From assembly GCA_019635775.1 (NCBI GenBank), contig JAHBYU010000014.1:62001-126000 (forward strand): a stretch of 64,000 nt of DNA, given 5' to 3'. A program made the translations under genes and the position numbers. The DNA comes from Rhizobiaceae bacterium. GTDB taxonomy: Bacteria; Pseudomonadota; Alphaproteobacteria; Rhizobiales; Rhizobiaceae. A model generated the notes under the pieces. It had not been told where the DNA came from and ran no database searches. It worked only from the letters and a program-made list of their open reading frames with translations. Shown here one piece after another: positions 1 through 64,000 of the stretch (position 1 is the stretch's first letter; each line of letters opens with the position of its first letter).

Positions 1-1
1 C

Positions 2-550
2 AAGGCCGCCGCAGCGCATCCGTTCGACGAAATACTCTTCATCGGCCATAGCACCGGTGGCGGACTGATCCTCGATCTTGTGGCGAGAACCCTGAACGCG
101 GATCCCACATTTGCCCAGAGGGCTGCAAGCGTCAGCCTTCTGACGCTCGGATCGACGGCCCTGAAGTTCGGTCTGCACCCGGCGGCGAAGGATTTCAGGC
201 AGAAGGTCCAGCGCATCGTCGACAATCCATCCGTGAAATGGAGCGAATTCCAGTGCATGGTGGATGTGGTCAATTTCTACGGAACAAACCCTGTCCTCGA
301 AATGGATTTGCGGCCACGCGATTCCGAGAACCCGTCCGCCTTTCCCGTCGTTGATAGGGTTCACTTGCGCGACATGCTGGATGCGACGGGTTACAAGCGA
401 ATAAAGAGACGATTCTTTCGCATCCACTATCAGTTCATCATGGCAAATACGCGCAGGTACTACTACGACTTCTTCAGCATCTGTTTCGGGCCGCGTACCC
501 TCTCCGAGGTCGCAAACCCCGCCTACGCGACGGGCAAGGCCGGCAGATGA
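2..550 (+). CDS. alpha/beta-hydrolase-like protein, 5' truncated by window edge
   Basis: The open frame runs in from the window edge; its first visible residues include FIGHSTGGG, the nucleophile-elbow pattern GxSxGG of alpha/beta hydrolases. A GTG at 80 lies downstream of this motif, so it cannot be the true start. The visible part ends with an aromatic-rich stretch (HYQFIMANTRRYYYDFF). The stop overlaps the start of the next gene as ATGA, which indicates translational coupling. The catalytic Asp/His cannot be assigned. Substrate is unknown; a lipase- or esterase-type role is inferred only from the fold motif. Confidence 0.6.
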   Translation, partial: KAAAAHPFDEILFIGHSTGGGLILDLVARTLNADPTFAQRAASVSLLTLGSTALKFGLHPAAKDFRQKVQRIVDNPSVKWSEFQCMVDVVNFYGTNPVLEMDLRPRDSENPSAFPVVDRVHLRDMLDATGYKRIKRRFFRIHYQFIMANTRRYYYDFFSICFGPRTLSEVANPAYATGKAGR

Positions 551-1131
551 CAGAGACTGTTGCCGCAATTGTCTGGACGGCGGGCCTCGTCGCCTGGTTC
601 GTCATACGCCTTCCCTATCAGCGTAGGGCGCGCAAGATCGGTATCGCCGCGCAACAAAGGACACCGGCTGATCGCGCAGCGCTCGCCGCTGCCGGGTTCG
701 GTCTTTCCGTTCTGCCGGCATTCTACCTGCTCACGGGCATTCCCGCCTTTGCCGACTACCCCTTCCGGCCGTGGATGGGGTGGTGCGGGCTTGTCGTCGA
801 AATCCTGTTCCTGGCCCTGTTCTACGCCAGCCATCGCCAGCTGGGACGAAACTGGTCCGTCACGCTCGAAATTCGCGACGGACATCGGCTGGTCACAGAC
901 GGCCTCTACCGTTATGTTCGCCACCCGATGTATTCTTCCTTCTGGCTGTGGGCGATCGCGCAGGCGCTGCTGATTCCCAACTGGGTTGCAGGTCTGGCGG
1001 GGCTGGTCGGGATAGGGGTACTTTTTTTTGTTCGCGTACGCGCGGAAGAAGCGATGATGCTGGCGTTCTTCGGTGACGAGTATCGCAGCTATGCGGCAAG
1101 GACTGGTCGGGTCATCCCGCGAGTCTTCTAA
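547..1131 (+). CDS. isoprenylcysteine carboxyl methyltransferase-family membrane protein
   Basis: A 194-residue integral membrane protein with hydrophobic segments near residues 1-20, 45-65, 72-95 and 135-160. The C-terminal half carries the ICMT/PEMT signature: LGRNWSVT, then DGLYRYVRHPMYSSF (the RHPxY motif of SAM-dependent membrane methyltransferases), and a terminal F-x-D-EYRSYAARTGR segment. Family members methylate isoprenylated cysteines in eukaryotes; the bacterial versions act on unknown lipids or small thiols. It overlaps the upstream hydrolase by 4 bases, so the two are probably one transcript. The specific substrate cannot be read from sequence. Confidence 0.8.
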   Translation: MTETVAAIVWTAGLVAWFVIRLPYQRRARKIGIAAQQRTPADRAALAAAGFGLSVLPAFYLLTGIPAFADYPFRPWMGWCGLVVEILFLALFYASHRQLGRNWSVTLEIRDGHRLVTDGLYRYVRHPMYSSFWLWAIAQALLIPNWVAGLAGLVGIGVLFFVRVRAEEAMMLAFFGDEYRSYAARTGRVIPRVF

Positions 1132-1171
1132 CGCAACAGTCTCAGGCTCAGCTAAACTCCCAGGAAAATCG

Positions 1172-1810
1172 ATGCAGATGTTTGCCCGAAACAGTCATGC
1201 TGATCGAACGAACGGTCAGGTTGCCTTGCTCCGCGTCTGTGCGGTGTTTCTTGCGATCCTTCTTGCACCGCTCCAGGCGCATGCGGGGCCGATGGCTGAC
1301 GATGTCTATATCCTGCGCGGCGGCTTCGGTGTCTTCTCCACCGGCCTCGACGGTCTCAGAAAGCAATTGAAGGAAAACGGGGTCAACGCTTCCCTCGTCA
1401 GCTATCAGAGCTGGCGCAGGGTCGCACGAACCATCGCGGAAAATCAGGGCAAGTATGGCCGCAGGCCTGTTGTTATCATCGGGCATTCCCTCGGCGGGAA
1501 CAACGCGGTGCTGGCAGCCAACGAGCTGAAGAAAAAGGGCATACAGGTCGACCTGATCGTCAGCTTCGCATCGACAGCGCCAATGACGGTACCGTCCAAC
1601 GTCCGCAACGTCCTGAATTTCTACTTCAAGTCCGGCGGTTGGGGCGGTTTTTTCACGGGCGCGTCAGATTTCCGCGGTTCCCTCAACAATGTGGATTTAT
1701 CGAACCAGACGGGTTTGAATCACTTCAACGTTGACGACGATCCGGGCGTTCGCAACGAGGTCGTAAGGGCCGTATCGCGATATTTCAGTCCGACAGCCCG
1801 CAGCCAGTAG
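1172..1810 (+). CDS. secreted alpha/beta hydrolase (lipase/thioesterase-like)
   Basis: The start at 1172 is preferred over a longer frame that would overlap the methyltransferase gene: it follows AGGA at 1162-1165. It gives an N-terminal basic stretch, a hydrophobic core (residues about 16-30) and an A-H-A cleavage site, a signal peptide for export. The mature protein has VVIIGHSLGGNNA, the GxSxGG nucleophile elbow, and later a conserved GLNHFN that may supply the catalytic His. At 212 residues it is a short single-domain hydrolase. It follows the methyltransferase closely and may belong to the same lipid-related operon; the substrate is unknown. Confidence 0.65.
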   Translation: MQMFARNSHADRTNGQVALLRVCAVFLAILLAPLQAHAGPMADDVYILRGGFGVFSTGLDGLRKQLKENGVNASLVSYQSWRRVARTIAENQGKYGRRPVVIIGHSLGGNNAVLAANELKKKGIQVDLIVSFASTAPMTVPSNVRNVLNFYFKSGGWGGFFTGASDFRGSLNNVDLSNQTGLNHFNVDDDPGVRNEVVRAVSRYFSPTARSQ

Positions 1811-1826
1811 CACCGTCAGCGCAGTC

Positions 1827-3170
1827 TCAGGCCTTGAGAAGCAGGTGCTCGCGCTCCCAGGCGGTCACCACATTGTCGAACGCCTCCATCTCGCGATCCT
1901 TCACGCGAAGGAAGATGCGCAGGAACTCCTCTCCGAGCAGCGTTCGTGCCGGCTCGCAAGCCCGCAGCCGGTCGAGTGCATGCGGCAGGGAGAGCGGCAA
2001 CGTGCTCTGCGCCAGATAGACGTTGCCAAGCGCCTCGGGCCTGCGCCCCAGCCTTTCCTCGATGCCGAGATAGCCCGCCAGAAGCGTCGCGGCGATGGCC
2101 AGGTACGGGTTCGCGTCCGCTCCCGGAAGGCGGTTCTCCACCCGACGGGCGGACGGGTCCGCCTTTGGCACACGTAACCCGCAGGACCGGTTGTCGTGCG
2201 ACCATTCTACATTGGCCGGCGCGCTGAGGTTAGGACGCATGCGTCGATAGGAATTCACATGCGGCGCTAGCAGCGGCATGATCTGCGGCAGATAGTGCTG
2301 CAGGCCGCCCATGAAGTGATGGAACAACGGCGTGTCCTTGCCATCTTCTCCGGCAAAGACATTGGTCCCGCCGAAGTCGACAAGCGACACATGCAGGTGC
2401 ATCGCGCTGCCAGCATGGTCCTCCATCGGTTTGGCCATGAAGGTGATGTTCATGCCCTGGTCCACCGCTGCCCTGCGTGCGATACGCTTGAACACCACCA
2501 CCTGGTCGGCGAGTTCGATCGGGTCGCCATGCAACAGGTTGACCTCGAGCTGCGCCGACCCCGTTTCATGGCTGAGCGCATCGAGCGCCACGCGCGCGAC
2601 GGCGCAGTCCGCATAGATCCGTCGCATCACCAGGTCGAACTGCTCCAGCGCCTCCATATCGTAGGGGTTCTGCTCGTTTTCGCGGCGTCCATTCGCCGTG
2701 ACCGGCGCAACCACCGCATCGCGCGGGTCCGGGTTTGGGGCTGTGACGTAGAATTCAAGTTCCGGCGCGACGACCGCCTTCCAGCCCTTTCGAGCGTAGA
2801 GCGCAAGCACCTCTCGCAACAGAACGCGCGGCAGCGCGGGCCATGCGGCATCTTCCGGATAGCATGCATCGGCCAGCACCAGCGCGCGCTTCGGCCCGTC
2901 GCCTGGAAGAATGCGCAATGTTGCGGCATCGGGCATCAGGCGCATGTCCGGATCGCCATAGGCGAACCCTTCGTCGACAGAGCCGGAATAGCGCCCGTCG
3001 GCACACACGAGCATCACGCTTGTCGGCAGGTAGAGCGGAGATCCCTCAAGCGCCTTGAGGAACTTGGCGACGGGAAGCATTTTCCCGCGTGGCACGCCGT
3101 TCATGTCCGGAACGACGCACTCCACCTCTTCTATGCCGTGCTTCTCGATCCAGTCGGCCGCGTCACCCAT
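1827..3170 (-). CDS. glutamine synthetase-family gamma-glutamyl ligase (PuuA-like)
   Basis: A 447-residue type I glutamine synthetase fold. Visible active-site motifs: PELEFY (136-141), QLEVN (207-211), HLHVS (258-262), NSYRRMRP (306-313), NRSCGLRV (327-334) and ENRLPG (345-350), so metal, ATP and glutamate sites look intact. It lacks the adenylylation Tyr context of GlnA and its gene partners are amine transport and aldehyde oxidation. It therefore more likely ligates glutamate to an amine, as gamma-glutamylputrescine synthetase PuuA does. The start at 3170 leaves an 18-base gap after the aldehyde dehydrogenase. It is the last gene of the leftward operon. Amine substrate not determined; PuuB- and PuuD-type partners are absent nearby. 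Confidence 0.75.
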   Translation of the reverse strand: MGDAADWIEKHGIEEVECVVPDMNGVPRGKMLPVAKFLKALEGSPLYLPTSVMLVCADGRYSGSVDEGFAYGDPDMRLMPDAATLRILPGDGPKRALVLADACYPEDAAWPALPRVLLREVLALYARKGWKAVVAPELEFYVTAPNPDPRDAVVAPVTANGRRENEQNPYDMEALEQFDLVMRRIYADCAVARVALDALSHETGSAQLEVNLLHGDPIELADQVVVFKRIARRAAVDQGMNITFMAKPMEDHAGSAMHLHVSLVDFGGTNVFAGEDGKDTPLFHHFMGGLQHYLPQIMPLLAPHVNSYRRMRPNLSAPANVEWSHDNRSCGLRVPKADPSARRVENRLPGADANPYLAIAATLLAGYLGIEERLGRRPEALGNVYLAQSTLPLSLPHALDRLRACEPARTLLGEEFLRIFLRVKDREMEAFDNVVTAWEREHLLLKA

Positions 3171-3187
3171 GCATGATAACCGGAACG

Positions 3188-4711
3188 TCAGACATGCTTG
3201 CGTCCTCCCGCCTTGCGGAACCAGTCGTCGGGGTAAGGATACCACCAGTCCTGCACGACAGGCTTGTGGTCGATGATCACCATCTTCGTCCTGCGGAAGG
3301 CGTCAAGCCCCTGCCGACCCAGTTCACGCCCGATTCCCGATGCCTTCCAGCCGCCGAAGGGTAGCGCGTCGTTGTCGATCAGCGGGTTGTTGACCCACAC
3401 CATGCCCGCCTCAAGCCGCTCCGACGCTTCCATCGCCTCGGCGAGGTCCGTCGTGAAGATGGACGCTCCGAGCCCGAACGGGCTGTCATTGGCGAGCCTG
3501 ATCGCCTCGTCGAAATCCTTGACACGGCAGATCGCGGCGACCGGACCGAAGCACTCTTCGCGGCAGATCGCCATATCGGGCGTCACGCCGGTCAGGATCG
3601 TCGGCTCGTAGAACCAGCCTGTGTTGTGCGCGGGCGGAACACGCCCGCCCGTCACCGCCTTCGCGCCATGCGCGACGGCGTCGTCAACCAGACGCATGAC
3701 CTTGGCGCGCGCCGCTTCACTGACCAGAGGGCCGATCTCTGTCTCGTCCATGCCGTTGCCGATGCGCAGGGCACGCGTTTTCTCCGCAAAGAGTTCGACG
3801 AACCGGTCATGCACGGAATCGACCACGAAGAAGCGTTCGGCGGAGGTGCAGACCTGCCCCGAAAGATGGAACGCCGCGGTCACGCTGCCGGCTGCCGCGA
3901 CCTCCAGCGGCGCATGGGCCGAAACGATCAGCGGATCGCTGCCGCCGGCCTCGATCACGCAGGGCTTGGTTCGCTCTGCGCAGGCCACCGCAACGCGTCG
4001 CCCGGCCGCCACCGAGCCCGTGAACGCCACGGCGTGCGTGCGATCCGACTCCACCAGCGCCTTGCCGGTCGCCGCGCCGCCTGGAAGACAGGACACCAGC
4101 CCCTCCGGCAACGAGCGGAACACGGTCATGTAATCCAGCGTGGACAACGTCGTCGCCTCCGCCGGCTTGATGATGCAGGCATTTCCGGCAGCCAGAGAGG
4201 CGGCGACCGTCCAGCACATCAGCAGGATCGGGAAGTTGTACGGCATGATGTGCACCGACACGCCGTAGGGCTCGTAGCGCGCATACTGGAACGAACCCGC
4301 CTGCGTCGTGCCGGCGATCTTTCCGGCCTCGTCGCGCGCCATCTCCGCGTAGTAGCGGAAGATCGGCGCACAGTTGGCGATCTCGCCTATCGCTTCGGGA
4401 TAGGGCTTGCCCATCTCGCGAACCATCAGTTCCGCGCAGCGCGTGAAGTCCGCCGCCTCTATCGCGCCGGCGACCGCGTGGAGATGCTTCGCGCGCGTCT
4501 TCGCGTCGAGCGCCTTCCATGCCTTTTGTGCGTTCTGCGCAGCCGTCAGCGCCGCGTCGATCTCGGCCGGCGTCGCCTCGGCAATCGTGCCTGCCGTTTC
4601 CAGCGTCGCGGGATCGATGACCGGCCGCACGGGCCCTCCCATGTCACGATAGGCGGGGTTGATGAAGTAGACGGGACGATCGGGCGAGAACGCGTTCATG
4701 GACCTGCCCAT
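3188..4711 (-). CDS. NAD(P)-dependent aldehyde dehydrogenase
   Basis: A 507-residue class I/II ALDH. Seen: MPYNFP with the catalytic-site Asn (N159), cofactor Lys in IKPAEATT (K182), FTGSVAAG Rossmann loop, general base Glu in VIEAGGSDP (E254; the usual ELGG reads EAGG), and nucleophile Cys in SGQVCTSAER (C288). It resembles succinate- or gamma-glutamyl-aminobutyraldehyde dehydrogenases. The ATG at 4711 overlaps the cupin stop as TGATG; a GTG at 4714 is the alternative. Between an amine importer and a PuuA-like ligase it probably oxidises the aldehyde formed from the imported amine. The amine oxidase that would make that aldehyde is not in the operon. Confidence 0.85.
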   Translation of the reverse strand: MGRSMNAFSPDRPVYFINPAYRDMGGPVRPVIDPATLETAGTIAEATPAEIDAALTAAQNAQKAWKALDAKTRAKHLHAVAGAIEAADFTRCAELMVREMGKPYPEAIGEIANCAPIFRYYAEMARDEAGKIAGTTQAGSFQYARYEPYGVSVHIMPYNFPILLMCWTVAASLAAGNACIIKPAEATTLSTLDYMTVFRSLPEGLVSCLPGGAATGKALVESDRTHAVAFTGSVAAGRRVAVACAERTKPCVIEAGGSDPLIVSAHAPLEVAAAGSVTAAFHLSGQVCTSAERFFVVDSVHDRFVELFAEKTRALRIGNGMDETEIGPLVSEAARAKVMRLVDDAVAHGAKAVTGGRVPPAHNTGWFYEPTILTGVTPDMAICREECFGPVAAICRVKDFDEAIRLANDSPFGLGASIFTTDLAEAMEASERLEAGMVWVNNPLIDNDALPFGGWKASGIGRELGRQGLDAFRRTKMVIIDHKPVVQDWWYPYPDDWFRKAGGRKHV

Positions 4712-5436
4712 CACCGGATCATGTAGACCTTCTTGATCGTCTCATGCACGGTGCAGACGCCCTTCCAGTCCTGCGGGAAGAAGGCCGCCGTATCCGGCAC
4801 AATCTCGATGACCTCGCCGCTCTCGTGCACATAGGTGCAGCGCCCCTCCAGGAAGTGACAGAACTCGTCGCGCGTCACATGGCATTCCCACTTGCCTGGC
4901 GTGCAGACCCAAAGTCCGCATTCCGAACGTCCCTCCGGCCCCTTGTGGATTACCCGGCCGGACGTGCGGGATTCGCCCTCGATCATGGTCGGGATCACGC
5001 CCCAGTCCACGAGGTCGGTCTGTTCGAGTGGCTTCCTCATCAGCGGTGTTGTCGTCATTGTCTTTTCCTTTGTCGCCGGCCCATCCTCTGCCAGCATGTA
5101 AACATTGCGCATCGTCTCGTGGACGGTGCATTCCCCAGTCCAGCCGGCTGGGAACATCACCGCCGTCCCGGCCTCCACCTCGATCGTCTCGCCGCCGTCT
5201 TCCCGATAGGTCGCCCGCCCGGAAACGAAATGGCAAAGTTCGTCGCGCGGGATCGAAAGCCGCCAGCGTCCTTCCGTGCAGACCCAGATGCCAACCTCCG
5301 GCCGGTTGTCCGGTCCCTTGTGGACGAGCCTGCCCGACGATCGCGAAACGCCCTCGATTGCATCCGCCTGGACGCCCCAGTCGACCAGGTCGGTGCGCGT
5401 CGATGCCTCATGGAGATGCGGCGCGGATGACGTCAC
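4711..5436 (-). CDS. tandem double-cupin protein (fused duplicated cupins)
   Basis: 241 residues made of two homologous small cupins, residues about 1-117 and 127-241. Each copy repeats TDLVDWGV, an I-E-G-SR-SGR segment, HKGP, (W/L)WVCT and a terminal CTVHET..KVYM. They resemble the cupin_3 (DUF861) family, small barrels used as enzymes or sensors of amino and sugar acids. The linker contains an internal ATG at 5058 with its own Shine-Dalgarno, suggesting a recent fusion of two tandem genes or a second translation start. It overlaps the aldehyde dehydrogenase start (TGATG) and overlaps the upstream glycosyltransferase stop by 4 bases. Function unknown. Confidence 0.75.
   Translation of the reverse strand: MTSSAPHLHEASTRTDLVDWGVQADAIEGVSRSSGRLVHKGPDNRPEVGIWVCTEGRWRLSIPRDELCHFVSGRATYREDGGETIEVEAGTAVMFPAGWTGECTVHETMRNVYMLAEDGPATKEKTMTTTPLMRKPLEQTDLVDWGVIPTMIEGESRTSGRVIHKGPEGRSECGLWVCTPGKWECHVTRDEFCHFLEGRCTYVHESGEVIEIVPDTAAFFPQDWKGVCTVHETIKKVYMIR
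5058..5071 (-). promoter_or_regulatory. internal ribosome binding site and ATG between the two cupin halves
   Basis: On the minus strand AAGGA (plus-strand tcctt at 5066-5070) stands 7 bases upstream of an in-frame ATG at 5058, exactly at the junction of the two cupin repeats. The second repeat would then start MTTTPLMRKP. This is what is left if two neighbouring genes lost the stop codon between them, and it may still give a separate single-cupin product. Confidence 0.5.
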
Positions 5437-6707
5437 AGCAGCTTTTCCAGGAGGTCCGCAGCCTTTTCGGGTCCGTTCTGCGCCTGCATGTGCTTCGACG
5501 TCGCTGCAAGTTTCGACTGGATCGCCGGGTCACCGATGCAGGCGTCGAGTTTCGCGATCAGTTCGTCGTCCGTCCAGTCGTAGCGCGGCATCTTGAAGCC
5601 GTGGCCGGTCTCCTGCACGCGCGTCGCGTTGTCGTGACCGTCCCACACATAGGGCATGATGATCGCCGGCTTGCCGAAGAACAGGCATTCGGTGAACGAG
5701 TTGTTGCCACCGTGATGGATGACCGCGTCGACCTGCGGGATCACCGAAGGCTGCGGGAACCAGCTTTCGATGACGACATTGCCCGGAACGTCGGAATACT
5801 GATCCTTGTAGCCGCCGACATTGACCAGCGCCCGGTAGCGCGACTTGCCGATCGTCGCGATGATGCGCTTCAAAAGATCCGTGTCGCCCGCGCCGAGCGA
5901 GCCGAACGACACATAGACCAGCGGCCCGTCATCGTTCTTCGCGAAGGTCGGCACTTCGTAGGCCGCCTCCTTGCGCACGCATCCCTCCAGATACTGGAAG
6001 CGCTTCGGGTCGAGCGGCACGTTGCGCTTGAACTTCACGCTCTCCGGATAAAGCAGCAGGTTGAGATGCGGCGACGCCTCGAAGAACTGCCCGACCGGAT
6101 AGGGTTCCTCGCCGGTCGACTTAAGGAATTCGTTGAAGTCGTCATGGATCGGCTTGATCACTTCGTTGAAGCGGTCGCGATAGGCCTTGTGGCAGGCATG
6201 GTCGTTCTCGCCACAGCCCGAGAGATGCGGCGGAATGCCCTCGTCCTCTATCTCGTTTTCCGAGCAGGAGATGATGCGCACCCACGGCACGCCATACTGC
6301 TTGATCGCCGGAAACAGGATCACGTTGTCGACGCAGATGACGTCCGGCTTTATCCGCGCAAGCACGCCCGGCAGGTCCTTCTCAGCCCATTTCGCGCTGT
6401 CCACGATCGCCGTCCAGCAATCCTTCACGTAGTTGTCGATCTGGTCATAGGGTGACTTGGCGAAGTTCGGGATATGGCCGTTGATGAAGTCCTCCCAGAA
6501 TTTCGCCATCACCTCAGGCGGCATCGGCTCGGACAGGTTCACCGGATGCGCCTCGAAGCCGTAGCCCTGATAGACCTCGACGAAGCCGGGATCGGAGAGG
6601 AATACGGCCTTGTGTCCGCGCGCCTGCACGGCCTGCGCGATGCCGACCGAATTCAGCGCCGGCCCGTAGGCGGCCTCCGGGAAGAATGCGATGGTCTTGG
6701 CTGTCAT
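5433..6707 (-). CDS. GT1-family (MGT-type) glycosyltransferase, copy 1
   Basis: 424 residues, GT-B fold. The N-terminal acceptor half begins TIAFFPEAAYG; the C-terminal donor half has PLVYVSFGSLG (262-272), WFPQP (316-320) and HHGGNNSFTE (331-340), the counterpart of the HxGxxSxxE diphosphate-binding motif. The usual sugar-contacting DQ near the end is replaced by WDGHDNA (355-361). The start at 6707 has GGAGG just upstream; a longer frame would overlap the ATPase gene. It lies inside a polyamine-importer operon, 4 bases overlapping the cupin gene, and a paralogue sits at 11659-12927. Acceptor and sugar donor are unknown. Confidence 0.8.
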   Translation of the reverse strand: MTAKTIAFFPEAAYGPALNSVGIAQAVQARGHKAVFLSDPGFVEVYQGYGFEAHPVNLSEPMPPEVMAKFWEDFINGHIPNFAKSPYDQIDNYVKDCWTAIVDSAKWAEKDLPGVLARIKPDVICVDNVILFPAIKQYGVPWVRIISCSENEIEDEGIPPHLSGCGENDHACHKAYRDRFNEVIKPIHDDFNEFLKSTGEEPYPVGQFFEASPHLNLLLYPESVKFKRNVPLDPKRFQYLEGCVRKEAAYEVPTFAKNDDGPLVYVSFGSLGAGDTDLLKRIIATIGKSRYRALVNVGGYKDQYSDVPGNVVIESWFPQPSVIPQVDAVIHHGGNNSFTECLFFGKPAIIMPYVWDGHDNATRVQETGHGFKMPRYDWTDDELIAKLDACIGDPAIQSKLAATSKHMQAQNGPEKAADLLEKLL

Positions 6708-6721
6708 GTCTGCCTCCGGTC

Positions 6722-7789
6722 TCAATTCCTGAAGATGCGCGTGTCAGTCGCCGACCATCCGAGCTCCACCGGATCGCCGACGGCTAGTGGCCTGCGATCC
6801 GCCGTATCGGCGGTGATGCGGACGAGAAATGGTTTGTCGGCTAAAGGGGTCCGGACATGGAGCTGCAGGTCGAGGCCATGATAGGCAAGCGCCTCGATCC
6901 GGCCGGTCGTCCGGTTGGCGGTCTCTTCATCCGGGAACAGCACGATGCGTTCGGGCCGGATTGCGGCGAGCGCTGCCGCTCCCTGCTCCATGCCTTCCGG
7001 CAGCGCACCTGCGATGATCGACCCATCGCGCACAGCAACGCCCTGTCCCGCGATCATGCCAGCCGCGAAGTTCATCACGCCGATGAAGCCAGCGACGAAA
7101 GCGTCGGCCGGATGCTCGTATACCGCATGCGGCGTGTCGCATTGCAGCAGGCGTCCATCCCGGAGGACCGCCATGCGGTCCGCCATGACCAGCGCCTCCT
7201 CCTGGTCGTGCGTCACGACGATGAAGGTGATGCCAACCTCGTGCTGCAGGCGCTTCAGCTCGATCTGCATGTCGCCGCGCAGCTTCTTGTCGAGCGCACC
7301 GAGCGGCTCGTCCAGCAGCAGCACGCGCGGCCGTTTGATCAGTGCGCGCGCTAGCGCCACGCGCTGCTTCTGGCCGCCGGAAAGCTGATCCGGCTTGCGC
7401 TCGGCGAGCCCACCCAGCTGCGTCGTCGCCAGCATGTCGTCCACGCGCTTCCGGATTTCGGCGGAGGGCCTTCCTTCCATTTCGAGCCCGTAGGCGATGT
7501 TGGCGCGCACGCTCATATGGGGAAACAGCGCGTAGGACTGGAACATCAGATTCACCGGCCTGCGGTTCGGCGGCACGCGCGAAACGTCCGCGCCGTCGAG
7601 CAGGATGCGCCCGCCGGTTGGTGTCTCGAAGCCGGCGAGCATCCGAAGCAGCGTGGTCTTGCCGCAGCCGGAGGGCCCGAGCAGCGCGAAGAACTCGTTC
7701 TCGCGGATCGACAGCGACACACCGTCGACGGCAGTCAGCGTCCCGAACCTCTTGCTCACCTGATCTATCTCGAGCACCGGACGGCTCAT
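6722..7789 (-). CDS. spermidine/putrescine-type ABC transporter ATPase (PotA-like)
   Basis: 355 residues. Walker A GPSGCGKT (38-45), Q-loop FQSYALFP, signature LSGGQKQRV (136-144), Walker B LLLDEP (157-162), then a C-terminal TOBE-type domain from about 240. It energises the adjacent permeases at the inner membrane. The ATG at 7789 overlaps the permease stop as ATGA; the open frame further upstream is only the shadow of the permease gene. The PotA assignment follows from the PotD/PotB/PotC neighbours; the actual ligand could be another amine or amino-acid derivative. Confidence 0.9.
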   Translation of the reverse strand: MSRPVLEIDQVSKRFGTLTAVDGVSLSIRENEFFALLGPSGCGKTTLLRMLAGFETPTGGRILLDGADVSRVPPNRRPVNLMFQSYALFPHMSVRANIAYGLEMEGRPSAEIRKRVDDMLATTQLGGLAERKPDQLSGGQKQRVALARALIKRPRVLLLDEPLGALDKKLRGDMQIELKRLQHEVGITFIVVTHDQEEALVMADRMAVLRDGRLLQCDTPHAVYEHPADAFVAGFIGVMNFAAGMIAGQGVAVRDGSIIAGALPEGMEQGAAALAAIRPERIVLFPDEETANRTTGRIEALAYHGLDLQLHVRTPLADKPFLVRITADTADRRPLAVGDPVELGWSATDTRIFRN

Positions 7790-8580
7790 TGCCCGACCAT
7801 CCCCTTGTTGAGCCTTTGCGAGATCGCGAGCGCGATGACGCTCACCGCCATGACCAGCGTTGCCAAAGCGTTGATCTCGGGCGTGATGCCGAAACGGATC
7901 ATCGAATAGATCTGCATCGGCAGCGTGGTGGAGGCGCGCCCCGCGCCCGCTGTGAAGAAGGCGATGATGAACTCGTCCACCGACAGCGTGAAGGCCAGCA
8001 GCGCACCGGCCACCACAGCGGGCAGGATCACCGGCAGCGTCACCCGCCGGAAGGTCGTGAACCCCGAAGCGCCCAGATCCGCCGACGCCTCGGTGATCGA
8101 CCAGTCGAAGCTCTTCAGCCGCGCGCGCACCACCGCGCAGACGAAGGCGAGGTTGAAGACGACATGCGCCAGCACGATCGTGTGCAGCCCCATCGTCACG
8201 TTGAGCATCGAGAAGAAGGAAAGCAGCGCCACGGCCAGCACGATGTCGGGGATGATCATCGGCGCGAACACCAGCGCTTCGAGCACCGTTCCCTTGCGTC
8301 GTCTCGTCTCGACGCCGATCGCCAAGAGCGTGCCGAGCAGCGTCGCGATGATTGTCGACGCCACGGCGACGATCAGCGTGTTGAGCGCGGCATGCAGGAT
8401 GTCTCGGTTGGAGGCCAGCGAGACGTACCACTTGGTCGAGAAGCCCGACCAGACCGTCGGCAGTCCTCCGGCGTTGAACGACAGCGCCACCAGCACCGCG
8501 ATCGGAACATAGAGAAAGGCGAAGACGAGCACGAGGACGGTGGTGCCGCTGCGCCGCGCGGCTGCGGAGCGTTCGGCCAT
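7786..8580 (-). CDS. polyamine-type ABC transporter permease (PotC-like)
   Basis: 264 residues with six predicted membrane segments, beginning with a hydrophobic helix at residues about 14-35. The cytoplasmic EAA loop is visible as EASADLGASGFTTFRRVTLP, where the ATPase docks. Short N-terminus and length fit the PotC/PotI group. It overlaps both neighbours by 4 bases (ATGA), so expression is coupled to PotB- and PotA-like genes. Confidence 0.9.
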   Translation of the reverse strand: MAERSAAARRSGTTVLVLVFAFLYVPIAVLVALSFNAGGLPTVWSGFSTKWYVSLASNRDILHAALNTLIVAVASTIIATLLGTLLAIGVETRRRKGTVLEALVFAPMIIPDIVLAVALLSFFSMLNVTMGLHTIVLAHVVFNLAFVCAVVRARLKSFDWSITEASADLGASGFTTFRRVTLPVILPAVVAGALLAFTLSVDEFIIAFFTAGAGRASTTLPMQIYSMIRFGITPEINALATLVMAVSVIALAISQRLNKGMVGQ

Positions 8581-9443
8581 CAGGCGTCCTCCCTGACTGG
8601 CGCACTGCGCGTCGACGCCCGATCCGACGCATAGCCTTGCACGAGCAGCAACAGCATCATGATGGCGATCAGGGCTGCCGCCAGCGCTGCGCCGAATGGC
8701 CAGTCATTGGCGGTCAGGAACTGGTCGTAGACGAGGTTGCCGATCATCTGGAAGCGCCCGCCGCCGAGCAGCGCGGGGGTGACGAAATTGCCGATCGAGA
8801 GCACGAACACGAACACCGCCCCTGCCGCGATGCCCGGCATCGTCAGCGGCAGGATGATGCGCCGGAAGGTGGTGAAGGCCGAGCCGCCGAGATCGCGGGA
8901 GGCTTCCGCAAGCTCCGGGTTCAGGCGCGACAGTGGTGCGTAGCAGGCGAGGATGACGAAGGGCAGATAGTTATAGACCAGCCCCGCGATCACCGCGCCC
9001 TCGGTATAGAGCATGGAGGGGGGCTCGCCCGTGTAGCCGAACCACCGCAGCATTTGGGTGACCAGTCCTTCTCGGTTGAGCAGCACGATCCAGGCATAGG
9101 TTCGGATCAGGTAGTTGGACCAGAAGGGCAGCACGGCGAAGAACAGCAGCACCGGCTGCAGCGAACGGCGGCACGATGCAATGGCGTAGGCAGCCGCATA
9201 GCCGATGACAACGGCGATCAGCGTCGCCGTGCCGGCGATGCGCGCCGAGTTCAGGAAGATGCCCGCATAGAGCGGATCGACAACCTTCGCGAAATTCTCG
9301 AGCGTGAAGGTGTAGTCGACCCCGCCATAGATGCCGCGCTGGAAGAACGCCAGCGCCAGCACCAGCCCGCACGGCACGACCATGAGGCCGATGAGCCAGG
9401 CCAGCGCCGGCATCATCAGAAGGGTGGGACGGGAGGTCGTCAA
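8580..9443 (-). CDS. polyamine-type ABC transporter permease (PotB-like)
   Basis: 287 residues, six membrane segments, with an EAA loop reading EASRDLGGSAFTTFRRIILP. The first helix spans about residues 8-30 and the protein has the larger periplasmic loop (about 35-65) typical of PotB/PotH. It is the second gene of the operon, 31 bases after the binding protein, and overlaps the PotC-like gene by 4 bases. Confidence 0.9.
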   Translation of the reverse strand: MTTSRPTLLMMPALAWLIGLMVVPCGLVLALAFFQRGIYGGVDYTFTLENFAKVVDPLYAGIFLNSARIAGTATLIAVVIGYAAAYAIASCRRSLQPVLLFFAVLPFWSNYLIRTYAWIVLLNREGLVTQMLRWFGYTGEPPSMLYTEGAVIAGLVYNYLPFVILACYAPLSRLNPELAEASRDLGGSAFTTFRRIILPLTMPGIAAGAVFVFVLSIGNFVTPALLGGGRFQMIGNLVYDQFLTANDWPFGAALAAALIAIMMLLLLVQGYASDRASTRSAPVREDA

Positions 9444-9473
9444 TCTAAGGTTCCCGTCCCGCGACCACGCAGA

Positions 9474-10532
9474 TTACTGCGCCGCCTTGATCTCGCTGAC
9501 GATGCGCGAATATTCACGCTGCGCCTCGCCGACATCGCGAAGGACTTCGTATTTGGTAAGTTCGTCCACCGGCATCGCCATGTTCGGATAGGTCGTCGAC
9601 AGCTCGGCTGGCAGACTGTCCATCGCCGCCTTGTTCGGCACCTTGTAAAGGATGTTTTCCGCGGCCCAGGCGTGGTTCTTGGCGTCCAGCATGAAGTTGA
9701 TGAATTCGAAGGCCGCGTCCTTGTTCTCGGACGCCTTCAGAACAACCATGGTGTCAAGCCAGAGGTCGGAGCCTTCCTTCGGGATCACATACTTGATGTC
9801 GGCGTTTTCACCGATGCCGTAGTTGCACCAGCCGTCCCATGCCTGCACGAGAACCGCTTCGCCGGAAACCAGCTTCGAATAGAAGGTCGTGTCGTCATAG
9901 GCGAGTAGCGTCTTCTTGGCGTCGATCAGCGTGTTCTTCACCTGCTCCATCTTGGCCGGATCGGTCTCGTTGACGGAGAAGCCGTCGGCAAGCTGGCCGG
10001 CCGCCAGCAACCAGCGGTCGGTTGCCAGCATCGTCGTCTTGCCCTTCACGTCGTCGGACGGCTTGAGGAGGTCATTCCAGGAGGTCGGCTCTGCCTTGAG
10101 CAGGTCGGAACGGTAGCAAAGGCCCGTCGTACCCCAGGTGTAGGGGACCGAGAAGGTGTTGCCCGGATCGTATGCGAGCTTCGTCGCTTCGGGATAGAGG
10201 TTTGCAAGGTTGGGTATCTTGGAGGCGTCGATCGTCTCCGCCAGTCCCATCTTGTTCAGCACTTCCGCGAAAGGCGAAGACACGAAGACCACGTCATAGC
10301 CCTTGCCGCCAGAGGCGATGAGCTTGCCCATGATCTCTTCGTTGGTCGCGTGCTTGACGACCTCACCCGTATTGCCCGTCGCCGCCTTGAAGGCTTCCAT
10401 GGCGTCTGGCGCCATGTAGCCGTCCCAGTTGGAGATGACGAGATTGGCAGCACTTGCGGTTGACGCCAGTGCGGCAAGCGTCAGGCCCAGCAGGATTGCA
10501 GGTGCGGCGCGGCGGCTGTTCGTGTTCTTCAT
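9474..10532 (-). CDS. polyamine-type ABC substrate-binding protein (PotD-like)
   Basis: 352 residues. The start at 10532 has GGGAG upstream and gives a signal peptide (basic MKNTNSRR, hydrophobic core, A-S-A-A cleavage). The mature start NLVISNWDGYM matches the PotD family, where this early Trp helps bind the amine. SVPYTWGTTGLCYR and LVQAWDGWCNYG are further family-type segments. First gene of the leftward operon and divergent from the GntR regulator. Ligand preference cannot be fixed from sequence. Confidence 0.88.
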   Translation of the reverse strand: MKNTNSRRAAPAILLGLTLAALASTASAANLVISNWDGYMAPDAMEAFKAATGNTGEVVKHATNEEIMGKLIASGGKGYDVVFVSSPFAEVLNKMGLAETIDASKIPNLANLYPEATKLAYDPGNTFSVPYTWGTTGLCYRSDLLKAEPTSWNDLLKPSDDVKGKTTMLATDRWLLAAGQLADGFSVNETDPAKMEQVKNTLIDAKKTLLAYDDTTFYSKLVSGEAVLVQAWDGWCNYGIGENADIKYVIPKEGSDLWLDTMVVLKASENKDAAFEFINFMLDAKNHAWAAENILYKVPNKAAMDSLPAELSTTYPNMAMPVDELTKYEVLRDVGEAQREYSRIVSEIKAAQ

Positions 10533-10711
10533 GGCAGACTCCCATTGTCGCGTTGTAAGTGTCGCGGTGTCGCAGTTCAGGCGCATCCGCGGTTGTTTGT
10601 CCGTCGCAGCGCCATTTACGTTCCCCGGCTTTTTTGCCGAATTTTGCCAACAGTATTATTGAAACAAAAAAAACGTCAATCCATAATCGCGACGGCATAT
10701 GAAAGCTCTCC
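10533..10711. promoter_or_regulatory. divergent promoter region of the glycosyltransferase/polyamine unit
   Basis: This 179-base gap separates the PotD-like gene (left) from the GntR gene (right) and must hold both promoters. It contains an AT-rich core (10655-10685) and a direct repeat of TTTTGCC within 10630-10650. No TGGTnnnACCA FadR-type site is visible here, in contrast to the gaps at 21.4 and 33.6 kb. Confidence 0.5.
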
Positions 10712-11659
10712 ATGCAGACAGTTCGCAAAAGGCCCCGCTCAAACCACCTGGATCTTGCCCAGCGCATCCTTGAGGCCGTTCGGCGTGGCGGATTTCGCTC
10801 CGGGGACCGCCTGCCCGAGCAGCAGATCGCGACGCTGTGCAGCGTTTCGCGCACGCCGGTTCGCGCTGCGCTCCAGCTTCTGGCCGATCAGGGAGTCGTT
10901 CATCGGGAAAAGACGTCAGGCTTCACGCTCGCCGTCGATCCGTCCGGCGCAACCGGCGCTGTGTCCGAACTGCCTCCTGCGGAGGAAAGCCGGCTTGCCG
11001 AATCCATCCTGCGCGACCGCGCGGCCCGCAGGCTTGACGACACTGTAACAGCGTCGGCCCTCTCGCGGCGATATCAGACCGACAAGAGGACGGTACTAAA
11101 GTCACTAAAAATACTGGAGGCGGAAAACTGGATCGAAAAAGCCCCCGGTCAGTCATGGTTGTTCCAGGCCGCCCAGGATGGTCCCGAGGCAGCCGCCGAG
11201 AGCTACGACTTCCGCCTGATGCTGGAGCCGGCGGCCTTGACGGCTCCGGGCTTCAAGGCGGACGAGGCGCAGGCCACGGCGTTGCGTCTCGGCATGGAGG
11301 CACTTCTGGCTTCGCCGGAATCAGGCTTCGACGTGCGCGAATTCCAGCGGCTCGACATGGCCTTCCATGCCATGATCGCGCAGGGCGCGGCCAACCGCTT
11401 CGTCGGCCAGAGCCTGGAGGATCATCTCCGGCTCCGTCGCCTGCCGGGAATGCTTCACGGCGTCAACGTCTTCCGCTTGAAACAGTCCACCCGCGAGCAC
11501 CTCGCCATCCTCGACCAGATCGAGGCAGGCCAGTTCGAGGCGGCGGCGGATCTCATGCGGCTGCACCTGCGGCTTTCGCGCAGCCAACGGCCGCAGGCGG
11601 CGAGCCGGGGGGCGCCCGTGCTTCCGGCAACGGCGCAGGCCATCCGGGGCCGGCGCTGA
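10712..11659 (+). CDS. GntR-family regulator with two winged-helix segments and FCD-like domain
   Basis: 315 residues. An N-terminal GntR winged helix (about 12-75; LPEQQIATLCSVSRTPVRAA) is followed by a second helix-turn-helix-like segment (about 88-145; SRRYQTDKRTVLKSLKILE), then an all-helical effector domain (about 160-300) with FCD-like LDMAFHAMIAQGAANRF and TREHLAILDQIEAGQF. A double DNA-binding arrangement is unusual for GntR proteins, which normally carry one. It is divergent from the import operon, so it most likely regulates it, and its TGA overlaps the second glycosyltransferase start (TGATG). Confidence 0.82.
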   Translation: MQTVRKRPRSNHLDLAQRILEAVRRGGFRSGDRLPEQQIATLCSVSRTPVRAALQLLADQGVVHREKTSGFTLAVDPSGATGAVSELPPAEESRLAESILRDRAARRLDDTVTASALSRRYQTDKRTVLKSLKILEAENWIEKAPGQSWLFQAAQDGPEAAAESYDFRLMLEPAALTAPGFKADEAQATALRLGMEALLASPESGFDVREFQRLDMAFHAMIAQGAANRFVGQSLEDHLRLRRLPGMLHGVNVFRLKQSTREHLAILDQIEAGQFEAAADLMRLHLRLSRSQRPQAASRGAPVLPATAQAIRGRR

Positions 11660-12927
11660 TGGCGCGCGCAGCCCCCACCATCGCCCTGTTTCCCGAAGCA
11701 AGTTTCGGCGCGGCGCTCAACTGCGTGGGCATAGCGCAAATGCTTCGCGATCGGGGAGCCCGCCCGGTCTTCATCTGCCATCCCGGCTTCACGGGGCTCT
11801 TTGCCGACTACGGTTTCGCGGAACATCACCTGCCGGCAGCCGGCGGGTCGAAGGCCGACACCTGGCAGGATTTCGTGCGGCGCCATCTGCCCCACTTCAA
11901 CCTTTCGCCCGCCGAACAGCTCGACACCTATGTCGCGCCGACATGGCAGGCGATCGTCGATACGGCGATCGACGCCGAGGAGGGCCTTGGCGACCTGCTT
12001 GCGAGGCTCAAGCCCGACGCCGTCGTCCTCGACAACGTGATCATGTTCCCCGCGCTCGCAAACTCCGGCATCCCCTGGGTCAGGGTCGTCTCCTGCGCGG
12101 AGACGGAACTGCCCGACCCTGACGTGCCGCCTTACCTTTCCGGTCTCGCTGCCGACGACCCGTCGCGCGCATCCTTCGAGGCGCACTATCTGCAGGCGGT
12201 CGCCCCGGCGCATCAGCGCTTCAACCGCTTCCGGACCGAATGCGGCCTGCCGTCTCTTCCTGCCGGCGAATTCCTCGAGCCGTCGCCTTGGCTGAACCTG
12301 TTGCTTACGCCCGCCATCGTGAAGCGCGAGCGCGCAAATCCGCTCGACCCGGAAAAATTCGTCTATCTCGAAGGTTGCGTGCGCAGCGAAGGCCCGTTCG
12401 ATCCTCCCGAATTCCCGTCTGGAGAAGGTCCGCTGGTCTATCTCGGTTTCGGCAGTCTCGGTGCGAGCGACGTCGACCTCATCGAGCGCATGCTCTCCGT
12501 TTTCGCGACGTTCCCGGCGCGCTTCGTCGTCAATGTCGGCGGCTTCCGCGAAGCTTATCGCGCGGTGCCGGACAATGTGTATCTCGATGGCTGGTTTCCT
12601 CAGCCTTCGGTCGTCGCGCAATGCGATCTGTTCATCCATCACGGCGGCAACAACAGTTTCTGCGAGGCCCTTCATTTCGGCGTGCCGTCGCTGATCATGC
12701 CCTATTGCTGGGATGGCCACGACAACGCTCAACGCGCCGTGGAAGCAGGCGTCGGGTTGCGGCTGGACCGCTCCTCGTGGAAGCCCGGCCAACTGGTCTC
12801 CACAATGAAAAGCCTGCTTGACGACGACGCGATGCGTCAAAGGCTTCGCGCCAACGCGGCAAGGATGGCGCAGACGCCGGGAACGGCGCGCGCCGCCGAT
12901 TGCGTCCTCGCGCTGCTCTCCCGCTGA
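11659..12927 (+). CDS. GT1-family (MGT-type) glycosyltransferase, copy 2
   Basis: 422 residues, colinear with the copy at 5433-6707 along its whole length: TIALFPEASFG at the start, PLVYLGFGSLGASD, WFPQP, HHGGNNSF (327-334) and WDGHDNA (351-357) instead of the usual DQ-containing sugar contact. It starts inside the GntR stop (TGATG at 11657-11661), so translation is coupled to the regulator. Having both copies on opposite arms of one divergent promoter suggests duplication and division of labour (two acceptors, two donors, or a heteromer). Substrates unknown. Confidence 0.8.
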   Translation: MARAAPTIALFPEASFGAALNCVGIAQMLRDRGARPVFICHPGFTGLFADYGFAEHHLPAAGGSKADTWQDFVRRHLPHFNLSPAEQLDTYVAPTWQAIVDTAIDAEEGLGDLLARLKPDAVVLDNVIMFPALANSGIPWVRVVSCAETELPDPDVPPYLSGLAADDPSRASFEAHYLQAVAPAHQRFNRFRTECGLPSLPAGEFLEPSPWLNLLLTPAIVKRERANPLDPEKFVYLEGCVRSEGPFDPPEFPSGEGPLVYLGFGSLGASDVDLIERMLSVFATFPARFVVNVGGFREAYRAVPDNVYLDGWFPQPSVVAQCDLFIHHGGNNSFCEALHFGVPSLIMPYCWDGHDNAQRAVEAGVGLRLDRSSWKPGQLVSTMKSLLDDDAMRQRLRANAARMAQTPGTARAADCVLALLSR

Positions 12928-13019
12928 GGCGCCAAACGAAAAATGCTGCACTGCGGCATAATCCTCTATACCGCTGCCGCAATTGTGTTACGATCAGGCT
13001 TCGACGGACGGAGGCAAGC

Positions 13020-13253
13020 ATGAGCGACGACAAGCAGGATCGCATTCGCCAACGCGCGCACGCCATCTGGGAAGGCCTGGGACGGCCCGAAGGACAGGAT
13101 CGCGAGCATTGGGCCCAGGCCACCAGGGAAATCGAGGCGGAAGATTCGGCGAAGAAGAAGCCCGCCGGCAAAGCCGCTCCCAAGGCGAAGGCTGCGGCCG
13201 CCAAGGCTCCATTGGCGAAGAAGCCTGCCGGCAAGGCCAAATCGGCAAAATAG
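13020..13253 (+). CDS. small DUF2934 protein with Lys/Ala-rich tail
   Basis: 77 residues. The first half (DRIRQRAHAIWEGLGRPEG, then EHWAQATREIE) is the DUF2934 signature, common in Rhizobiales; the second half is a low-complexity Ala/Lys/Pro tail resembling histone H1-like tails. GGAGG precedes the ATG at 13020. It converges on ligD with 3 bases between the stops. Function is unknown; a nucleic-acid association is suggested only by the basic tail. Confidence 0.75.
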   Translation: MSDDKQDRIRQRAHAIWEGLGRPEGQDREHWAQATREIEAEDSAKKKPAGKAAPKAKAAAAKAPLAKKPAGKAKSAK

Positions 13254-13256
13254 GCG

Positions 13257-15803
13257 CTATCGCTTCAGCGGCCTTGCCGCCTTGAAGAAGTCCGCCCAGT
13301 GGTCGGGGCCTTTCAGCGCCTTCTCGAGCGCTGGCGATCCGATCGCGAAGTCGGCGGGCCCTACTCCGTCGCGCAACATGTCGAACGTCACCGGCACCGC
13401 GACCGTCGCCTTCGGCTTGGCGCGTGAAGACCAGGGCGCGACCGCCGTCGATCCGCGTCCATTGCGCAGATAATCGACGAAGATACGGCCCGTCCGCGCC
13501 TTCTTGGAAAGCACAGACGTATAGCGGCCTGGGTCGGACTGTTGCATCGCCTTGGCGAAATCATGCGCGAAGGTCTTCACCGTGTCCCAGTCTTCCTTGG
13601 GCTTCAGCGGGACGACGACATGGAAGCCCTTGCCGCCGGTCGTCTTCACGAAGGCCGGCAGGCCGAGCTGGTCGAGCCTGTCCTTCACGTCCAGCGTCGC
13701 AGCGCGAACGTCCTTCACGCCAAGCCCTTCGTCCGGATCGAGGTCGAAGATGATCTGGTCCGGCGTCTCGATGGCGTCGAGCGTCGAGCCCCATACATGC
13801 ACCTCGACGACGCCGAACTGCACAAGGGCGGCCAGCCCGTCGAAGCTATTGATCGACAGAACTTCCCCTCCGTCGTGCGGATCGCGGGTCCGGATGATCG
13901 CCTCGTGCATGCCCTTCGACGCATGCTTCTGGAAGAAGCGCTCTCCGTCGATCCCGTCCGGCGCACGCACCAGGCTGAGCGGCCGGTCGACCACGAAGCG
14001 CTCCATGTGCGGCCACGCCTTCTCGTAATAGTCGAGCAGGCCTTGCTTGCTCAGCCCGGCCTCCGGCCACAGCAGCTTGTCGGGACTGGTCAGGGTCACG
14101 GACATGGCCTTGCTCCGTTTCGCAGGGGACTTGGGGGCAGCACGCATCCGGCGCGATGGCGCTTTGGCAGCGCGTTTGGCAACGGCCTCGCCAGCCTCGT
14201 CGTCAGCGTCAGCTGGCGCCGGCGTTTCCGCTACCACCTCGTTTGCCGGCTTGTCGTCGCGCAGTCCCTGGAACGAGGCCTGCCTGAGCACTCCGTCGTG
14301 GGTCCAGCTTCTGAACTCTACCTCGGCGACCAGTTCCGGCTTCACCCACACCACTTCGCGGTCCTTCGCCGCCTCACCCGAAACGGCTGCCTTCTTCGCC
14401 CGGATCTTGTCGAGCCGCGCCTTCAGATCGTGCAACACTGCGCCGGAAAACCCGGTGCCCACCCGGCCGCCATAGCGCAGCTTTCCATCCCTGTAGTACG
14501 CCACCGCAAGCGAGCGCAGCCCGCGGCCCGCCGCCGTCGAGGGCACATAGCCCACAATCACGAACTCCTGCCTCAGCGTGCATTTGGTCTTGACCCAATC
14601 GCGGCTGCGCCCGCTTTCATAGGGCGCGTCGGCCCGCTTGGAGATGACGCCCTCAAGCTCCATCTTGCAGACATGCGCGAGAAGGGTCCGGCCCGGCTCC
14701 GTGAAATCCTCGCTGTAGTGAAGCGGCGACTTGGCGCTCGGCCTTCCGATCAGCTTGCGCAGTCTGGCCTTTCGCTCCGAAAGGGGCTCGCCGCGCAGAT
14801 CTCTTCCGTCGAGCCACGGCAGGTCGAAGGCGTAATAGAGCATGCCCCCGGTCCGGCCTGCGGACAACGCTTCCTGCAGCGCCGAGAACGAGGCCACGCC
14901 CTTTTCGGAAAGCACGACGATCTCGCCATCGAGAATGGCGTCGCGGCAATCGAGCCTGGCAAGGCTTTCCGCGATCGGTAGACCGAACTTTGTCGTCCAG
15001 TCGAGGCCCTTGCGCGTAAAGAGCTTAAGGTCGTCCTCGCTGACATGCGCCTGGATCCGGTATCCGTCGAACTTTATTTCGTGCAGCCATTCATCTCCTT
15101 CGGGCGGGCTGGAGCGCAGCGTCGCAAGTTCGGGCTCGATGAAACCCGGCTTGGGCATGCGCTTCCCGCGCGCCGCATTATCTTTTTTCGCAGCGGTCCC
15201 GTTCTTGCTCTCTGCCTTGCGGGGCGGCGGCTTGCCTTCCTTGACGTCCTCCACCGTTCGGCCGGACTTCACCGAGCGGGGTTCTTCCTCAAGGATGTCC
15301 GTTCCGCCCGGACGCGCAAAGGCGTCTTCAGCCTTGATCAGCAGCCAGTTGTCACGCTTCTCGCCCGGTTTCGGCTTCAGGCGCACGAGGTCCCACAGCC
15401 CGCGCAGCTTTTCACCCTCAAGCTCGAAGCGCAGGTGCCCCTTCTTCAGGCCCCATTCGGGATCGAATTCCGGCACCCACTTGCCTTCATCCCAGACGAT
15501 CACAGTGCCCGCGCCGTAGCCTTCTGGAATGATCCCCTCGAAATTCCGATAGTCCAGGGGGTGATCCTCGACATGGACGGCCAGCCGCTTGTCAGCAGGA
15601 TCGAGGCTCGGGCCGCGCGTCACCGCCCAGCTCCACAGCACGCCGTCATGTTCAAGGCGGAGGTCATAGTGCAGACGGCGCGCGTCGTGCTTGTGGATCA
15701 CGAAGGCTCTGCCCGCGCCTCCCCCCGAGGTTCCGTTTCTACCCTTCGGCTCCGGTGTCCGGCTGAAGTCTCTCTTGGCGCGATAGGGTTCGAGCTTGCC
15801 CAT
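13257..15803 (-). CDS. ligD: ATP-dependent DNA ligase D (NHEJ)
   Basis: 848 residues with the order phosphoesterase - ligase - polymerase. The 3'-phosphoesterase (about 33-185) shows FVIHKHDARRLHYDLRL; the ligase has the adenylation motif EIKFDGYR with Lys 244; the C-terminal primase-like polymerase (about 570-848) shows HVWGSTLD and IIFDLDPDEG. A basic linker (about 195-215) and another near 550 separate the domains. It repairs double-strand breaks with Ku, whose gene ends 9 bases upstream. Length and domain order match the usual proteobacterial LigD. Confidence 0.95.
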   Translation of the reverse strand: MGKLEPYRAKRDFSRTPEPKGRNGTSGGGAGRAFVIHKHDARRLHYDLRLEHDGVLWSWAVTRGPSLDPADKRLAVHVEDHPLDYRNFEGIIPEGYGAGTVIVWDEGKWVPEFDPEWGLKKGHLRFELEGEKLRGLWDLVRLKPKPGEKRDNWLLIKAEDAFARPGGTDILEEEPRSVKSGRTVEDVKEGKPPPRKAESKNGTAAKKDNAARGKRMPKPGFIEPELATLRSSPPEGDEWLHEIKFDGYRIQAHVSEDDLKLFTRKGLDWTTKFGLPIAESLARLDCRDAILDGEIVVLSEKGVASFSALQEALSAGRTGGMLYYAFDLPWLDGRDLRGEPLSERKARLRKLIGRPSAKSPLHYSEDFTEPGRTLLAHVCKMELEGVISKRADAPYESGRSRDWVKTKCTLRQEFVIVGYVPSTAAGRGLRSLAVAYYRDGKLRYGGRVGTGFSGAVLHDLKARLDKIRAKKAAVSGEAAKDREVVWVKPELVAEVEFRSWTHDGVLRQASFQGLRDDKPANEVVAETPAPADADDEAGEAVAKRAAKAPSRRMRAAPKSPAKRSKAMSVTLTSPDKLLWPEAGLSKQGLLDYYEKAWPHMERFVVDRPLSLVRAPDGIDGERFFQKHASKGMHEAIIRTRDPHDGGEVLSINSFDGLAALVQFGVVEVHVWGSTLDAIETPDQIIFDLDPDEGLGVKDVRAATLDVKDRLDQLGLPAFVKTTGGKGFHVVVPLKPKEDWDTVKTFAHDFAKAMQQSDPGRYTSVLSKKARTGRIFVDYLRNGRGSTAVAPWSSRAKPKATVAVPVTFDMLRDGVGPADFAIGSPALEKALKGPDHWADFFKAARPLKR

Positions 15804-15812
15804 GACGCACCG

Positions 15813-16700
15813 TCAGGACTTCTTCTTGCCCGGCGACGATTTCTTGCCGGACGAACTGTTGCCGGACGAGGCCTTGGCGCCGGCCTTTTTCGGCGGATCG
15901 TCGTCGTCTCCCTTGCCGTCGCCGGAGGCAAGGCTCTTCTTCAGCGCGTCGAACAGGTTGATGACGTTGGACGGCTTTTCGTCCTCCTTGCGCGCCGGCG
16001 CTTTCTTGCCCTTCTTCTGATTCTTTTTGATGAAGTCGATCACCGCCTTCTCGTAGCGATCCTCGAATGTCGAGGGATCGAACTTGCCCTTTTTGCGCTC
16101 GATCACTTTGGTAGCCAGCTCCAGCAGGTCGGGATCCACCTTGACCTTCTTGCCGCCATCATAGGCATCTTCGGCCTGCCGCACGGTATCGCCATAACGC
16201 AGCGTCGTCAGAAGCATGCCCTTGCCCAGCGGCTCGATCAGGCAGGGCCGCTCGCGCTGGTAGAGGACGACACGCGCCAGCCCGGCCATCTTCTGTTCTT
16301 CCAGCGCCTGCCGGATGACCGCGAATGCCTCCTGTGACACCTTGTCGGCAGGCGCCAGGTAGTAAGGTTTGTCCAGATAGACAGGATCGACATCGGCCTT
16401 GCTGGTAAAGCTCTCGAGGTCGATCGTGTAGGACGACTCGATCTTGACGCCCTCTATGTCCTCGTCCTCGATGAGCAGGAACTCGTCCTTCTCCACCTCA
16501 TAGCCACGCACTTCGTCCTTCTCGCTGACGGGCTTGCCGGTCTGCTGGTCGATATATTGCCGGCGGACGGCATTGCCGGTCTCGCGGTTCAGCGTCCTGA
16601 ACGAGACCTTTTCAGCCTGCGTCGTCGCACCGTATAGCTCGACCGAACAGGTTACGAGCGACAGCTTCAGGTAGCCTTTCCAGGCGGGGCGGGGGGCCAT
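15813..16700 (-). CDS. ku: Ku protein, NHEJ end binding
   Basis: 295 residues. The Ku bridge core runs from about 5 to 225 (WKGYLKLSLVTCSVELY, LNRETGNAVRRQYID, GYEVEKDEFLLIEDEDIE), followed by a Lys/Ser/Gly-rich tail that ends SSPGKKKS. Such tails contribute to DNA binding or LigD recruitment in bacteria. The ATG at 16700 is chosen over a GTG at 16712 because it starts the conserved MAPRPAWKG. First gene of the ku-ligD operon, divergent from an SDR gene. Confidence 0.95.
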   Translation of the reverse strand: MAPRPAWKGYLKLSLVTCSVELYGATTQAEKVSFRTLNRETGNAVRRQYIDQQTGKPVSEKDEVRGYEVEKDEFLLIEDEDIEGVKIESSYTIDLESFTSKADVDPVYLDKPYYLAPADKVSQEAFAVIRQALEEQKMAGLARVVLYQRERPCLIEPLGKGMLLTTLRYGDTVRQAEDAYDGGKKVKVDPDLLELATKVIERKKGKFDPSTFEDRYEKAVIDFIKKNQKKGKKAPARKEDEKPSNVINLFDALKKSLASGDGKGDDDDPPKKAGAKASSGNSSSGKKSSPGKKKS

Positions 16701-16889
16701 GACCAACTCCACTCCAACACGCCCAGCTTAAGCTCACGAAACGCAAACGGAAAGACAGACGCGTAAAGACGCGCCGAAAACGGCGCAGGTTCATGACAAA
16801 TGCCGACATCGACCGGTTGGTTCCGCCCTTGGCCGCTTCACCGGAGGGTCCAGCCCGGATAAGGTGCCGTACACTATCAGGAGGAACGA

Positions 16890-17663
16890 ATGACTGCACC
16901 CACCACGCCAAGCTTTGCCCTTACGGGAAAGGTCGTTCTCGTCACAGGCGCGTCGCGTGGCATCGGGCGCGCCTGTGCGCTTGCCTGTGCCGGAGCCGGC
17001 GCGGATCTGGTGGTCGGGGTGCGCAAGACGCAGGACGGGCGCGAACTGGTCGGCGCGATTGAGGCGCTTGGCCGCCGCGCGCTCGCGGTGGGCATGGACC
17101 TGTCCGACCTCACCACGGTGCGATCAGCCGTCGCGGCGGCGCATGAACGCTTCGGCCGCATCGACGTTCTGGTCAACAATGTCGGCATTGGCCCGATGAA
17201 TCTGGCCGTCGACGTCACCGAGGAGGATTTCGACTACACGGTCGACATCAACCTCAAGGGCACCTTCTTTACCACGCAGACGGTGGCAAAACTGATGATC
17301 CCACAGAAATCGGGCCGGATCATCAACATGAGTTCGCAGGCCGGGTCCGTCACGCTGCGCGGCGAGGCGATCTACTGCATGTCGAAGGCCGGCATAAACC
17401 ACCTGACCCGCTGCCTTGCCGCAGAGTGGGCCGAGCACGGCATTACGGTCAATTCCGTCGCGCCGACCTTCATTCACACCGATGGCACGAAGCCGGCGCT
17501 GTCGGATCCGGCATTCCATCAGAAGGTGCTCAACCATATTCCGCTCGGCCGCATCGGCGACCCCATAGACGTTGCGGGCACCGTCGTCTTCCTCGCCTCG
17601 CCCGCCGCCTCGCTCATCACCGGCGCGAACATCATGGTCGACGGCGGCTGGTCCGTGGCCTGA
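16890..17663 (+). CDS. short-chain dehydrogenase/reductase (SDR)
   Basis: 257 residues, classical SDR. Cofactor loop TGASRGIG (19-26), NNVG (96-99), catalytic Ser 149, Tyr 162 and Lys 166 (YCMSK), and a C-terminal G-x-N-I-MVDGGWS. AGGAGGAAC precedes the ATG. It stands alone between ku (divergent) and the SRPBCC gene (convergent), so context gives no substrate. NADP(H) versus NAD(H) use cannot be settled confidently by eye. Confidence 0.9.
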   Translation: MTAPTTPSFALTGKVVLVTGASRGIGRACALACAGAGADLVVGVRKTQDGRELVGAIEALGRRALAVGMDLSDLTTVRSAVAAAHERFGRIDVLVNNVGIGPMNLAVDVTEEDFDYTVDINLKGTFFTTQTVAKLMIPQKSGRIINMSSQAGSVTLRGEAIYCMSKAGINHLTRCLAAEWAEHGITVNSVAPTFIHTDGTKPALSDPAFHQKVLNHIPLGRIGDPIDVAGTVVFLASPAASLITGANIMVDGGWSVA

Positions 17664-17701
17664 GCCTCGTACCCGATCGGGATTTCCGGCAACTGCCTTT
17701 G

Positions 17702-18223
17702 CTATGTCCGGTGTTCGGTCCAGCCAAACCGCCTGTCGAGTTTCGCAAGCTGACTGCCGAAGCCTTCGGCCGACATCTTGGTCCAGTGCGGATCGATGTG
17801 AGGATGAAGCGTTACCACCATGCGCGCATCTTCGCCAAGGGTGCTGAACGCCACGTCGATGACACTCTCATAGGGCTCCTGGCCCGCGATGAAATCTATG
17901 ACGTGAACCAGCTTCAGCCGCTTGCCGGGGCGAAATTCCGCATAGCGCCCGCGCGTGCTGTGGGAGATCGGCTGGGCGATCGCCTGCATTGCCGCGATGG
18001 CTTCAGGCGCATCCGCAATCATGTCGTATTCCAGCGCGCCGCCTTCTCGCGGTTCCAGCACGTGCACTTCGACACGGAAGCCTTCCGGGCCCCACCAGGA
18101 TTCGAACCCCGCCTTGGTCGTCCACAACGCCCAGAGTTCTTCAACGCTGGCGTGGTACAGGCGTTCGACAACAACGGCGGCTTGCGGCAGGGAAGCGCCT
18201 GCGGACGGCTTCGCATTGATCAT
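17702..18223 (-). CDS. SRPBCC (AHSA1-like) domain protein
   Basis: 173 residues. The helix-grip core is visible: VVVERLYHASVEELWALWTT, then W-WGPEGF, a strand region EPREGGALEYDM and a late LVHVIDF. START/AHSA1-like proteins bind hydrophobic ligands. The ATG at 18223 overlaps the ArsR stop as ATGA, the standard ArsR-SRPBCC pair in which the small regulator controls its partner. The ligand is unknown. Confidence 0.85.
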   Translation of the reverse strand: MINAKPSAGASLPQAAVVVERLYHASVEELWALWTTKAGFESWWGPEGFRVEVHVLEPREGGALEYDMIADAPEAIAAMQAIAQPISHSTRGRYAEFRPGKRLKLVHVIDFIAGQEPYESVIDVAFSTLGEDARMVVTLHPHIDPHWTKMSAEGFGSQLAKLDRRFGWTEHRT

Positions 18224-18615
18224 GATCCTCGCTCCTTTTTTTCCCTGCCAGCCTTCTGCGCGTCGGCTTCGTTCACGCCGGCCTTTTCCGTGGCGACGGT
18301 CTTTCGCCGTTCTTCGAGGGCAGCCCCGAAACGGTCCAGACGGGCTTCCCATATCTTCCGGTAGTCGCCGAGCCAGGCTTCCAGTTCGCGGAATGGCTCC
18401 GGCCTGAGCGCATAGAAGCGCCTCTGGCCGTCCGGCCGAACGGCCACGAATCCGGCTTCGTGCAGGATGCGCAGATGGCGTGACACGCCGGACTGGTGAA
18501 TGCCGGCATGCAGGACGATGTCGCCTACCTGCCGCTCCCCATCGCGCAGCGTCGCGATGATGCGGCGGCGTGTCGGATCGGCCAGGGTCTCAAAGGTATC
18601 TATATGCATCACCAT
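18220..18615 (-). CDS. ArsR-family winged-helix regulator
   Basis: 131 residues. ArsR fold: FETLADPTRRRIIATLRDGERQ.., recognition helix region HQSGVSRHLRILHEAG and wing DGQRRFYALRPEPF. No CxC metal site, so it is not an obvious metal sensor. An ATG at 18609 is an alternative start 6 bases inside. A long Lys/Glu-rich C-terminal helix follows residue 90. It is the first gene of an operon with the SRPBCC protein and has a palindrome over its start region. Confidence 0.88.
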   Translation of the reverse strand: MVMHIDTFETLADPTRRRIIATLRDGERQVGDIVLHAGIHQSGVSRHLRILHEAGFVAVRPDGQRRFYALRPEPFRELEAWLGDYRKIWEARLDRFGAALEERRKTVATEKAGVNEADAQKAGREKKERGS

Positions 18616-18640
18616 ATATATGCATTGTCGTGCATATGTA
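18615..18640. promoter_or_regulatory. candidate operator of the ArsR/SRPBCC pair
   Basis: ATATGCA (18618-18624) and TGCATAT (18631-18637) form a perfect inverted repeat with a 6-base spacer, extended by further pairing at the outer edges. Another ATATGCA lies at 18602-18608, over the start codons. Position and symmetry fit an autoregulatory ArsR site. Confidence 0.55.
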
Positions 18641-18703
18641 TGTCAAGCGATAACTGCGCTCGGAGGCTTGGCAGCGCTCCGAGCGATATAACCGATGATC
18701 AGA

Positions 18704-19891
18704 CTAAAGCTTCGTCCAGGCGCCGTTCTTCTTGGACGACTTCACGCAGGCCTCCACGAAGGCGACGCCCTCAACGCCGTCCTGCACGGTCGGATAGATG
18801 ACGTCTTTCGGCAGCTTCCCGCCCTTCCGGCGGGCTGCGCGAATGGCGCGCGCGGCCTCCTGGTAGATGTTGGCGAAGCCTTCCAGATAGCCTTCAGGGT
18901 GGCCCGACGGCACGCGCGTCAGCCGCGCGGCAACCTCCGTCGCTCCCGCGCCAGCCCTTGTTATAAGCTGCTTGGGCTGGCCGAAGGGCGTGTACCAGAG
19001 ATAGTTCGGGTCGGCCTGTACCCATTCGATGCCGCCCTTGGTGCCGTAGACGCGCAGCTTCAGCCCGTTCTCATGGCCGGGAGCCACCTGGCTCGCCCAG
19101 AGCATGCCCTTGGCTGCCGGAGCCTTGCCCGATGGCTTGAAGCGCAGCATCACGTTGACGTTGTCGTCCACCTTCCGGCCCGGAACGAACGCGTCGAGGT
19201 CGGCCGAAAGCTCGGCGAGTTCCAGCCCCGAAACGAAGCGCGCGAGATTATAGGCATGCGTGCCAATGTCGCCCGAAGCGCCGCCCGCGCCAGACTGTTT
19301 CGGGTCGGTACGCCATGACGCCTGCTTCTGACCGCTCTGCTCGATAGGGTCGGTCAGCCAGTCCTGCGGGTATTCGGCCTGTACGACGCGGATGTCGCCA
19401 AGTATCCCCTTCGCCACCATGTCGCGCGCCTGCCGCACCATCGGGTAGGCGGTGTAATTGTGCGTGAGGACAAAGACCTTGCCCGATTTCTCGACAAGCG
19501 CCGCCAGCTTCTTGGCGTCGGCGAGGTTGGACGTCAGCGGCTTGTCGCAGATGACATGGATGCCCGCCTCCAGAAATGCCTTTGCGGCGGGATAGTGCAC
19601 GTTGTTGGGCGTCACGATCGCTACCGCCTCGATGCCGTCGGGGCGCGCGGCTTCAGCCTTGGCCATCTCGGCGAAGCTGCCATAGCTGCGCGAAGGATCG
19701 AGCCCCAGTTCGGCGGCCGACGCCTTGGCCCGCGCAGGGTCGGACGACAGCGCGCCGGCGACAAGCTCGAACTCGCCGTCCATCCGCGCCGCCAGCCGGT
19801 GCACCGCGCCGATGAACGCTCCCTGTCCGCCACCCACCATGCCGTAACGGATCGGGCCCTTGCCCGACTCGACCTGCCTGCCGCTGACCAT
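18704..19891 (-). CDS. Gfo/Idh/MocA-family oxidoreductase
   Basis: 395 residues. Rossmann loop YGMVGGGQGAFIG (16-28), the Lys motif as ICDKPLTSN (114-122), HNYTAYPMVRQA, and the catalytic helix region SGDIGTHAYNLARF containing the conserved Asp and His of the family. Such enzymes oxidise polyols, inositols or sugar acids with NAD(P). It follows the isomerase gene by 113 bases on the same strand, so the two probably act on the same or successive intermediates. Confidence 0.88.
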   Translation of the reverse strand: MVSGRQVESGKGPIRYGMVGGGQGAFIGAVHRLAARMDGEFELVAGALSSDPARAKASAAELGLDPSRSYGSFAEMAKAEAARPDGIEAVAIVTPNNVHYPAAKAFLEAGIHVICDKPLTSNLADAKKLAALVEKSGKVFVLTHNYTAYPMVRQARDMVAKGILGDIRVVQAEYPQDWLTDPIEQSGQKQASWRTDPKQSGAGGASGDIGTHAYNLARFVSGLELAELSADLDAFVPGRKVDDNVNVMLRFKPSGKAPAAKGMLWASQVAPGHENGLKLRVYGTKGGIEWVQADPNYLWYTPFGQPKQLITRAGAGATEVAARLTRVPSGHPEGYLEGFANIYQEAARAIRAARRKGGKLPKDVIYPTVQDGVEGVAFVEACVKSSKKNGAWTKL

Positions 19892-20004
19892 TTTGCCTCT
19901 CCCTGAAAATCACAGTCCCTAAGGGGTAACCGAACAGGCGCGATCGGGGAACCGGCCACGAGATTAGCCCGTCGCCGCGTTGCTCCCTGTCGCGCCTGCG
20001 CGCC

Positions 20005-21060
20005 TCAGATCCCCATCATCTGCTTGAGCAGCTTCTTGTCCGTCGAACCGCCGGCGAAATCATCGAACGCCTTTTCGGTGACGCGGATGATATGGCTCGC
20101 GATGAAGGGAGCGCCTTCGGCCGCGCCGTCTTCCGGGTGCTTCAGGCAGCACTCCCACTCCAGCACCGCCCAGCTGTCGTAGTCATATTGCGCAAGCTTG
20201 GAGAAGATCCCGCTGAAGTCCACCTGCCCGTCGCCCAGCGAGCGGAAGCGTCCGGCGCGGTTCACCCAGCTCTGATAGCCGGAATAGACGCCCTGCCGGC
20301 CGTCCGGATTGAACTCGGCGTCCTTTACGTGGAACGCCTTGATGCGCTCGTGATAGATGTCGATGAAGGCAAGGTAGTCTAGCTGCTGCAGCAGGAAGTG
20401 GGACGGGTCATAGTTGATGTTGGCGCGCTTGTGCCCGCCCACGGCGTCAAGGAACATCTCGAAGGTCGCGCCGTCGAACAGGTCTTCGCCCGGATGGATC
20501 TCGTAGCCGACGTCCACGCCGGCATCGTCATAGGCGTCAAGGATCGGCTTCCAGCGCCGGGCCAGCTCCGCGAAGGCTTCGTCGATCAGGCCGGCTGGCC
20601 GCTGCGGCCAGGGATAGAGATAGGGGAAAGCCAGCGCGCCCGAGAACGTCACCGATACGTCGAGGCCGAGATTGCGCGACGCCTTTGCGCCGAACTTCAT
20701 CTGCTCGACCGCCCACTTCTGGCGCGCCTTGGGATTGTTGTGCACGGAAGACGGCGCGAACGCATCGAACTGCGCGTCATAGGCCGGATTCACCGCCACG
20801 AGCTGCCCCTGCAGGTGCGTCGACAGCTCGGTGATCTCGACGCCGGCGTCGGCGCATATGCCCTTCACCTCGTCGCAATAGGCCTTCGAGGTCGCCGCCT
20901 TCTTGAGATCGAACAGCCGGCCGTCCCAGGTCGGGATCTGTATGCCCTTGTAGCCGAGCCCGGCCGCCCATTTGGCGATTGCCGGCAATGAATTGAACGG
21001 CGCGGCGTCGCCCGCGAACTGCGCCAGGAATAGTGCGGGTCCCTTCATCGTCTTAGGCAC
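20005..21060 (-). CDS. TIM-barrel sugar phosphate isomerase/epimerase-type protein
   Basis: 351 residues (AP endonuclease 2-like TIM barrel). Visible barrel strands and metal-site candidates: IQIPTWDGR, ITELSTHLQGQ, VGYEIHPGED, NINYDPSHF, IKAFHVKDAEF and AVLEWECC. The GTG at 21060 is chosen because GGAGG lies 6 bases upstream (plus-strand cctcc at 21067-21071); the ATG at 21048 is the alternative. It is the first gene of the leftward pair with the Gfo/Idh/MocA oxidoreductase and divergent from a second isomerase. Substrate unknown. Confidence 0.85.
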   Translation of the reverse strand: MPKTMKGPALFLAQFAGDAAPFNSLPAIAKWAAGLGYKGIQIPTWDGRLFDLKKAATSKAYCDEVKGICADAGVEITELSTHLQGQLVAVNPAYDAQFDAFAPSSVHNNPKARQKWAVEQMKFGAKASRNLGLDVSVTFSGALAFPYLYPWPQRPAGLIDEAFAELARRWKPILDAYDDAGVDVGYEIHPGEDLFDGATFEMFLDAVGGHKRANINYDPSHFLLQQLDYLAFIDIYHERIKAFHVKDAEFNPDGRQGVYSGYQSWVNRAGRFRSLGDGQVDFSGIFSKLAQYDYDSWAVLEWECCLKHPEDGAAEGAPFIASHIIRVTEKAFDDFAGGSTDKKLLKQMMGI

Positions 21061-21368
21061 GTCAATCCTCCCTCGTTCCGGCCTCGTCGGCCGGCAATCA
21101 TTCTTGTAGCCGCAGCCTTGCAGTCCCAGCCTTGTAGTCCATCCGTATGGACCCGGAAAGCATGAGCGCTGTTCAGAAGGGCGATGCTTCGCCCGACCGC
21201 AATGCCAACGCACGGTCCAGCGACCGATGCGAAGCGCAGCGGACACGCCATTGCGGCTTCGATCGAAGGGGTGGCCGGTGCCACCACTCCGTGGCCGCCG
21301 GCCATCAACCTCTCCCCACGACAACGCCACCCTCGAGGAATGCACGGTTCTGTCGTGTTCGCCCGTTC

Positions 21369-21379
21369 TGGTATTACCA
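21369..21379. promoter_or_regulatory. GntR/FadR-type operator, TGGTATTACCA
   Basis: A perfect palindrome matching the TnGTnnnACnA consensus of FadR-subfamily GntR regulators. The same 11-mer recurs at 33601-33611 upstream of the ABC transporter operon. Confidence 0.65.
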
Positions 21380-21548
21380 AATTTCGCGCCTCGGTCAAGC
21401 CTGCACAGGCTCCAGACCAGCGCTGGGATAAATTTCGGCGCTCGCATTTATTTGCAACATGTCAACAACTTAGTCTGCACTGCCGTGCGCCGTTGCAGCC
21501 GGCTTGCCGCAAGTTTTTTTTTGATATAGAGGTCAAGCTGGCTCAAAT

Positions 21549-21559
21549 TGGTCGAACCA
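21549..21559. promoter_or_regulatory. GntR/FadR-type operator, TGGTCGAACCA
   Basis: TGGT and ACCA arms with a CGA centre. The same 11-mer recurs at 33791-33801. It lies about 100 bases upstream of the rightward isomerase start. Confidence 0.65.
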
Positions 21560-21659
21560 GATTCCCGTTGTGGCGGATGCGGGGATAGGGTCAGCCGCAA
21601 GGGTCGGGGGAGCAGCAGAGGGTGCCGGCCTGGCCGGCGAATTTCGGGAGAGAGAAGAC

Positions 21660-22562
21660 ATGCACCTGTCCACGCACAACTGGATGCGCGCCGAGCCGCT
21701 TGAGGTCACCCTCAAGCGCATCAAGAAGCTCGGCTACGAATCCATCGAGATTTCCGGCGAGCCGGAGATCTACAAGGTTGCGGAAACGCGTGCGCTGCTC
21801 AAGGAACACGGCATCCGATGCTGGGGCGCCGTCACGCTGATGCTTGGCGAGCGCAATCTGGCCGCCAGGGACCAGGGCCAGCGCGAACGGTCGGTCCAAT
21901 ACGTCAAGGACGTGCTGACGATGGTCGGCGAGCTTGACGGCGAGATCATCACGCTCGTTCCCGGCACCGTCGGCAAGGTCGTTCCCGACGGCACCGAGGA
22001 AGAGGAGTGGGAGTGGCTGGTCGACGCCACGCGCGAGTGCTTCACCCATGCCAGGAAGGTCGGTGTGAAGATCGCCATCGAGCCCCTCAACCGCTTCGAG
22101 ACCTATATCTTCAATCGTGGCGAGCAGGCGCTGGCGCTGGCCGATGCCGTCAGCCCCGAATGCGGCGTCTGCCTCGATGCCTACCACATCCACATGGAGG
22201 AGTTCGATGTCGAGGAGGCCATCCGCAAGGCTGGCAAGCGCCTGTTCGACTTCCATGTGGCCGACAACAACCGTTTCGCCGCAGGCGTCGGCACCATCGA
22301 CTGGCCGAAGATCATCGGGATCCTCAACGACATCGGCTACGAAGGCGCGCTTACCAACGAGTTCGTCGCGCCGGTCGATCGCACGCCGGCCAACCGCTAT
22401 CCCGAAATGGTCGAGCGCAATCCCGTCGACATTTCGCCCGAACAGCTGAAGTTCATTCAGGACCACGGCTCCAGCGTGCTGACCGAGAAGTTCTACACCG
22501 ACCAGATGCGCATCACGGCCGAGACGATCCTGCCGCTTATCGGCAAGAAGATGCCGGCCTGA
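21660..22562 (+). CDS. D-tagatose/D-psicose 3-epimerase-like TIM-barrel isomerase
   Basis: 300 residues. The four metal ligands of this family are in place: Glu 141 in IEPLNRFETY, Asp 173 in CLDAYHIHM, His 199 in FHVADNNR, Glu 234 in NEFVAP; their spacing (32, 26, 35) matches ketose 3-epimerases. The ATG at 21660 follows GGGAGAGAGAAG and gives the conserved MHLSTHNWM. It is first in a rightward run with the dehydratase, regulator and dehydrogenase. The sugar (keto-sugar or keto-sugar acid) is unknown. Confidence 0.85.
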   Translation: MHLSTHNWMRAEPLEVTLKRIKKLGYESIEISGEPEIYKVAETRALLKEHGIRCWGAVTLMLGERNLAARDQGQRERSVQYVKDVLTMVGELDGEIITLVPGTVGKVVPDGTEEEEWEWLVDATRECFTHARKVGVKIAIEPLNRFETYIFNRGEQALALADAVSPECGVCLDAYHIHMEEFDVEEAIRKAGKRLFDFHVADNNRFAAGVGTIDWPKIIGILNDIGYEGALTNEFVAPVDRTPANRYPEMVERNPVDISPEQLKFIQDHGSSVLTEKFYTDQMRITAETILPLIGKKMPA

Positions 22563-22616
22563 CGTCGGGCCCGCAACGATCAGTCCGTCTGCGGCCGGCA
22601 TCGGCGAAGGAGAACC

Positions 22617-23786
22617 ATGCGTATCAAGAGTGTCAGGGCCTGGTGGGTTCGCATCCCGATTGAGGCGAGCAGGCAGCACCGCAGCGACTTCGGTCAGGTC
22701 CAGACCTTCGACGCGGCCATTCTTCGCATAGAGACGGATGACGGGCTGGTCGGCTGGGGAGAGGGCAAGAACGCCGCCGGCAGCGCCGGCGACTATGGCG
22801 CCCTCGTCCACATGCTGAACCACGAGGTCGGGCCGCAACTGGTCGGCCTGCATGCCGGTGACATCGGCGTCATCTGGGAAATGCTCTATAATGGCGTCCG
22901 CTCCGGCCTGGCGGTCAAGGAAGGCCATGCGATGCCACAGATCTCACGGCGCGGAATGACGGTCGCCGCGATCAGCGCCGTCGACATAGCGCTGTGGGAT
23001 ATTCTCGGCAAGTCGCTGGGCATGCCGGTCTGGCGTCTGCTCGGTGGCCGCAAGCTCGACCGCATGCCGGCCTACGCGTCGGGCGGCTGGGCTTCCGCCG
23101 ACAAGGTCGGCGAGCAGCTCAGGGGCTACATTGCGGTGGGGGGATTCAAGGCGCTCAAGATGCGCGTTGGCGCGATGGACGGCGCGCCTCATGTTTCGGC
23201 CGCGCGCGTCCGTGCCGCCCGTGCAGCCATCGGTCCCGAGGTCGAGCTCGCCGTGGACGCGCATGGCACCTACACGGTGGCGGACGCGCGCCGCTTCATC
23301 CAAATGGTGGATGATTGCGACCTCGCCTGGTTCGAGGAGCCGGTGATCGCCGACGACAAGCCCGGCATGGCCGAGGTGCGGTCCGCCGGCAATGTTCCGA
23401 TCTCGGCGGGCGAGAGCGAGGCGACGCGCTATGCGTTCCGTGACCTCGCCATGCTGAGGGCGGCGGACATCTTTCAGCCTGACCCGGCCTTTTGCGGCGG
23501 CATCTCCGAGGCGATGAAGATCGGCACAATCGCCAGCGCCTTCAATCTCAGGCTCGCGCCGCATCTATGGGCCGGCGCGCCTTGCTTCTTTGCGGGTCTG
23601 CATATATGCGCGGCGTCGCCGGCCAGCTTCACCGTGGAATATTCGTTGGGTGCCAATCCGATGATCCACGACCTGATCGAGGAAAAGGTGGAGGCACGCG
23701 ATGGCATGATGGAAATTCCGGAGAAGCCGGGGCTTGGCTTCACCATTTCGCAAAAATTCCTGGAGGCGCACGCGCAGGTCCCCTGA
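22617..23786 (+). CDS. mandelate racemase/muconate lactonizing enzyme-family dehydratase
   Basis: 389 residues, enolase superfamily. N-terminal capping domain to about 125, then the barrel: K-x-R as KMR (181-183), Mg ligands Asp 214 (AVDAHGTY), Glu 240 (WFEEPV) and Glu 266 (SAGESE), and a His on the seventh strand (APHLWAG, 316). KxR plus His suggests the mandelate-racemase-like half, used by many acid-sugar dehydratases. Next to an epimerase and a 2-hydroxyacid dehydrogenase, dehydration of a sugar acid is likely; which acid is unknown. Confidence 0.88.
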   Translation: MRIKSVRAWWVRIPIEASRQHRSDFGQVQTFDAAILRIETDDGLVGWGEGKNAAGSAGDYGALVHMLNHEVGPQLVGLHAGDIGVIWEMLYNGVRSGLAVKEGHAMPQISRRGMTVAAISAVDIALWDILGKSLGMPVWRLLGGRKLDRMPAYASGGWASADKVGEQLRGYIAVGGFKALKMRVGAMDGAPHVSAARVRAARAAIGPEVELAVDAHGTYTVADARRFIQMVDDCDLAWFEEPVIADDKPGMAEVRSAGNVPISAGESEATRYAFRDLAMLRAADIFQPDPAFCGGISEAMKIGTIASAFNLRLAPHLWAGAPCFFAGLHICAASPASFTVEYSLGANPMIHDLIEEKVEARDGMMEIPEKPGLGFTISQKFLEAHAQVP

Positions 23787-23870
23787 ACATGATCCCGAAC
23801 CGCATGACCGCATTGGCGCGCATTGGAACCCGGTTTCGGGACAGGATCTTGCTCGAACGAAAAGATAGAG
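23785..23870. repeat. rhizobial-type palindromic repeat element
   Basis: The left arm GAACATGATCCCGAACCG and the right arm CGGTTTCGGGACAGGATC..GCTC form an imperfect inverted repeat; the right end reads AAAGATAGAGC. This layout resembles short palindromic repeats dispersed through Rhizobiales genomes (recalled pattern, not searched). It starts at the stop codon of the dehydratase and ends one base before the GntR ATG, so the GntR gene's 5' leader is made of repeat sequence. Confidence 0.6.
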
Positions 23871-23871
23871 C

Positions 23872-24585
23872 ATGAAAGAGAACAACCTGCTGGCCGAGCT
23901 GGCCGCCTATCTCTTCGCCGCCTCCAATGCGGAAAGCGGCCGCACGCCTTCCGAACGTGAACTGGCCGAGCATTTTTCCGTCAGCAGGGGACAGATCCGC
24001 GAGGCGCTGGCCATCCTCGAAGCGATGCGGATCGTGGAACGCCGCGCCAAGTCGGGCATCTACCTCACCACGCGCCAGGCAAGCGTCGAGGCGATGGCGC
24101 TTTTTGCGAAGGCTGGCGTGCCGCTCGATCCCGTCCAGATCTATGAGACCGTGGAACTGCGCAAGATTCACGAGATCAAGGCCGCCGAACTGGCCTGCAC
24201 CAGGGCCACCGAAGAGAATTACGAGAGGCTTCGCGAGATTCTTCGCGAGTCGGAAGAGAGGCTTGCCAAGGGCGAGGACATCGCCAAGGAGGACCGCGAA
24301 TTCCACCTCGAGATCGTGCGTGCCACCAAGAACAGCGTTTTTCACCGCGTCTGCAGCGTCTATTACGTCATGGGTGAGCAGCGTCTTCCGATCTACTTCC
24401 AGGATCCCGACCGTGGCCGCAAGTCCCACGCCGAGCACCTGCAGATCTACGACGCACTGCTCAAGCGCGACGGCAACCTGGCGCAGGCGCTGATGAGCGC
24501 GCATCTCCAGGGCGTCGAAAGTTACTGGAAGGGATTGATCCAGGGCGGCTCGCAGGAGGCCGGCAAGGCGCTGGAGCACGCCTGA
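23872..24585 (+). CDS. GntR-family (FadR/FCD subfamily) regulator
   Basis: 237 residues. Winged helix about 5-70 (TPSERELAEHFSVSRGQIREAL, read in two parts: TPSERELAEHF and SVSRGQIREAL), then an all-helical FCD domain with metal-site-type His residues: EFHLEIVRATKN, HAEHLQIYDALL and SAHLQGV. FadR-type proteins bind TGGTnnnACCA palindromes, and such sites stand in front of both sugar genes and the ABC operon, so this is the best candidate regulator of both. Ligand is probably the sugar acid or its product. Confidence 0.88.
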   Translation: MKENNLLAELAAYLFAASNAESGRTPSERELAEHFSVSRGQIREALAILEAMRIVERRAKSGIYLTTRQASVEAMALFAKAGVPLDPVQIYETVELRKIHEIKAAELACTRATEENYERLREILRESEERLAKGEDIAKEDREFHLEIVRATKNSVFHRVCSVYYVMGEQRLPIYFQDPDRGRKSHAEHLQIYDALLKRDGNLAQALMSAHLQGVESYWKGLIQGGSQEAGKALEHA

Positions 24586-24663
24586 TCCGGTGTTGCCGCC
24601 TGCTCCGCCAGCGCATCGCCCGAACGCCATATCATCGGATTCACGCTTGAGGGATTGTTCGCC

Positions 24664-25638
24664 GTGCCTGTCATCTTCTCGACGCACTCCTTGCATCCGC
24701 GCCCCACGGCGATGCTTGCAGGTCATGGCGATCTCGTGATCGCATCCGCGATCGATCCGGTGACGCTGGCTGACGAGGCGCGCGACGCCGACATCGTCAT
24801 TGTGCGCGCCAGCCTGCCGCCTGTGCTTTTTGAACGCGCCCACAAGCTTCGCGCGGCTATCCGTCATGGCGCTGGCCTCGACATGATTCCGGTCGATGCA
24901 GCAACCCGCGCCGGCGTCCTTGTGGCCAACGTCCCCGGGGCAAACGCCGAAACCGTCGCCGAACACGTGTTGTGGACCTCAATGGCGCTCTTGAGAAAAT
25001 TCCGTCGCGTCGACCGTGACCTGCGTCAAAGGGGTTGGCTTGCCGGACGCGACAACGCCAATGACGGGCACGATCTCTCTGGACGTACCATCGGCATCGT
25101 CGGTTTCGGTGCGGTGGGCCGCAATGTCGCGCGGATGGCTGCCAACGGCTTTGGCCTCGACGTCGTCGTGCATAGCCGCAGTGATCGGGCGTTGCCGGAA
25201 TATGTCCGTTTCACCGAACTGGACGAACTGTTGGCCCAGAGCGATATCATCGTCCTTTGCTGCCCGCTTACGCCTGAAACGACGGGGCTTGTTGGCCGCG
25301 AAAGGATCGCCCGGATGCGGCCCGGTGCCCTGCTGGTCAACGTTTCGCGCGGTGCGGTCGTGGACGACGAGGCCCTTATCGAAGCCCTCTCGTCCGGCCA
25401 TGTCGGAGGCGCGGCGCTCGACGTTTTCGTCACCCAGCCGCTGCCGCCGGACCATCCCTATTTCGGCTTCGACAATGTGATCATCACTCCGCACATGGCG
25501 GGCATCACGGAAGAAAGCATGATGCGCATGGGTGTTGGCGCCGCCGGCGAAACGCTTCGCGTCCTTGACGGCGACCTTCCGGTCAACCTGTGCAATCCGG
25601 AGGTTGTCGAACACTACCGTCGCCGCTTTCCAGAATAG
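24664..25638 (+). CDS. D-isomer-specific 2-hydroxyacid dehydrogenase
   Basis: 324 residues. NAD-binding fold with GIVGFGAVGRNVARMA, catalytic Arg in NVSRGAVVDD, and His in IITPHMAGIT. The GTG at 24664 fits the GAGGGA upstream; a TTG at 24655 is closer than a ribosome site allows. Family members reduce 2-keto acids or oxidise 2-hydroxy acids (phosphoglycerate-, glyoxylate- and hydroxypyruvate-type). As last gene of the rightward run it could act on the keto acid released by the dehydratase pathway. Confidence 0.85.
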   Translation: MPVIFSTHSLHPRPTAMLAGHGDLVIASAIDPVTLADEARDADIVIVRASLPPVLFERAHKLRAAIRHGAGLDMIPVDAATRAGVLVANVPGANAETVAEHVLWTSMALLRKFRRVDRDLRQRGWLAGRDNANDGHDLSGRTIGIVGFGAVGRNVARMAANGFGLDVVVHSRSDRALPEYVRFTELDELLAQSDIIVLCCPLTPETTGLVGRERIARMRPGALLVNVSRGAVVDDEALIEALSSGHVGGAALDVFVTQPLPPDHPYFGFDNVIITPHMAGITEESMMRMGVGAAGETLRVLDGDLPVNLCNPEVVEHYRRRFPE

Positions 25639-26293
25639 GCCCTGGCGGATCGTCCACGGCTTCTTATACCCGGATGCCTGACCCTGAACCCCTCTCCGGG
25701 ACGGCCGGCGGCGGCCCGACCTTCGCGCAGCTCATGGGTCACCGCCGGTGTGGCGTGGATAGCCATCGCCGCCAAGCCTTTGATTTCACTTTGCCGCGAA
25801 CGAAAGATCGCGCGTTTCATCCACGCCGTTTCCTTCTCCGGCATACTTCCTCGCATCGCTCTTGCGGGAACCTGGTCCGGACCGGGGATCAGGGAGGGCG
25901 ACGGCGCCGGATCGGTCGCGCCGGGGCTGATTGCGAAAGCGGGCAACCGGGTTTGCGATCATGTCCCAACGGTAGCGCGGCTGGGTGATGAACCCCCAGA
26001 TCCGGGCCTTGATGGAGACCAGCGGCAACGGCCGTGTCCTCCTTCAGGGCAAGAACGCCGGCGGGGCGCGGGAAACCGGCCACGTACATACAATCATAAG
26101 AGGCAAGGCCTCGTGCCCCGCTTCCCGACCTTCAGGGGTCTGCTCTTTGAAATGGCCAGACTGCGAAACAGCAGGGTGTGGCGCTAACGGATTGTGCGCA
26201 AAGCGGCCGCAGGCCGAGCCCGCGACTGCGGGCCGCCGATCGTTCGGCGCTCCTGCGAAGGGCCAGCAGCCGGCAGGCTGCGAGACGGCCCGC

Positions 26294-26360
26294 GAGCGAA
26301 ATGAACACTCGCAGGCCACCGAGCAAGGCGAGCGTCCAGCCGTGAGCGAAATGAAAACTC
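26294..26360. repeat. direct repeat GAGCGAAATGAANACTC, two copies 50 bases apart
   Basis: Copies at 26294-26310 and 26344-26360 differ at one base (c/a). The first is also flanked by GCGAG/CTCGC, so it could fold into a short hairpin. No function known. Confidence 0.55.
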
Positions 26361-26429
26361 CAACGGGAAAGTGCATCCGGGCGAAGGAGCGGAAGCACGC
26401 CCGTCCCCGCGAGGGCCAGCGATCAGCTT

Positions 26430-26445
26430 GCATACAAACGTATGC
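26430..26445. promoter_or_regulatory. palindrome upstream of the OYE gene
   Basis: GCATAC-AAAC-GTATGC, perfect 6-base arms, ends about 55 bases before the OYE start codon. It suits an operator for a dimeric regulator; which one is unknown. Confidence 0.45.
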
Positions 26446-26499
26446 TTGCACGGCCAGCTTGACGCGATGTAACTAGCCTGACCTTCCCAGGAGTCATCC

Positions 26500-27594
26500 A
26501 TGACCGATCATCTCTTTTCGCCGATCCGTATCGGCCATCTCGAAGTGCCCAACCGCATCGCCATCGCCCCGATGTGCCAGTACTCCGCCGATGACGGAAC
26601 GGCGAGCGACTGGCATCTCCACCAGTGGATGACCTACGCGCTTTCCGGCGCCGGTATGGTCACTTTCGAGATGACGGACGTGGAACGCCACGGTCGGATT
26701 TCGCATGGCTGCCTCGGGCTCTATTCAGACCATAACGAAGCCGCGGCAAAACGCACGCTCGACGCGGCGCGGCGCGTAGCCCAGCCCGGGACCGTCTTCG
26801 GCGTCCAGCTGGCTCATGCCGGTCGCAAGGCGTCCTGCCGGCGACCGTGGGAAGGCGGAGGGCCGCTGCAGGCGGGTCAGGATCCCTGGCAGACCGTTTC
26901 GGCCTCTGCGCTGCCGTTCGCCGACGGCTGGCATACCCCCCATGCCATGACCGAAGACGAGATTCATACGCTGATCGGCCATTTTGTCAGTTCCGCGCAC
27001 CGCGCCAGACGCGCCGGCCTCGATTTCATCGAACTGCACGCCGCCCACGGCTATCTGCTGCACCAGTTCATCTCGCCCTTGTCCAACCTTCGCACGGACA
27101 GATGGGGCGGCTCCTTTGAGAATCGTGTCCGCCTCGCGGTCGAGGTCACGCGGGCAATCAGGGGCGAAGTTCCAGAGCTGATGCTGGGTGCGCGCATATC
27201 CGTTACCGACTGGGTGGAAGGCGGCCTGACGGTTGACGAAGGCGTGCAGGTGGCCCAGGCCCTGGAGGAAGCCGGCGCGGCTTACATCTGCTGCTCGAGC
27301 GGCGGCAATTCTCCGCACCAGAAAATCCCGACCGGCCCCGGCTACCAGGTGCATCTGGCCGAGGCGGTGAAGAAAGCTGTTACCGTTCCCGTGCGTGCGG
27401 TCGGCATCATCACCGAGCCGCAGCAAGCCGAAGCGATCATAGCCGAAGGAAGGGCCGACATGGTGGCGCTTGCCCGCGCGATCCTGGCTGACCCGCGCTG
27501 GCCCTGGCGCGCGGCAGCCGCGCTCGGCCACGAGATCAGGACCGCGCCCCAGTTCCTGCGCGCCTCCGACCTCCACAAGCGTTGGGTGGCCTGA
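26500..27594 (+). CDS. Old Yellow Enzyme-family NADH:flavin oxidoreductase (YqjM-type)
   Basis: 364 residues, FMN-dependent TIM barrel. Thermophilic-like (YqjM) features: APMCQYSA with Cys 26 and Tyr 28, QLAHAGRKA, catalytic pair in ELHAAHGYLLHQF, and the SPLSNLRTDRWGGSFENR block. These enzymes reduce activated C=C bonds with NAD(P)H in the cytosol. It is a single gene with a palindrome in its upstream region and converges on the ABC operon through a hairpin. The natural substrate is unknown. Confidence 0.92.
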   Translation: MTDHLFSPIRIGHLEVPNRIAIAPMCQYSADDGTASDWHLHQWMTYALSGAGMVTFEMTDVERHGRISHGCLGLYSDHNEAAAKRTLDAARRVAQPGTVFGVQLAHAGRKASCRRPWEGGGPLQAGQDPWQTVSASALPFADGWHTPHAMTEDEIHTLIGHFVSSAHRARRAGLDFIELHAAHGYLLHQFISPLSNLRTDRWGGSFENRVRLAVEVTRAIRGEVPELMLGARISVTDWVEGGLTVDEGVQVAQALEEAGAAYICCSSGGNSPHQKIPTGPGYQVHLAEAVKKAVTVPVRAVGIITEPQQAEAIIAEGRADMVALARAILADPRWPWRAAAALGHEIRTAPQFLRASDLHKRWVA

Positions 27595-27637
27595 GGTCGA
27601 GGCCCAAAAAGCAGGTATTGGATAGAAGTAGAAGGGT

Positions 27638-27670
27638 TCGAGCGTGACGCGTTTTCCTCGTCACGCTCGA
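27638..27670. terminator. hairpin between convergent genes, probable bidirectional terminator
   Basis: A perfect 12-base stem, TCGAGCGTGACG (27638-27649) pairing with CGTCACGCTCGA (27659-27670), and a 9-base loop. It lies between the stops of the OYE gene and the ABC operon. There is no clear T-run on either side, so termination may be weak or Rho-assisted. Confidence 0.6.
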
Positions 27671-27682
27671 TGAACCTGTCGG

Positions 27683-28765
27683 TCAGGCAGCGTGCTGCAG
27701 CGACTTTCCCGTTGCCTTGTCGAAGACGACGACCTTCTCCGGGTTCCAGGAGAAACGGACGTCTTCATCGATTGCAAGCTTGGTCTGCGCCGAAACAGTG
27801 GCATGCAGCGTGGTGTCGGCAACCCGCAGCGTCAGGATCTTCTCCACGCCGTGGTTTTCTACGTCGTGGACTCTCGCTGCGATCGGCGCGCCGCTGTCGA
27901 CCACGATGTCCTCGGGACGTATGCCAAAGGTGACGTCGCGCCCATCCCCTACTGTCGCGCCAAGCTTGCCAGCATACGGAAGCTCCTGCTCGACGGCATC
28001 GAGTACGGCGCGCCCGGATACCAGCTTGCCGTGAACGAGGTTCATCGGCGGCGAGCCGACGGCACGCGCCACGAAGGTGTTCTTCGGATTGTTGTAGATC
28101 TCGGATGGCGTACCCGTCTGGACGAGGTTGCCGTGGTTGAGAACGCCGATCTTGTCACCCATCGACATGGCCTCGATCTGGTCGTGCGTGACGAACAGGA
28201 AGGTCTGGCCGAGATTCATCTGGATATTCTTGAGTTCGGTTCTCAGTGCCTCGCGCAGCTTGGCGTCGAGCGCCGAAAGTGGCTCGTCCATCAGGAATAC
28301 CCGGGGCTTGCGCACGATGGCGCGGCCGATCGAAACACGCTGCATCTCGCCGCCCGACAGTCGATCCGTCTTTCTTTCGAGCAGGTGATCGATCCTGAGC
28401 GTCTTTGCGACGCGGTCAACGCGTTCGGCAATCTCGGCGTCCCCCACACGGCGCAATTTGGACTTGAGCGGGAATTCGAGATTCTGCCGCACGGTGTAGC
28501 GCGGGTAGAGCGAGTATTGCTGGAGCACCAGCGCAACATCGCGTTCGGCCGCGCCCCAGTCCGCCACGTCGATGCCGTCGATGAACACCTGACCCGCCGT
28601 GGGCTTGTCCAGTCCCGCGATGATTCTGAGCGTGGTCGTCTTGCCGGCGCCGGTTTCACCCAGCAGCACGAAGAACTCGCCGTCCCCTATATCGAGATTG
28701 AGATTGCGCAGCGCGGTATGCGAACCGAACTTCTTGGTGATATTTTTGAGCTGGATATGCGCCAT
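27683..28765 (-). CDS. carbohydrate ABC transporter ATPase (UgpC/MalK-type), second copy in operon
   Basis: 360 residues. Walker A GETGAGKTT, Q-loop QQYSLYPRYT, signature LSGGEMQRVSIGRA, Walker B VFLMDEPLSALD, H-loop VTHDQIEAM, then a C-terminal MalK-type OB/TOBE region. It overlaps the other ATPase by 4 bases (ATGA at 28762-28768 region). Two different ATPases encoded together suggest a heterodimeric motor, as in the rhizobial glycerol importer. Last gene of the operon. Confidence 0.9.
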   Translation of the reverse strand: MAHIQLKNITKKFGSHTALRNLNLDIGDGEFFVLLGETGAGKTTTLRIIAGLDKPTAGQVFIDGIDVADWGAAERDVALVLQQYSLYPRYTVRQNLEFPLKSKLRRVGDAEIAERVDRVAKTLRIDHLLERKTDRLSGGEMQRVSIGRAIVRKPRVFLMDEPLSALDAKLREALRTELKNIQMNLGQTFLFVTHDQIEAMSMGDKIGVLNHGNLVQTGTPSEIYNNPKNTFVARAVGSPPMNLVHGKLVSGRAVLDAVEQELPYAGKLGATVGDGRDVTFGIRPEDIVVDSGAPIAARVHDVENHGVEKILTLRVADTTLHATVSAQTKLAIDEDVRFSWNPEKVVVFDKATGKSLQHAA

Positions 28766-29868
28766 CAGAGCTTCACCCCGAGAGACTGCCCGCTTGCGGT
28801 GTCGAAGAAATGGGTCTGGGTTGGATCGAGGCGCGCGAAAACACGGTCGCCTGCCTTCGCCACGAAGCCGGACCGCGTCCGGGCACGCAGCATCTGCGAG
28901 CCGAACTTCAGATCGACGATATCGTACGAGCCCAGTGGTTCGATTATGTGGGCTTCGGCGGGAAGGAAACCCTCGGCAGCTTCATGCGCAACGATCACGC
29001 CCTCCGGACGGATGCCGAGCGACAGAGGCTTGCCGGCGCTCCCGTTCAGCTTAGAGAGCAGTTCACTGGGGAACGCGAAGCCTTCGCCGGCACCCTCTAC
29101 GGTCACGGATGCCTTGCCGGCGCTGTCGGACACTGCCGCAGGCGCGACGTTCATGACCGGGCTACCGACGAACTGCGCGACGAACAGGTTCTGCGGATGT
29201 CCGTAAACGTCCTCCGGCGTTCCAACCTGCTGCAACACGCCCTCATGCATGATGACGATCCGGTCTGCCAGGCTCATCGCCTCGATCTGATCGTGCGTAA
29301 CATAGATGGTGGTGGAACCCTGCTTGACGTGCAGGCGCTTGATTTCGGCGCGCATCTCCTCGCGGAGCTTGGCGTCGAGCGCACCGATCGGCTCGTCCAT
29401 AAGCATCGCCTTGGGACGCCTGACCAGCGCGCGACCGATCGCCACGCGCTGCATGTCGCCGCCGGAAAGCGCCGACGGGCGACGATCCAGAAGGTCGGAA
29501 ATGCGAAGCACCTGCGCAACGTCACGTACGGCCTTGTCGATATCCGTCTTCTTCATGCGCGTCGCACGGAGTGGAAACGCGATGTTCTCGTAGACGCTCA
29601 TATGCGGATAAAGCGAGAAGGACTGGAACACCATCGCTATGTCGCGGTCGGCGGCCTTGAGATGTTGCACCGGCTTTCCGTCGATCAGGATGTCGCCTTC
29701 GTCTATCGTCTCCAGCCCTGCAACCGCGCGCAGCGTGGTGGTCTTGCCGCAGCCGGACTGTCCGAGCAGGACGATGAACTCATTGTCCTCAATGCTGAGA
29801 TTCAGGTCCTTGATGACCTGGACGGCGCCAAACCATTTCTGGACGCCTCGAAGCTCGATCTGTGTCAC
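28765..29868 (-). CDS. carbohydrate ABC transporter ATPase (UgpC/MalK-type), first copy in operon
   Basis: 367 residues. Walker A GQSGCGKTT, Q-loop FQSFSLYPHMS, signature LSGGDMQRVAIGRAL, Walker B AMLMDEPIGALD, VTHDQIEAMS, and a C-terminal regulatory domain with SLGIRPEGV. It overlaps the small membrane-protein gene upstream and the second ATPase downstream by 4 bases each. Sequence differs clearly from its partner, so it is not a recent duplication. Confidence 0.9.
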   Translation of the reverse strand: MTQIELRGVQKWFGAVQVIKDLNLSIEDNEFIVLLGQSGCGKTTTLRAVAGLETIDEGDILIDGKPVQHLKAADRDIAMVFQSFSLYPHMSVYENIAFPLRATRMKKTDIDKAVRDVAQVLRISDLLDRRPSALSGGDMQRVAIGRALVRRPKAMLMDEPIGALDAKLREEMRAEIKRLHVKQGSTTIYVTHDQIEAMSLADRIVIMHEGVLQQVGTPEDVYGHPQNLFVAQFVGSPVMNVAPAAVSDSAGKASVTVEGAGEGFAFPSELLSKLNGSAGKPLSLGIRPEGVIVAHEAAEGFLPAEAHIIEPLGSYDIVDLKFGSQMLRARTRSGFVAKAGDRVFARLDPTQTHFFDTASGQSLGVKL

Positions 29869-30092
29869 TTGAGCCCCTCATGATGATCGGAGACATCGAA
29901 GACTCCATCCGTGTGTTCTTCCTCATCCGCCTTGCCGCCGAACCAGTTGGTGCACAGGAACGTCACCAGGCCGATGAGGATAATCGTCACACCGTAGCGG
30001 TGAAGGAAAAGGTTCCAGGGCTGGCAGAGAGCGATGATACCGAGCACCATCACGATCTCGGCAGCCCTTTGCAGTCTTGCACTGTCGATCAT
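29865..30092 (-). CDS. small two-helix membrane protein within the ABC operon
   Basis: 75 residues. Two hydrophobic segments, about 10-26 (IVMVLGIIALCQPW) and 32-50 (YGVTIILIGLVTFLC), and an acidic tail with DEEEHTDG. It overlaps the permease stop and the ATPase start by 4 bases each, so it is translated as part of the transporter set. I do not recognise a family; the glycerol importer of rhizobia also has a small membrane component, but this sequence does not look like that one. An accessory or assembly subunit is inferred. Confidence 0.75.
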   Translation of the reverse strand: MIDSARLQRAAEIVMVLGIIALCQPWNLFLHRYGVTIILIGLVTFLCTNWFGGKADEEEHTDGVFDVSDHHEGLK

Positions 30093-31048
30093 TTGCGGAT
30101 TGCTCCGAAGCTCATGCCGCGCAGGAGGTGGTTCCTGAGCAGGAAGGTGAAGATCGCGACCGGGAGCAGGAACAGGAAGGTGCCTGCTGCGATCACCGTC
30201 CAGTCCGGCAGACCGGAGCCCACCTGGCTGGGGATGAAGGGAGGCGCCGTCTGTGCGCGCCTGTTCGTCATGATAAGCGCGAAGGCGTATTCGTTCCAGG
30301 CCGTGATGAAGCAGAACACAGCGGTGGCTGCGATGCCGGTCGCAGCTTCTGGAATGACGATCTTGAAGAACGCTTCCATGCGTGTGTAGCCGTCGACCAG
30401 CGCCGCTTCCTCATACTCCTTCGGAATTTCGTCGATGAAGCCCTTCATCAACCACACCGAGAAGGAGAGATTGAAGGCCGTGTAGAGGATGATCAGCCCT
30501 ATGTGCGTGTCGTTCAATCCGAATGTCCGGTACATCAGGAACATCGGGATCGCGACGACCACTGGCGGCAGCATTCTGGTCGACAGAATGAAGAAGAGCA
30601 GGTCTCCTTCCCCTTTCACCTTGAAGCGCGAGAACCCGTAGGCCGTGATCGTACCCATCGAGACGGCAAAGACTGTCGACGTGATGGCGATGATCAGCGA
30701 ATTCATGAATCGGTTCGGATAGGCGGACCATTGCACGTTGCCCTTGCCGTCGCGCACGACCTTCTCGCCGCCATCGAACACGATCCGTTCCCACCAGGGC
30801 GCGGCTTCGTATTCTTCGGGTGTCGGCTGCTCGCGCAGCTGCGAACGCTTGGTGAAGAGCTTCACGAAGGGCGATACTTCGGGCGTGAAGACGACGGTTG
30901 GCGGAATCGTCGTCGAAAGGTTCCGTGGCTTGAAGGACGTCGAGACGATCCAGTAGATCGGCGCCAGGAAGATCAGCGTGATGATCAGAACCGCAACAAT
31001 TGCAACTCTGTTTCCCGCAACCTCGGCCGATGTTCTTACAGCGGCCAT
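30089..31048 (-). CDS. carbohydrate ABC transporter permease (MalG-type)
   Basis: 319 residues, six membrane helices, EAA loop as EYEEAALVDGYTRMEAFFKI. A roughly 60-residue hydrophilic insert (about 50-105, with EEYEAAPWWERIVFDGG) follows the first helix and is longer than in typical MalG proteins, giving a sizeable periplasmic loop. One base separates its start from the upstream permease stop. Confidence 0.9.
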   Translation of the reverse strand: MAAVRTSAEVAGNRVAIVAVLIITLIFLAPIYWIVSTSFKPRNLSTTIPPTVVFTPEVSPFVKLFTKRSQLREQPTPEEYEAAPWWERIVFDGGEKVVRDGKGNVQWSAYPNRFMNSLIIAITSTVFAVSMGTITAYGFSRFKVKGEGDLLFFILSTRMLPPVVVAIPMFLMYRTFGLNDTHIGLIILYTAFNLSFSVWLMKGFIDEIPKEYEEAALVDGYTRMEAFFKIVIPEAATGIAATAVFCFITAWNEYAFALIMTNRRAQTAPPFIPSQVGSGLPDWTVIAAGTFLFLLPVAIFTFLLRNHLLRGMSFGAIRK

Positions 31049-31049
31049 C

Positions 31050-31940
31050 TCAGCGCTCCTTCACCTTGTTGAGGTACTTCACGTAGATATTGGTGATCGC
31101 AAGAACCATGATCAGCACGATGTATGCGAGCGCGCAGGAACGGCCTGTCTGCCATTCCTGGAAGGCCATTTTGTAAAGTCGGATCGAGATTACCTCGGTC
31201 GTCGGCTGGCTGGTCATGATGTAGGCCAGGTCGAACGTCTTGAACGCCTCCATCGTGCGAAAGATGATCGCGATCATGAGGATCGGGGCGACCAGCGGCA
31301 GCGTGATGCGAAAGAAAGTGTAGAGGGTTCCGGCACGATCGATGGCCGCCGCCTCGTAAAGGTGCTTCGGCACAGCCGACAGGCCGGCCAGCGAGAGCAG
31401 CATTACAAATGGCGACCACATCCAGATGTCGGTGATCGCGACCGCGTAAAGGGCCACGTCGGGGTTGGAAAGCCACTCGAAACGACCCAGACCCAGCACG
31501 TAGTTGATTATGCCGAAGGACGGATCGTAAAGCAGCTTCCAGAACAGGCCCACGACCGCCATCGAAAGCATCATGGGAAGAAGCAGGAGCGTCGTGATAA
31601 GCCCTTTGAAGGGAATGTCGCGATTGAGAAGCAGCGCGACCCCGAAACCGACGATCACCTGCCCCACGACAGAAACGATCACGTACTTCGCGGTGATTGC
31701 GAAGTTTGTCCAGATGAAGGGATCGTTCAGAAGCTCCCGATAGTTCTGCAGCCCGACGAAGTTTGCCGCCGCAGGGGATGAGGCGCGGAAATCCGTAAAA
31801 GAATAGCCCAGCGAATAGAGCAGCGGAAAGATGTTGAAGACGATCAGGAACACGATCGTCGGGATGATGAAGAGGTTACGGATCGCAATATCACTCATGC
31901 CGCGGGAGGCGGCCCGTGATTTTGGATCCAGCGTTGTCAT
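31050..31940 (-). CDS. carbohydrate ABC transporter permease (MalF-type)
   Basis: 296 residues with six membrane helices; first helix about 22-42 (NLFIIPTIVFLIVFNIFPLL). EAA loop reads LYEAAAIDRAGTLYTFFRI. The ATG at 31940 gives the usual short N-terminus; an in-frame ATG at 31973 is possible and no ribosome site is convincing for either. It follows the binding-protein gene after a terminator-like hairpin, as is common where binding protein must be made in excess. Confidence 0.88.
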   Translation of the reverse strand: MTTLDPKSRAASRGMSDIAIRNLFIIPTIVFLIVFNIFPLLYSLGYSFTDFRASSPAAANFVGLQNYRELLNDPFIWTNFAITAKYVIVSVVGQVIVGFGVALLLNRDIPFKGLITTLLLLPMMLSMAVVGLFWKLLYDPSFGIINYVLGLGRFEWLSNPDVALYAVAITDIWMWSPFVMLLSLAGLSAVPKHLYEAAAIDRAGTLYTFFRITLPLVAPILMIAIIFRTMEAFKTFDLAYIMTSQPTTEVISIRLYKMAFQEWQTGRSCALAYIVLIMVLAITNIYVKYLNKVKER

Positions 31941-32095
31941 GACTGCGGTGGCCAAGGCCCGTTCCCTTCCCATCCTCGGAGCAGCTCCGGCACATGCCCA
32001 GGAGGCCCGTTCGTAACATTCATCGAGCAAACCGGACGGCTGTCCGGAAGAGCCCATTTTCGCCCATCCCCGGTATCTTCGGTGACAGGGTAAAG

Positions 32096-32133
32096 ACAAA
32101 AATGGGTGGAGAGGCTCTCGCCTCCCCACCCAT
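32096..32133 (-). terminator. attenuating terminator between binding-protein and permease genes
   Basis: On the minus strand, a 14-base arm at 32120-32133 (ATGGGTGGGGAGGC) pairs almost perfectly with 32102-32115, loop 4 bases, followed by TTTTTGT. It starts 9 bases past the binding-protein stop, and the permease genes lie beyond it on the same strand, so partial read-through is expected. Confidence 0.75.
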
Positions 32134-32142
32134 GCGAGAGTG

Positions 32143-33456
32143 CTATTCCTGCACGCGGTTGTACTTCTTGAACGTCGCGTTCCAGTCGGCCGCGAGCGCA
32201 TCCAGAGCTTCCTTTGCGGTGCCTTCGCCGGCAGTCACATAAGGATAGACGCGCTGGTTCATCTGGATCAGAAGCTCGGCATATTCCGGGGTCGCCCAGA
32301 AGTCCTTCACCTTGAACATCGTCTCATAGAAGGCCTTGTTGTAGGGCGTCGCGTTCTGGAATTCTTCGCTCTCCAGAACCTTTGCGCTTGCCGTGTAGCC
32401 GCCAAGCTCCGCCCACTTCTTCTGGGTCTCGTCCTTGATGAACCACTCAAGGAACTTCATCGCCTCTTCCTTGTTTTCGGAATATTCGATGACCGAGATG
32501 CCCTGGCCGCCGAGTGCAGCGAACTGATCACCACCTGGACCAGCCGGGTTCGCGAAGAAGCCGGTGTTCTTTGCGTTCGGGTTCGAAGCCTCGTTGACCA
32601 GAGCCGGGAAGAACGCAAAGTAGTTCATGCTCATCGCCGCCAGGTTTTCTGTAATCGCCTGGTTGTTCTCGATGAAGAAGGCCTTCGCCCAGCCCGGAGG
32701 CGTAAAGCCGTAGAGCTCGCGATAGAGTTCCAGCGCCTTCACGTTCTGCTCGGAATTGATGATGCCGTCGACCTTGTACGTGGCATAGTCGCCGAGCTCT
32801 CCGCCGTAGGAGAAGATCGCGTTTTCGACGCCCATCACGAGGCCGTCATACGAGTTGTCGGTGTAGATCGCGATGCCGTAGCGATTTTCGTCCGGACGAT
32901 GGAAGAACTCCGCAATGTCGCGCATCTGGGCCCAGGTTGCCGGAGGAGCGAGGTCGTAGCCATATTTGGCCTTGAACGCTTCCATTTCCTTCGGATCCTC
33001 GAACCAATCCTTGCGATAGGACCAGCCCACGGCATCGCCTTCCGCTGGGATCGACCAGTATTTGCCCGAGTTGGACGGATATTCGGCGTAATACTTGACC
33101 GTCGCCGGCGCCATCACCTCGGTGAGGTTGTGCTTGTTGAAGAATTCAGTCAGGTCGACATAGTGCCCAGCCTCCGACGCGGCGCCGATCCACTGCGAGT
33201 CGCCGACAACCATATCGTATGCCGACCCCTTAGCGTTGAACTCGGTGAAAGCCTTCGTCTGGAAATCCGACCACGGTGTCGTTTCGACCGTGACCTTAAC
33301 GCCGGTCTCGGCTTCGTAGATGTTGACGAGCTCCTGCAGATAATTTGCCGGATCCCATTCAGCCCAGAAGATCGTCAACTCCTGCGACCAAGCACTGGTG
33401 CTTGACGCCAAAGTGATCGAAAGGCCAGCCAAAAGGCCAGTCAATTTGCTGCGCAT
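32143..33456 (-). CDS. carbohydrate ABC substrate-binding protein (family 1)
   Basis: 437 residues with a signal peptide (MRSKLTGLLAGLSITLASS, cleavage near A-W-S-Q). The mature part has the family 1 layout: LTIFWAEWDPANYLQELV, VTVETTPWSDFQTKAF, YDMVVGDSQWIGAAS, and GGQGISVIEYSENKEEAMKFL. It delivers a sugar or polyol to the downstream permeases. Two GntR-type operators lie upstream; they match those before the sugar isomerases, so the cargo is probably the sugar degraded by the 18.7-25.6 kb enzymes. Confidence 0.88.
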   Translation of the reverse strand: MRSKLTGLLAGLSITLASSTSAWSQELTIFWAEWDPANYLQELVNIYEAETGVKVTVETTPWSDFQTKAFTEFNAKGSAYDMVVGDSQWIGAASEAGHYVDLTEFFNKHNLTEVMAPATVKYYAEYPSNSGKYWSIPAEGDAVGWSYRKDWFEDPKEMEAFKAKYGYDLAPPATWAQMRDIAEFFHRPDENRYGIAIYTDNSYDGLVMGVENAIFSYGGELGDYATYKVDGIINSEQNVKALELYRELYGFTPPGWAKAFFIENNQAITENLAAMSMNYFAFFPALVNEASNPNAKNTGFFANPAGPGGDQFAALGGQGISVIEYSENKEEAMKFLEWFIKDETQKKWAELGGYTASAKVLESEEFQNATPYNKAFYETMFKVKDFWATPEYAELLIQMNQRVYPYVTAGEGTAKEALDALAADWNATFKKYNRVQE

Positions 33457-33600
33457 GTGTACTCCTCCCTTGGTATCCGTCCGTTGTGCGGACAGAGCCT
33501 CAACCAGTCTCTAGTTCCCAGGCGGTTCTGCTCAGGTTCCTCCCCGACCAGTTTCGAAGCAGTCCGAGCACTCCTCTCGAAACCACCCCACCTTCCAATC

Positions 33601-33611
33601 TGGTATTACCA
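33601..33611. promoter_or_regulatory. GntR/FadR-type operator, TGGTATTACCA
   Basis: Identical to the 11-mer at 21369-21379. It stands about 145 bases upstream of the binding-protein start codon. Confidence 0.65.
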
Positions 33612-33790
33612 ATCGGCAAGCTTCGTCAAGCGCTTTCTCGATGGAAAATTACCCTGACGAAAACACCGTGCTGAAAAGGAAGACCTTGATTTAAAGATGC
33701 TTATGGGTCCGGCCTCCTGCCGGGCAGCATCCCGGGGCGGACCTTCAACAAATAGTCACCGACGCTTGAATGAAAGCAAAAACGAAAAAC

Positions 33791-33801
33791 TGGTCGAACC
33801 A
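33791..33801. promoter_or_regulatory. GntR/FadR-type operator, TGGTCGAACCA
   Basis: Identical to the 11-mer at 21549-21559, with two further matching bases on the right (GA). The spacing to the other site is 190 bases here and 180 bases at 21.4 kb. Confidence 0.6.
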
Positions 33802-33828
33802 GATAAGCGTCTTCGCCCCTATCAGGAA

Positions 33829-34491
33829 TTAATGCCGGTCTACGCCACCTTCTTCCAAGGCTGCCTGAACAAGTGCGCCAGCAACCCATTGAGCCACAGA
33901 TTTCGTTTCCTGACCATCCAGCTTCCAAATGTCTTTCAGCACTGTGAGCGTTTCCACCCCGAAAACCAGCGACAGGCCTTGGGCAAGACGATCCAGACTC
34001 GTTGCGGAAATCTTCCCTTCGAGCGGATGGAGAGCAGTTTTCAGGAGATCGATACGATGACCCCTGCTGAAAGGCTGCTCTTCGCCAAGCGTGCCGGCAT
34101 GGCCTTTGGCCCATTGTTCCAGCGATAATTTGAGGGCTGCTTTGAAGGTTGCCTCGAAGGCCTCTATTCGCGGCAAGCCTGTATCGACGAGTTCAGCAAC
34201 TCGCTTTGCCGCGTCGTCCCCGACAGGCCTCCAGCTCAAGATTGGACCAAGCGCTTCGTCGACCACCGCGTCCACGAGGGCCGCCTGGCTTGGAAAATAC
34301 CGATAGGCGGTCGCACGCGAAACCCCTGCCGCCTCGGCGACTTCACTGACCGAAGGCGTGACACCGGACTGCATAAGCCTTGTTGCCGTTTCAAGCATAA
34401 GACGACCAGTGCGTGCTCGCGGGCCTGCCTTGACCCCGATTGAGGCAGATCCAACCTCCTGACCGCTATCGGATTGACGTGAGACTAGCAT
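33829..34491 (-). CDS. TetR-family regulator
   Basis: 220 residues. N-terminal helix-turn-helix about 27-75: RTGRLMLETATRLM, then SVSEVAEAAGVSRATAYRYFPS. The C-terminal ligand domain is helical and not recognisable. The ATG at 34491 is preferred over a TTG at 34515 in frame, because the intervening codons cover a likely operator. It is divergent from the Tm-1-like gene and probably represses that operon and itself. Confidence 0.88.
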   Translation of the reverse strand: MLVSRQSDSGQEVGSASIGVKAGPRARTGRLMLETATRLMQSGVTPSVSEVAEAAGVSRATAYRYFPSQAALVDAVVDEALGPILSWRPVGDDAAKRVAELVDTGLPRIEAFEATFKAALKLSLEQWAKGHAGTLGEEQPFSRGHRIDLLKTALHPLEGKISATSLDRLAQGLSLVFGVETLTVLKDIWKLDGQETKSVAQWVAGALVQAALEEGGVDRH

Positions 34492-34496
34492 GTCAA

Positions 34497-34510
34497 TACG
34501 ATACGATCGT
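34497..34510. promoter_or_regulatory. candidate TetR operator/promoter
   Basis: ACGATCGT (34503-34510) is a perfect 8-base palindrome just before the TetR start. On the minus strand TTGACT, 16 bases, TATCGT could be the promoter, placing the palindrome between the boxes and leaving almost no leader. Evidence is modest. Confidence 0.35.
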
Positions 34511-34594
34511 CTCAAAAAAAGTCAACGACTTTGGATTGGCCCAAGTCAATGAGACGGCGGGAGCGGCAAGAGTACCGCCTGAGGAGAGGAAACC

Positions 34595-35791
34595 TTGAAG
34601 CGCATCTACGTGGTCGGCACAGCCGATACCAAGGGTGGGGAACTTGAATTCCTCGTCGACTGCATCAGTAAGGCCGGCGGAAAACCGGTGCTGGTGGATG
34701 TCGGCACGACCGAGCCGTCCCTTGCGCCTGACGTAAACCGGCACGAGGTTGCCAGACATGGAACGCAGCATGCCCAGGCCGATTTGGCGTCCGGAGATCG
34801 GGGGAGAGCCGTTGGCGCCATGGCTGAAGCATTCGCTGCCTTTTTGGCCTCTCGCAACGACGTCGCGGGCGTCATCGGCATTGGCGGAGGAGGCGGGACA
34901 TCGATCGCTACGGCGGGAATGCGTCGCCTGCCCTTGGGTGTTCCAAAGGTCATGGTGTCCACACTCGCGTCCGGCGATGTCTCTCCTTACGTAGACATCT
35001 CCGACATCATCATGATGCCTTCGATTACCGATCTCGCAGGCCTCAACCGCATAAGCCGGATGGTGCTGGCGAACGCTGCCTCGGCTATAAGCGCAATGGC
35101 GCAGCATTACAGTCCGGCTTCCGATGCCGGACGATCCATCGGCCTTACGATGTTTGGCGTCACGACAGCCTGCGTCACGCAGATCGTGGAGCGACTGAAG
35201 GCTTCCCTCGAATGTCTGGTGTTCCATGCCACGGGGACTGGTGGCCGAACCATGGAGAAGCTTGTTGATTCGGGATTGATTGGTGGAGTGATAGACATCA
35301 CCACGACCGAAATCTGCGACCTTCTGTTCGGCGGGGTCCTTCCTGCAACCGAAGACCGCTTGGGCGCGGTCGCCCGTACCGGAATACCCTATGTCGGGTC
35401 GGTTGGCGCGCTCGACATGGTCAACTTCTGGGCTCCGGATACCGTTCCGGACAGATACAGGGGCAGGCTATTCTACAACCACAATTCCAACGTAACGCTG
35501 ATGCGTACGACCCGCGAAGAGTCGATAGCCATCGGCGAGTGGATCGGACGTAAGCTCAACAGTTGCGAGGGTTTCGTCCGTTTTCTCATTCCGGAGAAGG
35601 GCGTCTCGGCGCTGGATATCGAAGGCGGCGCTTTCTGGGATCCCGGCGCAGACGAGGCGCTTTTCAACGCCATCGAGGCAACTGTGACCCAGACTCCAAG
35701 ACGCAAGGTAGTCCGTCTGCCGCTTCACATAAATGACCCGGCGTTCGCCGAAGCCGCCGCTGCGGCCTTCACCGAGATTGAAGACCGCTAG
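34595..35791 (+). CDS. Tm-1-like ATP-binding protein (UPF0261)
   Basis: 398 residues, UPF0261/Tm-1-like. Conserved segments: [31 protein letters not shown] (nucleotide-binding Gly loop), [41 protein letters not shown]. The start is TTG at 34595 behind GAGGAGAGGAAACC. The tomato Tm-1 resistance protein has this domain fused to a PEP-hydrolase-like TIM barrel; here the second half is the next gene. The bacterial role is not known. Confidence 0.85.
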
Positions 35792-35813
35792 AACCACAGC
35801 GCAAGAGGACAGA

Positions 35814-36650
35814 ATGTCGGCCATTCCGCGACGCAAGATAGTTGAGAAATTCCGCGATATGATCGAACGCGGCCAACCGATTGTCGGTGGCGGCGCCGGC
35901 ACTGGCATTTCCGCGAAGGCCGAGGAGGCGGGCGGGATCGACCTGATCATCATCTACAATTCGGGACGCTATCGCATGGCGGGCAGGGGTTCCGCAGCCG
36001 GCCTCCTGGCGTATGGCAACGCCAACGAAATCGTAAAGGAAATGGCCTATGAGGTGCTTCCTGTCGTGAAGCACACACCTGTGCTGGCAGGCGTCAACGG
36101 AACCGATCCTTTCGTCATCATGCCCCGGCTGCTCGCTGAGTTGAAGGACATGGGTTTCTCAGGGGTACAGAACTTTCCTACCATCGGACTCTTCGACGGC
36201 GCCATGCGCCAGAGCTTCGAGGAGACGGGCATGGGCTTCGGCCTGGAGGTCGACATGATCGCCGAGGCACACAAGCTGGATCTCTTGACCACGCCTTATG
36301 TCTTCAACGCCGAGGAGGCGCGGGCGATGACGCAGGCCGGCGCCGACATCGTCGTTGCCCACATGGGCGTCACCACCGGCGGCACAATCGGCGCGACGTC
36401 GGCCAAATCGCTCGATGATTGCGTAGGGGAGATCGACGCCATCGCCGACGCGGCGCGCGCCGTTCGCAAAGATGTGATCCTGCTGTGCCACGGCGGTCCC
36501 ATCTCCATGCCCGAAGATGCGCGCTACATCCTCGAACGCTGCTCCGGCCTGCACGGATTCTACGGTGCAAGCTCGATGGAGCGACTACCCGCCGAAAAGG
36601 CGATCAAGGACCAGACGGCAAGCTTCAAGGCTCTTGAAATCAGAAAATAG
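35814..36650 (+). CDS. PEP-hydrolase-like TIM-barrel protein (Tm-1 partner)
   Basis: 278 residues. The barrel shows [19 protein letters not shown] (two strands), [61 protein letters not shown] and LLCHGGPIS. The ATG at 35814 follows AGAGGAC, 22 bases after the Tm-1-like stop; the longer open frame is not needed. Together the two genes are the split form of the eukaryotic Tm-1 protein. The phosphoenolpyruvate link is a family name, not a demonstrated activity here. Confidence 0.82.
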
Positions 36651-36663
36651 CTCGGAGGGCGAC

Positions 36664-37086
36664 ATGACTGGTACAAACAAGTTCTTCGTATATCCACGCG
36701 ACGTCGACGCTTTCGGCTTCGACTGGGGAAAGCTCGCGCTGACCGTCGCGCCAGAGGTCAACGGAGCCTCCCGCTTTTCGGGCGGCGTCGTCGATCTACC
36801 GCCAGGGCAGGGACACTCCCGCCACAATCATCCGGGCGCCGAGGAGATCATCTTCGTGATTTCGGGCAATGGCGAACAGATGGTGGAGGATGACCAGGGC
36901 AATCCGATCACGCAGAAGGTGGGACCAGGTTGCACGATATACGTGCCGGAGAGCCGTTTCCATTCGACCTTGAACACCGGTCCCGCACCAATGCAGCTTT
37001 TTGTCGTCTATTCACCGGCGGGCCCAGAGCTTGGCTTGCGCGACCTGCCCGACTTCAAGCTTGTCCGGCTGGAAGCTAACGCGTGA
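36664..37086 (+). CDS. single-domain cupin protein
   Basis: 140 residues. Cupin motif 1 as GHSRHNHPGAEEIIFVISG, with the two His and Glu for a metal, and motif 2 at P-x-S-R-F-HSTLNTG. GGAGG precedes the ATG at 36664; 13 bases separate it from the upstream stop. It could be an isomerase or dioxygenase-like enzyme of the same pathway or a ligand sensor. Not related in sequence to the double cupin at 4.7 kb beyond the fold. Confidence 0.85.
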   Translation: MTGTNKFFVYPRDVDAFGFDWGKLALTVAPEVNGASRFSGGVVDLPPGQGHSRHNHPGAEEIIFVISGNGEQMVEDDQGNPITQKVGPGCTIYVPESRFHSTLNTGPAPMQLFVVYSPAGPELGLRDLPDFKLVRLEANA

Positions 37087-37186
37087 GCCCCGGTATTTTT
37101 TGATCCTGACACCGCTTCTCGTCAGGCAAGGCAGGAGATATAGATCAGCCAACCGCTGATCCCGGCGGACTTCTTCAGAGATCGTC

Positions 37187-38077
37187 GTGAACAACGGAAT
37201 ACTGCTGGCGCTCCTCGCCTATGCCATCTACTCGTGGAGCGACGCGGCCATCAAGGCACTTGGCGGCGGACTGACCGTCTTCCAGATCGGGTTCTACCTC
37301 ACGCTGGTTTCGGCAGTCTGCATCGCCGTGACGACACCCAAAGACGAAAAGCTGCTCCACTTCTGGCACATGAAGCGGCCCTGGGGCGTACAGGCACGCG
37401 CGATCTCGGGCGCGGCAGCCAGTATCCTGAGCGTGGTCGCCTTCACCACCATTCCGCTGGCCGAAGTCTATGCCATCATCTTCCTTGCGCCATTGTTCGT
37501 GACGCTATTGTCACTGTTCGTGCTCAAGGAACATGTCGGCCCCTGGCGCTGGTTCGCGGTGGTCGTCGGATTCCTGGGTGTTCTGCTCGTTGTGCGGCCT
37601 GGCTTCAGGGAGCTTCAGTTCGGTCACTTCGCAGCCGTGATCATAGCCCTTTTGGCTGCGGCCAGCGTTATCCTGATGCGATCGCTTTCCAGTCAGGAAA
37701 CGCGCACAACCATGCTCGGCTACCTCATGCTGTACATGGTGCTGTTCAACCTTGTTGCGATGGTCTTCACTGGCTTCGCGCTTCCCGACGTCGAGCAGGC
37801 CGCCATTCTGGCGCTGGCGGGAATTTGCGCGGCGGGAGGCAACATCCTCATCCTGCGCGCAACGCGATTCGCCCCTGCAAACCAGCTCGCGCCGACACAC
37901 TATTCTCAGATCATATGGGCCGTGATCCTGGGAGCGCTCTTCTTCAACGAGCACCCGGACGTCATCTCACTTGTCGGTCTCGCTGTGATCGCCGGATCGG
38001 GGCTGCTCACCTTGGCCCGCGAGAGAATCAGGCTGGGCGTCGTCCGCTGGAATCCGTTCACCCGAAACAGGCTCTGA
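37187..38077 (+). CDS. EamA/DMT-family transporter
   Basis: 296 residues, about ten membrane helices in two EamA repeats (about 5-135 and 145-280). Each repeat ends with a family-type segment (PLAEVYAIIFLAPLFV; THYSQIIWAVILGALFF-NE). The start is GTG at 37187. It probably exports or imports a small metabolite for this block. Its last 111 bases are overlapped on the other strand by the M24 peptidase reading frame. Confidence 0.88.
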   Translation: MNNGILLALLAYAIYSWSDAAIKALGGGLTVFQIGFYLTLVSAVCIAVTTPKDEKLLHFWHMKRPWGVQARAISGAAASILSVVAFTTIPLAEVYAIIFLAPLFVTLLSLFVLKEHVGPWRWFAVVVGFLGVLLVVRPGFRELQFGHFAAVIIALLAAASVILMRSLSSQETRTTMLGYLMLYMVLFNLVAMVFTGFALPDVEQAAILALAGICAAGGNILILRATRFAPANQLAPTHYSQIIWAVILGALFFNEHPDVISLVGLAVIAGSGLLTLARERIRLGVVRWNPFTRNRL

Positions 38078-39274
38078 ATCAGCCCGGTGCCCGCCCCTGT
38101 TCCAGCTGCGGCCCGTCTGCCCGTACATCTCGTAGCCATCTGCCGTGACGGCCACTGTATCCTCGAGCTTGATGAAGCCCCGCTTCGGATGCAGCATGGT
38201 GGTCTCGACGGAGATCACCATGTTCTCCTCCAACGGCTTGTCGGCATCTATACCTTCATAGGCGACCGGATGATTGGTCATCAGGAACGGCGCCTCGTGG
38301 CTTATCAGGCCCATGCCGTGACAGAAGAAGTCGGTGAAGGCTGCGGAAGGCGAAGTCTTGAGCGTCGCCTCGGCCTCGATGATCATCTCTTCGCCCGGCG
38401 CCCCCGCCCTGATTTTCGAGAAGGCGGCCTGCTGGATCGCATCGATCTCATGAAGGAGATCCTCGAGCTCGGCATCGGGTTCGCCAAGAACACCCATGCG
38501 GCAAAGGTCACCGATATATCCGTGATAGTTCCCGCCCGAATCGATCGAGAGAACTTCACCTTGCGACCAGGCCTGGTCTGATGCTGCCCGGTTGTGGCTC
38601 GAGCCCAGCGTCAGCAGACAATACTCGAAATGGAGGCCGCGCTTGGTCTCTTCCCGGCGCAACGTTTCTATGATCTCGCCCTTGGTGGAACCCTCCTGAG
38701 CAGAGGCAATGGTGGCGAGCATGGATTCGGTGATCAGGTCGGATGCCTTGCGCAGTTTCGCGAGCTCTTCCGGCGTCTTTATTGCACGCAACCGTTCAAA
38801 GACCGAGGTGGCATCAAATACCTTGGCTTCCGGCAAAGCCTTCCTCAGGGCAATGTAGGCATCGGAGGGCAGGAACGCCGGCTCGATACCAATGCGGGCG
38901 TCGCTTCTGCCAATCTTTGCCAGATGTTCGGCTGCAAGCGCTGCTGCATCGAGCGAGCCCCAGGTGGCTGTGTGGACCTCAGGCGTCCAGAATGGCCTGT
39001 TCTGGTGTTCGCCGGATTCCATCTTGTTGCCGATATACGCCGCGCGGTCCGGTCGCCCCTTCTCGTAGATGACCAGTGGCAGATAGCGGCTGTGGCCAAT
39101 CGCATCCATCGCCGAGAAGAAGATGAATTTGTACCCACCGAGCAGGTACTGCACGTTGTGCTTCGAGGCCGCGATCACGAAATCGAAATCCGCCTCGTCC
39201 ATGAGCCGGTCCAGTCGTTCCTGGTCGAATGGCGGCTTGACCGCCTGAGAGCTACCTCCGGTCACTGCGTCCAT
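37967..39274 (-). CDS. M24-family metallopeptidase (Xaa-Pro aminopeptidase/creatinase-like)
   Basis: 435 residues. N-terminal creatinase domain (about 15-165), then the pita-bread domain with metal ligands in SIDSGGNYHGYIGD (two Asp), FFCHGMGLISHE (His), SVETTM (Glu) and KLEDTVAVT (Glu). After GQTGRSWNRGG, where relatives normally end, another ~35 polar residues follow that are antisense to the EamA gene, so the original stop was probably lost. It follows HDAC-like and GNAT genes on the same strand, with its own upstream operator-like site. Confidence 0.85.
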   Translation of the reverse strand: MDAVTGGSSQAVKPPFDQERLDRLMDEADFDFVIAASKHNVQYLLGGYKFIFFSAMDAIGHSRYLPLVIYEKGRPDRAAYIGNKMESGEHQNRPFWTPEVHTATWGSLDAAALAAEHLAKIGRSDARIGIEPAFLPSDAYIALRKALPEAKVFDATSVFERLRAIKTPEELAKLRKASDLITESMLATIASAQEGSTKGEIIETLRREETKRGLHFEYCLLTLGSSHNRAASDQAWSQGEVLSIDSGGNYHGYIGDLCRMGVLGEPDAELEDLLHEIDAIQQAAFSKIRAGAPGEEMIIEAEATLKTSPSAAFTDFFCHGMGLISHEAPFLMTNHPVAYEGIDADKPLEENMVISVETTMLHPKRGFIKLEDTVAVTADGYEMYGQTGRSWNRGGHRADSEPVSGERIPADDAQPDSLAGQGEQPRSGDHSETDK

Positions 39275-39322
39275 CGTGCTTTCTATCCTCTCCTACCAGC
39301 AAAGCCCGTCCCCGGCTGAAGT

Positions 39323-39333
39323 TGGTTTGACCA
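39323..39333. promoter_or_regulatory. GntR/FadR-type palindrome upstream of M24 gene, TGGTTTGACCA
   Basis: TGGT and ACCA arms with a TTG centre, 49 bases before the M24 start. It has the same arms as the sites at 21.4/33.6 kb but a different centre, so a different GntR protein or weaker binding is possible. Confidence 0.45.
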
Positions 39334-39377
39334 GTTTGCAACAAATACCCTGCGACGGTCCAGTCGCTGCTTTATCG

Positions 39378-40409
39378 CTAAGTAATATGACTGCTGGAAA
39401 AACCACCGAGAAAGGTTGAGAGATTGTCCGACAGGGTATCGCAGATATACCCGCCTTCCTGAACTATAACCGTGGGCAGGCGCAGTTTTGCAATCTCTTC
39501 GCCAATTCTTGCGAAGCCCTGAGTCGTCACGGACAATCCACCGAAAGGGTCGCCTTCAAAAGCATCAAGGCCCAGCGCGACCACCATCGCATCCGGCGCA
39601 AAGGCTTCGATTCGTCTCCGGGCAGTGGCGAGCGCCTCAAGAAATATGTCGTCACCGGATTTGCGCGCGAGCGGCAGGTTCAGGTTGGCTCCAAGGCCTG
39701 CGCCACAGCCGCGTTCGTCGGCATGCCCCCAGAAGAAGGGATAAAACCCTGCAGGGTCCGCATGAATCGAAACCGTAAGCACGTCGGCGCGGTGATAGAA
39801 GATGCCCTGGGTTCCGTTGCCGTGATGAAGATCGACATCAAGGATGACCACGCGGTCGGCGTTCTTTCGTAACCTCTGCGCTGCAATGGCGGAGTTGTTG
39901 AAGAAGCAGAATCCGCCGGCGACGTCGGCAAAGGCATGGTGCCCCGGAGGACGGCACAAGGCGTATGAACTGGCCGCGCCGGCATCGATTGCCTCCGCGG
40001 CGGCGACTGCCGTCCAAGCGCTCCAGCAGGCGCTCTCCCATGTGTGCTGTGAAATAGGGCAGGACGTATCCGCCATGTGATACCCTGCCTGCCCTGCGGG
40101 AGATGCAGGATAGGACGTTTCGCGGTGGAAGGGATGAATGTTGGCAATGACTTCTGCCGATGCGCCCTCTATACCGCGCCAGCGCTCGTAGATCCGTTGA
40201 AGGAAATCGATGTATTCCGGCGTGTGGACGCTTGCGATCGGTCCAAGGCCATAATTGCCGGGGCTCGAAATCGAACAGCCGGCATCCGTTGCTCCCTTCA
40301 GAAGCCTGTCGATGCGCTCGGGAACTTCCGGATTCGGTTTTGGAACTCCCGACGAAAGAAACGATTTTGGATCGTGTAGTCTCTGCTGTTCCGCAAAAAA
40401 TGCTTTCAT
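39378..40409 (-). CDS. histone deacetylase-family amidohydrolase (acetylpolyamine deacetylase-like)
   Basis: 343 residues. Arginase/deacetylase fold: SYALCRPPGHHAF with the His pair 157-158, ILDVDLHHGNGTQGIFY with zinc ligands Asp 193 and His 195, VVALGLDAFEGDP with the third Asp, and a late QEGGYI. An early LRxPxxH-like segment is absent, as in bacterial acetylpolyamine amidohydrolases. It follows a GNAT gene by 9 bases. Acetylated amine as substrate is the likely reading; histone-like targets are not expected. Confidence 0.88.
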   Translation of the reverse strand: MKAFFAEQQRLHDPKSFLSSGVPKPNPEVPERIDRLLKGATDAGCSISSPGNYGLGPIASVHTPEYIDFLQRIYERWRGIEGASAEVIANIHPFHRETSYPASPAGQAGYHMADTSCPISQHTWESACWSAWTAVAAAEAIDAGAASSYALCRPPGHHAFADVAGGFCFFNNSAIAAQRLRKNADRVVILDVDLHHGNGTQGIFYHRADVLTVSIHADPAGFYPFFWGHADERGCGAGLGANLNLPLARKSGDDIFLEALATARRRIEAFAPDAMVVALGLDAFEGDPFGGLSVTTQGFARIGEEIAKLRLPTVIVQEGGYICDTLSDNLSTFLGGFSSSHIT

Positions 40410-40418
40410 ACCAGTCTT

Positions 40419-40922
40419 CTACCCGAGCGGGTCGGCATCCGCCAGACGGTCGAAGTCCTCGTCTCTGGCCATGTGGATCTGTTCGGTATCGCTGTGCAGG
40501 ATACCGCAGCGACGATAGAAGGCCTGCGCACGATGGTTCTTCTTATCCACGGCGAGCCGTATATAGCTCCCCCCTTGCGCCCGGGTCATTGAAGCCAGGC
40601 GTTGCAAAAGACCTTCACCGACACCCTGGCCTCTGAACTCCTCGGCAACATAGAAGTCCTGAACGTAAGCGCCAGGCTTGCCCATCCATGTCGAGAAACT
40701 GGGGAAATAGAGGCAGCAGCCGGCAAATCGCTGCTCGATCTCCGCAATCAGGCAGCCGAAAGCCGGACGATCGCCGAAGCCGTAGCGGCGCAGATCTTCC
40801 GGACTGCTCGTGAGCTTATGTCTTTCCCCGACGGTCTCCGCTATTCCGGCAAGTGCATTGAAGATCATGTCGACGTCGCTTTCGGCAGCGGGGCGGATGG
40901 TCAAGCCTTGAACGTTAGTCAT
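40419..40922 (-). CDS. GNAT-family N-acetyltransferase (diamine acetyltransferase-like)
   Basis: 167 residues. Acetyl-CoA motif A as FRGQGVGEGLLQRL, with upstream VQDFYVAEE and downstream NHRAQAFYRRCG. The layout (GKPGAYVQDFYV, AxxFYxxxG) is like spermidine/spermine acetyltransferases. It is paired with the deacetylase 9 bases downstream, and the formamidase-like gene ends 30 bases upstream. Acetylation and deacetylation in one operon would be futile unless they act on different molecules. Confidence 0.82.
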   Translation of the reverse strand: MTNVQGLTIRPAAESDVDMIFNALAGIAETVGERHKLTSSPEDLRRYGFGDRPAFGCLIAEIEQRFAGCCLYFPSFSTWMGKPGAYVQDFYVAEEFRGQGVGEGLLQRLASMTRAQGGSYIRLAVDKKNHRAQAFYRRCGILHSDTEQIHMARDEDFDRLADADPLG

Positions 40923-40952
40923 CGCTTACCGATCCATCGGGACAAGGGCAAT

Positions 40953-42617
40953 TCATTCCGCTCCCTTTCCCAGATATCGATCGAGAACGTTCGCTGTCAC
41001 ACGCTCAACCATCGGGTCGCGTCTCTTGAGTCCCGCGACCCAGTCGCAGCTTCCCGCGTGAAACACTTCACCTGATCCACGTTTGAAGTTCACCACCATT
41101 CCGCTTCCCCGCTTTACCTTCTCGAGGTTCTCGTCGCTCGCTTCGCCAAACAACGTTTCCGCGGTGAAGCGGGCATCCTCGTCGCCGAGAAAGCGGTCTT
41201 CCACAGCGAGGTCGTCGCTTTCCTCGACAAGACTGGCAAGCCCGAGCGCCAGTATCTCGAGGCCCTCGGGTGCACCGCTCTCCTTTGTTGGGTATGGGAG
41301 TCCGCCACGAACTTCATAATCGAGTCCGTCCACCTCGTAGCCGAAGACGTGCCCTTCAGAGCCCAGCACGTCGCCGTAGGAAATGCCCGTCCCCGAAAAG
41401 GCCCAATGTCCGGGCCTGTAGACCGGAAAGCCCCGCACGCCCCGCGCGGCACATCCACCCCACCCGGCATAGACGCCGTTTGTCGCGTTGAGGCCGAACG
41501 TCAACGCCCCCGGGCGACCAATCTCGGGCGCCTCCCAGGAGTTTGTTGCCCTGGTCACATCGCCGGTCTGGTAGACGGGATCCTCCGCCCGTGCCCGGTA
41601 CTTGTAGCAGACCTGGCGTCGCCCCTCGTCTTCCAGACGGGTCTGCCACATGAAGTTGCCTGCAAAACGCGCGACGTGTCCGCCCTTTTCAACGTACCGG
41701 TCGACGCCATCGCGCATCTCCCATGTCCAGTATTCGTCGTGGCCCACGAATACGACGCAGTCGTAGCCGGCCAGAATCTCCGGATGATCGTGCAGGTCAT
41801 GCTGCGAACAGAGATCGATCCCGTACCCTGACCTTTCGGCCCATCGAAAGAAAAGGCTGTCGTAACTGGCCCAACCGGCGGATGCGTATTTCTTCGAATG
41901 CCCGGTGGCGAAAGCCCACTCCATATGGGGATAACGCGGAACGACTGCCGGCTGCAGTGCGATGTCGATCGGAACGCGAGGCGCCTCGCATGGCAGGCTG
42001 ACAAAGCCCCTGCACCAGGGGCGCTGCGTCGAAACAGCCGTCGCATATTGGTCTCGGCCATGGCCCGTAATGCCCTGATATGCGTTAGATCCGCCCCAGG
42101 TGTTGTAGGCGAGCCAAGTGCCGGTGGCCGCAACCTGCAGGACGCGCCTGCCTTTCCTTTCCTGCGCCGTTGCCGGCACACCCGGCGTCACGATGAAGAG
42201 ATGCTGGCAGGAGATTTCGTTGCCGTCTCGGCCCTGCGAGGCAAGGGTCACCCTGTAGGCTCCCGACGGCCAGTCCTTGCCGACAGCGATGTCAAGAGTG
42301 ACACGCCACCCGCAACCATTGACCGAACATTGGTCGGGCGTGTCCTGCCAATCGCAGGCCAGATCGTGCTTCTCGAATACTCTTGTTTCGACCGCGCCGT
42401 CGCGATCGATCCTGATTGAAAATGTTCGGTGCGTAGCGCTGACGTATAAGCGCGCCACGTCGCCTTTCTGGTAGGAGATGCGGTCCGTGTAGCACCAGAT
42501 TTCACCGCGCTCGCCATCCATTCCGGGATATTCGTAATAATGCCCGACAACCGAGAAGCGCCGCTCTTCTGCGGTAAGTCCGTAATCGGGATATTCCCTG
42601 GAATGGATGTCGGGCAT
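40953..42617 (-). CDS. N,N-dimethylformamidase large-subunit-like protein
   Basis: 554 residues. Matches in memory the DMFase beta-subunit C-terminal domain: early strand-rich part, then YNTWGGSNAY (171-180), FVGHDEYWTWE (291-300), GRPGALTFGLNATNG and a final MVVNFKRGSGEVFHAGSCDW. The small DMFase subunit is not found beside it, so activity on dimethylformamide is doubtful; it probably hydrolyses another amide. First gene of a leftward run with GNAT, HDAC-like and M24 genes, divergent from holA. Confidence 0.78.
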   Translation of the reverse strand: MPDIHSREYPDYGLTAEERRFSVVGHYYEYPGMDGERGEIWCYTDRISYQKGDVARLYVSATHRTFSIRIDRDGAVETRVFEKHDLACDWQDTPDQCSVNGCGWRVTLDIAVGKDWPSGAYRVTLASQGRDGNEISCQHLFIVTPGVPATAQERKGRRVLQVAATGTWLAYNTWGGSNAYQGITGHGRDQYATAVSTQRPWCRGFVSLPCEAPRVPIDIALQPAVVPRYPHMEWAFATGHSKKYASAGWASYDSLFFRWAERSGYGIDLCSQHDLHDHPEILAGYDCVVFVGHDEYWTWEMRDGVDRYVEKGGHVARFAGNFMWQTRLEDEGRRQVCYKYRARAEDPVYQTGDVTRATNSWEAPEIGRPGALTFGLNATNGVYAGWGGCAARGVRGFPVYRPGHWAFSGTGISYGDVLGSEGHVFGYEVDGLDYEVRGGLPYPTKESGAPEGLEILALGLASLVEESDDLAVEDRFLGDEDARFTAETLFGEASDENLEKVKRGSGMVVNFKRGSGEVFHAGSCDWVAGLKRRDPMVERVTANVLDRYLGKGAE

Positions 42618-42729
42618 GCGATGGCCTTCGTGCGTGTTGCGGCCTTGATTGATCGCTCAAAACAAGTGTGGGTCAAGGCGCTACCAATGAGGATTCACCT
42701 GATGCTCCCAAGTATGGTAGCAGGCATGC

Positions 42730-43758
42730 ATGGCACAGAAGAAGGCACACGAGGTCGAGGCGTTCCTGCGACGGCCGTCGGACAATATCACGATCGTCCT
42801 CCTTTACGGGCCTGACCGGGGCCTTGTTTCGGAACGCGCCACAGCCTTTGCCGCCCAAACCGGCTTGCCGTTGGACGATCCTTTTTCTGTGGTGAGGCTG
42901 GAAGCGAGCGAGGCGGAACAGGAAGGGCGTTTGCTGGATGAAGCACGCACGGTGCCGATGTTTTCAAACCGCCGGCTGCTGTGGGTGCGCAACGCCGGCG
43001 GCCAGAAATCTCTGGCGGAGGACGTGAAGTCGCTTTCGGCCGACCCCCCTCGTGACGCAATAATCCTGATGGAGGCTGGTGAGCTCAAAAAGGGCGCGCC
43101 TTTGCGAGCGGTCGTCGAGGGAAGCGCCATCGGAATGGCCCTTCCGTGCTACGCCGACGAAGATCGCGGCATCGATTCTCTCATCGACGACGAACTGGGC
43201 AAGGCTGGTCTCGCCATAACGATGGAGGCGCGCGCGGCTCTGAGGCGCAACCTTGGCGGCGATCGCCTGGCCAGCCGCGGCGAGATAGCCAAGCTGGCGC
43301 TCTATGCTCGTGGGAAGCGGCAGGTCGATGTCGAGGATGTTCAGGCGCTGACCGGGGACGTCTCGGCCGTTTCCGTGGACGAGATCGTCGACTCGGTCCT
43401 CGACGGAAGGATCACGGACTTTGACAGCGCCTTTTCCCGATTTACGCTCGGCGGAAATCAGGTGTATCTGGTTCTCGCTGGCGCTATCCGGCAGCTGCAG
43501 TCTCTCCAGATAATGCGCGCCGCCGTTGAAGACGGCAGGACGGCGGCATCGGTCGTCGCTGCGGCCAGACCTCCGGCGTTTTTTTCGCGCAGGAAACTTG
43601 TCGAACGCGTCCTGGAACGCGCATCCGGGGAGACCCTTCAGCGCGCGCTCGCCCGCCTGCATTCAGCGGTCCTTGCGACCCGCCGCCAACCGGAATTATC
43701 GGGCGAATTGGCACGGCTTGCCCTGCTTGCAACGGCAATCGAGGCCAGACGCCGGTAG
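42730..43758 (+). CDS. holA: DNA polymerase III delta subunit
   Basis: 342 residues. The clamp-loader delta subunit shows LLYGPDRGLVSERA, LLDEARTVPMFSNRRLLWV, ADEDRGIDSLID and a C-terminal helical domain (GGNQVYLVLAGAIRQLQSL). It opens the beta clamp during replication. In related genomes holA follows leuS-lptE; here a formamidase-like gene lies upstream in the opposite direction, which marks the edge of the accessory region. It converges on parB with 15 bases between stops. Confidence 0.9.
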   Translation: MAQKKAHEVEAFLRRPSDNITIVLLYGPDRGLVSERATAFAAQTGLPLDDPFSVVRLEASEAEQEGRLLDEARTVPMFSNRRLLWVRNAGGQKSLAEDVKSLSADPPRDAIILMEAGELKKGAPLRAVVEGSAIGMALPCYADEDRGIDSLIDDELGKAGLAITMEARAALRRNLGGDRLASRGEIAKLALYARGKRQVDVEDVQALTGDVSAVSVDEIVDSVLDGRITDFDSAFSRFTLGGNQVYLVLAGAIRQLQSLQIMRAAVEDGRTAASVVAAARPPAFFSRRKLVERVLERASGETLQRALARLHSAVLATRRQPELSGELARLALLATAIEARRR

Positions 43759-43773
43759 ATAGCCGGCTAATGA

Positions 43774-44661
43774 CTACTGTTGCAGCCGTCTGCAGAGATC
43801 GTCGAGCTGATCCAGCGTACGATACCCGATACGCACCTCACCGCCCTTCTCCTTATGCGAGATCGCGACGGAAAGGCCGGTAACGTCGGAGAGCAACTTC
43901 TCCAGCGCGAGCGTATCCGGATCCTTTTCGTCGGCCTGCGCTGTCTTGCGCGGTTTCGTGTCACCGGCCTCGCTTCGCTGTGCAAGAGCCTCTGCCTGGC
44001 GGACCGAAAGGCCGCCGTCGACAATACGTTTCGCAAGGGAAGCCGGATCCGGCGCGTTGACCAGCGTACGCGCGTGTCCTGCGGAAAGTGAACCGTTGAC
44101 CAGAAGGTCGCGAATGGAATCCGGCAATTTCAACAGTCGAAGCGTATTGGCGACGTGGCTCCGGCTTTTCCCGATCACCGTACCCAAATCAGCCTGGGTA
44201 TAGCTGTGCTCATCGATAAGTTGCTGGTAGCCAAGCGCCTCTTCGACGGGGTTGAGATCCGCGCGCTGGACATTCTCGATGATCGCCAGCTCAAGCGCGG
44301 TACGGTCGTCAACGTCACGAACCAGGACCGGTATTTCGGCAAGGCGGGCACGTTGCGCAGCCCGCCACCTGCGTTCACCGGCGATGATTTCGTATTTTCC
44401 ATCGACACGGTGACGAACCAGCACAGGCTGGACGATGCCGTGTTCCCTTATCGACTGCGCGAGGTCCGCCAGCTCCTCATCCGCAAACGAGCGCCTTGGA
44501 TTCTTCGGATTCGGAGAAACAAACTCGATCGGTACGCGTCCATCGGCCATGGATGGTGAAGGCGCTGCCTGCTGCTGGCCGGGCTGGGCAGGGCGATCCA
44601 TTTCGCCAATGAGGGCCGCAAGTCCACGCCCAAGTCTTTTCTTTGATTGATCTTCGTTCAT
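43774..44661 (-). CDS. parB: chromosome partitioning protein ParB
   Basis: 295 residues. N-terminal basic ParA-contact segment (KKRLGRGLAALIG), CTPase motif GERRWRA with the preceding EIIAGERR, ENVQRADLNPVEEA, and a helix-turn-helix (YTQADLGTVIGKSRSHVAN) that reads parS. The C-terminus (about 240-295) is the dimer domain. It loads on the parS sites found at 46.1, 48.1, 52.2 and 59.1 kb. 35 bases separate it from parA. Confidence 0.96.
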   Translation of the reverse strand: MNEDQSKKRLGRGLAALIGEMDRPAQPGQQQAAPSPSMADGRVPIEFVSPNPKNPRRSFADEELADLAQSIREHGIVQPVLVRHRVDGKYEIIAGERRWRAAQRARLAEIPVLVRDVDDRTALELAIIENVQRADLNPVEEALGYQQLIDEHSYTQADLGTVIGKSRSHVANTLRLLKLPDSIRDLLVNGSLSAGHARTLVNAPDPASLAKRIVDGGLSVRQAEALAQRSEAGDTKPRKTAQADEKDPDTLALEKLLSDVTGLSVAISHKEKGGEVRIGYRTLDQLDDLCRRLQQ

Positions 44662-44696
44662 TATGAATCCGGTTTATTTCGAGTCCGAATCGGAAC

Positions 44697-45494
44697 TTAC
44701 GCGGCGCGTAGCTGTCGCTCTCGGCGAATGACCTCTGAAGCCAGCTGCAGGTATGCCTGGCTACCCGAGCATTTCAGATCATAGAGTATTGCCGGCTTCC
44801 CGTATGAAGGCGCTTCCGACACCCGAACGTTCCTAGGGATTACCGTTTCATAGACTGTAGCGCCCATATGTTGTCGAACATCATCCACCACCTGACGGGC
44901 AAAGGAATTGCGCCCGTCAAACATCGTCAACACAATTCCCTGTATCGTCAGGTCCGGATTGATCGAATTCCGGATTTGATCAACAGTTTCAAGAAGTTGG
45001 CTCAAACCCTCCAAGGCGAAGAACTCGCACTGCAGAGGGACAAGAACCGAATCGGCAGCTGCCATCGAGTTGAGTGTAAGCAGGTTGAGCGAAGGAGGGC
45101 AGTCGATCAGGATGTATGTGAAAGGCGCATTGCGCAACGACGAGTCGTTGACGGCGTTGCGGAGGCGCAGAACCCTGTCGGGAGCGCCAGCGATTTCCAT
45201 TTCGATGCCAAGCAAATCCAGTGTCGAGGGCACTATGGAAAGGCCGGGTACGGCCGTCTCCATGGCAGCCTCTTCGAGCGTCATGTGACCGGTGAGGACA
45301 TCATAGGAAGATACTGAGCGCTCGCGCCGATTGATCCCCAACCCCGTACTCGCGTTGCCTTGAGGATCGAGATCGACAATGAGCACGCGCTCTCCGATGG
45401 CGGCCAGAGCCGTCGCAAGATTTATCGCGGTCGTGGTTTTGCCGACGCCGCCTTTTTGATTTGCCAGAGTTATGATTCTAGGTCCGGGTTTCAT
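44697..45494 (-). CDS. parA: chromosome partitioning ATPase ParA
   Basis: 265 residues. Deviant Walker A KGGVGKTTTAIN near the N-terminus (ANQKGGVGKTT), VDLDPQGNASTGLG, and a Walker B-type ILIDCPPSLN. No N-terminal DNA-binding extension, so it is the short chromosomal ParA/Soj type. With ParB it moves newly copied origin regions apart. Operon order rsmG-parA-parB is typical of alphaproteobacteria. Confidence 0.96.
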   Translation of the reverse strand: MKPGPRIITLANQKGGVGKTTTAINLATALAAIGERVLIVDLDPQGNASTGLGINRRERSVSSYDVLTGHMTLEEAAMETAVPGLSIVPSTLDLLGIEMEIAGAPDRVLRLRNAVNDSSLRNAPFTYILIDCPPSLNLLTLNSMAAADSVLVPLQCEFFALEGLSQLLETVDQIRNSINPDLTIQGIVLTMFDGRNSFARQVVDDVRQHMGATVYETVIPRNVRVSEAPSYGKPAILYDLKCSGSQAYLQLASEVIRRERQLRAA

Positions 45495-45539
45495 TGTAAC
45501 CCTATGTATGCGATTGGTTTATGCTCACGCCCGACCAAG

Positions 45540-46181
45540 CTACCTGCGTTTGAGATTGATTACCTCGAGAACAACGCTTTCGTCATCGATCTTGCTAGCG
45601 TGTTTTACCAGATCGAATTGCCATTGGTGAGCGCTTTCTTCTATTTCCCTCTGATAATCCCGGCCTTTGTGAAAAAGACCTCTTGCGCCGCGGGTGAGCC
45701 AAGGTGCGGACAGGCTCAAAAGGCTGTCCAGAGAGGTCAGGGCCCTCGCCGTAACGAAGTGGGGAGTGTCCATCACCTCCCGCGAAACAGATTCGATTCT
45801 TTTTCCGTATATCTTTGCTGGAAGCGACAGGGTGCCGACTACGTTCTGTAAAAAGGACGTCTTTTTTCGGTTGGAGTCTACCAGGCTTATTGTTCCGGGA
45901 ACCTCCTCACCCTTGACGAGAATCGCCAAGACCAGGCCCGGAAAACCTGCTCCCGAGCCTAAATCCAAAACATTCGAACCACTTCGAAGCAAGAACGGCC
46001 ACAATTGAGCACTGTCGAGGATATGCCTGCGCCATACGTCATCGAGAGTTGACGGCGCTACAAGATTTATGCGCCTAGCCCACAGCTGAAACAGACTTTC
46101 AAACTGTTTCAGCAGCTCAAATGTTTCACGTGAAACGGGACCGGCGACTTGCTGCAGTTCTACATAGGACCCAGTACTCAA
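45540..46181 (-). CDS. rsmG: 16S rRNA (guanine527-N7)-methyltransferase RsmG
   Basis: 213 residues. SAM-binding motif [28 protein letters not shown], and [12 protein letters not shown]. It methylates G527 of 16S rRNA. The N-terminal VSRETF codons carry a parS-like site (46132-46147), a shared feature of gidB genes near origins. It overlaps mnmG by 4 bases. Confidence 0.95.
46132..46147. other. parS centromere site (in rsmG)
   Basis: TGTTTCACGTGAAACG, 15 of 16 bases of the consensus TGTTTCACGTGAAACA. It lies within the first codons of rsmG and encodes VSRET. Confidence 0.88.
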
Positions 46182-48052
46182 GCGACCGCCTTCGCGCCCC
46201 GGCGCTCTATTTGGGAGATATGCGCAACGATGAGAGCCAACGCCGCAGGAGTCATCCCCTCGATCTTCTGGGCGTCGGCTAAAGTGCGCGGGTGATGAAC
46301 CTGAAGCTTGTGTTTGATTTCGTTAGATAATCCAGAAACGGAAGAAAATTCGATTTCCTCCGGTATCCGTCGGTTCTCTTCACTCCGAAGCTGTTCTGCG
46401 TCGATCCTTTGACGCTCTATATAAACAGAGTATCTGGCTTCGATTTCAAGGCGCTCCGCGGTCGCGGCGTCAATCCTGGAAAGCTCGGGCCAAACAGAAA
46501 TGAGCTGTGGAATTGAAAGATCGTCGGATACTAGCAGCTCGTAAGCCGTACGTCGGACTCCATCCTGGTTGAGCGCTACCCCGCGTTTTCTGGCCTCATT
46601 AGGGGTGATCTCCAAGCTCTTGGCCAATGCGCGAGCCTCTTCCAACGCCTTTTGAACCGAGCGAAATCGCCGTTGTCGTTCAGAAGATGCTATTCCGAGG
46701 CGTATGGCTAGCGGGGTTAACCTCTCGTCGGCATTGTCTGCCCTTAATGACAGCCGGAACTCGGCACGTGAGGTAAACATTCGATAGGGCTCTGTAACAC
46801 CCCGTGTCGTGAGATCGTCAACAAGTACGCCAATATAGGCATCCGCCCGACTGAGAGCTATTTCGTCGTCGCCGGCCAGCCGCCGAGCAGCGTTCACACC
46901 AGCCACCAATCCCTGCGCCGCCGCCTCCTCGTAACCGGTTGTTCCATTGATCTGGCCGGCCATATAGAGCCCACCGATCCGTTTCGTTTCCAGCGTGACC
47001 GTGAGTTCACGCGGATCGATATGGTCGTATTCGATCGCGTAGCCTGGCTGAAGCATCTCCGCTCGTTCGAGACCCGGGATCGTCTTCAGGATCTCCCTTT
47101 GCACGTCTTCCGGCAACGAGGTCGAAATCCCGTTGGGATAGACCGTGTCGTCCCCCAAGCCCTCCGGCTCAAGGAAAAGCTGGTGGCCGTCACGCTCCCC
47201 GAACCGTACGATCTTGTCTTCAATCGACGGACAATAGCGAGGTCCTACCCCCTGAATCGAGCCGGAATACATCGCCGAGCGGCCAAGATTGGACCTGATG
47301 ACGTCATGCGTGGCAGCTGTGGTCCTCGTGATACCACACTCAATTTGCGGGTTGGAAATCCGGTCCGTCATGAGCGAGAACGGAACTGGAATTTTGTCCG
47401 CTGCCTGCATATCCAGAGACTGCCAGTCGATTGTCCTTCCGTTCAGCCGTGGCGGCGTGCCGGTCTTGAGGCGCCCCAGTTTAAATCCGGCCTTGGAAAG
47501 CGTCATCGAAAGGCCGTGAACGGCCTTTTCGTGCAAACGTCCAGCTACAGTCCTTTTCTCGCCTATATGGATCAGGCCACGCAAGAATGTCCCGGTGGTC
47601 AAGACAACTGCGCCGCAACCAAGGCGCCGGCCGTCAGCCAGCTTGACTGCGGCGACACACCCATCAACCAATTCCAAGTCGTCGACTTCGCCTTCGAGAA
47701 CTTCGAGGCCTTGTTGTGCGGCAACGGCCTTCTGCATCGCTTCGGCATAAAGCTTACGATCTGCCTGTGTTCGGGGACCGCGAACGGCCGGACCTTTTCG
47801 GCGGTTAAGCAAGCGGAATTGGATGCCGGCGGCGTCTGCGACGCGTCCCATCAGCCCGTCCAGAGCATCAATTTCCCTAACGAGATGACCCTTGCCTAGT
47901 CCGCCGATAGCCGGGTTACAGGACATGGTGCCGATCTTGCTTTCCTGCAGTGTGATCAGGACCGTGGATGCACCGCATCGGGCCGCAGCGCTGGCCGCTT
48001 CACACCCTGCGTGACCCCCGCCGACCACGACTACATCGTAGTTTTGATCCAT
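46178..48052 (-). CDS. mnmG: tRNA uridine 5-carboxymethylaminomethyl modification enzyme MnmG
   Basis: 624 residues. FAD-binding [10 protein letters not shown] (11-20), [38 protein letters not shown]-type and the second-motif region [15 protein letters not shown]-terminal helical domain from about 555. With MnmE it modifies the wobble uridine of tRNA. The parS pair in the gap upstream separates it from mnmE. Confidence 0.96.
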
Positions 48053-48117
48053 ATCCGTTACCGCCCTATACCTCGAGACATGTTCCTATCGCCGCCAGCT
48101 GTCAATAACGGGTGTGC

Positions 48118-48133
48118 CCTTTCACGTGAAACG
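48118..48133. other. parS-like site (mnmG-mnmE gap, left)
   Basis: CCTTTCACGTGAAACG: central TTTCACGTGAAA intact, outer bases differ (13 of 16 match). Confidence 0.75.
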
Positions 48134-48147
48134 TAAATTGTACCCGC

Positions 48148-48163
48148 TGTTTCACGTGAATCA
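48148..48163. other. parS-like site (mnmG-mnmE gap, right)
   Basis: TGTTTCACGTGAATCA, 15 of 16 bases of the consensus; 14 bases from the neighbouring site, so the two make a parS pair in a 122-base gap. Confidence 0.85.
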
Positions 48164-48174
48164 CCGAGAGGGAG

Positions 48175-49491
48175 CTACTTCCCTATGCAGAATTGTGAAA
48201 AAATCACATCCAAGAGATCTTCGACGTCAATTTCGCCGGTCAATCGTCCCAGATAGCCCGTCGCCTGCCTCAACTCCTCGGCTCTGAGTTCCAACAGTCC
48301 GTCACCAAGCGCCTTCACGAGGCAGCGTTGCGTCTGCTGAAGCAGGTCAATATGCCGAAGCCTCGACGGCAGGATATCCCCGATATTACCAACAGCCTCT
48401 ACAGCACGATTGGCAATCAGTTCGATCAGCTCGGACAGCCCCTCACCAGTTAGGGACGAAACCGCCAGGTCCGCGTCAGCCTCTCCTGTCACAAGGTCCG
48501 CTTTGCTCGCGATCCGTATGATATTTTCGCCTCCGATCTCGGCAATCCGTGGGGCATGACTGGCGCCGTGCTCCAACAAGAGAACGAGGTCAGCTTCTCC
48601 CGCACGCCTGAGGGAGCGTTCGATCCCCATCGCCTCGACCTTGCCGGCGGCGTCTCTTATCCCCGCCGTATCTGTTATCCGAACCTTAACGCCGGACAGA
48701 TCAAGCGATACTTCCACCAAATCACGGGTTGTGCCCGGCTCATCGGACACAATAGCCGCGTCGCGGCGTGCCAGCGCGTTCAAAAGGCTTGATTTTCCAG
48801 CATTCGGGGCACCCGCGATCACCACGTCATAGCCGTCGCGAATCATCTCCGCCCTGTGATAGGCGGAGACATGCGCCCGCATTTCATTGGCAAGACTTTC
48901 CACATCAGCCCAAATCGTGTCCGCAACCGAACCAGGGACATCTGCCTCATCGGCGAAATCGAGTTCCGCCTCGATCATTGCGCGGGCATTGATCAGGCGA
49001 CGGCGCCAAGAGGCATAAAGTTCTGACTGGGCACCCGAGGCATTGAGCACCGCCTGGCGTCTTTGGGCCTCTGTTTCCGCGAGTAGAAGATCCGCAAGAG
49101 CCTCGGTCTCAGGAAGATCAAGCTTGCCATTCAGAAACGCGCGTCGGGTGAATTCGCCAGCTTCCGCATGTCGTACACCCGGGACCGACGTCACTTCCCG
49201 GAGCAACGCCGCAGCCACCGCTTTGCCGCCATGGACATGAAACTCTGCGCAATCTTCTCCGGTAAAGCTGCGAGGCCCTGGGAAAAAAAGTAACAGGCCC
49301 GAATCGATCGTTTCCCGCCGGGTATCGCGAAAAGCACCATAGGCCGCCTGTCTTGGTGTCGGTACGGTGCCAAAAACCGTTTCGACAACGAATCGAGTAT
49401 GTGGCCCGGAAAGGCGGATCACGGCGACTCCTGCCGGAAGGCGCCCGCTGGATAGCGCTACGATAGAATCCCCGGAGGAGGACGATATCAT
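48175..49491 (-). CDS. mnmE: tRNA modification GTPase MnmE
   Basis: 438 residues. N-terminal tetrahydrofolate-binding domain to about 120, then the G domain: GAPNAGKSSLLN, DTAGIRD, SKAD; C-terminus ends FCIGK, the CxGK motif needed for activity. It works with MnmG on tRNA wobble uridines. The gap to mnmG holds two parS sites. Confidence 0.96.
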   Translation of the reverse strand: MISSSSGDSIVALSSGRLPAGVAVIRLSGPHTRFVVETVFGTVPTPRQAAYGAFRDTRRETIDSGLLLFFPGPRSFTGEDCAEFHVHGGKAVAAALLREVTSVPGVRHAEAGEFTRRAFLNGKLDLPETEALADLLLAETEAQRRQAVLNASGAQSELYASWRRRLINARAMIEAELDFADEADVPGSVADTIWADVESLANEMRAHVSAYHRAEMIRDGYDVVIAGAPNAGKSSLLNALARRDAAIVSDEPGTTRDLVEVSLDLSGVKVRITDTAGIRDAAGKVEAMGIERSLRRAGEADLVLLLEHGASHAPRIAEIGGENIIRIASKADLVTGEADADLAVSSLTGEGLSELIELIANRAVEAVGNIGDILPSRLRHIDLLQQTQRCLVKALGDGLLELRAEELRQATGYLGRLTGEIDVEDLLDVIFSQFCIGK

Positions 49492-49555
49492 CTGTCCATC
49501 TCCACGTTAATAGCCTGCCAAGGATCGTACCGGACCCGAATCGGCTCCTGCAGAA

Positions 49556-50821
49556 TCAGGTGTTCATAGAGTCGAAGAAATCCGCGTTCGTCTTGGTTTG
49601 TTTCAGCTTGTCGATCAGGAACTCGATCGCATCTGTCGTACCCATAGGGGCCAAGATCCGCCGAAGTACAAATATCTTCTGAAGGTCGGATTTCGGAACC
49701 AGGAGGTCCTCCTTGCGCGTGCCGGACTTGAGAATGTCCATTGCAGGATAGATTCTCTTATCAGCCACCTTGCGGTCCAGAACAATTTCGGAGTTGCCAG
49801 TCCCCTTGAACTCTTCAAATATGACCTCATCCATGCGGCTGCCCGTATCGATGAGAGCGGTCGCGATGATCGTCAGTGATCCGCCTTCCTCGATGTTGCG
49901 CGCCGCACCGAAGAAGCGCTTTGGGCGTTGCAGCGCGTTTGCGTCCACGCCGCCAGTCAATACCTTGCCGGACGAGGGCACGACGGTGTTGTAGGCTCGC
50001 CCAAGCCTGGTGATCGAATCGAGTAGAATGACCACATCCCGGCCATGCTCGACGAGTCTTTTCGCCTTCTCGATGACCATCTCGGCCACCTGAACGTGCC
50101 GGACGGCCGGCTCGTCGAAAGTCGATGAGATCACTTCCCCTTTGACCGACCGCTGCATGTCCGTGACTTCTTCCGGTCGCTCGTCGATCAGCAAGACGAT
50201 CAGATAACATTCCGGATGATTTGTCGTGATCGAGTGCGCAATGTTCTGCAGCAGGACAGTCTTGCCCGTGCGAGGCTGGGCGACGATCAACGAACGCTGA
50301 CCCTTGCCAATCGGCGAAACCAGATCGATTACACGCGGCGAGATATCCTTGGTAGTCGGGCTCTCGACCTCCATGCGCAGCCTCTCCGTCGGGTAAAGCG
50401 GCGTCAGATTGTCGAAATGGATCTTGTGGCGAATCTTCTCCGGGTCATCGAAGTTGATGGAATTCACCTTCAGGAGAGCGAAGTACCGCTCACCCTCTTT
50501 CGGGCTGCGGATCGGCCCCTCGACAGTATCGCCGGTTTTCAGGGAAAACCGCCTAATCTGCGATGGAGAGATGTAGATGTCGTCCGGTCCTGGAAGGTAG
50601 TTGGCATTTGCTGACCGAAGGAACCCGAAGCCATCCTGAAGGACTTCGACAACTCCGTCGCCTATGATTTCAACTTCCTGCTGCGAAAGCTTCTTGAGAA
50701 TGGCGAACATCAGTTCCTGCTTGCGCATGACGCTGGCGTTCTCGACCTCGAGCGACTCTGCGTAAGCGATCAGCTCCGGGGGCTTCTTGTTCTTGAACTC
50801 TGCGAGTTTCATTTCCTGCAT
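49556..50821 (-). CDS. rho: transcription termination factor Rho
   Basis: 421 residues. N-terminal RNA-binding cold-shock-like domain ([14 protein letters not shown]), then the ATPase: [43 protein letters not shown], and the secondary RNA site in the [10 protein letters not shown] region. The ATG at 50821 (MQEMKLAEF) is chosen over an in-frame TTG 7 codons upstream because it matches the usual rhizobial start. Hexameric helicase releasing untranslated RNA. Confidence 0.96.
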
Positions 50822-50991
50822 GGACGGACTCTGGATGGGCAATGTGTGGGAAATACGGTTCGGCTAAGGCGATTGCCGTCGATAACGCCGCGGCGGCCAG
50901 GGAAGGGCATGCAGCGAAAGACGAAAAAGGAAGAATCGCGTTTTAACGGCGCCTCATTCAAAGAGCAAGCCGTGAATCGATCGGTATCGCT

Positions 50992-51513
50992 CTAGAATGG
51001 TTTTACGATGACGAGGATCACGATGACAATCATAAGCAAGGTGGGGACCTCGTTCACGATTTTCCAGTGCCGCGACGAAGCAGTGTTCCGATCATCGGCA
51101 AATCGCCTGACCGAAGCGGACAGATAACCATGCACACCCGACAATAGCAGGACGAAAGCAATCTTGGCGTGCAGCCAACCGCCATGAAAACCGAAACCCC
51201 GCCATGCCAGCCACAAACCGAAAGCCCAGCTCACGATCATTGCCGGGTTGATGATCGCCCGCAGAAGCCGGCGCTCCATCACCTTGAACGTCTCCGACTG
51301 ATCAGACCCTATCGGTGTGTCGGCATGATACACAAAAAGCCTCGGCAGATAGAGCATCCCAGCCATCCATGAGATGACCGCGATGACATGGATCGCCTTG
51401 ATCCAGAGATAGAGCCCGTCCGATGCAAACATGAACAGCAGCGCGGTCAGAGCGGCGAAGGAGATGATCGCTACCAGGGCTCTGACGACGGGTGACGCTC
51501 CCGTAGCGCTCAT
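50992..51513 (-). CDS. hemJ: protoporphyrinogen IX oxidase HemJ
   Basis: 173 residues, about four membrane helices. Conserved [22 protein letters not shown] with a His, GWLHAKIAF with a second His, and [14 protein letters not shown]. It oxidises protoporphyrinogen in haem synthesis in many alphaproteobacteria. A helix before residue 30 makes it longer than the minimal family. Start overlaps the hemE stop by 4 bases, coupling two haem steps. Confidence 0.88.
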
Positions 51514-52577
51514 CCCCTTCTGGCCTCCCTTACCTCGCGAAGCATCTGCTCGACATGCGAGACCGGTGTCTGAGGTGTGATCCCGTGGCCCAGATTGAAG
51601 ACGAGCGGCCCATCACCAAGGGCGGCGAGAATCGTTCCAACGCCATCGGACAGCGCTTTGCCGCCAGCGACAAGCCGTTGGGGATCAAGATTGCCCTGCA
51701 CGGGCCCCTCCTGCTGCAATTTTCGGGCCTGATCCAACGGTACCGTCCAGTCGAGCGCAAGTGCATCAGAACCGGTAGCCTTCCGAAACCCGGTATATCG
51801 GCTTCCCGCTCCACGAGGAAAGGCGATTACCGGAACGCCGGGACATGCCGCGTGCACCTGCCTGACAATGTCTGCCACGGGTTCGATACAGAACTCCGCG
51901 AAACCACGTTCATCGAGAACTCCCGACCAGCTGTCGAATATCTGAACCGCATCTGCTCCGGCCTCGATCTGCCGGATAAGATACCTCGCCGACCAGTCCG
52001 CTAGAATTTTCAGCAGCCTCTTCATCGCTTCCGGATGCTGGTAGCCGAAAAGCCGCGCCGGCGCCTGATCGACCGTGCCATGCCCGGCGATCATGTAGCT
52101 GGCGACCGTGAAGGGGGCGCCACAGAACCCCAGAAGCGTGGTTTCGGCGGGCAGTTCCAAACGAAGTCGACGAACCGTTTCGTACACCGGCGACAGATTC
52201 ACGTGAAACATGTCACCGTTCAGTCCATCGATTTCTTCGGCCTCAAGCGGAGTCATCAACGGTCCACGCCCTTCCTCGAACCGAAGGTCACGGCCGAGCG
52301 CATGAGGCACGACGAGAATATCTGAGAACAGGATCGATGCATCGAAACCGAACCGGCGAATGGGCTGCAAGGTCACCTCTACCGCCAGGTCGGGATTGTA
52401 ACACAGATCAAGGAAGCTTCCCGCGCGCTTCCGGGTTTCACGATACTCCGGCAGATAACGACCGGCCTGGCGCATGATCCAGACAGGCGGTGGAAACACC
52501 GTTGCTCCCTTAAGCACGTCCAGCATCGGCCTTCCGGTCATGCTCTCGGCTTTTCCACCTCGTTTCGTTGAGACCAT
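51510..52577 (-). CDS. hemE: uroporphyrinogen decarboxylase
   Basis: 355 residues from the ATG at 52577; another ATG at 52541 ([10 protein letters not shown]) would give 343 and is equally plausible. Motifs [42 protein letters not shown] and [11 protein letters not shown] are those of HemE, which decarboxylates uroporphyrinogen III. A parS-like site lies in it (52195). The gap upstream is the probable replication origin. Confidence 0.95.
52195..52210. other. parS-like site (in hemE)
   Basis: AGATTCACGTGAAACA, 14 of 16 bases of the consensus, about 370 bases left of the probable origin. Confidence 0.8.
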
Positions 52578-52971
52578 CGGCTCTTCTTCTAAATTCAAAT
52601 CAAAGATTCTTAATGGTTTTCTGATTCTTAGACTCTGTGAGAATCGATGGTTCGGACTGGTCCACATAAGCCACGGGATTCTGCCGGCGGTCATACAGGA
52701 CTAATATTGCAGGGAAAAGGAAAACTCTGGGGACAGGTGAGAATCTGCAATGGTTTTCTGTAACTTGCGGCACCACCAGATTGTTGACATTCAGTAAACT
52801 CGATCCTGCCCGGCACGTATCCCCGCTGTTTTCCAAAGGTGTAGCGTCGAGCGCACCGCAACCCAAATTGTGGACATGTAGGCTCGTGATACAGTTCTCC
52901 GGACCCCCGGCAGCAATCCGCACGTCTTTATCCACAATGACCCACAAGGCCCGCGACTATCTGGTGAAAAG
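52578..52971. other. probable chromosomal replication origin (oriC)
   Basis: 394-base gap between hemE and ppsR, the same neighbours as the mapped Caulobacter origin. It contains a perfect DnaA box TTATCCACA (52928-52936), weaker matches at 52658-52666 and 52869-52877, a 12-base repeat AATGGTTTTCTG (52612-52623 and 52751-52762), and an AT-rich part at about 52588-52640. Genes on the left point left, those on the right point right, and parS sites surround it. Confidence 0.65.
52928..52936 (+). promoter_or_regulatory. DnaA box TTATCCACA
   Basis: Exact match to the high-affinity DnaA box, 36 bases upstream of ppsR. Confidence 0.75.
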
Positions 52972-53793
52972 ATGAACCGAGCGCAGAATTTTTTTCACCT
53001 TCATCTCATTTCGGATGCGACCGGCGAAACGTTGCTAGCTGCGGGTCGCGCCGCTGCGGCACAGTACAAGAATGCGCGCGCCATCGAGCATATCTACCCA
53101 CTGATCCGGACAGAAAAGCAGCTGGCAAAGGTGATCGACGACATAGAGGAAGAGCCCGGCATAGTCCTCTACACCATTGTCGACAAGGCACTCGCCCAGA
53201 TCATCGATGAGCGATGCGCTGCCTTGGGTCTGCCGGCAGTATCCGTCCTGGAACCCGTTTTGGCCGTATTCCAATCCTATCTCGGCGCGCCCGCAGGCCG
53301 TCGCGTCGGTGCGCAGCACGTCCTGGATGCGGACTACTTCCGCCGGATCGATGCACTGAACTTTACGATGGAACATGATGACGGCCAGCTTCCGGAAGAA
53401 GCTGAACAGGCCGATGTCGTGCTTGTTGGCATTTCCAGGACGTCGAAAACACCTACGTCGATCTATCTGGCCAACAGGGGTATAAAGACCGCGAACATAC
53501 CCATCGTTCTGGGTGTCCCGCTGCCGGACAGCGTGGTGACGGCAAGAAGCCCCCTCATCGTCGGCTTGATCGCAACCGCCGAGCGGATTTCCCATGTGCG
53601 ACAGAACAGGCTTCTGGGCACAACGACGGGATTTGACTCGAAAAACTATGCCGACAGGGCTTCCATCAGCGAGGAACTGGGCTACGCACGGCAGCTCTTC
53701 GCCCGACATGGCTGGCCAACCATCGACGTAAGCCGCAGGTCCATCGAGGAGACGGCGGCGGCGATTCTTGCCTTGAGGCCCAAAGGACGATGA
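52972..53793 (+). CDS. ppsR: bifunctional regulatory kinase/phosphorylase (PPDK/PEP synthase regulator, DUF299)
   Basis: 273 residues. The family begins [13 protein letters not shown]; the nucleotide loop is [18 protein letters not shown]. Such proteins phosphorylate and dephosphorylate pyruvate phosphate dikinase or PEP synthase and switch pyruvate metabolism. First rightward gene after the origin, as RP001-type genes are in other alphaproteobacteria. Confidence 0.92.
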
Positions 53794-53847
53794 CCGCCGT
53801 TCATACGTGCTATACGCGCGGGGATAGAAGAGGCCGAGGTATCCGAC

Positions 53848-54447
53848 ATGGCAGAACGAATGGTGCTCGCTTCCGGTAGTCGCTTCCGGAAAGCAATGCT
53901 TGAAGCTGCAGGTATTGATATCGATGTGATACCTGCCGAAATCGACGAGCGGGCGGTTGAGAAGACGCTTGAAGGCACGGGCGCGTCCCCCGATGAGGTT
54001 GCGCAGATCCTGGCCGAGGCAAAGGCGCTGGATGTGAGCGAGAAGAATCCGGGCCGTCTGGTGCTCGGCTGCGACCAGACGCTGTCCCTTGCCGGGGAGC
54101 TCTTTCACAAGCCGACAGACATGGAAAGCGCCCGACATCATCTGCTCGCACTTTCAGGAAAAACCCATCAACTGAACAGCGCCGCCGTCCTGGCCCGCAG
54201 CGGGGAAACGATCTGGCGTCATGTGGGTGTTGCAAGCCTGACCATGCGAAAGCTGGACCCAGCTTTCATAGGAAGGCATCTGGCTCGTGTCGGGCCAGTC
54301 GCGCTGAATTCCGTTGGTGCCTACCAGATAGAGGGTGAGGGGGTTCAGCTCTTCGAGAAGATCGAAGGCGACCACTTCACCATCGTCGGCCTGCCATTGT
54401 TGCCCTTGCTCAGGGAACTTAGGGCTATCGGAGCTATCGATGGCTGA
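53848..54447 (+). CDS. maf: Maf-family nucleoside triphosphate pyrophosphatase
   Basis: 199 residues. Nucleotide pocket [20 protein letters not shown] with the active-site Asp, and [18 protein letters not shown]. Members hydrolyse non-canonical or modified NTPs. It overlaps aroE by 8 bases (54440-54447). Confidence 0.92.
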
Positions 54448-55309
54448 TTCCGTTCCGGTCAGCGCCTTCGTCTGCGGGCATCCCATCGCGCATTCGCGTT
54501 CGCCAAAAATCCACAATCACTGGCTTAGGCAATATGGCATCGCGGGAAGCTACGTCCCGATCGACGTGTTACCGCATGACGCGGCAACCTTCTTTTCCAC
54601 ACTGCGCAGCCAGGGACTGGCGGGCGGAAACGTCACGATCCCGCACAAGGAAGCCGCGTTTGCCGCGGTCGAGCGACGCGATGAAGCCGCGGATCTGATC
54701 GGTGCGGTCAATACGCTCTGGTTCGAAGACGATCTGCTGATCGGCGGCAATACCGATGCTTTAGGATTCGCGGCAAATCTCGATGAGTTTGCATCCGGGT
54801 GGACGCAGTCGGGGCCGGCGCTGGTGCTCGGCGCCGGTGGTGCGGCGCGAGCGGTGATCCATGCGCTGAAGCAGAGGGGATTCCGGGACATAAGAATCGT
54901 CAACCGGACCGTCGCTCGGGCTGTCGAACTGGCAGATCGCTTCGGGATGGGAATCTCCGCTCATCCGCCAGCAGCGCTTCGGGAACTGCTGTCCGATGCT
55001 GGCCTGCTGGTCAACACGACGGCCCTCGGTATGGCGGGGAAAGGCGATGCCGACGCCATGGCGGCGAATCCTGAAATGCTGCCGCGGCATGCCGTCGTTA
55101 CAGACATTGTCTATGTACCCCTTGAGACCCCGCTTCTTGCCGCAGCGCGAGCGCTCGGTCTCAAGACGGTCGATGGGCTCGGTATGCTACTCCATCAGGC
55201 AGTACCCGGGTTTGAGCGATGGTTCGGCGTACGACCAAATGTGACAAGGGAGTTGAGGGACATGATCGTCGCGGATATGGCGCCGACAGCTTCGGTAAGA
55301 AGTTCATGA
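54440..55309 (+). CDS. aroE: shikimate dehydrogenase
   Basis: 289 residues. Shikimate site [10 protein letters not shown], catalytic Lys in [25 protein letters not shown] loop [15 protein letters not shown] and the C-terminal GLGMLLHQA. It reduces 3-dehydroshikimate with NADPH in aromatic amino acid synthesis. The start at 54440 lies inside maf, and its TGA overlaps the coaE start (ATGA). Confidence 0.95.
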
Positions 55310-55929
55310 TCCTGCTCGGTCTGACTGGCTCGATAGGGATGGGCAAGTCGACAACCGCGAAGATGTTTTCGGACTTCGGTGTTCCAGTCCATGATTCAGA
55401 CGAAGCAGTCCATCGGCTCTACAGAGGCAAGGCGGCGCCTCTCGTGGAGGCCGCGTTCCCGGGAACGACCAGCGGTGGTGTCGTCGATCGTGCAAAGCTG
55501 GCAGAGAGGGTGCTGGGTGACACAGCGGCGCTGAAAAGGCTCGAAGATCTTGTTCACCCCATGATCCGCGCTGACGCGACTGCTTATCTGAAGCCATTTC
55601 ATGCAGCTGGAGCGCCGCTTGCCGTCCTCGATATCCCGCTTCTTTACGAGACGGACGGCCGAGACCGGGTCGATCTGGTCGTTGTGGTAACCGCACCTGC
55701 CGAGGTGCAGCGGCAACGCGTCCTGGCCAGACCCGGCATGACCGAGGAGAAATTCCGCAAGATACTGTCCAAGCAGGTACCCGACGCAGACAAGCGCCGG
55801 ATGGCGGATTTCATCATAGACACAAGCCTCGGCGTGGAGGCTGCTCGCCGGCAGGTCGCCGACATCATCGAGAAACTGACAGGCAAGCGCCCGATGCCCG
55901 CGAGCGAGACTGCGGGCGAAAGCCTGTAG
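55306..55929 (+). CDS. coaE: dephospho-CoA kinase
   Basis: 207 residues. P-loop GLTGSIGMGKST at the N-terminus, DSDEAVHRLY, VLDIPLLYETD and the lid QRQRVLARPGMTEEKF. It phosphorylates dephospho-CoA, the last step of CoA synthesis. The start at 55306 overlaps aroE by 4 bases. Confidence 0.95.
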   Translation: MILLGLTGSIGMGKSTTAKMFSDFGVPVHDSDEAVHRLYRGKAAPLVEAAFPGTTSGGVVDRAKLAERVLGDTAALKRLEDLVHPMIRADATAYLKPFHAAGAPLAVLDIPLLYETDGRDRVDLVVVVTAPAEVQRQRVLARPGMTEEKFRKILSKQVPDADKRRMADFIIDTSLGVEAARRQVADIIEKLTGKRPMPASETAGESL

Positions 55930-56013
55930 CCTCGGCAGTGGACGCACCCCTCAATTTCCTTGCGACGGTACCCTGAAAATCCCATCCTCTGATGGCAGGG
56001 AGTTGCTGATTCG

Positions 56014-56724
56014 ATGCGGGAAATTGTCTTCGATACTGAAACGACCGGCCTGGATTGGCGCGAAGACCGGGTGATCGAGCTTGGCGGCATCGAGCTCGTC
56101 AACCGGTTTCCGACCGGGCGCACCTTTCACAGATACATCAACCCGCAGGGCCGGCAGATCAATCCGGAGGCGCAAGCGGTCCATGGGATAAGCATGGCTG
56201 ATCTGGACGGCAAGCCAACCTTTCCCGACATTGCCGCCGAGTTTCTGGAGTTCATCGACGGGGCGCATCTCATAGCGCACAACGCCAGCTTCGATATCAA
56301 TTTCCTCAACGCCGAGTTCGGCCGGCTTGGCCATCCGGAAGTCGAGCAGACCCGTGTGATCGACACGCTGGCCATCGCCAAGCGCAAGCATCCGATGGGA
56401 CCCAATTCGCTCGACGCTCTTTGCCGGCGGTATGGCGTTGACAACAGTCACCGGACAAAGCACGGAGCGCTGCTCGATTCCGAGCTTCTCGCGGAAGTCT
56501 ACATAGAACTTATCGGTGGCAAGCAGGCCGCATTGAGCCTTGATACGTTTGTCGCGTCAGCCGAAACAATCGAGATCGCGACGGTGGAAATAACCGTGCG
56601 GCAGCGACCCGTGCCGCTGGCACCACGGATCAGCGAAATAGAATTCGAAGCCCATGCGGCGCTTGTGAAGGAAATTGGCGAAAAGGCCGTCTGGATGAAG
56701 CTGGCTGAGGGCAACCGGGCGTGA
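56014..56724 (+). CDS. dnaQ: DNA polymerase III epsilon subunit (proofreading exonuclease)
   Basis: 236 residues. Exo I IVFDTETTGLDW, Exo II HNASFDINFL, Exo III HGALLDSELLAEVY. A C-terminal extension (about 185-236) links to the alpha subunit in this family. Last gene of the rightward run maf-aroE-coaE-dnaQ, followed by a terminator. Confidence 0.95.
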   Translation: MREIVFDTETTGLDWREDRVIELGGIELVNRFPTGRTFHRYINPQGRQINPEAQAVHGISMADLDGKPTFPDIAAEFLEFIDGAHLIAHNASFDINFLNAEFGRLGHPEVEQTRVIDTLAIAKRKHPMGPNSLDALCRRYGVDNSHRTKHGALLDSELLAEVYIELIGGKQAALSLDTFVASAETIEIATVEITVRQRPVPLAPRISEIEFEAHAALVKEIGEKAVWMKLAEGNRA

Positions 56725-56773
56725 GCAGGGATTGAATTAGCAACACAGCGCCGACAATTGGACCGCAAACAAA

Positions 56774-56800
56774 ACCCGGCACGAGGCCGGGTCTTTCGTT
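56774..56800. terminator. bidirectional Rho-independent terminator (dnaQ/secB)
   Basis: ACCCGGC (56774-56780) pairs with GCCGGGT (56786-56792), 5-base loop, followed by ctttcgtttc on the plus strand; on the minus strand the stem is followed by TTTTGTTTG. It lies between the convergent dnaQ and secB stops. Confidence 0.8.
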
Positions 56801-56823
56801 TCAATCGAAAGCAGACCAGTCAG

Positions 56824-57321
56824 CTAGCTGACCTGACCCTTGGCCTTCGCCTGATCCTCGGCCAATTTCTGCTGGAACATCTGGGCGAAATCGATCGGGT
56901 CGAGCATCAGCGGCGGGAAGCCACCGTTGCGGGTCGCCTCGGCAATGATCTGGCGTGCGAACGGGAAGAGAAGCCGCGGGCATTCGATGAACAGAAGCGG
57001 CAGCATATGCTCTTGTGGGAAGCCTTCGATCCGGAAGACGCCCCCGTAGACCAGCTCCACGTTGAAAAGCACGTCCTTCTCGAGCGAAGCCTTCGCGTTG
57101 AGCGTGAGATTGACGTCGAATTCCTTGTCAGACAGCGGATTGGCGTTGACGTTGACGTTGATGGCGATGCCCGGAGCCTTCTCGCGGGCCCGCAGGGAAT
57201 TCGGAGCCCCGGGGCTTTCGAAGGAAAGATCCTTTACGTATTGCGCAAGCACGCTGAGCGTCTGCTTGCCTTCGCCGTTCCCGTTCGGTGCAGCGCCCGC
57301 CGGTTTGTCTTCGTTGGCCAT
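56824..57321 (-). CDS. secB: protein-export chaperone SecB
   Basis: 165 residues. [29 protein letters not shown], and [21 protein letters not shown] with PLMLDPIDF match SecB. It holds precursor proteins unfolded for SecA. Convergent with dnaQ, 144 bases from the fxsA stop on the same strand. Confidence 0.95.
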
Positions 57322-57464
57322 AAAGCCGATCCTTGTCTTCTTGTGGCCGACGGCAACATGCCGCAGGCCGCCTCCGTTTTAAAATCGGGCGTTGGCTAGC
57401 ATGGCGGGTCGGGCAAGACAAGGTTTGCCTCTCGACGGCCGGAAAGCCTGGCTCAAGCTTGCCT

Positions 57465-57971
57465 TCAGTCCTTCTCGATGCGCCGCCAGGGCGAATCTGT
57501 CGACCGGGTATCTTCGTCACTGTCAGGATCGCGACTGTATTCATCGATGTCGAGATCAATCGTCTGGCCACGCGATCGGCGCTCGGAGGAGAAGCCCGAG
57601 AATCCCTGCGATACGACTACAATACGCTTCTGCAGAAACCGCCATGCCAAATGCCGCACGGGCGGAAGCAGGAGCGCGAGGCCCAGCAGATCGGTAACGA
57701 AGCCCGGGATGAGGAGGAGAATCGCCGATACGACCATCATGGCGCCATTGGCGAGCTGCCGGCTTGGATCCCTGCCGGCATCCATCTCCCTGCGGACGCG
57801 CTCCATGGTTCCGAGACCCTGGATGCGCAGCAGGGCCGCACCGGCTACCGCTGCTCCAATCACCAGTCCCAGTGTGGCCAGCACGCCGATTTGCCGCCCC
57901 ACTAGGATGAAACCGGCGATTTCAAGGAAAGGCAGTGCCAGCAGGAAAATGGAAATGAATGGGATTCGCAT
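57465..57971 (-). CDS. fxsA: FxsA-family membrane protein
   Basis: 168 residues, with hydrophobic segments at about 5-25, 27-47 and 75-100; the FxsA core reads PFLEIAGFILVG at the start and LLLIPGFVTDLLGLALLLPPVR. A polar acidic tail follows. FxsA was named for suppressing F exclusion of phage T7 in E. coli; the normal role is unclear. Divergent from the Tim44-like gene. Confidence 0.9.
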   Translation of the reverse strand: MRIPFISIFLLALPFLEIAGFILVGRQIGVLATLGLVIGAAVAGAALLRIQGLGTMERVRREMDAGRDPSRQLANGAMMVVSAILLLIPGFVTDLLGLALLLPPVRHLAWRFLQKRIVVVSQGFSGFSSERRSRGQTIDLDIDEYSRDPDSDEDTRSTDSPWRRIEKD

Positions 57972-58142
57972 CAGCCATTAATCATCAACATGCCGTTAGC
58001 AGAACCAAATAGCCTGCGGCTGGCGCTTTTTGTGGTAGATATGTATGCAGGCGTTGAATTTGAATGACGGTCGCCTGCGTTCTATATGCAGGTTGCAGCC
58101 TGCCTGCCGGCGGCTGGAGAAACAAGGGTTTTGGAAGAAGAC

Positions 58143-58853
58143 ATGGAATTCTTCGACTTCGGTACGATTTTTTTCCTCATCGCTGCGGTGGTGATCTTCT
58201 TCCAGTTGCGGAATGTGCTTGGCCGCCGCACGGGTAACGAGCGGCCACCGTTCGATCCCTATACGGCAGGGCGCACGGCCAAGGATGCTCCTGCCAAAAC
58301 ATCCGAGAACGTTGTATCGCTGCCGCGGGGCAGAAAGACGCCCGTCGAGGGTGTCGAGGATAGCTACGCCGAGATCGACGCATTCGAAAAGCCGGGCAGC
58401 GAGCTGAACAAGGGTCTGCGCGCGATCAGGGACGCCGACCCGACCTTCGAGCCCAAGAGCTTCATTGAAGGCGCGAAGATGGCCTATGAGATGATCGTTA
58501 TGGCTTACGCGGACGGCGACCGGAAAACCCTGAAGAATCTGTTGTCGCGGGAGGTATTCGACGGTTTTGTCGCAGCGATCGCGGATCGCGAATCTCGCTC
58601 GGAGAAGGTGCAGTCCTCTTTTGTCGGTATCGACAAGATCAACATCGTTTCAGCCGAAATGAAGGGGTCTGAGGCTCATGTGACGTTGCGCGTGGTCAGC
58701 GAACTCATCTCCGCCACGCGTGACAAGGCGGGGGAAGTCATCGACGGAGACCCGGAAACCGTGGCCGAGGTCAAGGACGTCTGGACGTTTGCGCGCGACA
58801 CCCGTTCCAAGGATCCCAACTGGAAGCTGGTTGCGACCGAAGAGGAAGAGTAG
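58143..58853 (+). CDS. Tim44/TimA-domain membrane-anchored protein
   Basis: 236 residues. One N-terminal membrane helix (about 5-22), a variable linker, and a Tim44-like C-terminal domain (about 85-230) with FIEGAKMAYEMIVMAYADGDRKTLKNLLS as its marker (two adjacent helices). Bacterial relatives are inner-membrane proteins of unknown function, similar to mitochondrial import component Tim44. GGAAGAAG precedes the ATG. It precedes mltA by 21 bases. Confidence 0.9.
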   Translation: MEFFDFGTIFFLIAAVVIFFQLRNVLGRRTGNERPPFDPYTAGRTAKDAPAKTSENVVSLPRGRKTPVEGVEDSYAEIDAFEKPGSELNKGLRAIRDADPTFEPKSFIEGAKMAYEMIVMAYADGDRKTLKNLLSREVFDGFVAAIADRESRSEKVQSSFVGIDKINIVSAEMKGSEAHVTLRVVSELISATRDKAGEVIDGDPETVAEVKDVWTFARDTRSKDPNWKLVATEEEE

Positions 58854-58874
58854 GTCGTTTGCGGGCGCGCGTGA

Positions 58875-59990
58875 ATGGACACCGTCCCGCTGTCATCCTG
58901 TTTCAGGCAAGTCGCCTTTGCCGACCTGGACGGATGGCTGGAAGACGATCATTTGGAAGCCTACAGGGCCTTCCGGCGATCGGCATTCCAAGCCCTTGAA
59001 AGGCCATACAGGACGGGATCCCTTGGAGTCGCCTTTGAGAGCTTTCGCCAAGCCTATCGCGATTCACGTGAAACACTGGCCGCAAACGCCGCTTCGGCAC
59101 GTGCGTTCTTTGAGGAGCACTTCGTTCCGGCGTTGGTCATTCCTGAATCGACAGGGCGGGGATTTATAACGGGCTTCTATGAGCCTGTGGTGGACGCCTC
59201 GCCGGTACCGACGGATACATTCGTCGTACCCCTGCTTGCCCGGCCTGCTGATCTTGTGGACGTCGATGATACGAACAGACCAGCAGGGATGGACCCCTAC
59301 CTGGCGTTTGGCCGGGTGAAAGGCCCGAGCCTGACCGAATACCATGATCGCCAGGCGATTGAGCAGGGTGCTTTGGCGGATGAGGGCCTGGAGATCGCCT
59401 GGCTCGAAAGCCGGATTGATGCCTTCTTTATCCACGTCCAGGGAGCCGCGAGGCTCAATATGACCGACGGGAGCGCGCGGCGTGTGACCTACGCCGCGAA
59501 GTCGGGTCAGCGTTTCACGGGCATAGGCAAGGTGCTTGCCGATCTCGGCGAGATTCCTCTCGAACGCGTGACGATGCAGTCCATTCGCGCCTGGCTCGCA
59601 TCGCATCCGGAGCGCCACGACGAGATCCTGTGGAAGAATCGCTCCTACATCTTTTTCCGCGAAGCGATGGTGGATGACCCGACGCTGGGCCCTGTTGCGG
59701 CAGCAAAGGTCCCGTTGACCCCAGGCCGTTCCTTGGCCGTCGACCGATTGCTGCATACCTTTGGAACGCCCTTCTTCATTCACGCGCCATCGTTGAACGC
59801 TTTCGGAGGACAGGGCTTTCGCAGACTCATGATCGCGCAGGACACTGGTTCGGCGATCGTGGGCCCGGCCCGGGGCGATCTCTTCGTGGGGTCCGGGGAC
59901 GAAGCCGGCGAGATTGCAGGGGTTGTTCGCAATGCGGCGGATTTCTACGCCCTCCTGCCTCGCGGCCTTGTCGAAGGTGGCTCGACGTGA
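58875..59990 (+). CDS. mltA: MltA-family lytic transglycosylase
   Basis: 371 residues. MltA core GRGFITGFYEPVVDAS, AGMDPYLAFGRVKGPSL, IQGSA-type segment FFIHVQGAARLNM, and the C-terminal 3D domain AQDTGSAIVGPARGDLF with catalytic-type Asp. There is no signal peptide or lipobox, although the enzyme should work in the periplasm, and the upstream stop leaves no room for a longer start. Similar lack of a signal is seen in other Rhizobiales as I recall. Contains a parS-like site at 59060. Stop overlaps the Smr gene start. Confidence 0.9.
   Translation: MDTVPLSSCFRQVAFADLDGWLEDDHLEAYRAFRRSAFQALERPYRTGSLGVAFESFRQAYRDSRETLAANAASARAFFEEHFVPALVIPESTGRGFITGFYEPVVDASPVPTDTFVVPLLARPADLVDVDDTNRPAGMDPYLAFGRVKGPSLTEYHDRQAIEQGALADEGLEIAWLESRIDAFFIHVQGAARLNMTDGSARRVTYAAKSGQRFTGIGKVLADLGEIPLERVTMQSIRAWLASHPERHDEILWKNRSYIFFREAMVDDPTLGPVAAAKVPLTPGRSLAVDRLLHTFGTPFFIHAPSLNAFGGQGFRRLMIAQDTGSAIVGPARGDLFVGSGDEAGEIAGVVRNAADFYALLPRGLVEGGST
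59060..59075. other. parS-like site (in mltA)
   Basis: CGATTCACGTGAAACA, 14 of 16 bases of the consensus; it encodes DSRET in MltA. The only site right of the origin in this window. Confidence 0.75.
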
Positions 59991-60514
59991 GTCAGCGCAC
60001 AAAGCCCTTGAGCGACGAAGACCGGGTCCTCTGGAGCCTTGTCGCTCGATCTGCCACGCCCCTCAAAGGACGAAAGGCAATCGAGGGCGTTCCGTCGAAA
60101 CCTGTTGCCGAGGCAAAACCGGTCCCGGAGAAGGGCCCGCCGCCTGCTATCCAGGCTCCCATGCCGCCGAAGCGCCCGATTGTTGCTCAGACGCTCGACA
60201 AGCCAACCATCGAGAAACTCTCGCGCGGAAAACTGCCAATCGAGGGCAGGGTCGACCTGCACGGGATGACGCAAGGCGAGGCCCACGCCCTGCTCCTTTC
60301 CTTTCTGCAGAGGGCGAGTGAACGCGGCATTCGCTATGTGCTGATCATCACCGGAAAGGGATTTTCGTCTGGCGGAGACGGGATCCTGCGTCGTCAGGTT
60401 CCAGCCTGGCTATCCACTCCACCGTTTCGCGCTTTGGTGTCCAGCCACGACATATCCGCCCGCCATCACGGAGGCGAAGGCGCCCTTTACGTCCGGCTGA
60501 GGAAAAAGGGGTGA
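59987..60514 (+). CDS. Smr/MutS2-domain protein
   Basis: 175 residues. A disordered Pro/Lys-rich N-terminal half, then the Smr domain (about 90-175): RVDLHGMTQGEAHALL, IRYVLIITGKGF and a final RHHGGEGALYVRLRKKG. Smr domains nick or bind nucleic acids. GTGA overlap with mltA upstream and with the HTH gene downstream. Confidence 0.9.
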   Translation: MSQRTKPLSDEDRVLWSLVARSATPLKGRKAIEGVPSKPVAEAKPVPEKGPPPAIQAPMPPKRPIVAQTLDKPTIEKLSRGKLPIEGRVDLHGMTQGEAHALLLSFLQRASERGIRYVLIITGKGFSSGGDGILRRQVPAWLSTPPFRALVSSHDISARHHGGEGALYVRLRKKG

Positions 60515-60894
60515 CACCGCTTGGCGAAAAGCTCCGCGACCTGCGGCGGCAGAAAGGCGTGAGCCAGAAGGAGATGGCGCAGGCCATCGGCGTGAGTGCT
60601 GCCTACCTCTCCGCGCTCGAACATGGCAGGCGCGGCGTGCCGACCTGGGTCATGCTCCAGAAGATCATCGGCTACTTCAATGTCATCTGGGACGATGCCG
60701 AGGAAGTCCTCAAACTCGCCGACCAGTCTCATCCCCGGATCGTGATCGATACGTCCGGTCTTTCCCCCGAAGCGACCCAACTGGCCAACACGCTTGCCGA
60801 CCGCATTGCCGTGCTGGATGCGGATACGATCACGCGGCTCCTGGAGATAATGGGCAGCCGGGAGAACAGGGCGCCGGCACGCTACGACGACTAG
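60511..60894 (+). CDS. XRE-family helix-turn-helix protein
   Basis: 127 residues. Cro/C1-type HTH at about 4-60: LGEKLRDLRRQKGVSQKEMA and SAAYLSALEHGRRGVP. The C-terminal part (about 75-110) is helical. The start is a GTG in GTGA overlap with the Smr gene. Target unknown; the position is conserved in Rhizobiales, so it is probably a core regulator. Confidence 0.88.
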   Translation: MTPLGEKLRDLRRQKGVSQKEMAQAIGVSAAYLSALEHGRRGVPTWVMLQKIIGYFNVIWDDAEEVLKLADQSHPRIVIDTSGLSPEATQLANTLADRIAVLDADTITRLLEIMGSRENRAPARYDD

Positions 60895-60924
60895 CTAGAG
60901 CGGTAGTTGCCTGGCTGGTGACGA

Positions 60925-61908
60925 TCAGAACAGCGCCTGCAGTTCGGCCATCTTGTCGTTGACCAGCCAGCCGTAATAGTTCTCCTCGGGATAGCGCGGC
61001 GGCTCGCCGTTGGCCGCCCGCTGATCGTTCTCGCGCTTCAAGGCCGCGGCCCGGGCGTCGGGATTGCCGATATTATAGAGCGTCGCGGTCACGCCGGGAT
61101 TCTGGGAAATGTCGAACCCCGCGATCCGGGCATAGGCGTCGATCGACGTCCTCAACGTCGCGGCGACGTAATTCAGCGTCAGGTCGGGGTCCATGATCGT
61201 CTCATAGACCTGGTTTGGCTTCGCGGCATCCAGCCTCGGCAGGCCCGAGACCTGGTTGACGAGATCGCTCATCTGAAGGGCGGTCAGGGGGCTCATCTGG
61301 CCGAGGCCGAAGGTCTGACCCGCATAGTAGGGTTGAAAGAACACCGCCGCGAAACGGTTGTCCGGAAAGGACTTGCCGTCAACCGACTTGCCCCTGAACG
61401 AGGTGTTCCAAACGCGTTCGCGGCAGGTCCAGAGCTGGTAACTGTCGGCAGAAGTGCAATCGGCGAACTGCGGGCGTTGCACGAAGTCATCCACGTCCTC
61501 GCCGTCATATTGAAACGACAAATCAGCGCTCAGGTAAGCGGCAGCCTTGACGTAGTAGGTCTGGAGCCGGTCGTAGGCGTCAACGTTGTAGGTGTGCTCG
61601 CCGACAATGGCTCCGACAATGTGCATCGGGTCGATGCCGTACTTGCCAGCCGTCTTGACGATCTTGGAACGCAGCTTCCGGTCGTTCTTCAGAAGCGAAT
61701 AGACCTTGCGGTACTTGGCCTCGAAGGTGGTGCCGCCGGCCTTGGTGCGCTTGGTGGACGCGCCGGGGACACCGGGCTGCTCGACCGACCGGTTGCCTGG
61801 AGGCACGACGGTCGCGGCCAACGCGGCACCCTGCAGGGCGACGACAAGGATTGCGGCCCAGAAGGCCCGCGCCAACGATGCATGTATGCCCGCAATATGC
61901 CTGATCAT
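60925..61908 (-). CDS. DUF1402 family secreted protein
   Basis: 327 residues. The ATG at 61908 gives a signal peptide (hydrophobic FWAAILVVALQGAAL, A-L-A-A cleavage). The rest resembles a lysozyme-like fold: GIDPMHIVGAIVGEHTYN and YAGQTFGLGQMSPLTAL, a GLxQ motif like that of transglycosylases. Cell-wall lysis is a guess from that motif; the family is uncharacterised. Downstream of hslU on the same strand, 139 bases away. Confidence 0.85.
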   Translation of the reverse strand: MIRHIAGIHASLARAFWAAILVVALQGAALAATVVPPGNRSVEQPGVPGASTKRTKAGGTTFEAKYRKVYSLLKNDRKLRSKIVKTAGKYGIDPMHIVGAIVGEHTYNVDAYDRLQTYYVKAAAYLSADLSFQYDGEDVDDFVQRPQFADCTSADSYQLWTCRERVWNTSFRGKSVDGKSFPDNRFAAVFFQPYYAGQTFGLGQMSPLTALQMSDLVNQVSGLPRLDAAKPNQVYETIMDPDLTLNYVAATLRTSIDAYARIAGFDISQNPGVTATLYNIGNPDARAAALKRENDQRAANGEPPRYPEENYYGWLVNDKMAELQALF

Positions 61909-62047
61909 CCGCCCGCACCCACGAGGGTTGCCCCTCAAACTGCCGCGCAAACTAGGAAATGCTCCCGCCTGAGTCGAGAGCAAACAGCTTTCCCGGTTGT
62001 CGCGGCCGACGGCGACGTGACCATGCGCCGTCCTTGCCCGGAGCCCA

Positions 62048-63358
62048 TTAAAGGATGAAACGCGACAAATCTGTGTTCCGGGCCATGTCCCCGACATGCT
62101 TCTGCACGTAGTCGGCGTCGATCGAGACAGTCGTGCCGTTGCGGTCCGGTGCGTCGAAGGAGATATCGTCCAGCACGCGCTCCATGACGGTCTGCAGACG
62201 CCGCGCGCCAATGTTCTCGACATTGGCGTTGAGATCGACGGCGATCTGGGCAAGGCTGTCGATGGCGTCGTCCGTGAAGTCGAGCGTCACGCCTTCGGTC
62301 GCCATGAGGGCGACATACTGCTTGATCAGGCTCGCCTCGGTCTCCGTCAGGATGCGAACGAAGTCTTCCTTTTCGAGCGCGCGCAGCTCGACACGGATCG
62401 GCAGGCGGCCTTGGAGCTCGGGCAGCAGGTCCGACGGCTTGGACACGTGGAAGGCGCCCGACGCGATGAACAGAATGTGATCCGTCTTCACCTGGCCGTA
62501 TTTGGTGGCGACCGTCGTTCCTTCGACCAGGGGAAGCAGGTCGCGCTGCACGCCTTCCCTCGAAGGTCCGCCTACGACGCCCGAGCGGGCGGCGATCTTG
62601 TCGATCTCGTCGAGGAAGACGATACCGTCATTCTCGGTAGATTCCAGCGCCTGGCGGATGACTTCGTCCTGGTCAAGCAGCTTGTCGGACTCGTCGTTGA
62701 CGAGAAGGTCGTACGAATCCTTCACCGTCGTCTTGCGCGTCTTGGTGCGCTTGCCGCCCATCGCCTTCTGCAGCATGTCGTTGATGTTGAGAACGCCCAC
62801 GCTGCCTCCAGGCATGCCGGGAATGTCGAAGCTGGGCATGCCGCCATTGCCGGTGTCGGCAACCTCGATCTCAATTTCCTTGTCGTCGAGTTCGCCGTCG
62901 CGCAGCTTCTTGCGGAAGCTGTCGCGCGTGGCGGGTGAGGCCGTCTTGCCGACAAGCGCCTCAAGGACACGTTCCTCGGCGTTTGCATGCGCGCGCGCCT
63001 TGACGTCCTCGCGCATCCTTTCGCGCACAAGACCGATGGCGATCTCGACAAGATCGCGGATGATCTGCTCGACGTCGCGGCCGACATAGCCCACCTCGGT
63101 GAACTTGGTTGCCTCGACCTTGACGAAAGGCGCGCCCGCCAGCCGTGCAAGGCGGCGCGATATCTCGGTCTTGCCGACACCGGTCGGGCCGATCATCAGG
63201 ATGTTCTTGGGCATGACCTCTTCGCGCATCTGGCCTTCCAGTTGCTGGCGACGCCACCGGTTGCGCAGGGCGATGGCCACGGCGCGCTTGGCGTCTTTCT
63301 GGCCGATGATGAAGCGGTCAAGTTCCGAAACTGTTTCGCGGGGAGAAAAGCTGGTCAT
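62048..63358 (-). CDS. hslU: HslUV protease ATPase subunit HslU
   Basis: 436 residues. Walker [20 protein letters not shown], pore motif [16 protein letters not shown], Walker [13 protein letters not shown], sensor/C-terminal [18 protein letters not shown]. It unfolds substrates for HslV peptidase. ATG at 63358 begins the conserved MTSFSPRE. hslV is not in the window; the next gene is DUF2585. Confidence 0.96.
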
Positions 63359-63471
63359 GTCGGGGAGGGTACTCTTGGAACGGGTGTTGAAGCTTATGTA
63401 TGGGGCCTGAGCCCGCATACAAGATTAGGCCGCCGAGGCGACCGAAGAGCGACGTTCATGCGCGGACAGGC

Positions 63472-64000
63472 TCAGCCACCGCTCTGCCAGGCCTTCACCG
63501 CATCGATCGGATAGACCAGCATGAGGACGTTGAGCGTGAGGTTGTCCCGGATCAGCCACCCGACGACGACCTCGAACAGGATCGCGATGACCACCGTTAG
63601 CCAGACCGGCAAGCGCGCCGCAAGGAAGAAGCCGAACACCATCCAGAGCGTGTCCGAGACGGAATTGATGACGCTATCGCCGAAATAGTCGAGCGAGATC
63701 GTGGCCTCGCGATAGCGGTTGATGATGATCGGACTGTTTTCCAGAATTTCCCAAGCTGCTTCGAGGAGAATGGCGAAGGAGAGCCGTGTCCAGACTGTGG
63801 AGCGGCGCAGGATCAGCCAGAACAGGAGATAGAACAAGAAGCCGTGGATGATGTGGGAGAAGGTGTACCAGTCGGCGATATGCTGCGAGTTTTCGGAGCT
63901 GACGACAACGCCGTGCCAGAGCTTGACGTAACCGCATTCGCAAATCCAGACATGACCCTGCCAGCGAAGAATGAGCGCCTGCGCCCCGATCAGCAGGACC
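63472..64000 (-). CDS. DUF2585/UPF0314 membrane protein, 5' truncated by window edge
   Basis: The frame continues to the window edge; 175 codons visible. Translating 63838-64000 gives [20 protein letters not shown] then [20 protein letters not shown], matching UPF0314 membrane proteins of rhizobia; the later part has [17 protein letters not shown] and [21 protein letters not shown]-type helices. An ATG at 63837 lies inside a conserved helix and is not the start. Function unknown. Confidence 0.85.

Follow-up and report, generated by a model that had tools for sequence, protein, structure and literature searches.

A conserved gene unit joining a polyamine-type importer to two GT1-type glycosyltransferases suggests sugar tagging in amine catabolism

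The presence of two GT1-type glycosyltransferases (GTs) among genes that otherwise resemble a polyamine import operon raises the question of whether these enzymes belong to the pathway served by the importer and, if so, what they contribute to it. In the window, that is, the whole stretch of 64,000 nucleotides of Rhizobiaceae DNA that was analysed, positions 1827-12927 comprise a divergent unit, with PotDBCA, GT-A, a double cupin, an aldehyde dehydrogenase (ALDH) and a GS-like ligase in the long arm and a GntR regulator and GT-B in the other (Table 1). All genes of the two-arm unit named in a preliminary description were recovered in place, and so was the tight packing that it reported: the gaps of the long arm, from PotD to the GS-like gene, are 30, -1, -4, 14, -4, 11 and 17 bases (-4 to 30), and the last base of GntR is the first of GT-B, these sizes depending on start codons chosen among possible ones. 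A Pfam scan recognised neither an exporter nor a glycosidase among the window unit genes. Open-access literature was searched for the unit, its gene combinations and polyamine glycosylation; among the titles and abstract openings of part of the results, we found no description of the unit, and "glycosyl" and "glucosyl" occur nowhere in the main text of PMC9397018.

Table 1. Genes and putative regulatory features of the divergent unit (window positions)
Feature	Positions	Strand	Remark
GS-like ligase	1827..3170	-	Pfam Gln-synt_C, 329 bits (longer start scanned)
Aldehyde dehydrogenase (ALDH)	3188..4699	-	Pfam Aldedh, 503 bits
Double cupin, EutQ-like/DUF861 type	4711..5436	-	Pfam Cupin_3, two stretches
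GT-A, GT1-type glycosyltransferase	5433..6707	-	Pro at catalytic-base position
PotA-like ATPase	6722..7789	-	NCBIfam TIGR01187, 371 bits (cut-off of 355.6 exceeded)
PotC-like permease	7786..8580	-	NCBIfam PotC model, 248 bits (cut-off 326)
PotB-like permease	8580..9443	-	Pfam BPD_transp_1; PotB model, 245 bits (cut-off 348)
PotD-like binding protein	9474..10532	-	Subfamily with invariant modified pocket (W174, W235)
Predicted operator/promoter element CAGTAYTATT-N5-AAAA-N3-ACGTCAAT	10651..10680	+	Conserved
Putative sigma-70-like promoter towards PotDBCA-GT-A, TTGACG-16-AATACT	10652..10679	-	Consensus match only
Putative sigma-70-like promoter towards GntR-GT-B, TTGAAA-17-CATAAT	10659..10687	+	Consensus match only
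GntR/FCD regulator	10712..11659	+	Pfam GntR 68 bits, FCD 61 bits; both above Pfam cut-off
GT-B, second GT1-type glycosyltransferase	11659..12927	+	Ala at catalytic-base position

Conservation and spread of the unit

In a strict recount, which applies identity limits and leaves out the duplicate loci L147 (= L064) and L148 (= L074), PotA is present in 98 of the 103 and PotD in 94 of the 98 listed loci with enough flank, and the cupin in 96 of 97 listed loci; ALDH (at least 55% identity) occurs in 94 of 95 listed loci with room, GntR (at least 40%) in 87 of 95 and GT-B (at least 50%) in 85 of the 93 with room. An earlier, laxer count had taken in weaker matches, among them PotA matches in L159 and L160 and GntR matches in L156, L158 and L162 that are only about 31-38% identical; L152, with no GT-A in its stretch, was set aside. 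The two duplicates are still counted in that laxer count and in the residue, GS, PotD-pocket, operator-core and half-site tallies below. The 80 named loci are the best 80 of at least 574 relatives, with weaker relatives under-sampled, and they are related, 44 of the 80 being titled Mesorhizobium.

Among 199 genomes of the order, 12 encode both GT-A and the PotD subfamily, one GT-A only, one PotD only and 185 neither (Fisher p 3e-17, kinship uncorrected). The link among GTs, importer and ligase that had been suggested earlier, together with a check across genomes, thus holds for the importer and fails as a general link for the ligase, a GS orthologue being found in 47 of 107 listed loci. Because the arrangement recurs across Alphaproteobacteria and in one genus outside that class but within the phylum, and parts of it recur in haloarchaea and actinomycetes, the unit is more than a chance assembly. 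Two haloarchaea keep GT-A, cupin and ALDH and have polyamine-type genes no more than about 12 kb away. Of three actinomycete plasmids examined, two (of a Streptomyces and a Nonomuraea) carry PotDBCA next to a GT relative of 36% identity. One Streptomyces plasmid carries a GT without unit neighbours, and one genome (G079) has two GT-A copies without a unit-type Pot set.

Importer pocket, glycosyltransferases and the intergenic element

The importer consists of an adjacent binding protein, two permeases and an ATPase of the PotABCD family, sharing the four-gene ABC set of that family, with PotA alone above its NCBIfam cut-off. The binding protein retains the Trp, Tyr and Asp residues of the PotD pocket (W36, Y39, W232, W258 and D260), whose roles we presume from those of the E. 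coli PotD residues. It departs from other Pot-type proteins at two positions, mostly Gln or a gap in the latter: Trp174, which aligns with Glu171 of E. coli PotD and is present in 100 of 100 unit PotDs from the listed loci versus one of 23 other Pot-type proteins nearby, and Trp235, an addition relative to most of these. From the invariance of W174 and the retained pocket residues, we infer that unit PotDs of different lineages have one ligand in common. The subfamily is annotated simply as spermidine/putrescine-binding. The GT-less PotD relatives yielded no ligand clue: the closest of this type, from R. etli Mim1 (49% identity), has a different pocket and an ETF/DMSP-lyase-type neighbourhood, and another (48%, genome G055) has no recognised unit neighbours.

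Both GTs have the two-domain GT-B fold with GT1 relatives and, as had been claimed earlier, are colinear, with 46% identity over 423 columns; a search of the window's genome with GT-A (E 0.001) retrieved these two proteins only. The family matches macrolide-type models weakly (118 bits, cut-off 260). Near the N terminus, where GT1 enzymes carry a catalytic His, or Asp in some, there is Pro in 107 of 107 GT-A and Ala in 91 of 91 GT-B sequences of the listed loci; in 16 control GT1s (of 17 intended, L027 having yielded no usable frame), this position is Asp in 12, Asn in two, Ser in one and His in one. Glu11, the HHGGNN donor motif, H332, E340 and D356 are invariant in all 198 GT-A and GT-B sequences. 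HHGGNN, E340 and D356 we take to be the nucleotide-binding motif of the GT1 C-terminal domain; as judged from these residues, the nucleotide-sugar site is retained in both GTs despite the absence of the usual base. The Gln normally found in the donor motif gives way to Gly (G357; 198 of 198), so that these GTs may use another donor or differ in activity. Among solved structures, mite UGTs come closest; of these, Tetranychus urticae UGT203A2 and UGT202A2 have His at the base position (GHVN and GPGHLN, versus GPALN in GT-A) and DQ in the donor motif (versus DG). Because the catalytic base is lost, the acceptor of GT-A and GT-B may be a nitrogen. In a plant enzyme, the H19Q mutation of UGT72B1 lowers the kcat of O-glycosylation to 1/300 and that of N-glycosylation only to 1/2, according to a statement in PMC8558338 that cites an earlier paper; this comparison is indirect, because the control GT1s mostly carry Asp rather than His.

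The regulator combines a GntR winged helix with an FCD domain, and both arms have one conserved regulatory element in common. Its consensus contains the dyad GTAYT-N12-ARTAC, imperfect in the window (GTATT/AAAAC), and its ACGTCAA core is present in 86 of 91 divergent gaps of the listed loci. Among 85 half-site pairs, GTACT/AGTAC occurs in 45, GTATT/AATAC in 28 and other combinations in 12; this agreement may reflect few evolutionary events, because Mesorhizobium loci mostly carry one of the forms. In a search tolerating three mismatches at most, seven of 12 genomes contain a single site and five contain none; no site lies outside the unit in these 12 genomes, and therefore the element reveals no missing oxidase. 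Viral contigs contain no exact match.

Accessory enzymes

The label "PuuA-like" given earlier to the ligase is apt as to the GS fold and loose as to PuuA, since the protein scores 177 bits against the gamma-glutamylputrescine synthetase model NF045547 (cut-off 650). In the GS tally of 107 listed loci, some loci are short stretches past whose ends the gene may sit; among loci with room on both sides it occurs in 36 of 76, and on these counts the ligase is ruled out as a general core member. Loci without it include Rhizobium, Shinella and Defluviimonas types and the genus of another class. The window GS is 63-64% identical to that of three Mesorhizobium-type genomes and at most 46% identical to other GS genes (seven genomes searched); on these identities it is an accessory with unit-specific orthology.

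The E. coli Puu pathway shares with the window unit polyamine-type import, a GS-family ligase and an ALDH, and its FAD oxidase has a counterpart in Mesorhizobium-type relatives; it differs in importing through PuuP rather than an ABC importer, and the unit adds conserved GTs and cupins, whereas its GS is not conserved. No PuuB-type oxidase was found among the window unit genes, and no PuuD hydrolase or class I amidotransferase within 1827-12927, as reported before, but for a PuuB-like oxidase this absence does not extend to other loci: where GS lies in the GT-B arm, a FAD (DAO-family) oxidase, carried by Mesorhizobium-type units, is always present as well (43 of 43 loci), and it is missing from all four loci that have GS in the GT-A arm. 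The window's genome has one match to the L146 oxidase (E 1e-30), adjoining another GS on contig 7, outside the unit. Two genomes have kept GS and oxidase and lost the importer, GT-A and all but a fragment of GT-B, which suggests that the GTs follow the importer and not GS. The best NCBIfam models for the ALDH are betaine-aldehyde and aminobutyraldehyde dehydrogenases, both below cut-off.

The double cupin (predicted model, pLDDT 91.7) has a Cupin_3 domain and the EutQ-like/DUF861 fold, with 3myx, a DUF861 protein, as top fold match and 1sef, 1sfn and 1rc6 (YlbA) among further structural matches (8-16% identity to these four); it matched no NCBIfam model at E 0.001. It shares Pfam cupin type and double-barrel fold with E. 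coli YlbA and other DUF861 double cupins. YlbA is presumably (S)-ureidoglycine aminohydrolase, an enzyme that cleaves a C-N bond; we know of no activity for cupins of the unit's type. An AmgK-like kinase gene lies between cupin and ALDH in eight of 97 listed loci, from four or five genera. Two such kinases that were scanned match the model of AmgK, an anomeric sugar kinase that acts in cell-wall recycling, below its cut-off (246 and 226 bits; cut-off 500), and in five searched genomes a second AmgK-like gene, a separate paralogue, lies elsewhere. Glucokinase-like and phosphohexomutase genes adjoin the haloarchaeal core in both cases. Sugar-kinase genes are thus confined to a minority of loci, and the window unit has none.

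A possible pathway and its alternatives

The explanation that we place foremost, albeit tentatively, is that the unit takes up one particular compound bearing an amine and breaks it down in steps, some of which act on a sugar-linked form; we infer a glycosylating amine pathway of a new kind. PotDBCA, a special subfamily by sequence, would import the predicted ligand, and GT-A, probably with GT-B, would move a sugar from a nucleotide-sugar onto a nitrogen of that ligand. The enzyme that converts the other end of the compound into an aldehyde would differ between lineages and could be GS with the FAD oxidase in Mesorhizobium-type loci, a FAD oxidase in a few others and perhaps a saccharopine-dehydrogenase-like protein in Rhizobium/Shinella types, and ALDH would turn the aldehyde into an acid. 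From the gene content of relatives, the sugar would be removed again, perhaps with the help of the cupins, and, where the enzymes are encoded, made into sugar-1-phosphate by the AmgK-like kinase or by glucokinase and mutase; the release step is a guess, because the unit has no recognised glycosidase and its cupins no known activity. The GntR/FCD regulator, presumably binding the common element, would switch both arms together. Should this explanation hold, the unit would resemble the Puu pathway in keeping one amine shielded while oxidation proceeds. Several observations count against the explanation: no oxidase can be recognised in the window unit, sugar kinases are in the minority and G357 replaces Gln, two genomes keep GS and oxidase in the absence of the other unit genes, the G079 copies and the lone Streptomyces plasmid GT lack the unit's context, and the element is absent from five of 12 genomes.

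GT1 enzymes are reversible, and the imported compound might already be glycosylated, with the GTs running backwards to return the sugar to a nucleotide diphosphate before the amine part is oxidised. PotD residues W174 and W235 could stack a sugar, and free-sugar kinases occur in some units, but the aliphatic-amine pocket is mostly retained, and a reversed GT would yield the NDP-sugar directly, so that such kinases would be unneeded; we regard this reading as unlikely. Less likely again is that the GTs turn the imported amine into a stable sugar conjugate that serves storage, osmotic balance or detoxification, with ALDH and the other enzymes acting on a side product. It accords with the mostly conjugating nature of GT1 enzymes and with the structural proximity to mite UGTs, which have a detoxification role; however, the ABC importer and the near-constant ALDH point to nutrient use, no exporter is recognised among the window unit genes, and sugar kinases would serve no need.

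That the GTs are no longer transferases, and serve as ligand-binding or regulatory proteins in a plain oxidative amine pathway, might explain the Pro or Ala at the base position and the Gly at the Gln position throughout the 198 sequences. We consider it quite improbable in view of the invariant HHGGNN, Glu340 and Asp356 and of two separate, invariant subfamilies being kept together in 85 of 93 listed loci. Hardly probable at all, to our mind, is an ordinary gamma-glutamyl (Puu-type) polyamine pathway with incidental GT neighbours: the importer family and the joining of GS and FAD oxidase in the Mesorhizobium-type unit would fit it, but GS is in fewer than half of the listed loci, GT-A tracks PotD across the 199 genomes, and the two genomes that retain GS, oxidase and a GT-B fragment have lost importer and GT-A.

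A bolder form of the transient-glycosylation pathway, which we think rather doubtful, would make N-glycosylation an obligatory step of amine catabolism in bacteria and archaea, with a sugar replacing gamma-glutamyl as the removable group and being recycled to sugar-1-phosphate, the two base-less GT1 subfamilies being dedicated N-glycosyltransferases of a class not recognised before, and the double cupin a hydrolase of glycosylamines.

Amines are known to be protected by glutamylation, acetylation and succinylation. By analogy, the proposed route would be the sugar counterpart of gamma-glutamyl protection, and, to judge from the gene content, some microbes may attach a sugar to the amine that they import as they degrade it. 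If this is true, glycosylation would act in the primary catabolism of small amines as a new protecting-group strategy, and functions would be suggested for a GT family only weakly matched by macrolide-type models, for DUF861-type double cupins and for a PotD subfamily labelled spermidine/putrescine-binding. The invariant PotD pocket and the local operator make discovery of the substrate directly approachable by experiment.

Arrangement and co-occurrence of the two arms

The divergent unit of the preliminary description is real and matches that description in both genes and coordinates. Its long arm runs in the order PotD, PotB, PotC, PotA, GT-A, double cupin, aldehyde dehydrogenase (ALDH) and GS-family ligase (GS), with successive intergenic distances of 30, -1, -4, 14, -4, 11 and 17 bases, and the short arm consists of a GntR/FCD regulator and GT-B, which overlap by one base. 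The two GT1-type glycosyltransferases, GT-A and GT-B, are 46% identical to each other, and the genome contains no further matches to GT-A; the nearest relative of GT-A among the named matches listed (94%) comes from a metagenome assembly titled Mesorhizobium. Adjoining the unit are a LigD-type DNA ligase/primase (Pfam) and, beside it, a gene that is Ku-like in appearance, as judged by eye.

Coordinates of features in the window and in compared loci
Feature	Locus	Coordinates	Strand
Divergent unit	window	1827-12927	
GS-family ligase	window	1827-3170	-
GT-A	window	5433-6707	-
PotD	window	9474-10532	-
Regulatory element	window	10651-10680	
GT-B	window	11659-12927	+
LigD-type DNA ligase/primase (Pfam) with neighboring gene	window	13257-16712	
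Neighboring gene, Ku-like by eye	window	15813-16712	
GT-B-like match in several pieces with FAD-oxidase-like stretch after it	L045	11869-13267	
Remnants (genomes G069 and G136)	L177	8448-9277	
Remnants (genomes G069 and G136)	L178	9306-10406	

The observation proved stronger than could have been known from the sequence alone. The two-arm arrangement is also found on annotated plasmids of Rhizobium daejeonense, Shinella, Pararhizobium and Ruegeria. GT-A loci were taken from the best 80 of at least 574 relatives (the named genome loci), from six plasmid loci and from further genomes. In a strict count with identity limits and two duplicates dropped (104 loci, each denominator counting those whose flanking DNA was long enough), GT-A was accompanied by PotA in 98/103, PotD in 94/98, the cupin in 96/97, ALDH in 94/95, GntR in 87/95 and GT-B in 85/93 cases, among loci that are kin, 44 of the 80 named ones being titled Mesorhizobium. 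Relative to a laxer count, the strict one shifted some values slightly and left the probabilities of the competing readings as they were. A less biased sample comprised 199 genomes drawn evenly across the order, with GT-A called at 60% or more and the PotD subfamily of the unit at E 1e-70: each was present in 13 genomes, both in 12 and neither in 185 (Fisher p 3e-17, uncorrected for kinship). Two of the 12 genomes, G038 and G114, carry GT-A and PotD on separate short contigs. The exceptions are G055, with a PotD at 48%, and G079, with two GT-A copies and other transporters nearby. The G079 copies (72-73%) adjoin, respectively, cupins with a Peripla_BP_6 binding protein, and ALDH with an EamA transporter and a family 3 binding protein; these neighborhoods indicate that different transporters can be joined to the GT core. 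Among the plasmid matches listed, all 11 records with a PotD of at least 50% also have a GT match, and the next PotD, from R. etli (49%), has an altered pocket. The cluster around the latter, on the Mim1 plasmid, includes ETF subunits, a DMSP-lyase-family protein, choline dehydrogenase and a molybdopterin oxidoreductase.

A phylum-wide draw of 398 genomes gave a match at E 1e-60 in eight, one being the genome of the window, which makes the unit uncommon overall. Both arms are present in three of these eight, all from a single genus of another class whose genomes measure 6.0-6.7 Mb. Two haloarchaea possess GT-A at 60-61% together with a cupin and ALDH, adjoining a sugar kinase and a phosphohexomutase; upstream, one of them has GS, FAD oxidases, an amidotransferase, an aminotransferase and an ABC importer, and the other has a Pot-type transporter downstream. 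Among three actinomycete plasmid loci examined, two combine PotDBCA at about 50-55% with a GT of 36-37%, one of these also having ALDH, and the third contains the GT alone; both actinomycete PotDs keep the pocket, Trp174 included. On a Pseudomonas frederiksbergensis plasmid, a broken GT-B-like match precedes a short segment resembling an FAD oxidase, and type VI secretion genes lie within the same 25 kb.

Core and accessory enzymes

In Proteobacteria, the core comprises PotDBCA, GT-A, cupin domains (usually two to four) and ALDH. Two loci (L161, L162) have a tandem pair of double cupins, that is, four cupin domains, where others have one. GS is accessory. It occurs in the GT-B arm in 43 of 107 loci, and in each of these an FAD oxidase comes next, with 30-32% identity to one that was confirmed as a DAO family member. 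Four loci, the window included, have GS as the last gene of the GT-A arm, with no such oxidase. The GS of the window and the Mesorhizobium-type GS are orthologs: they are 63-64% identical, and other GS genes in seven genomes searched reach at most 46%. In Rhizobium-type loci, a saccharopine-dehydrogenase-like gene and a second ALDH take the place of GS. G069 and G136, of the same family, retain only remnants: the importer arm is gone, and what is left is part of GntR, a short piece of GT-B that matches residues 3-35 and 334-420 and, in one of the two, a tail piece of ALDH. The GS and FAD oxidase frames are intact in both, and hence the GS-oxidase pair can persist after loss of the GT part. Within the DNA covered, 60 of the 107 loci have no GS. 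The proposal of an amine-related unit with integral glycosyltransferases stands, and that of gamma-glutamylation holds only in part. Membership in the Puu pathway, the gamma-glutamyl putrescine route of E. coli, was rejected on the features tested.

The element between the arms

The PotD-GntR gap contains an element with the consensus CAGTAYTATT-N5-AAAA-N3-ACGTCAAT, and ACGTCAA is present in 86 of 91 such gaps. The inverted-repeat signal exceeds that of shuffles: one four-base dyad occurs in 10 of the 24 gaps chosen, and none of 30 shuffled sets had more than 4. Across 85 gaps, the half-sites pair GTACT with AGTAC in 45, GTATT with AATAC in 28 and other combinations in 12, including the window; this agreement may stand for few events because one form dominates in Mesorhizobium. 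A search of 12 genomes, allowing up to three mismatches, found a single site in each of seven, none elsewhere in those genomes and none for the reversed pattern; the other five, two of them remnant-only, had no site. In the window, the element holds two divergent promoter-like sequences that interlock, where shuffles predict 0.1. The element ties both GT arms to one switch, and we infer that GntR binds there.

Ligand, and proposed sugar handling and function

The PotD of the unit keeps the aromatic box and the Asp with which E. coli PotD holds the polyamine. Trp174, aligned with E. coli Glu171, and Trp235, an addition, are invariant in 100 of 100 unit PotDs; in other Pot-type proteins near the units, they occur in 1 and 2 of 23, respectively. 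This constant pocket beside varying enzymes suggests that the lineages share one ligand, which would carry an amine at one end and something different, perhaps a neutral or aromatic group, at the other.

With respect to the sugar, an AmgK-like kinase lies between the cupin and ALDH in 8 of 97 loci, which represent four or five genera. The five genomes searched (G248, G251, G017, G131, G045) each contain a second AmgK-like gene, 39-43% identical to the first and located elsewhere. In the haloarchaeal units, glucokinase-like and phosphohexomutase genes are present, scoring under the cut-offs of their best models. Either set would convert free hexose to hexose-1-phosphate, and both routes favor a sugar that is put on and then removed again over a stable conjugate; most units, including that of the window, contain no such kinase. 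The double cupin belongs to the DUF861 type, with fold matches to 3myx, 1sef, 1sfn and 1rc6 (E. coli YlbA) at 8-16% identity. YlbA is (S)-ureidoglycine aminohydrolase, which breaks a C-N bond, and a cupin acting as a glycosylamine hydrolase would perform a similar reaction; this putative cupin-driven sugar release is the weakest step of the model. Our best reading, which we hold tentatively and consider somewhat less than evenly probable, is that the unit works like a catabolic pathway for a protected amine.

The nearest solved relatives of the GT family of the unit are the UGTs of spider mites, well before the bacterial YjiC and OleD. The mite UGTs probably derive from bacteria, and the GT family of the unit may therefore be close to their bacterial donor.
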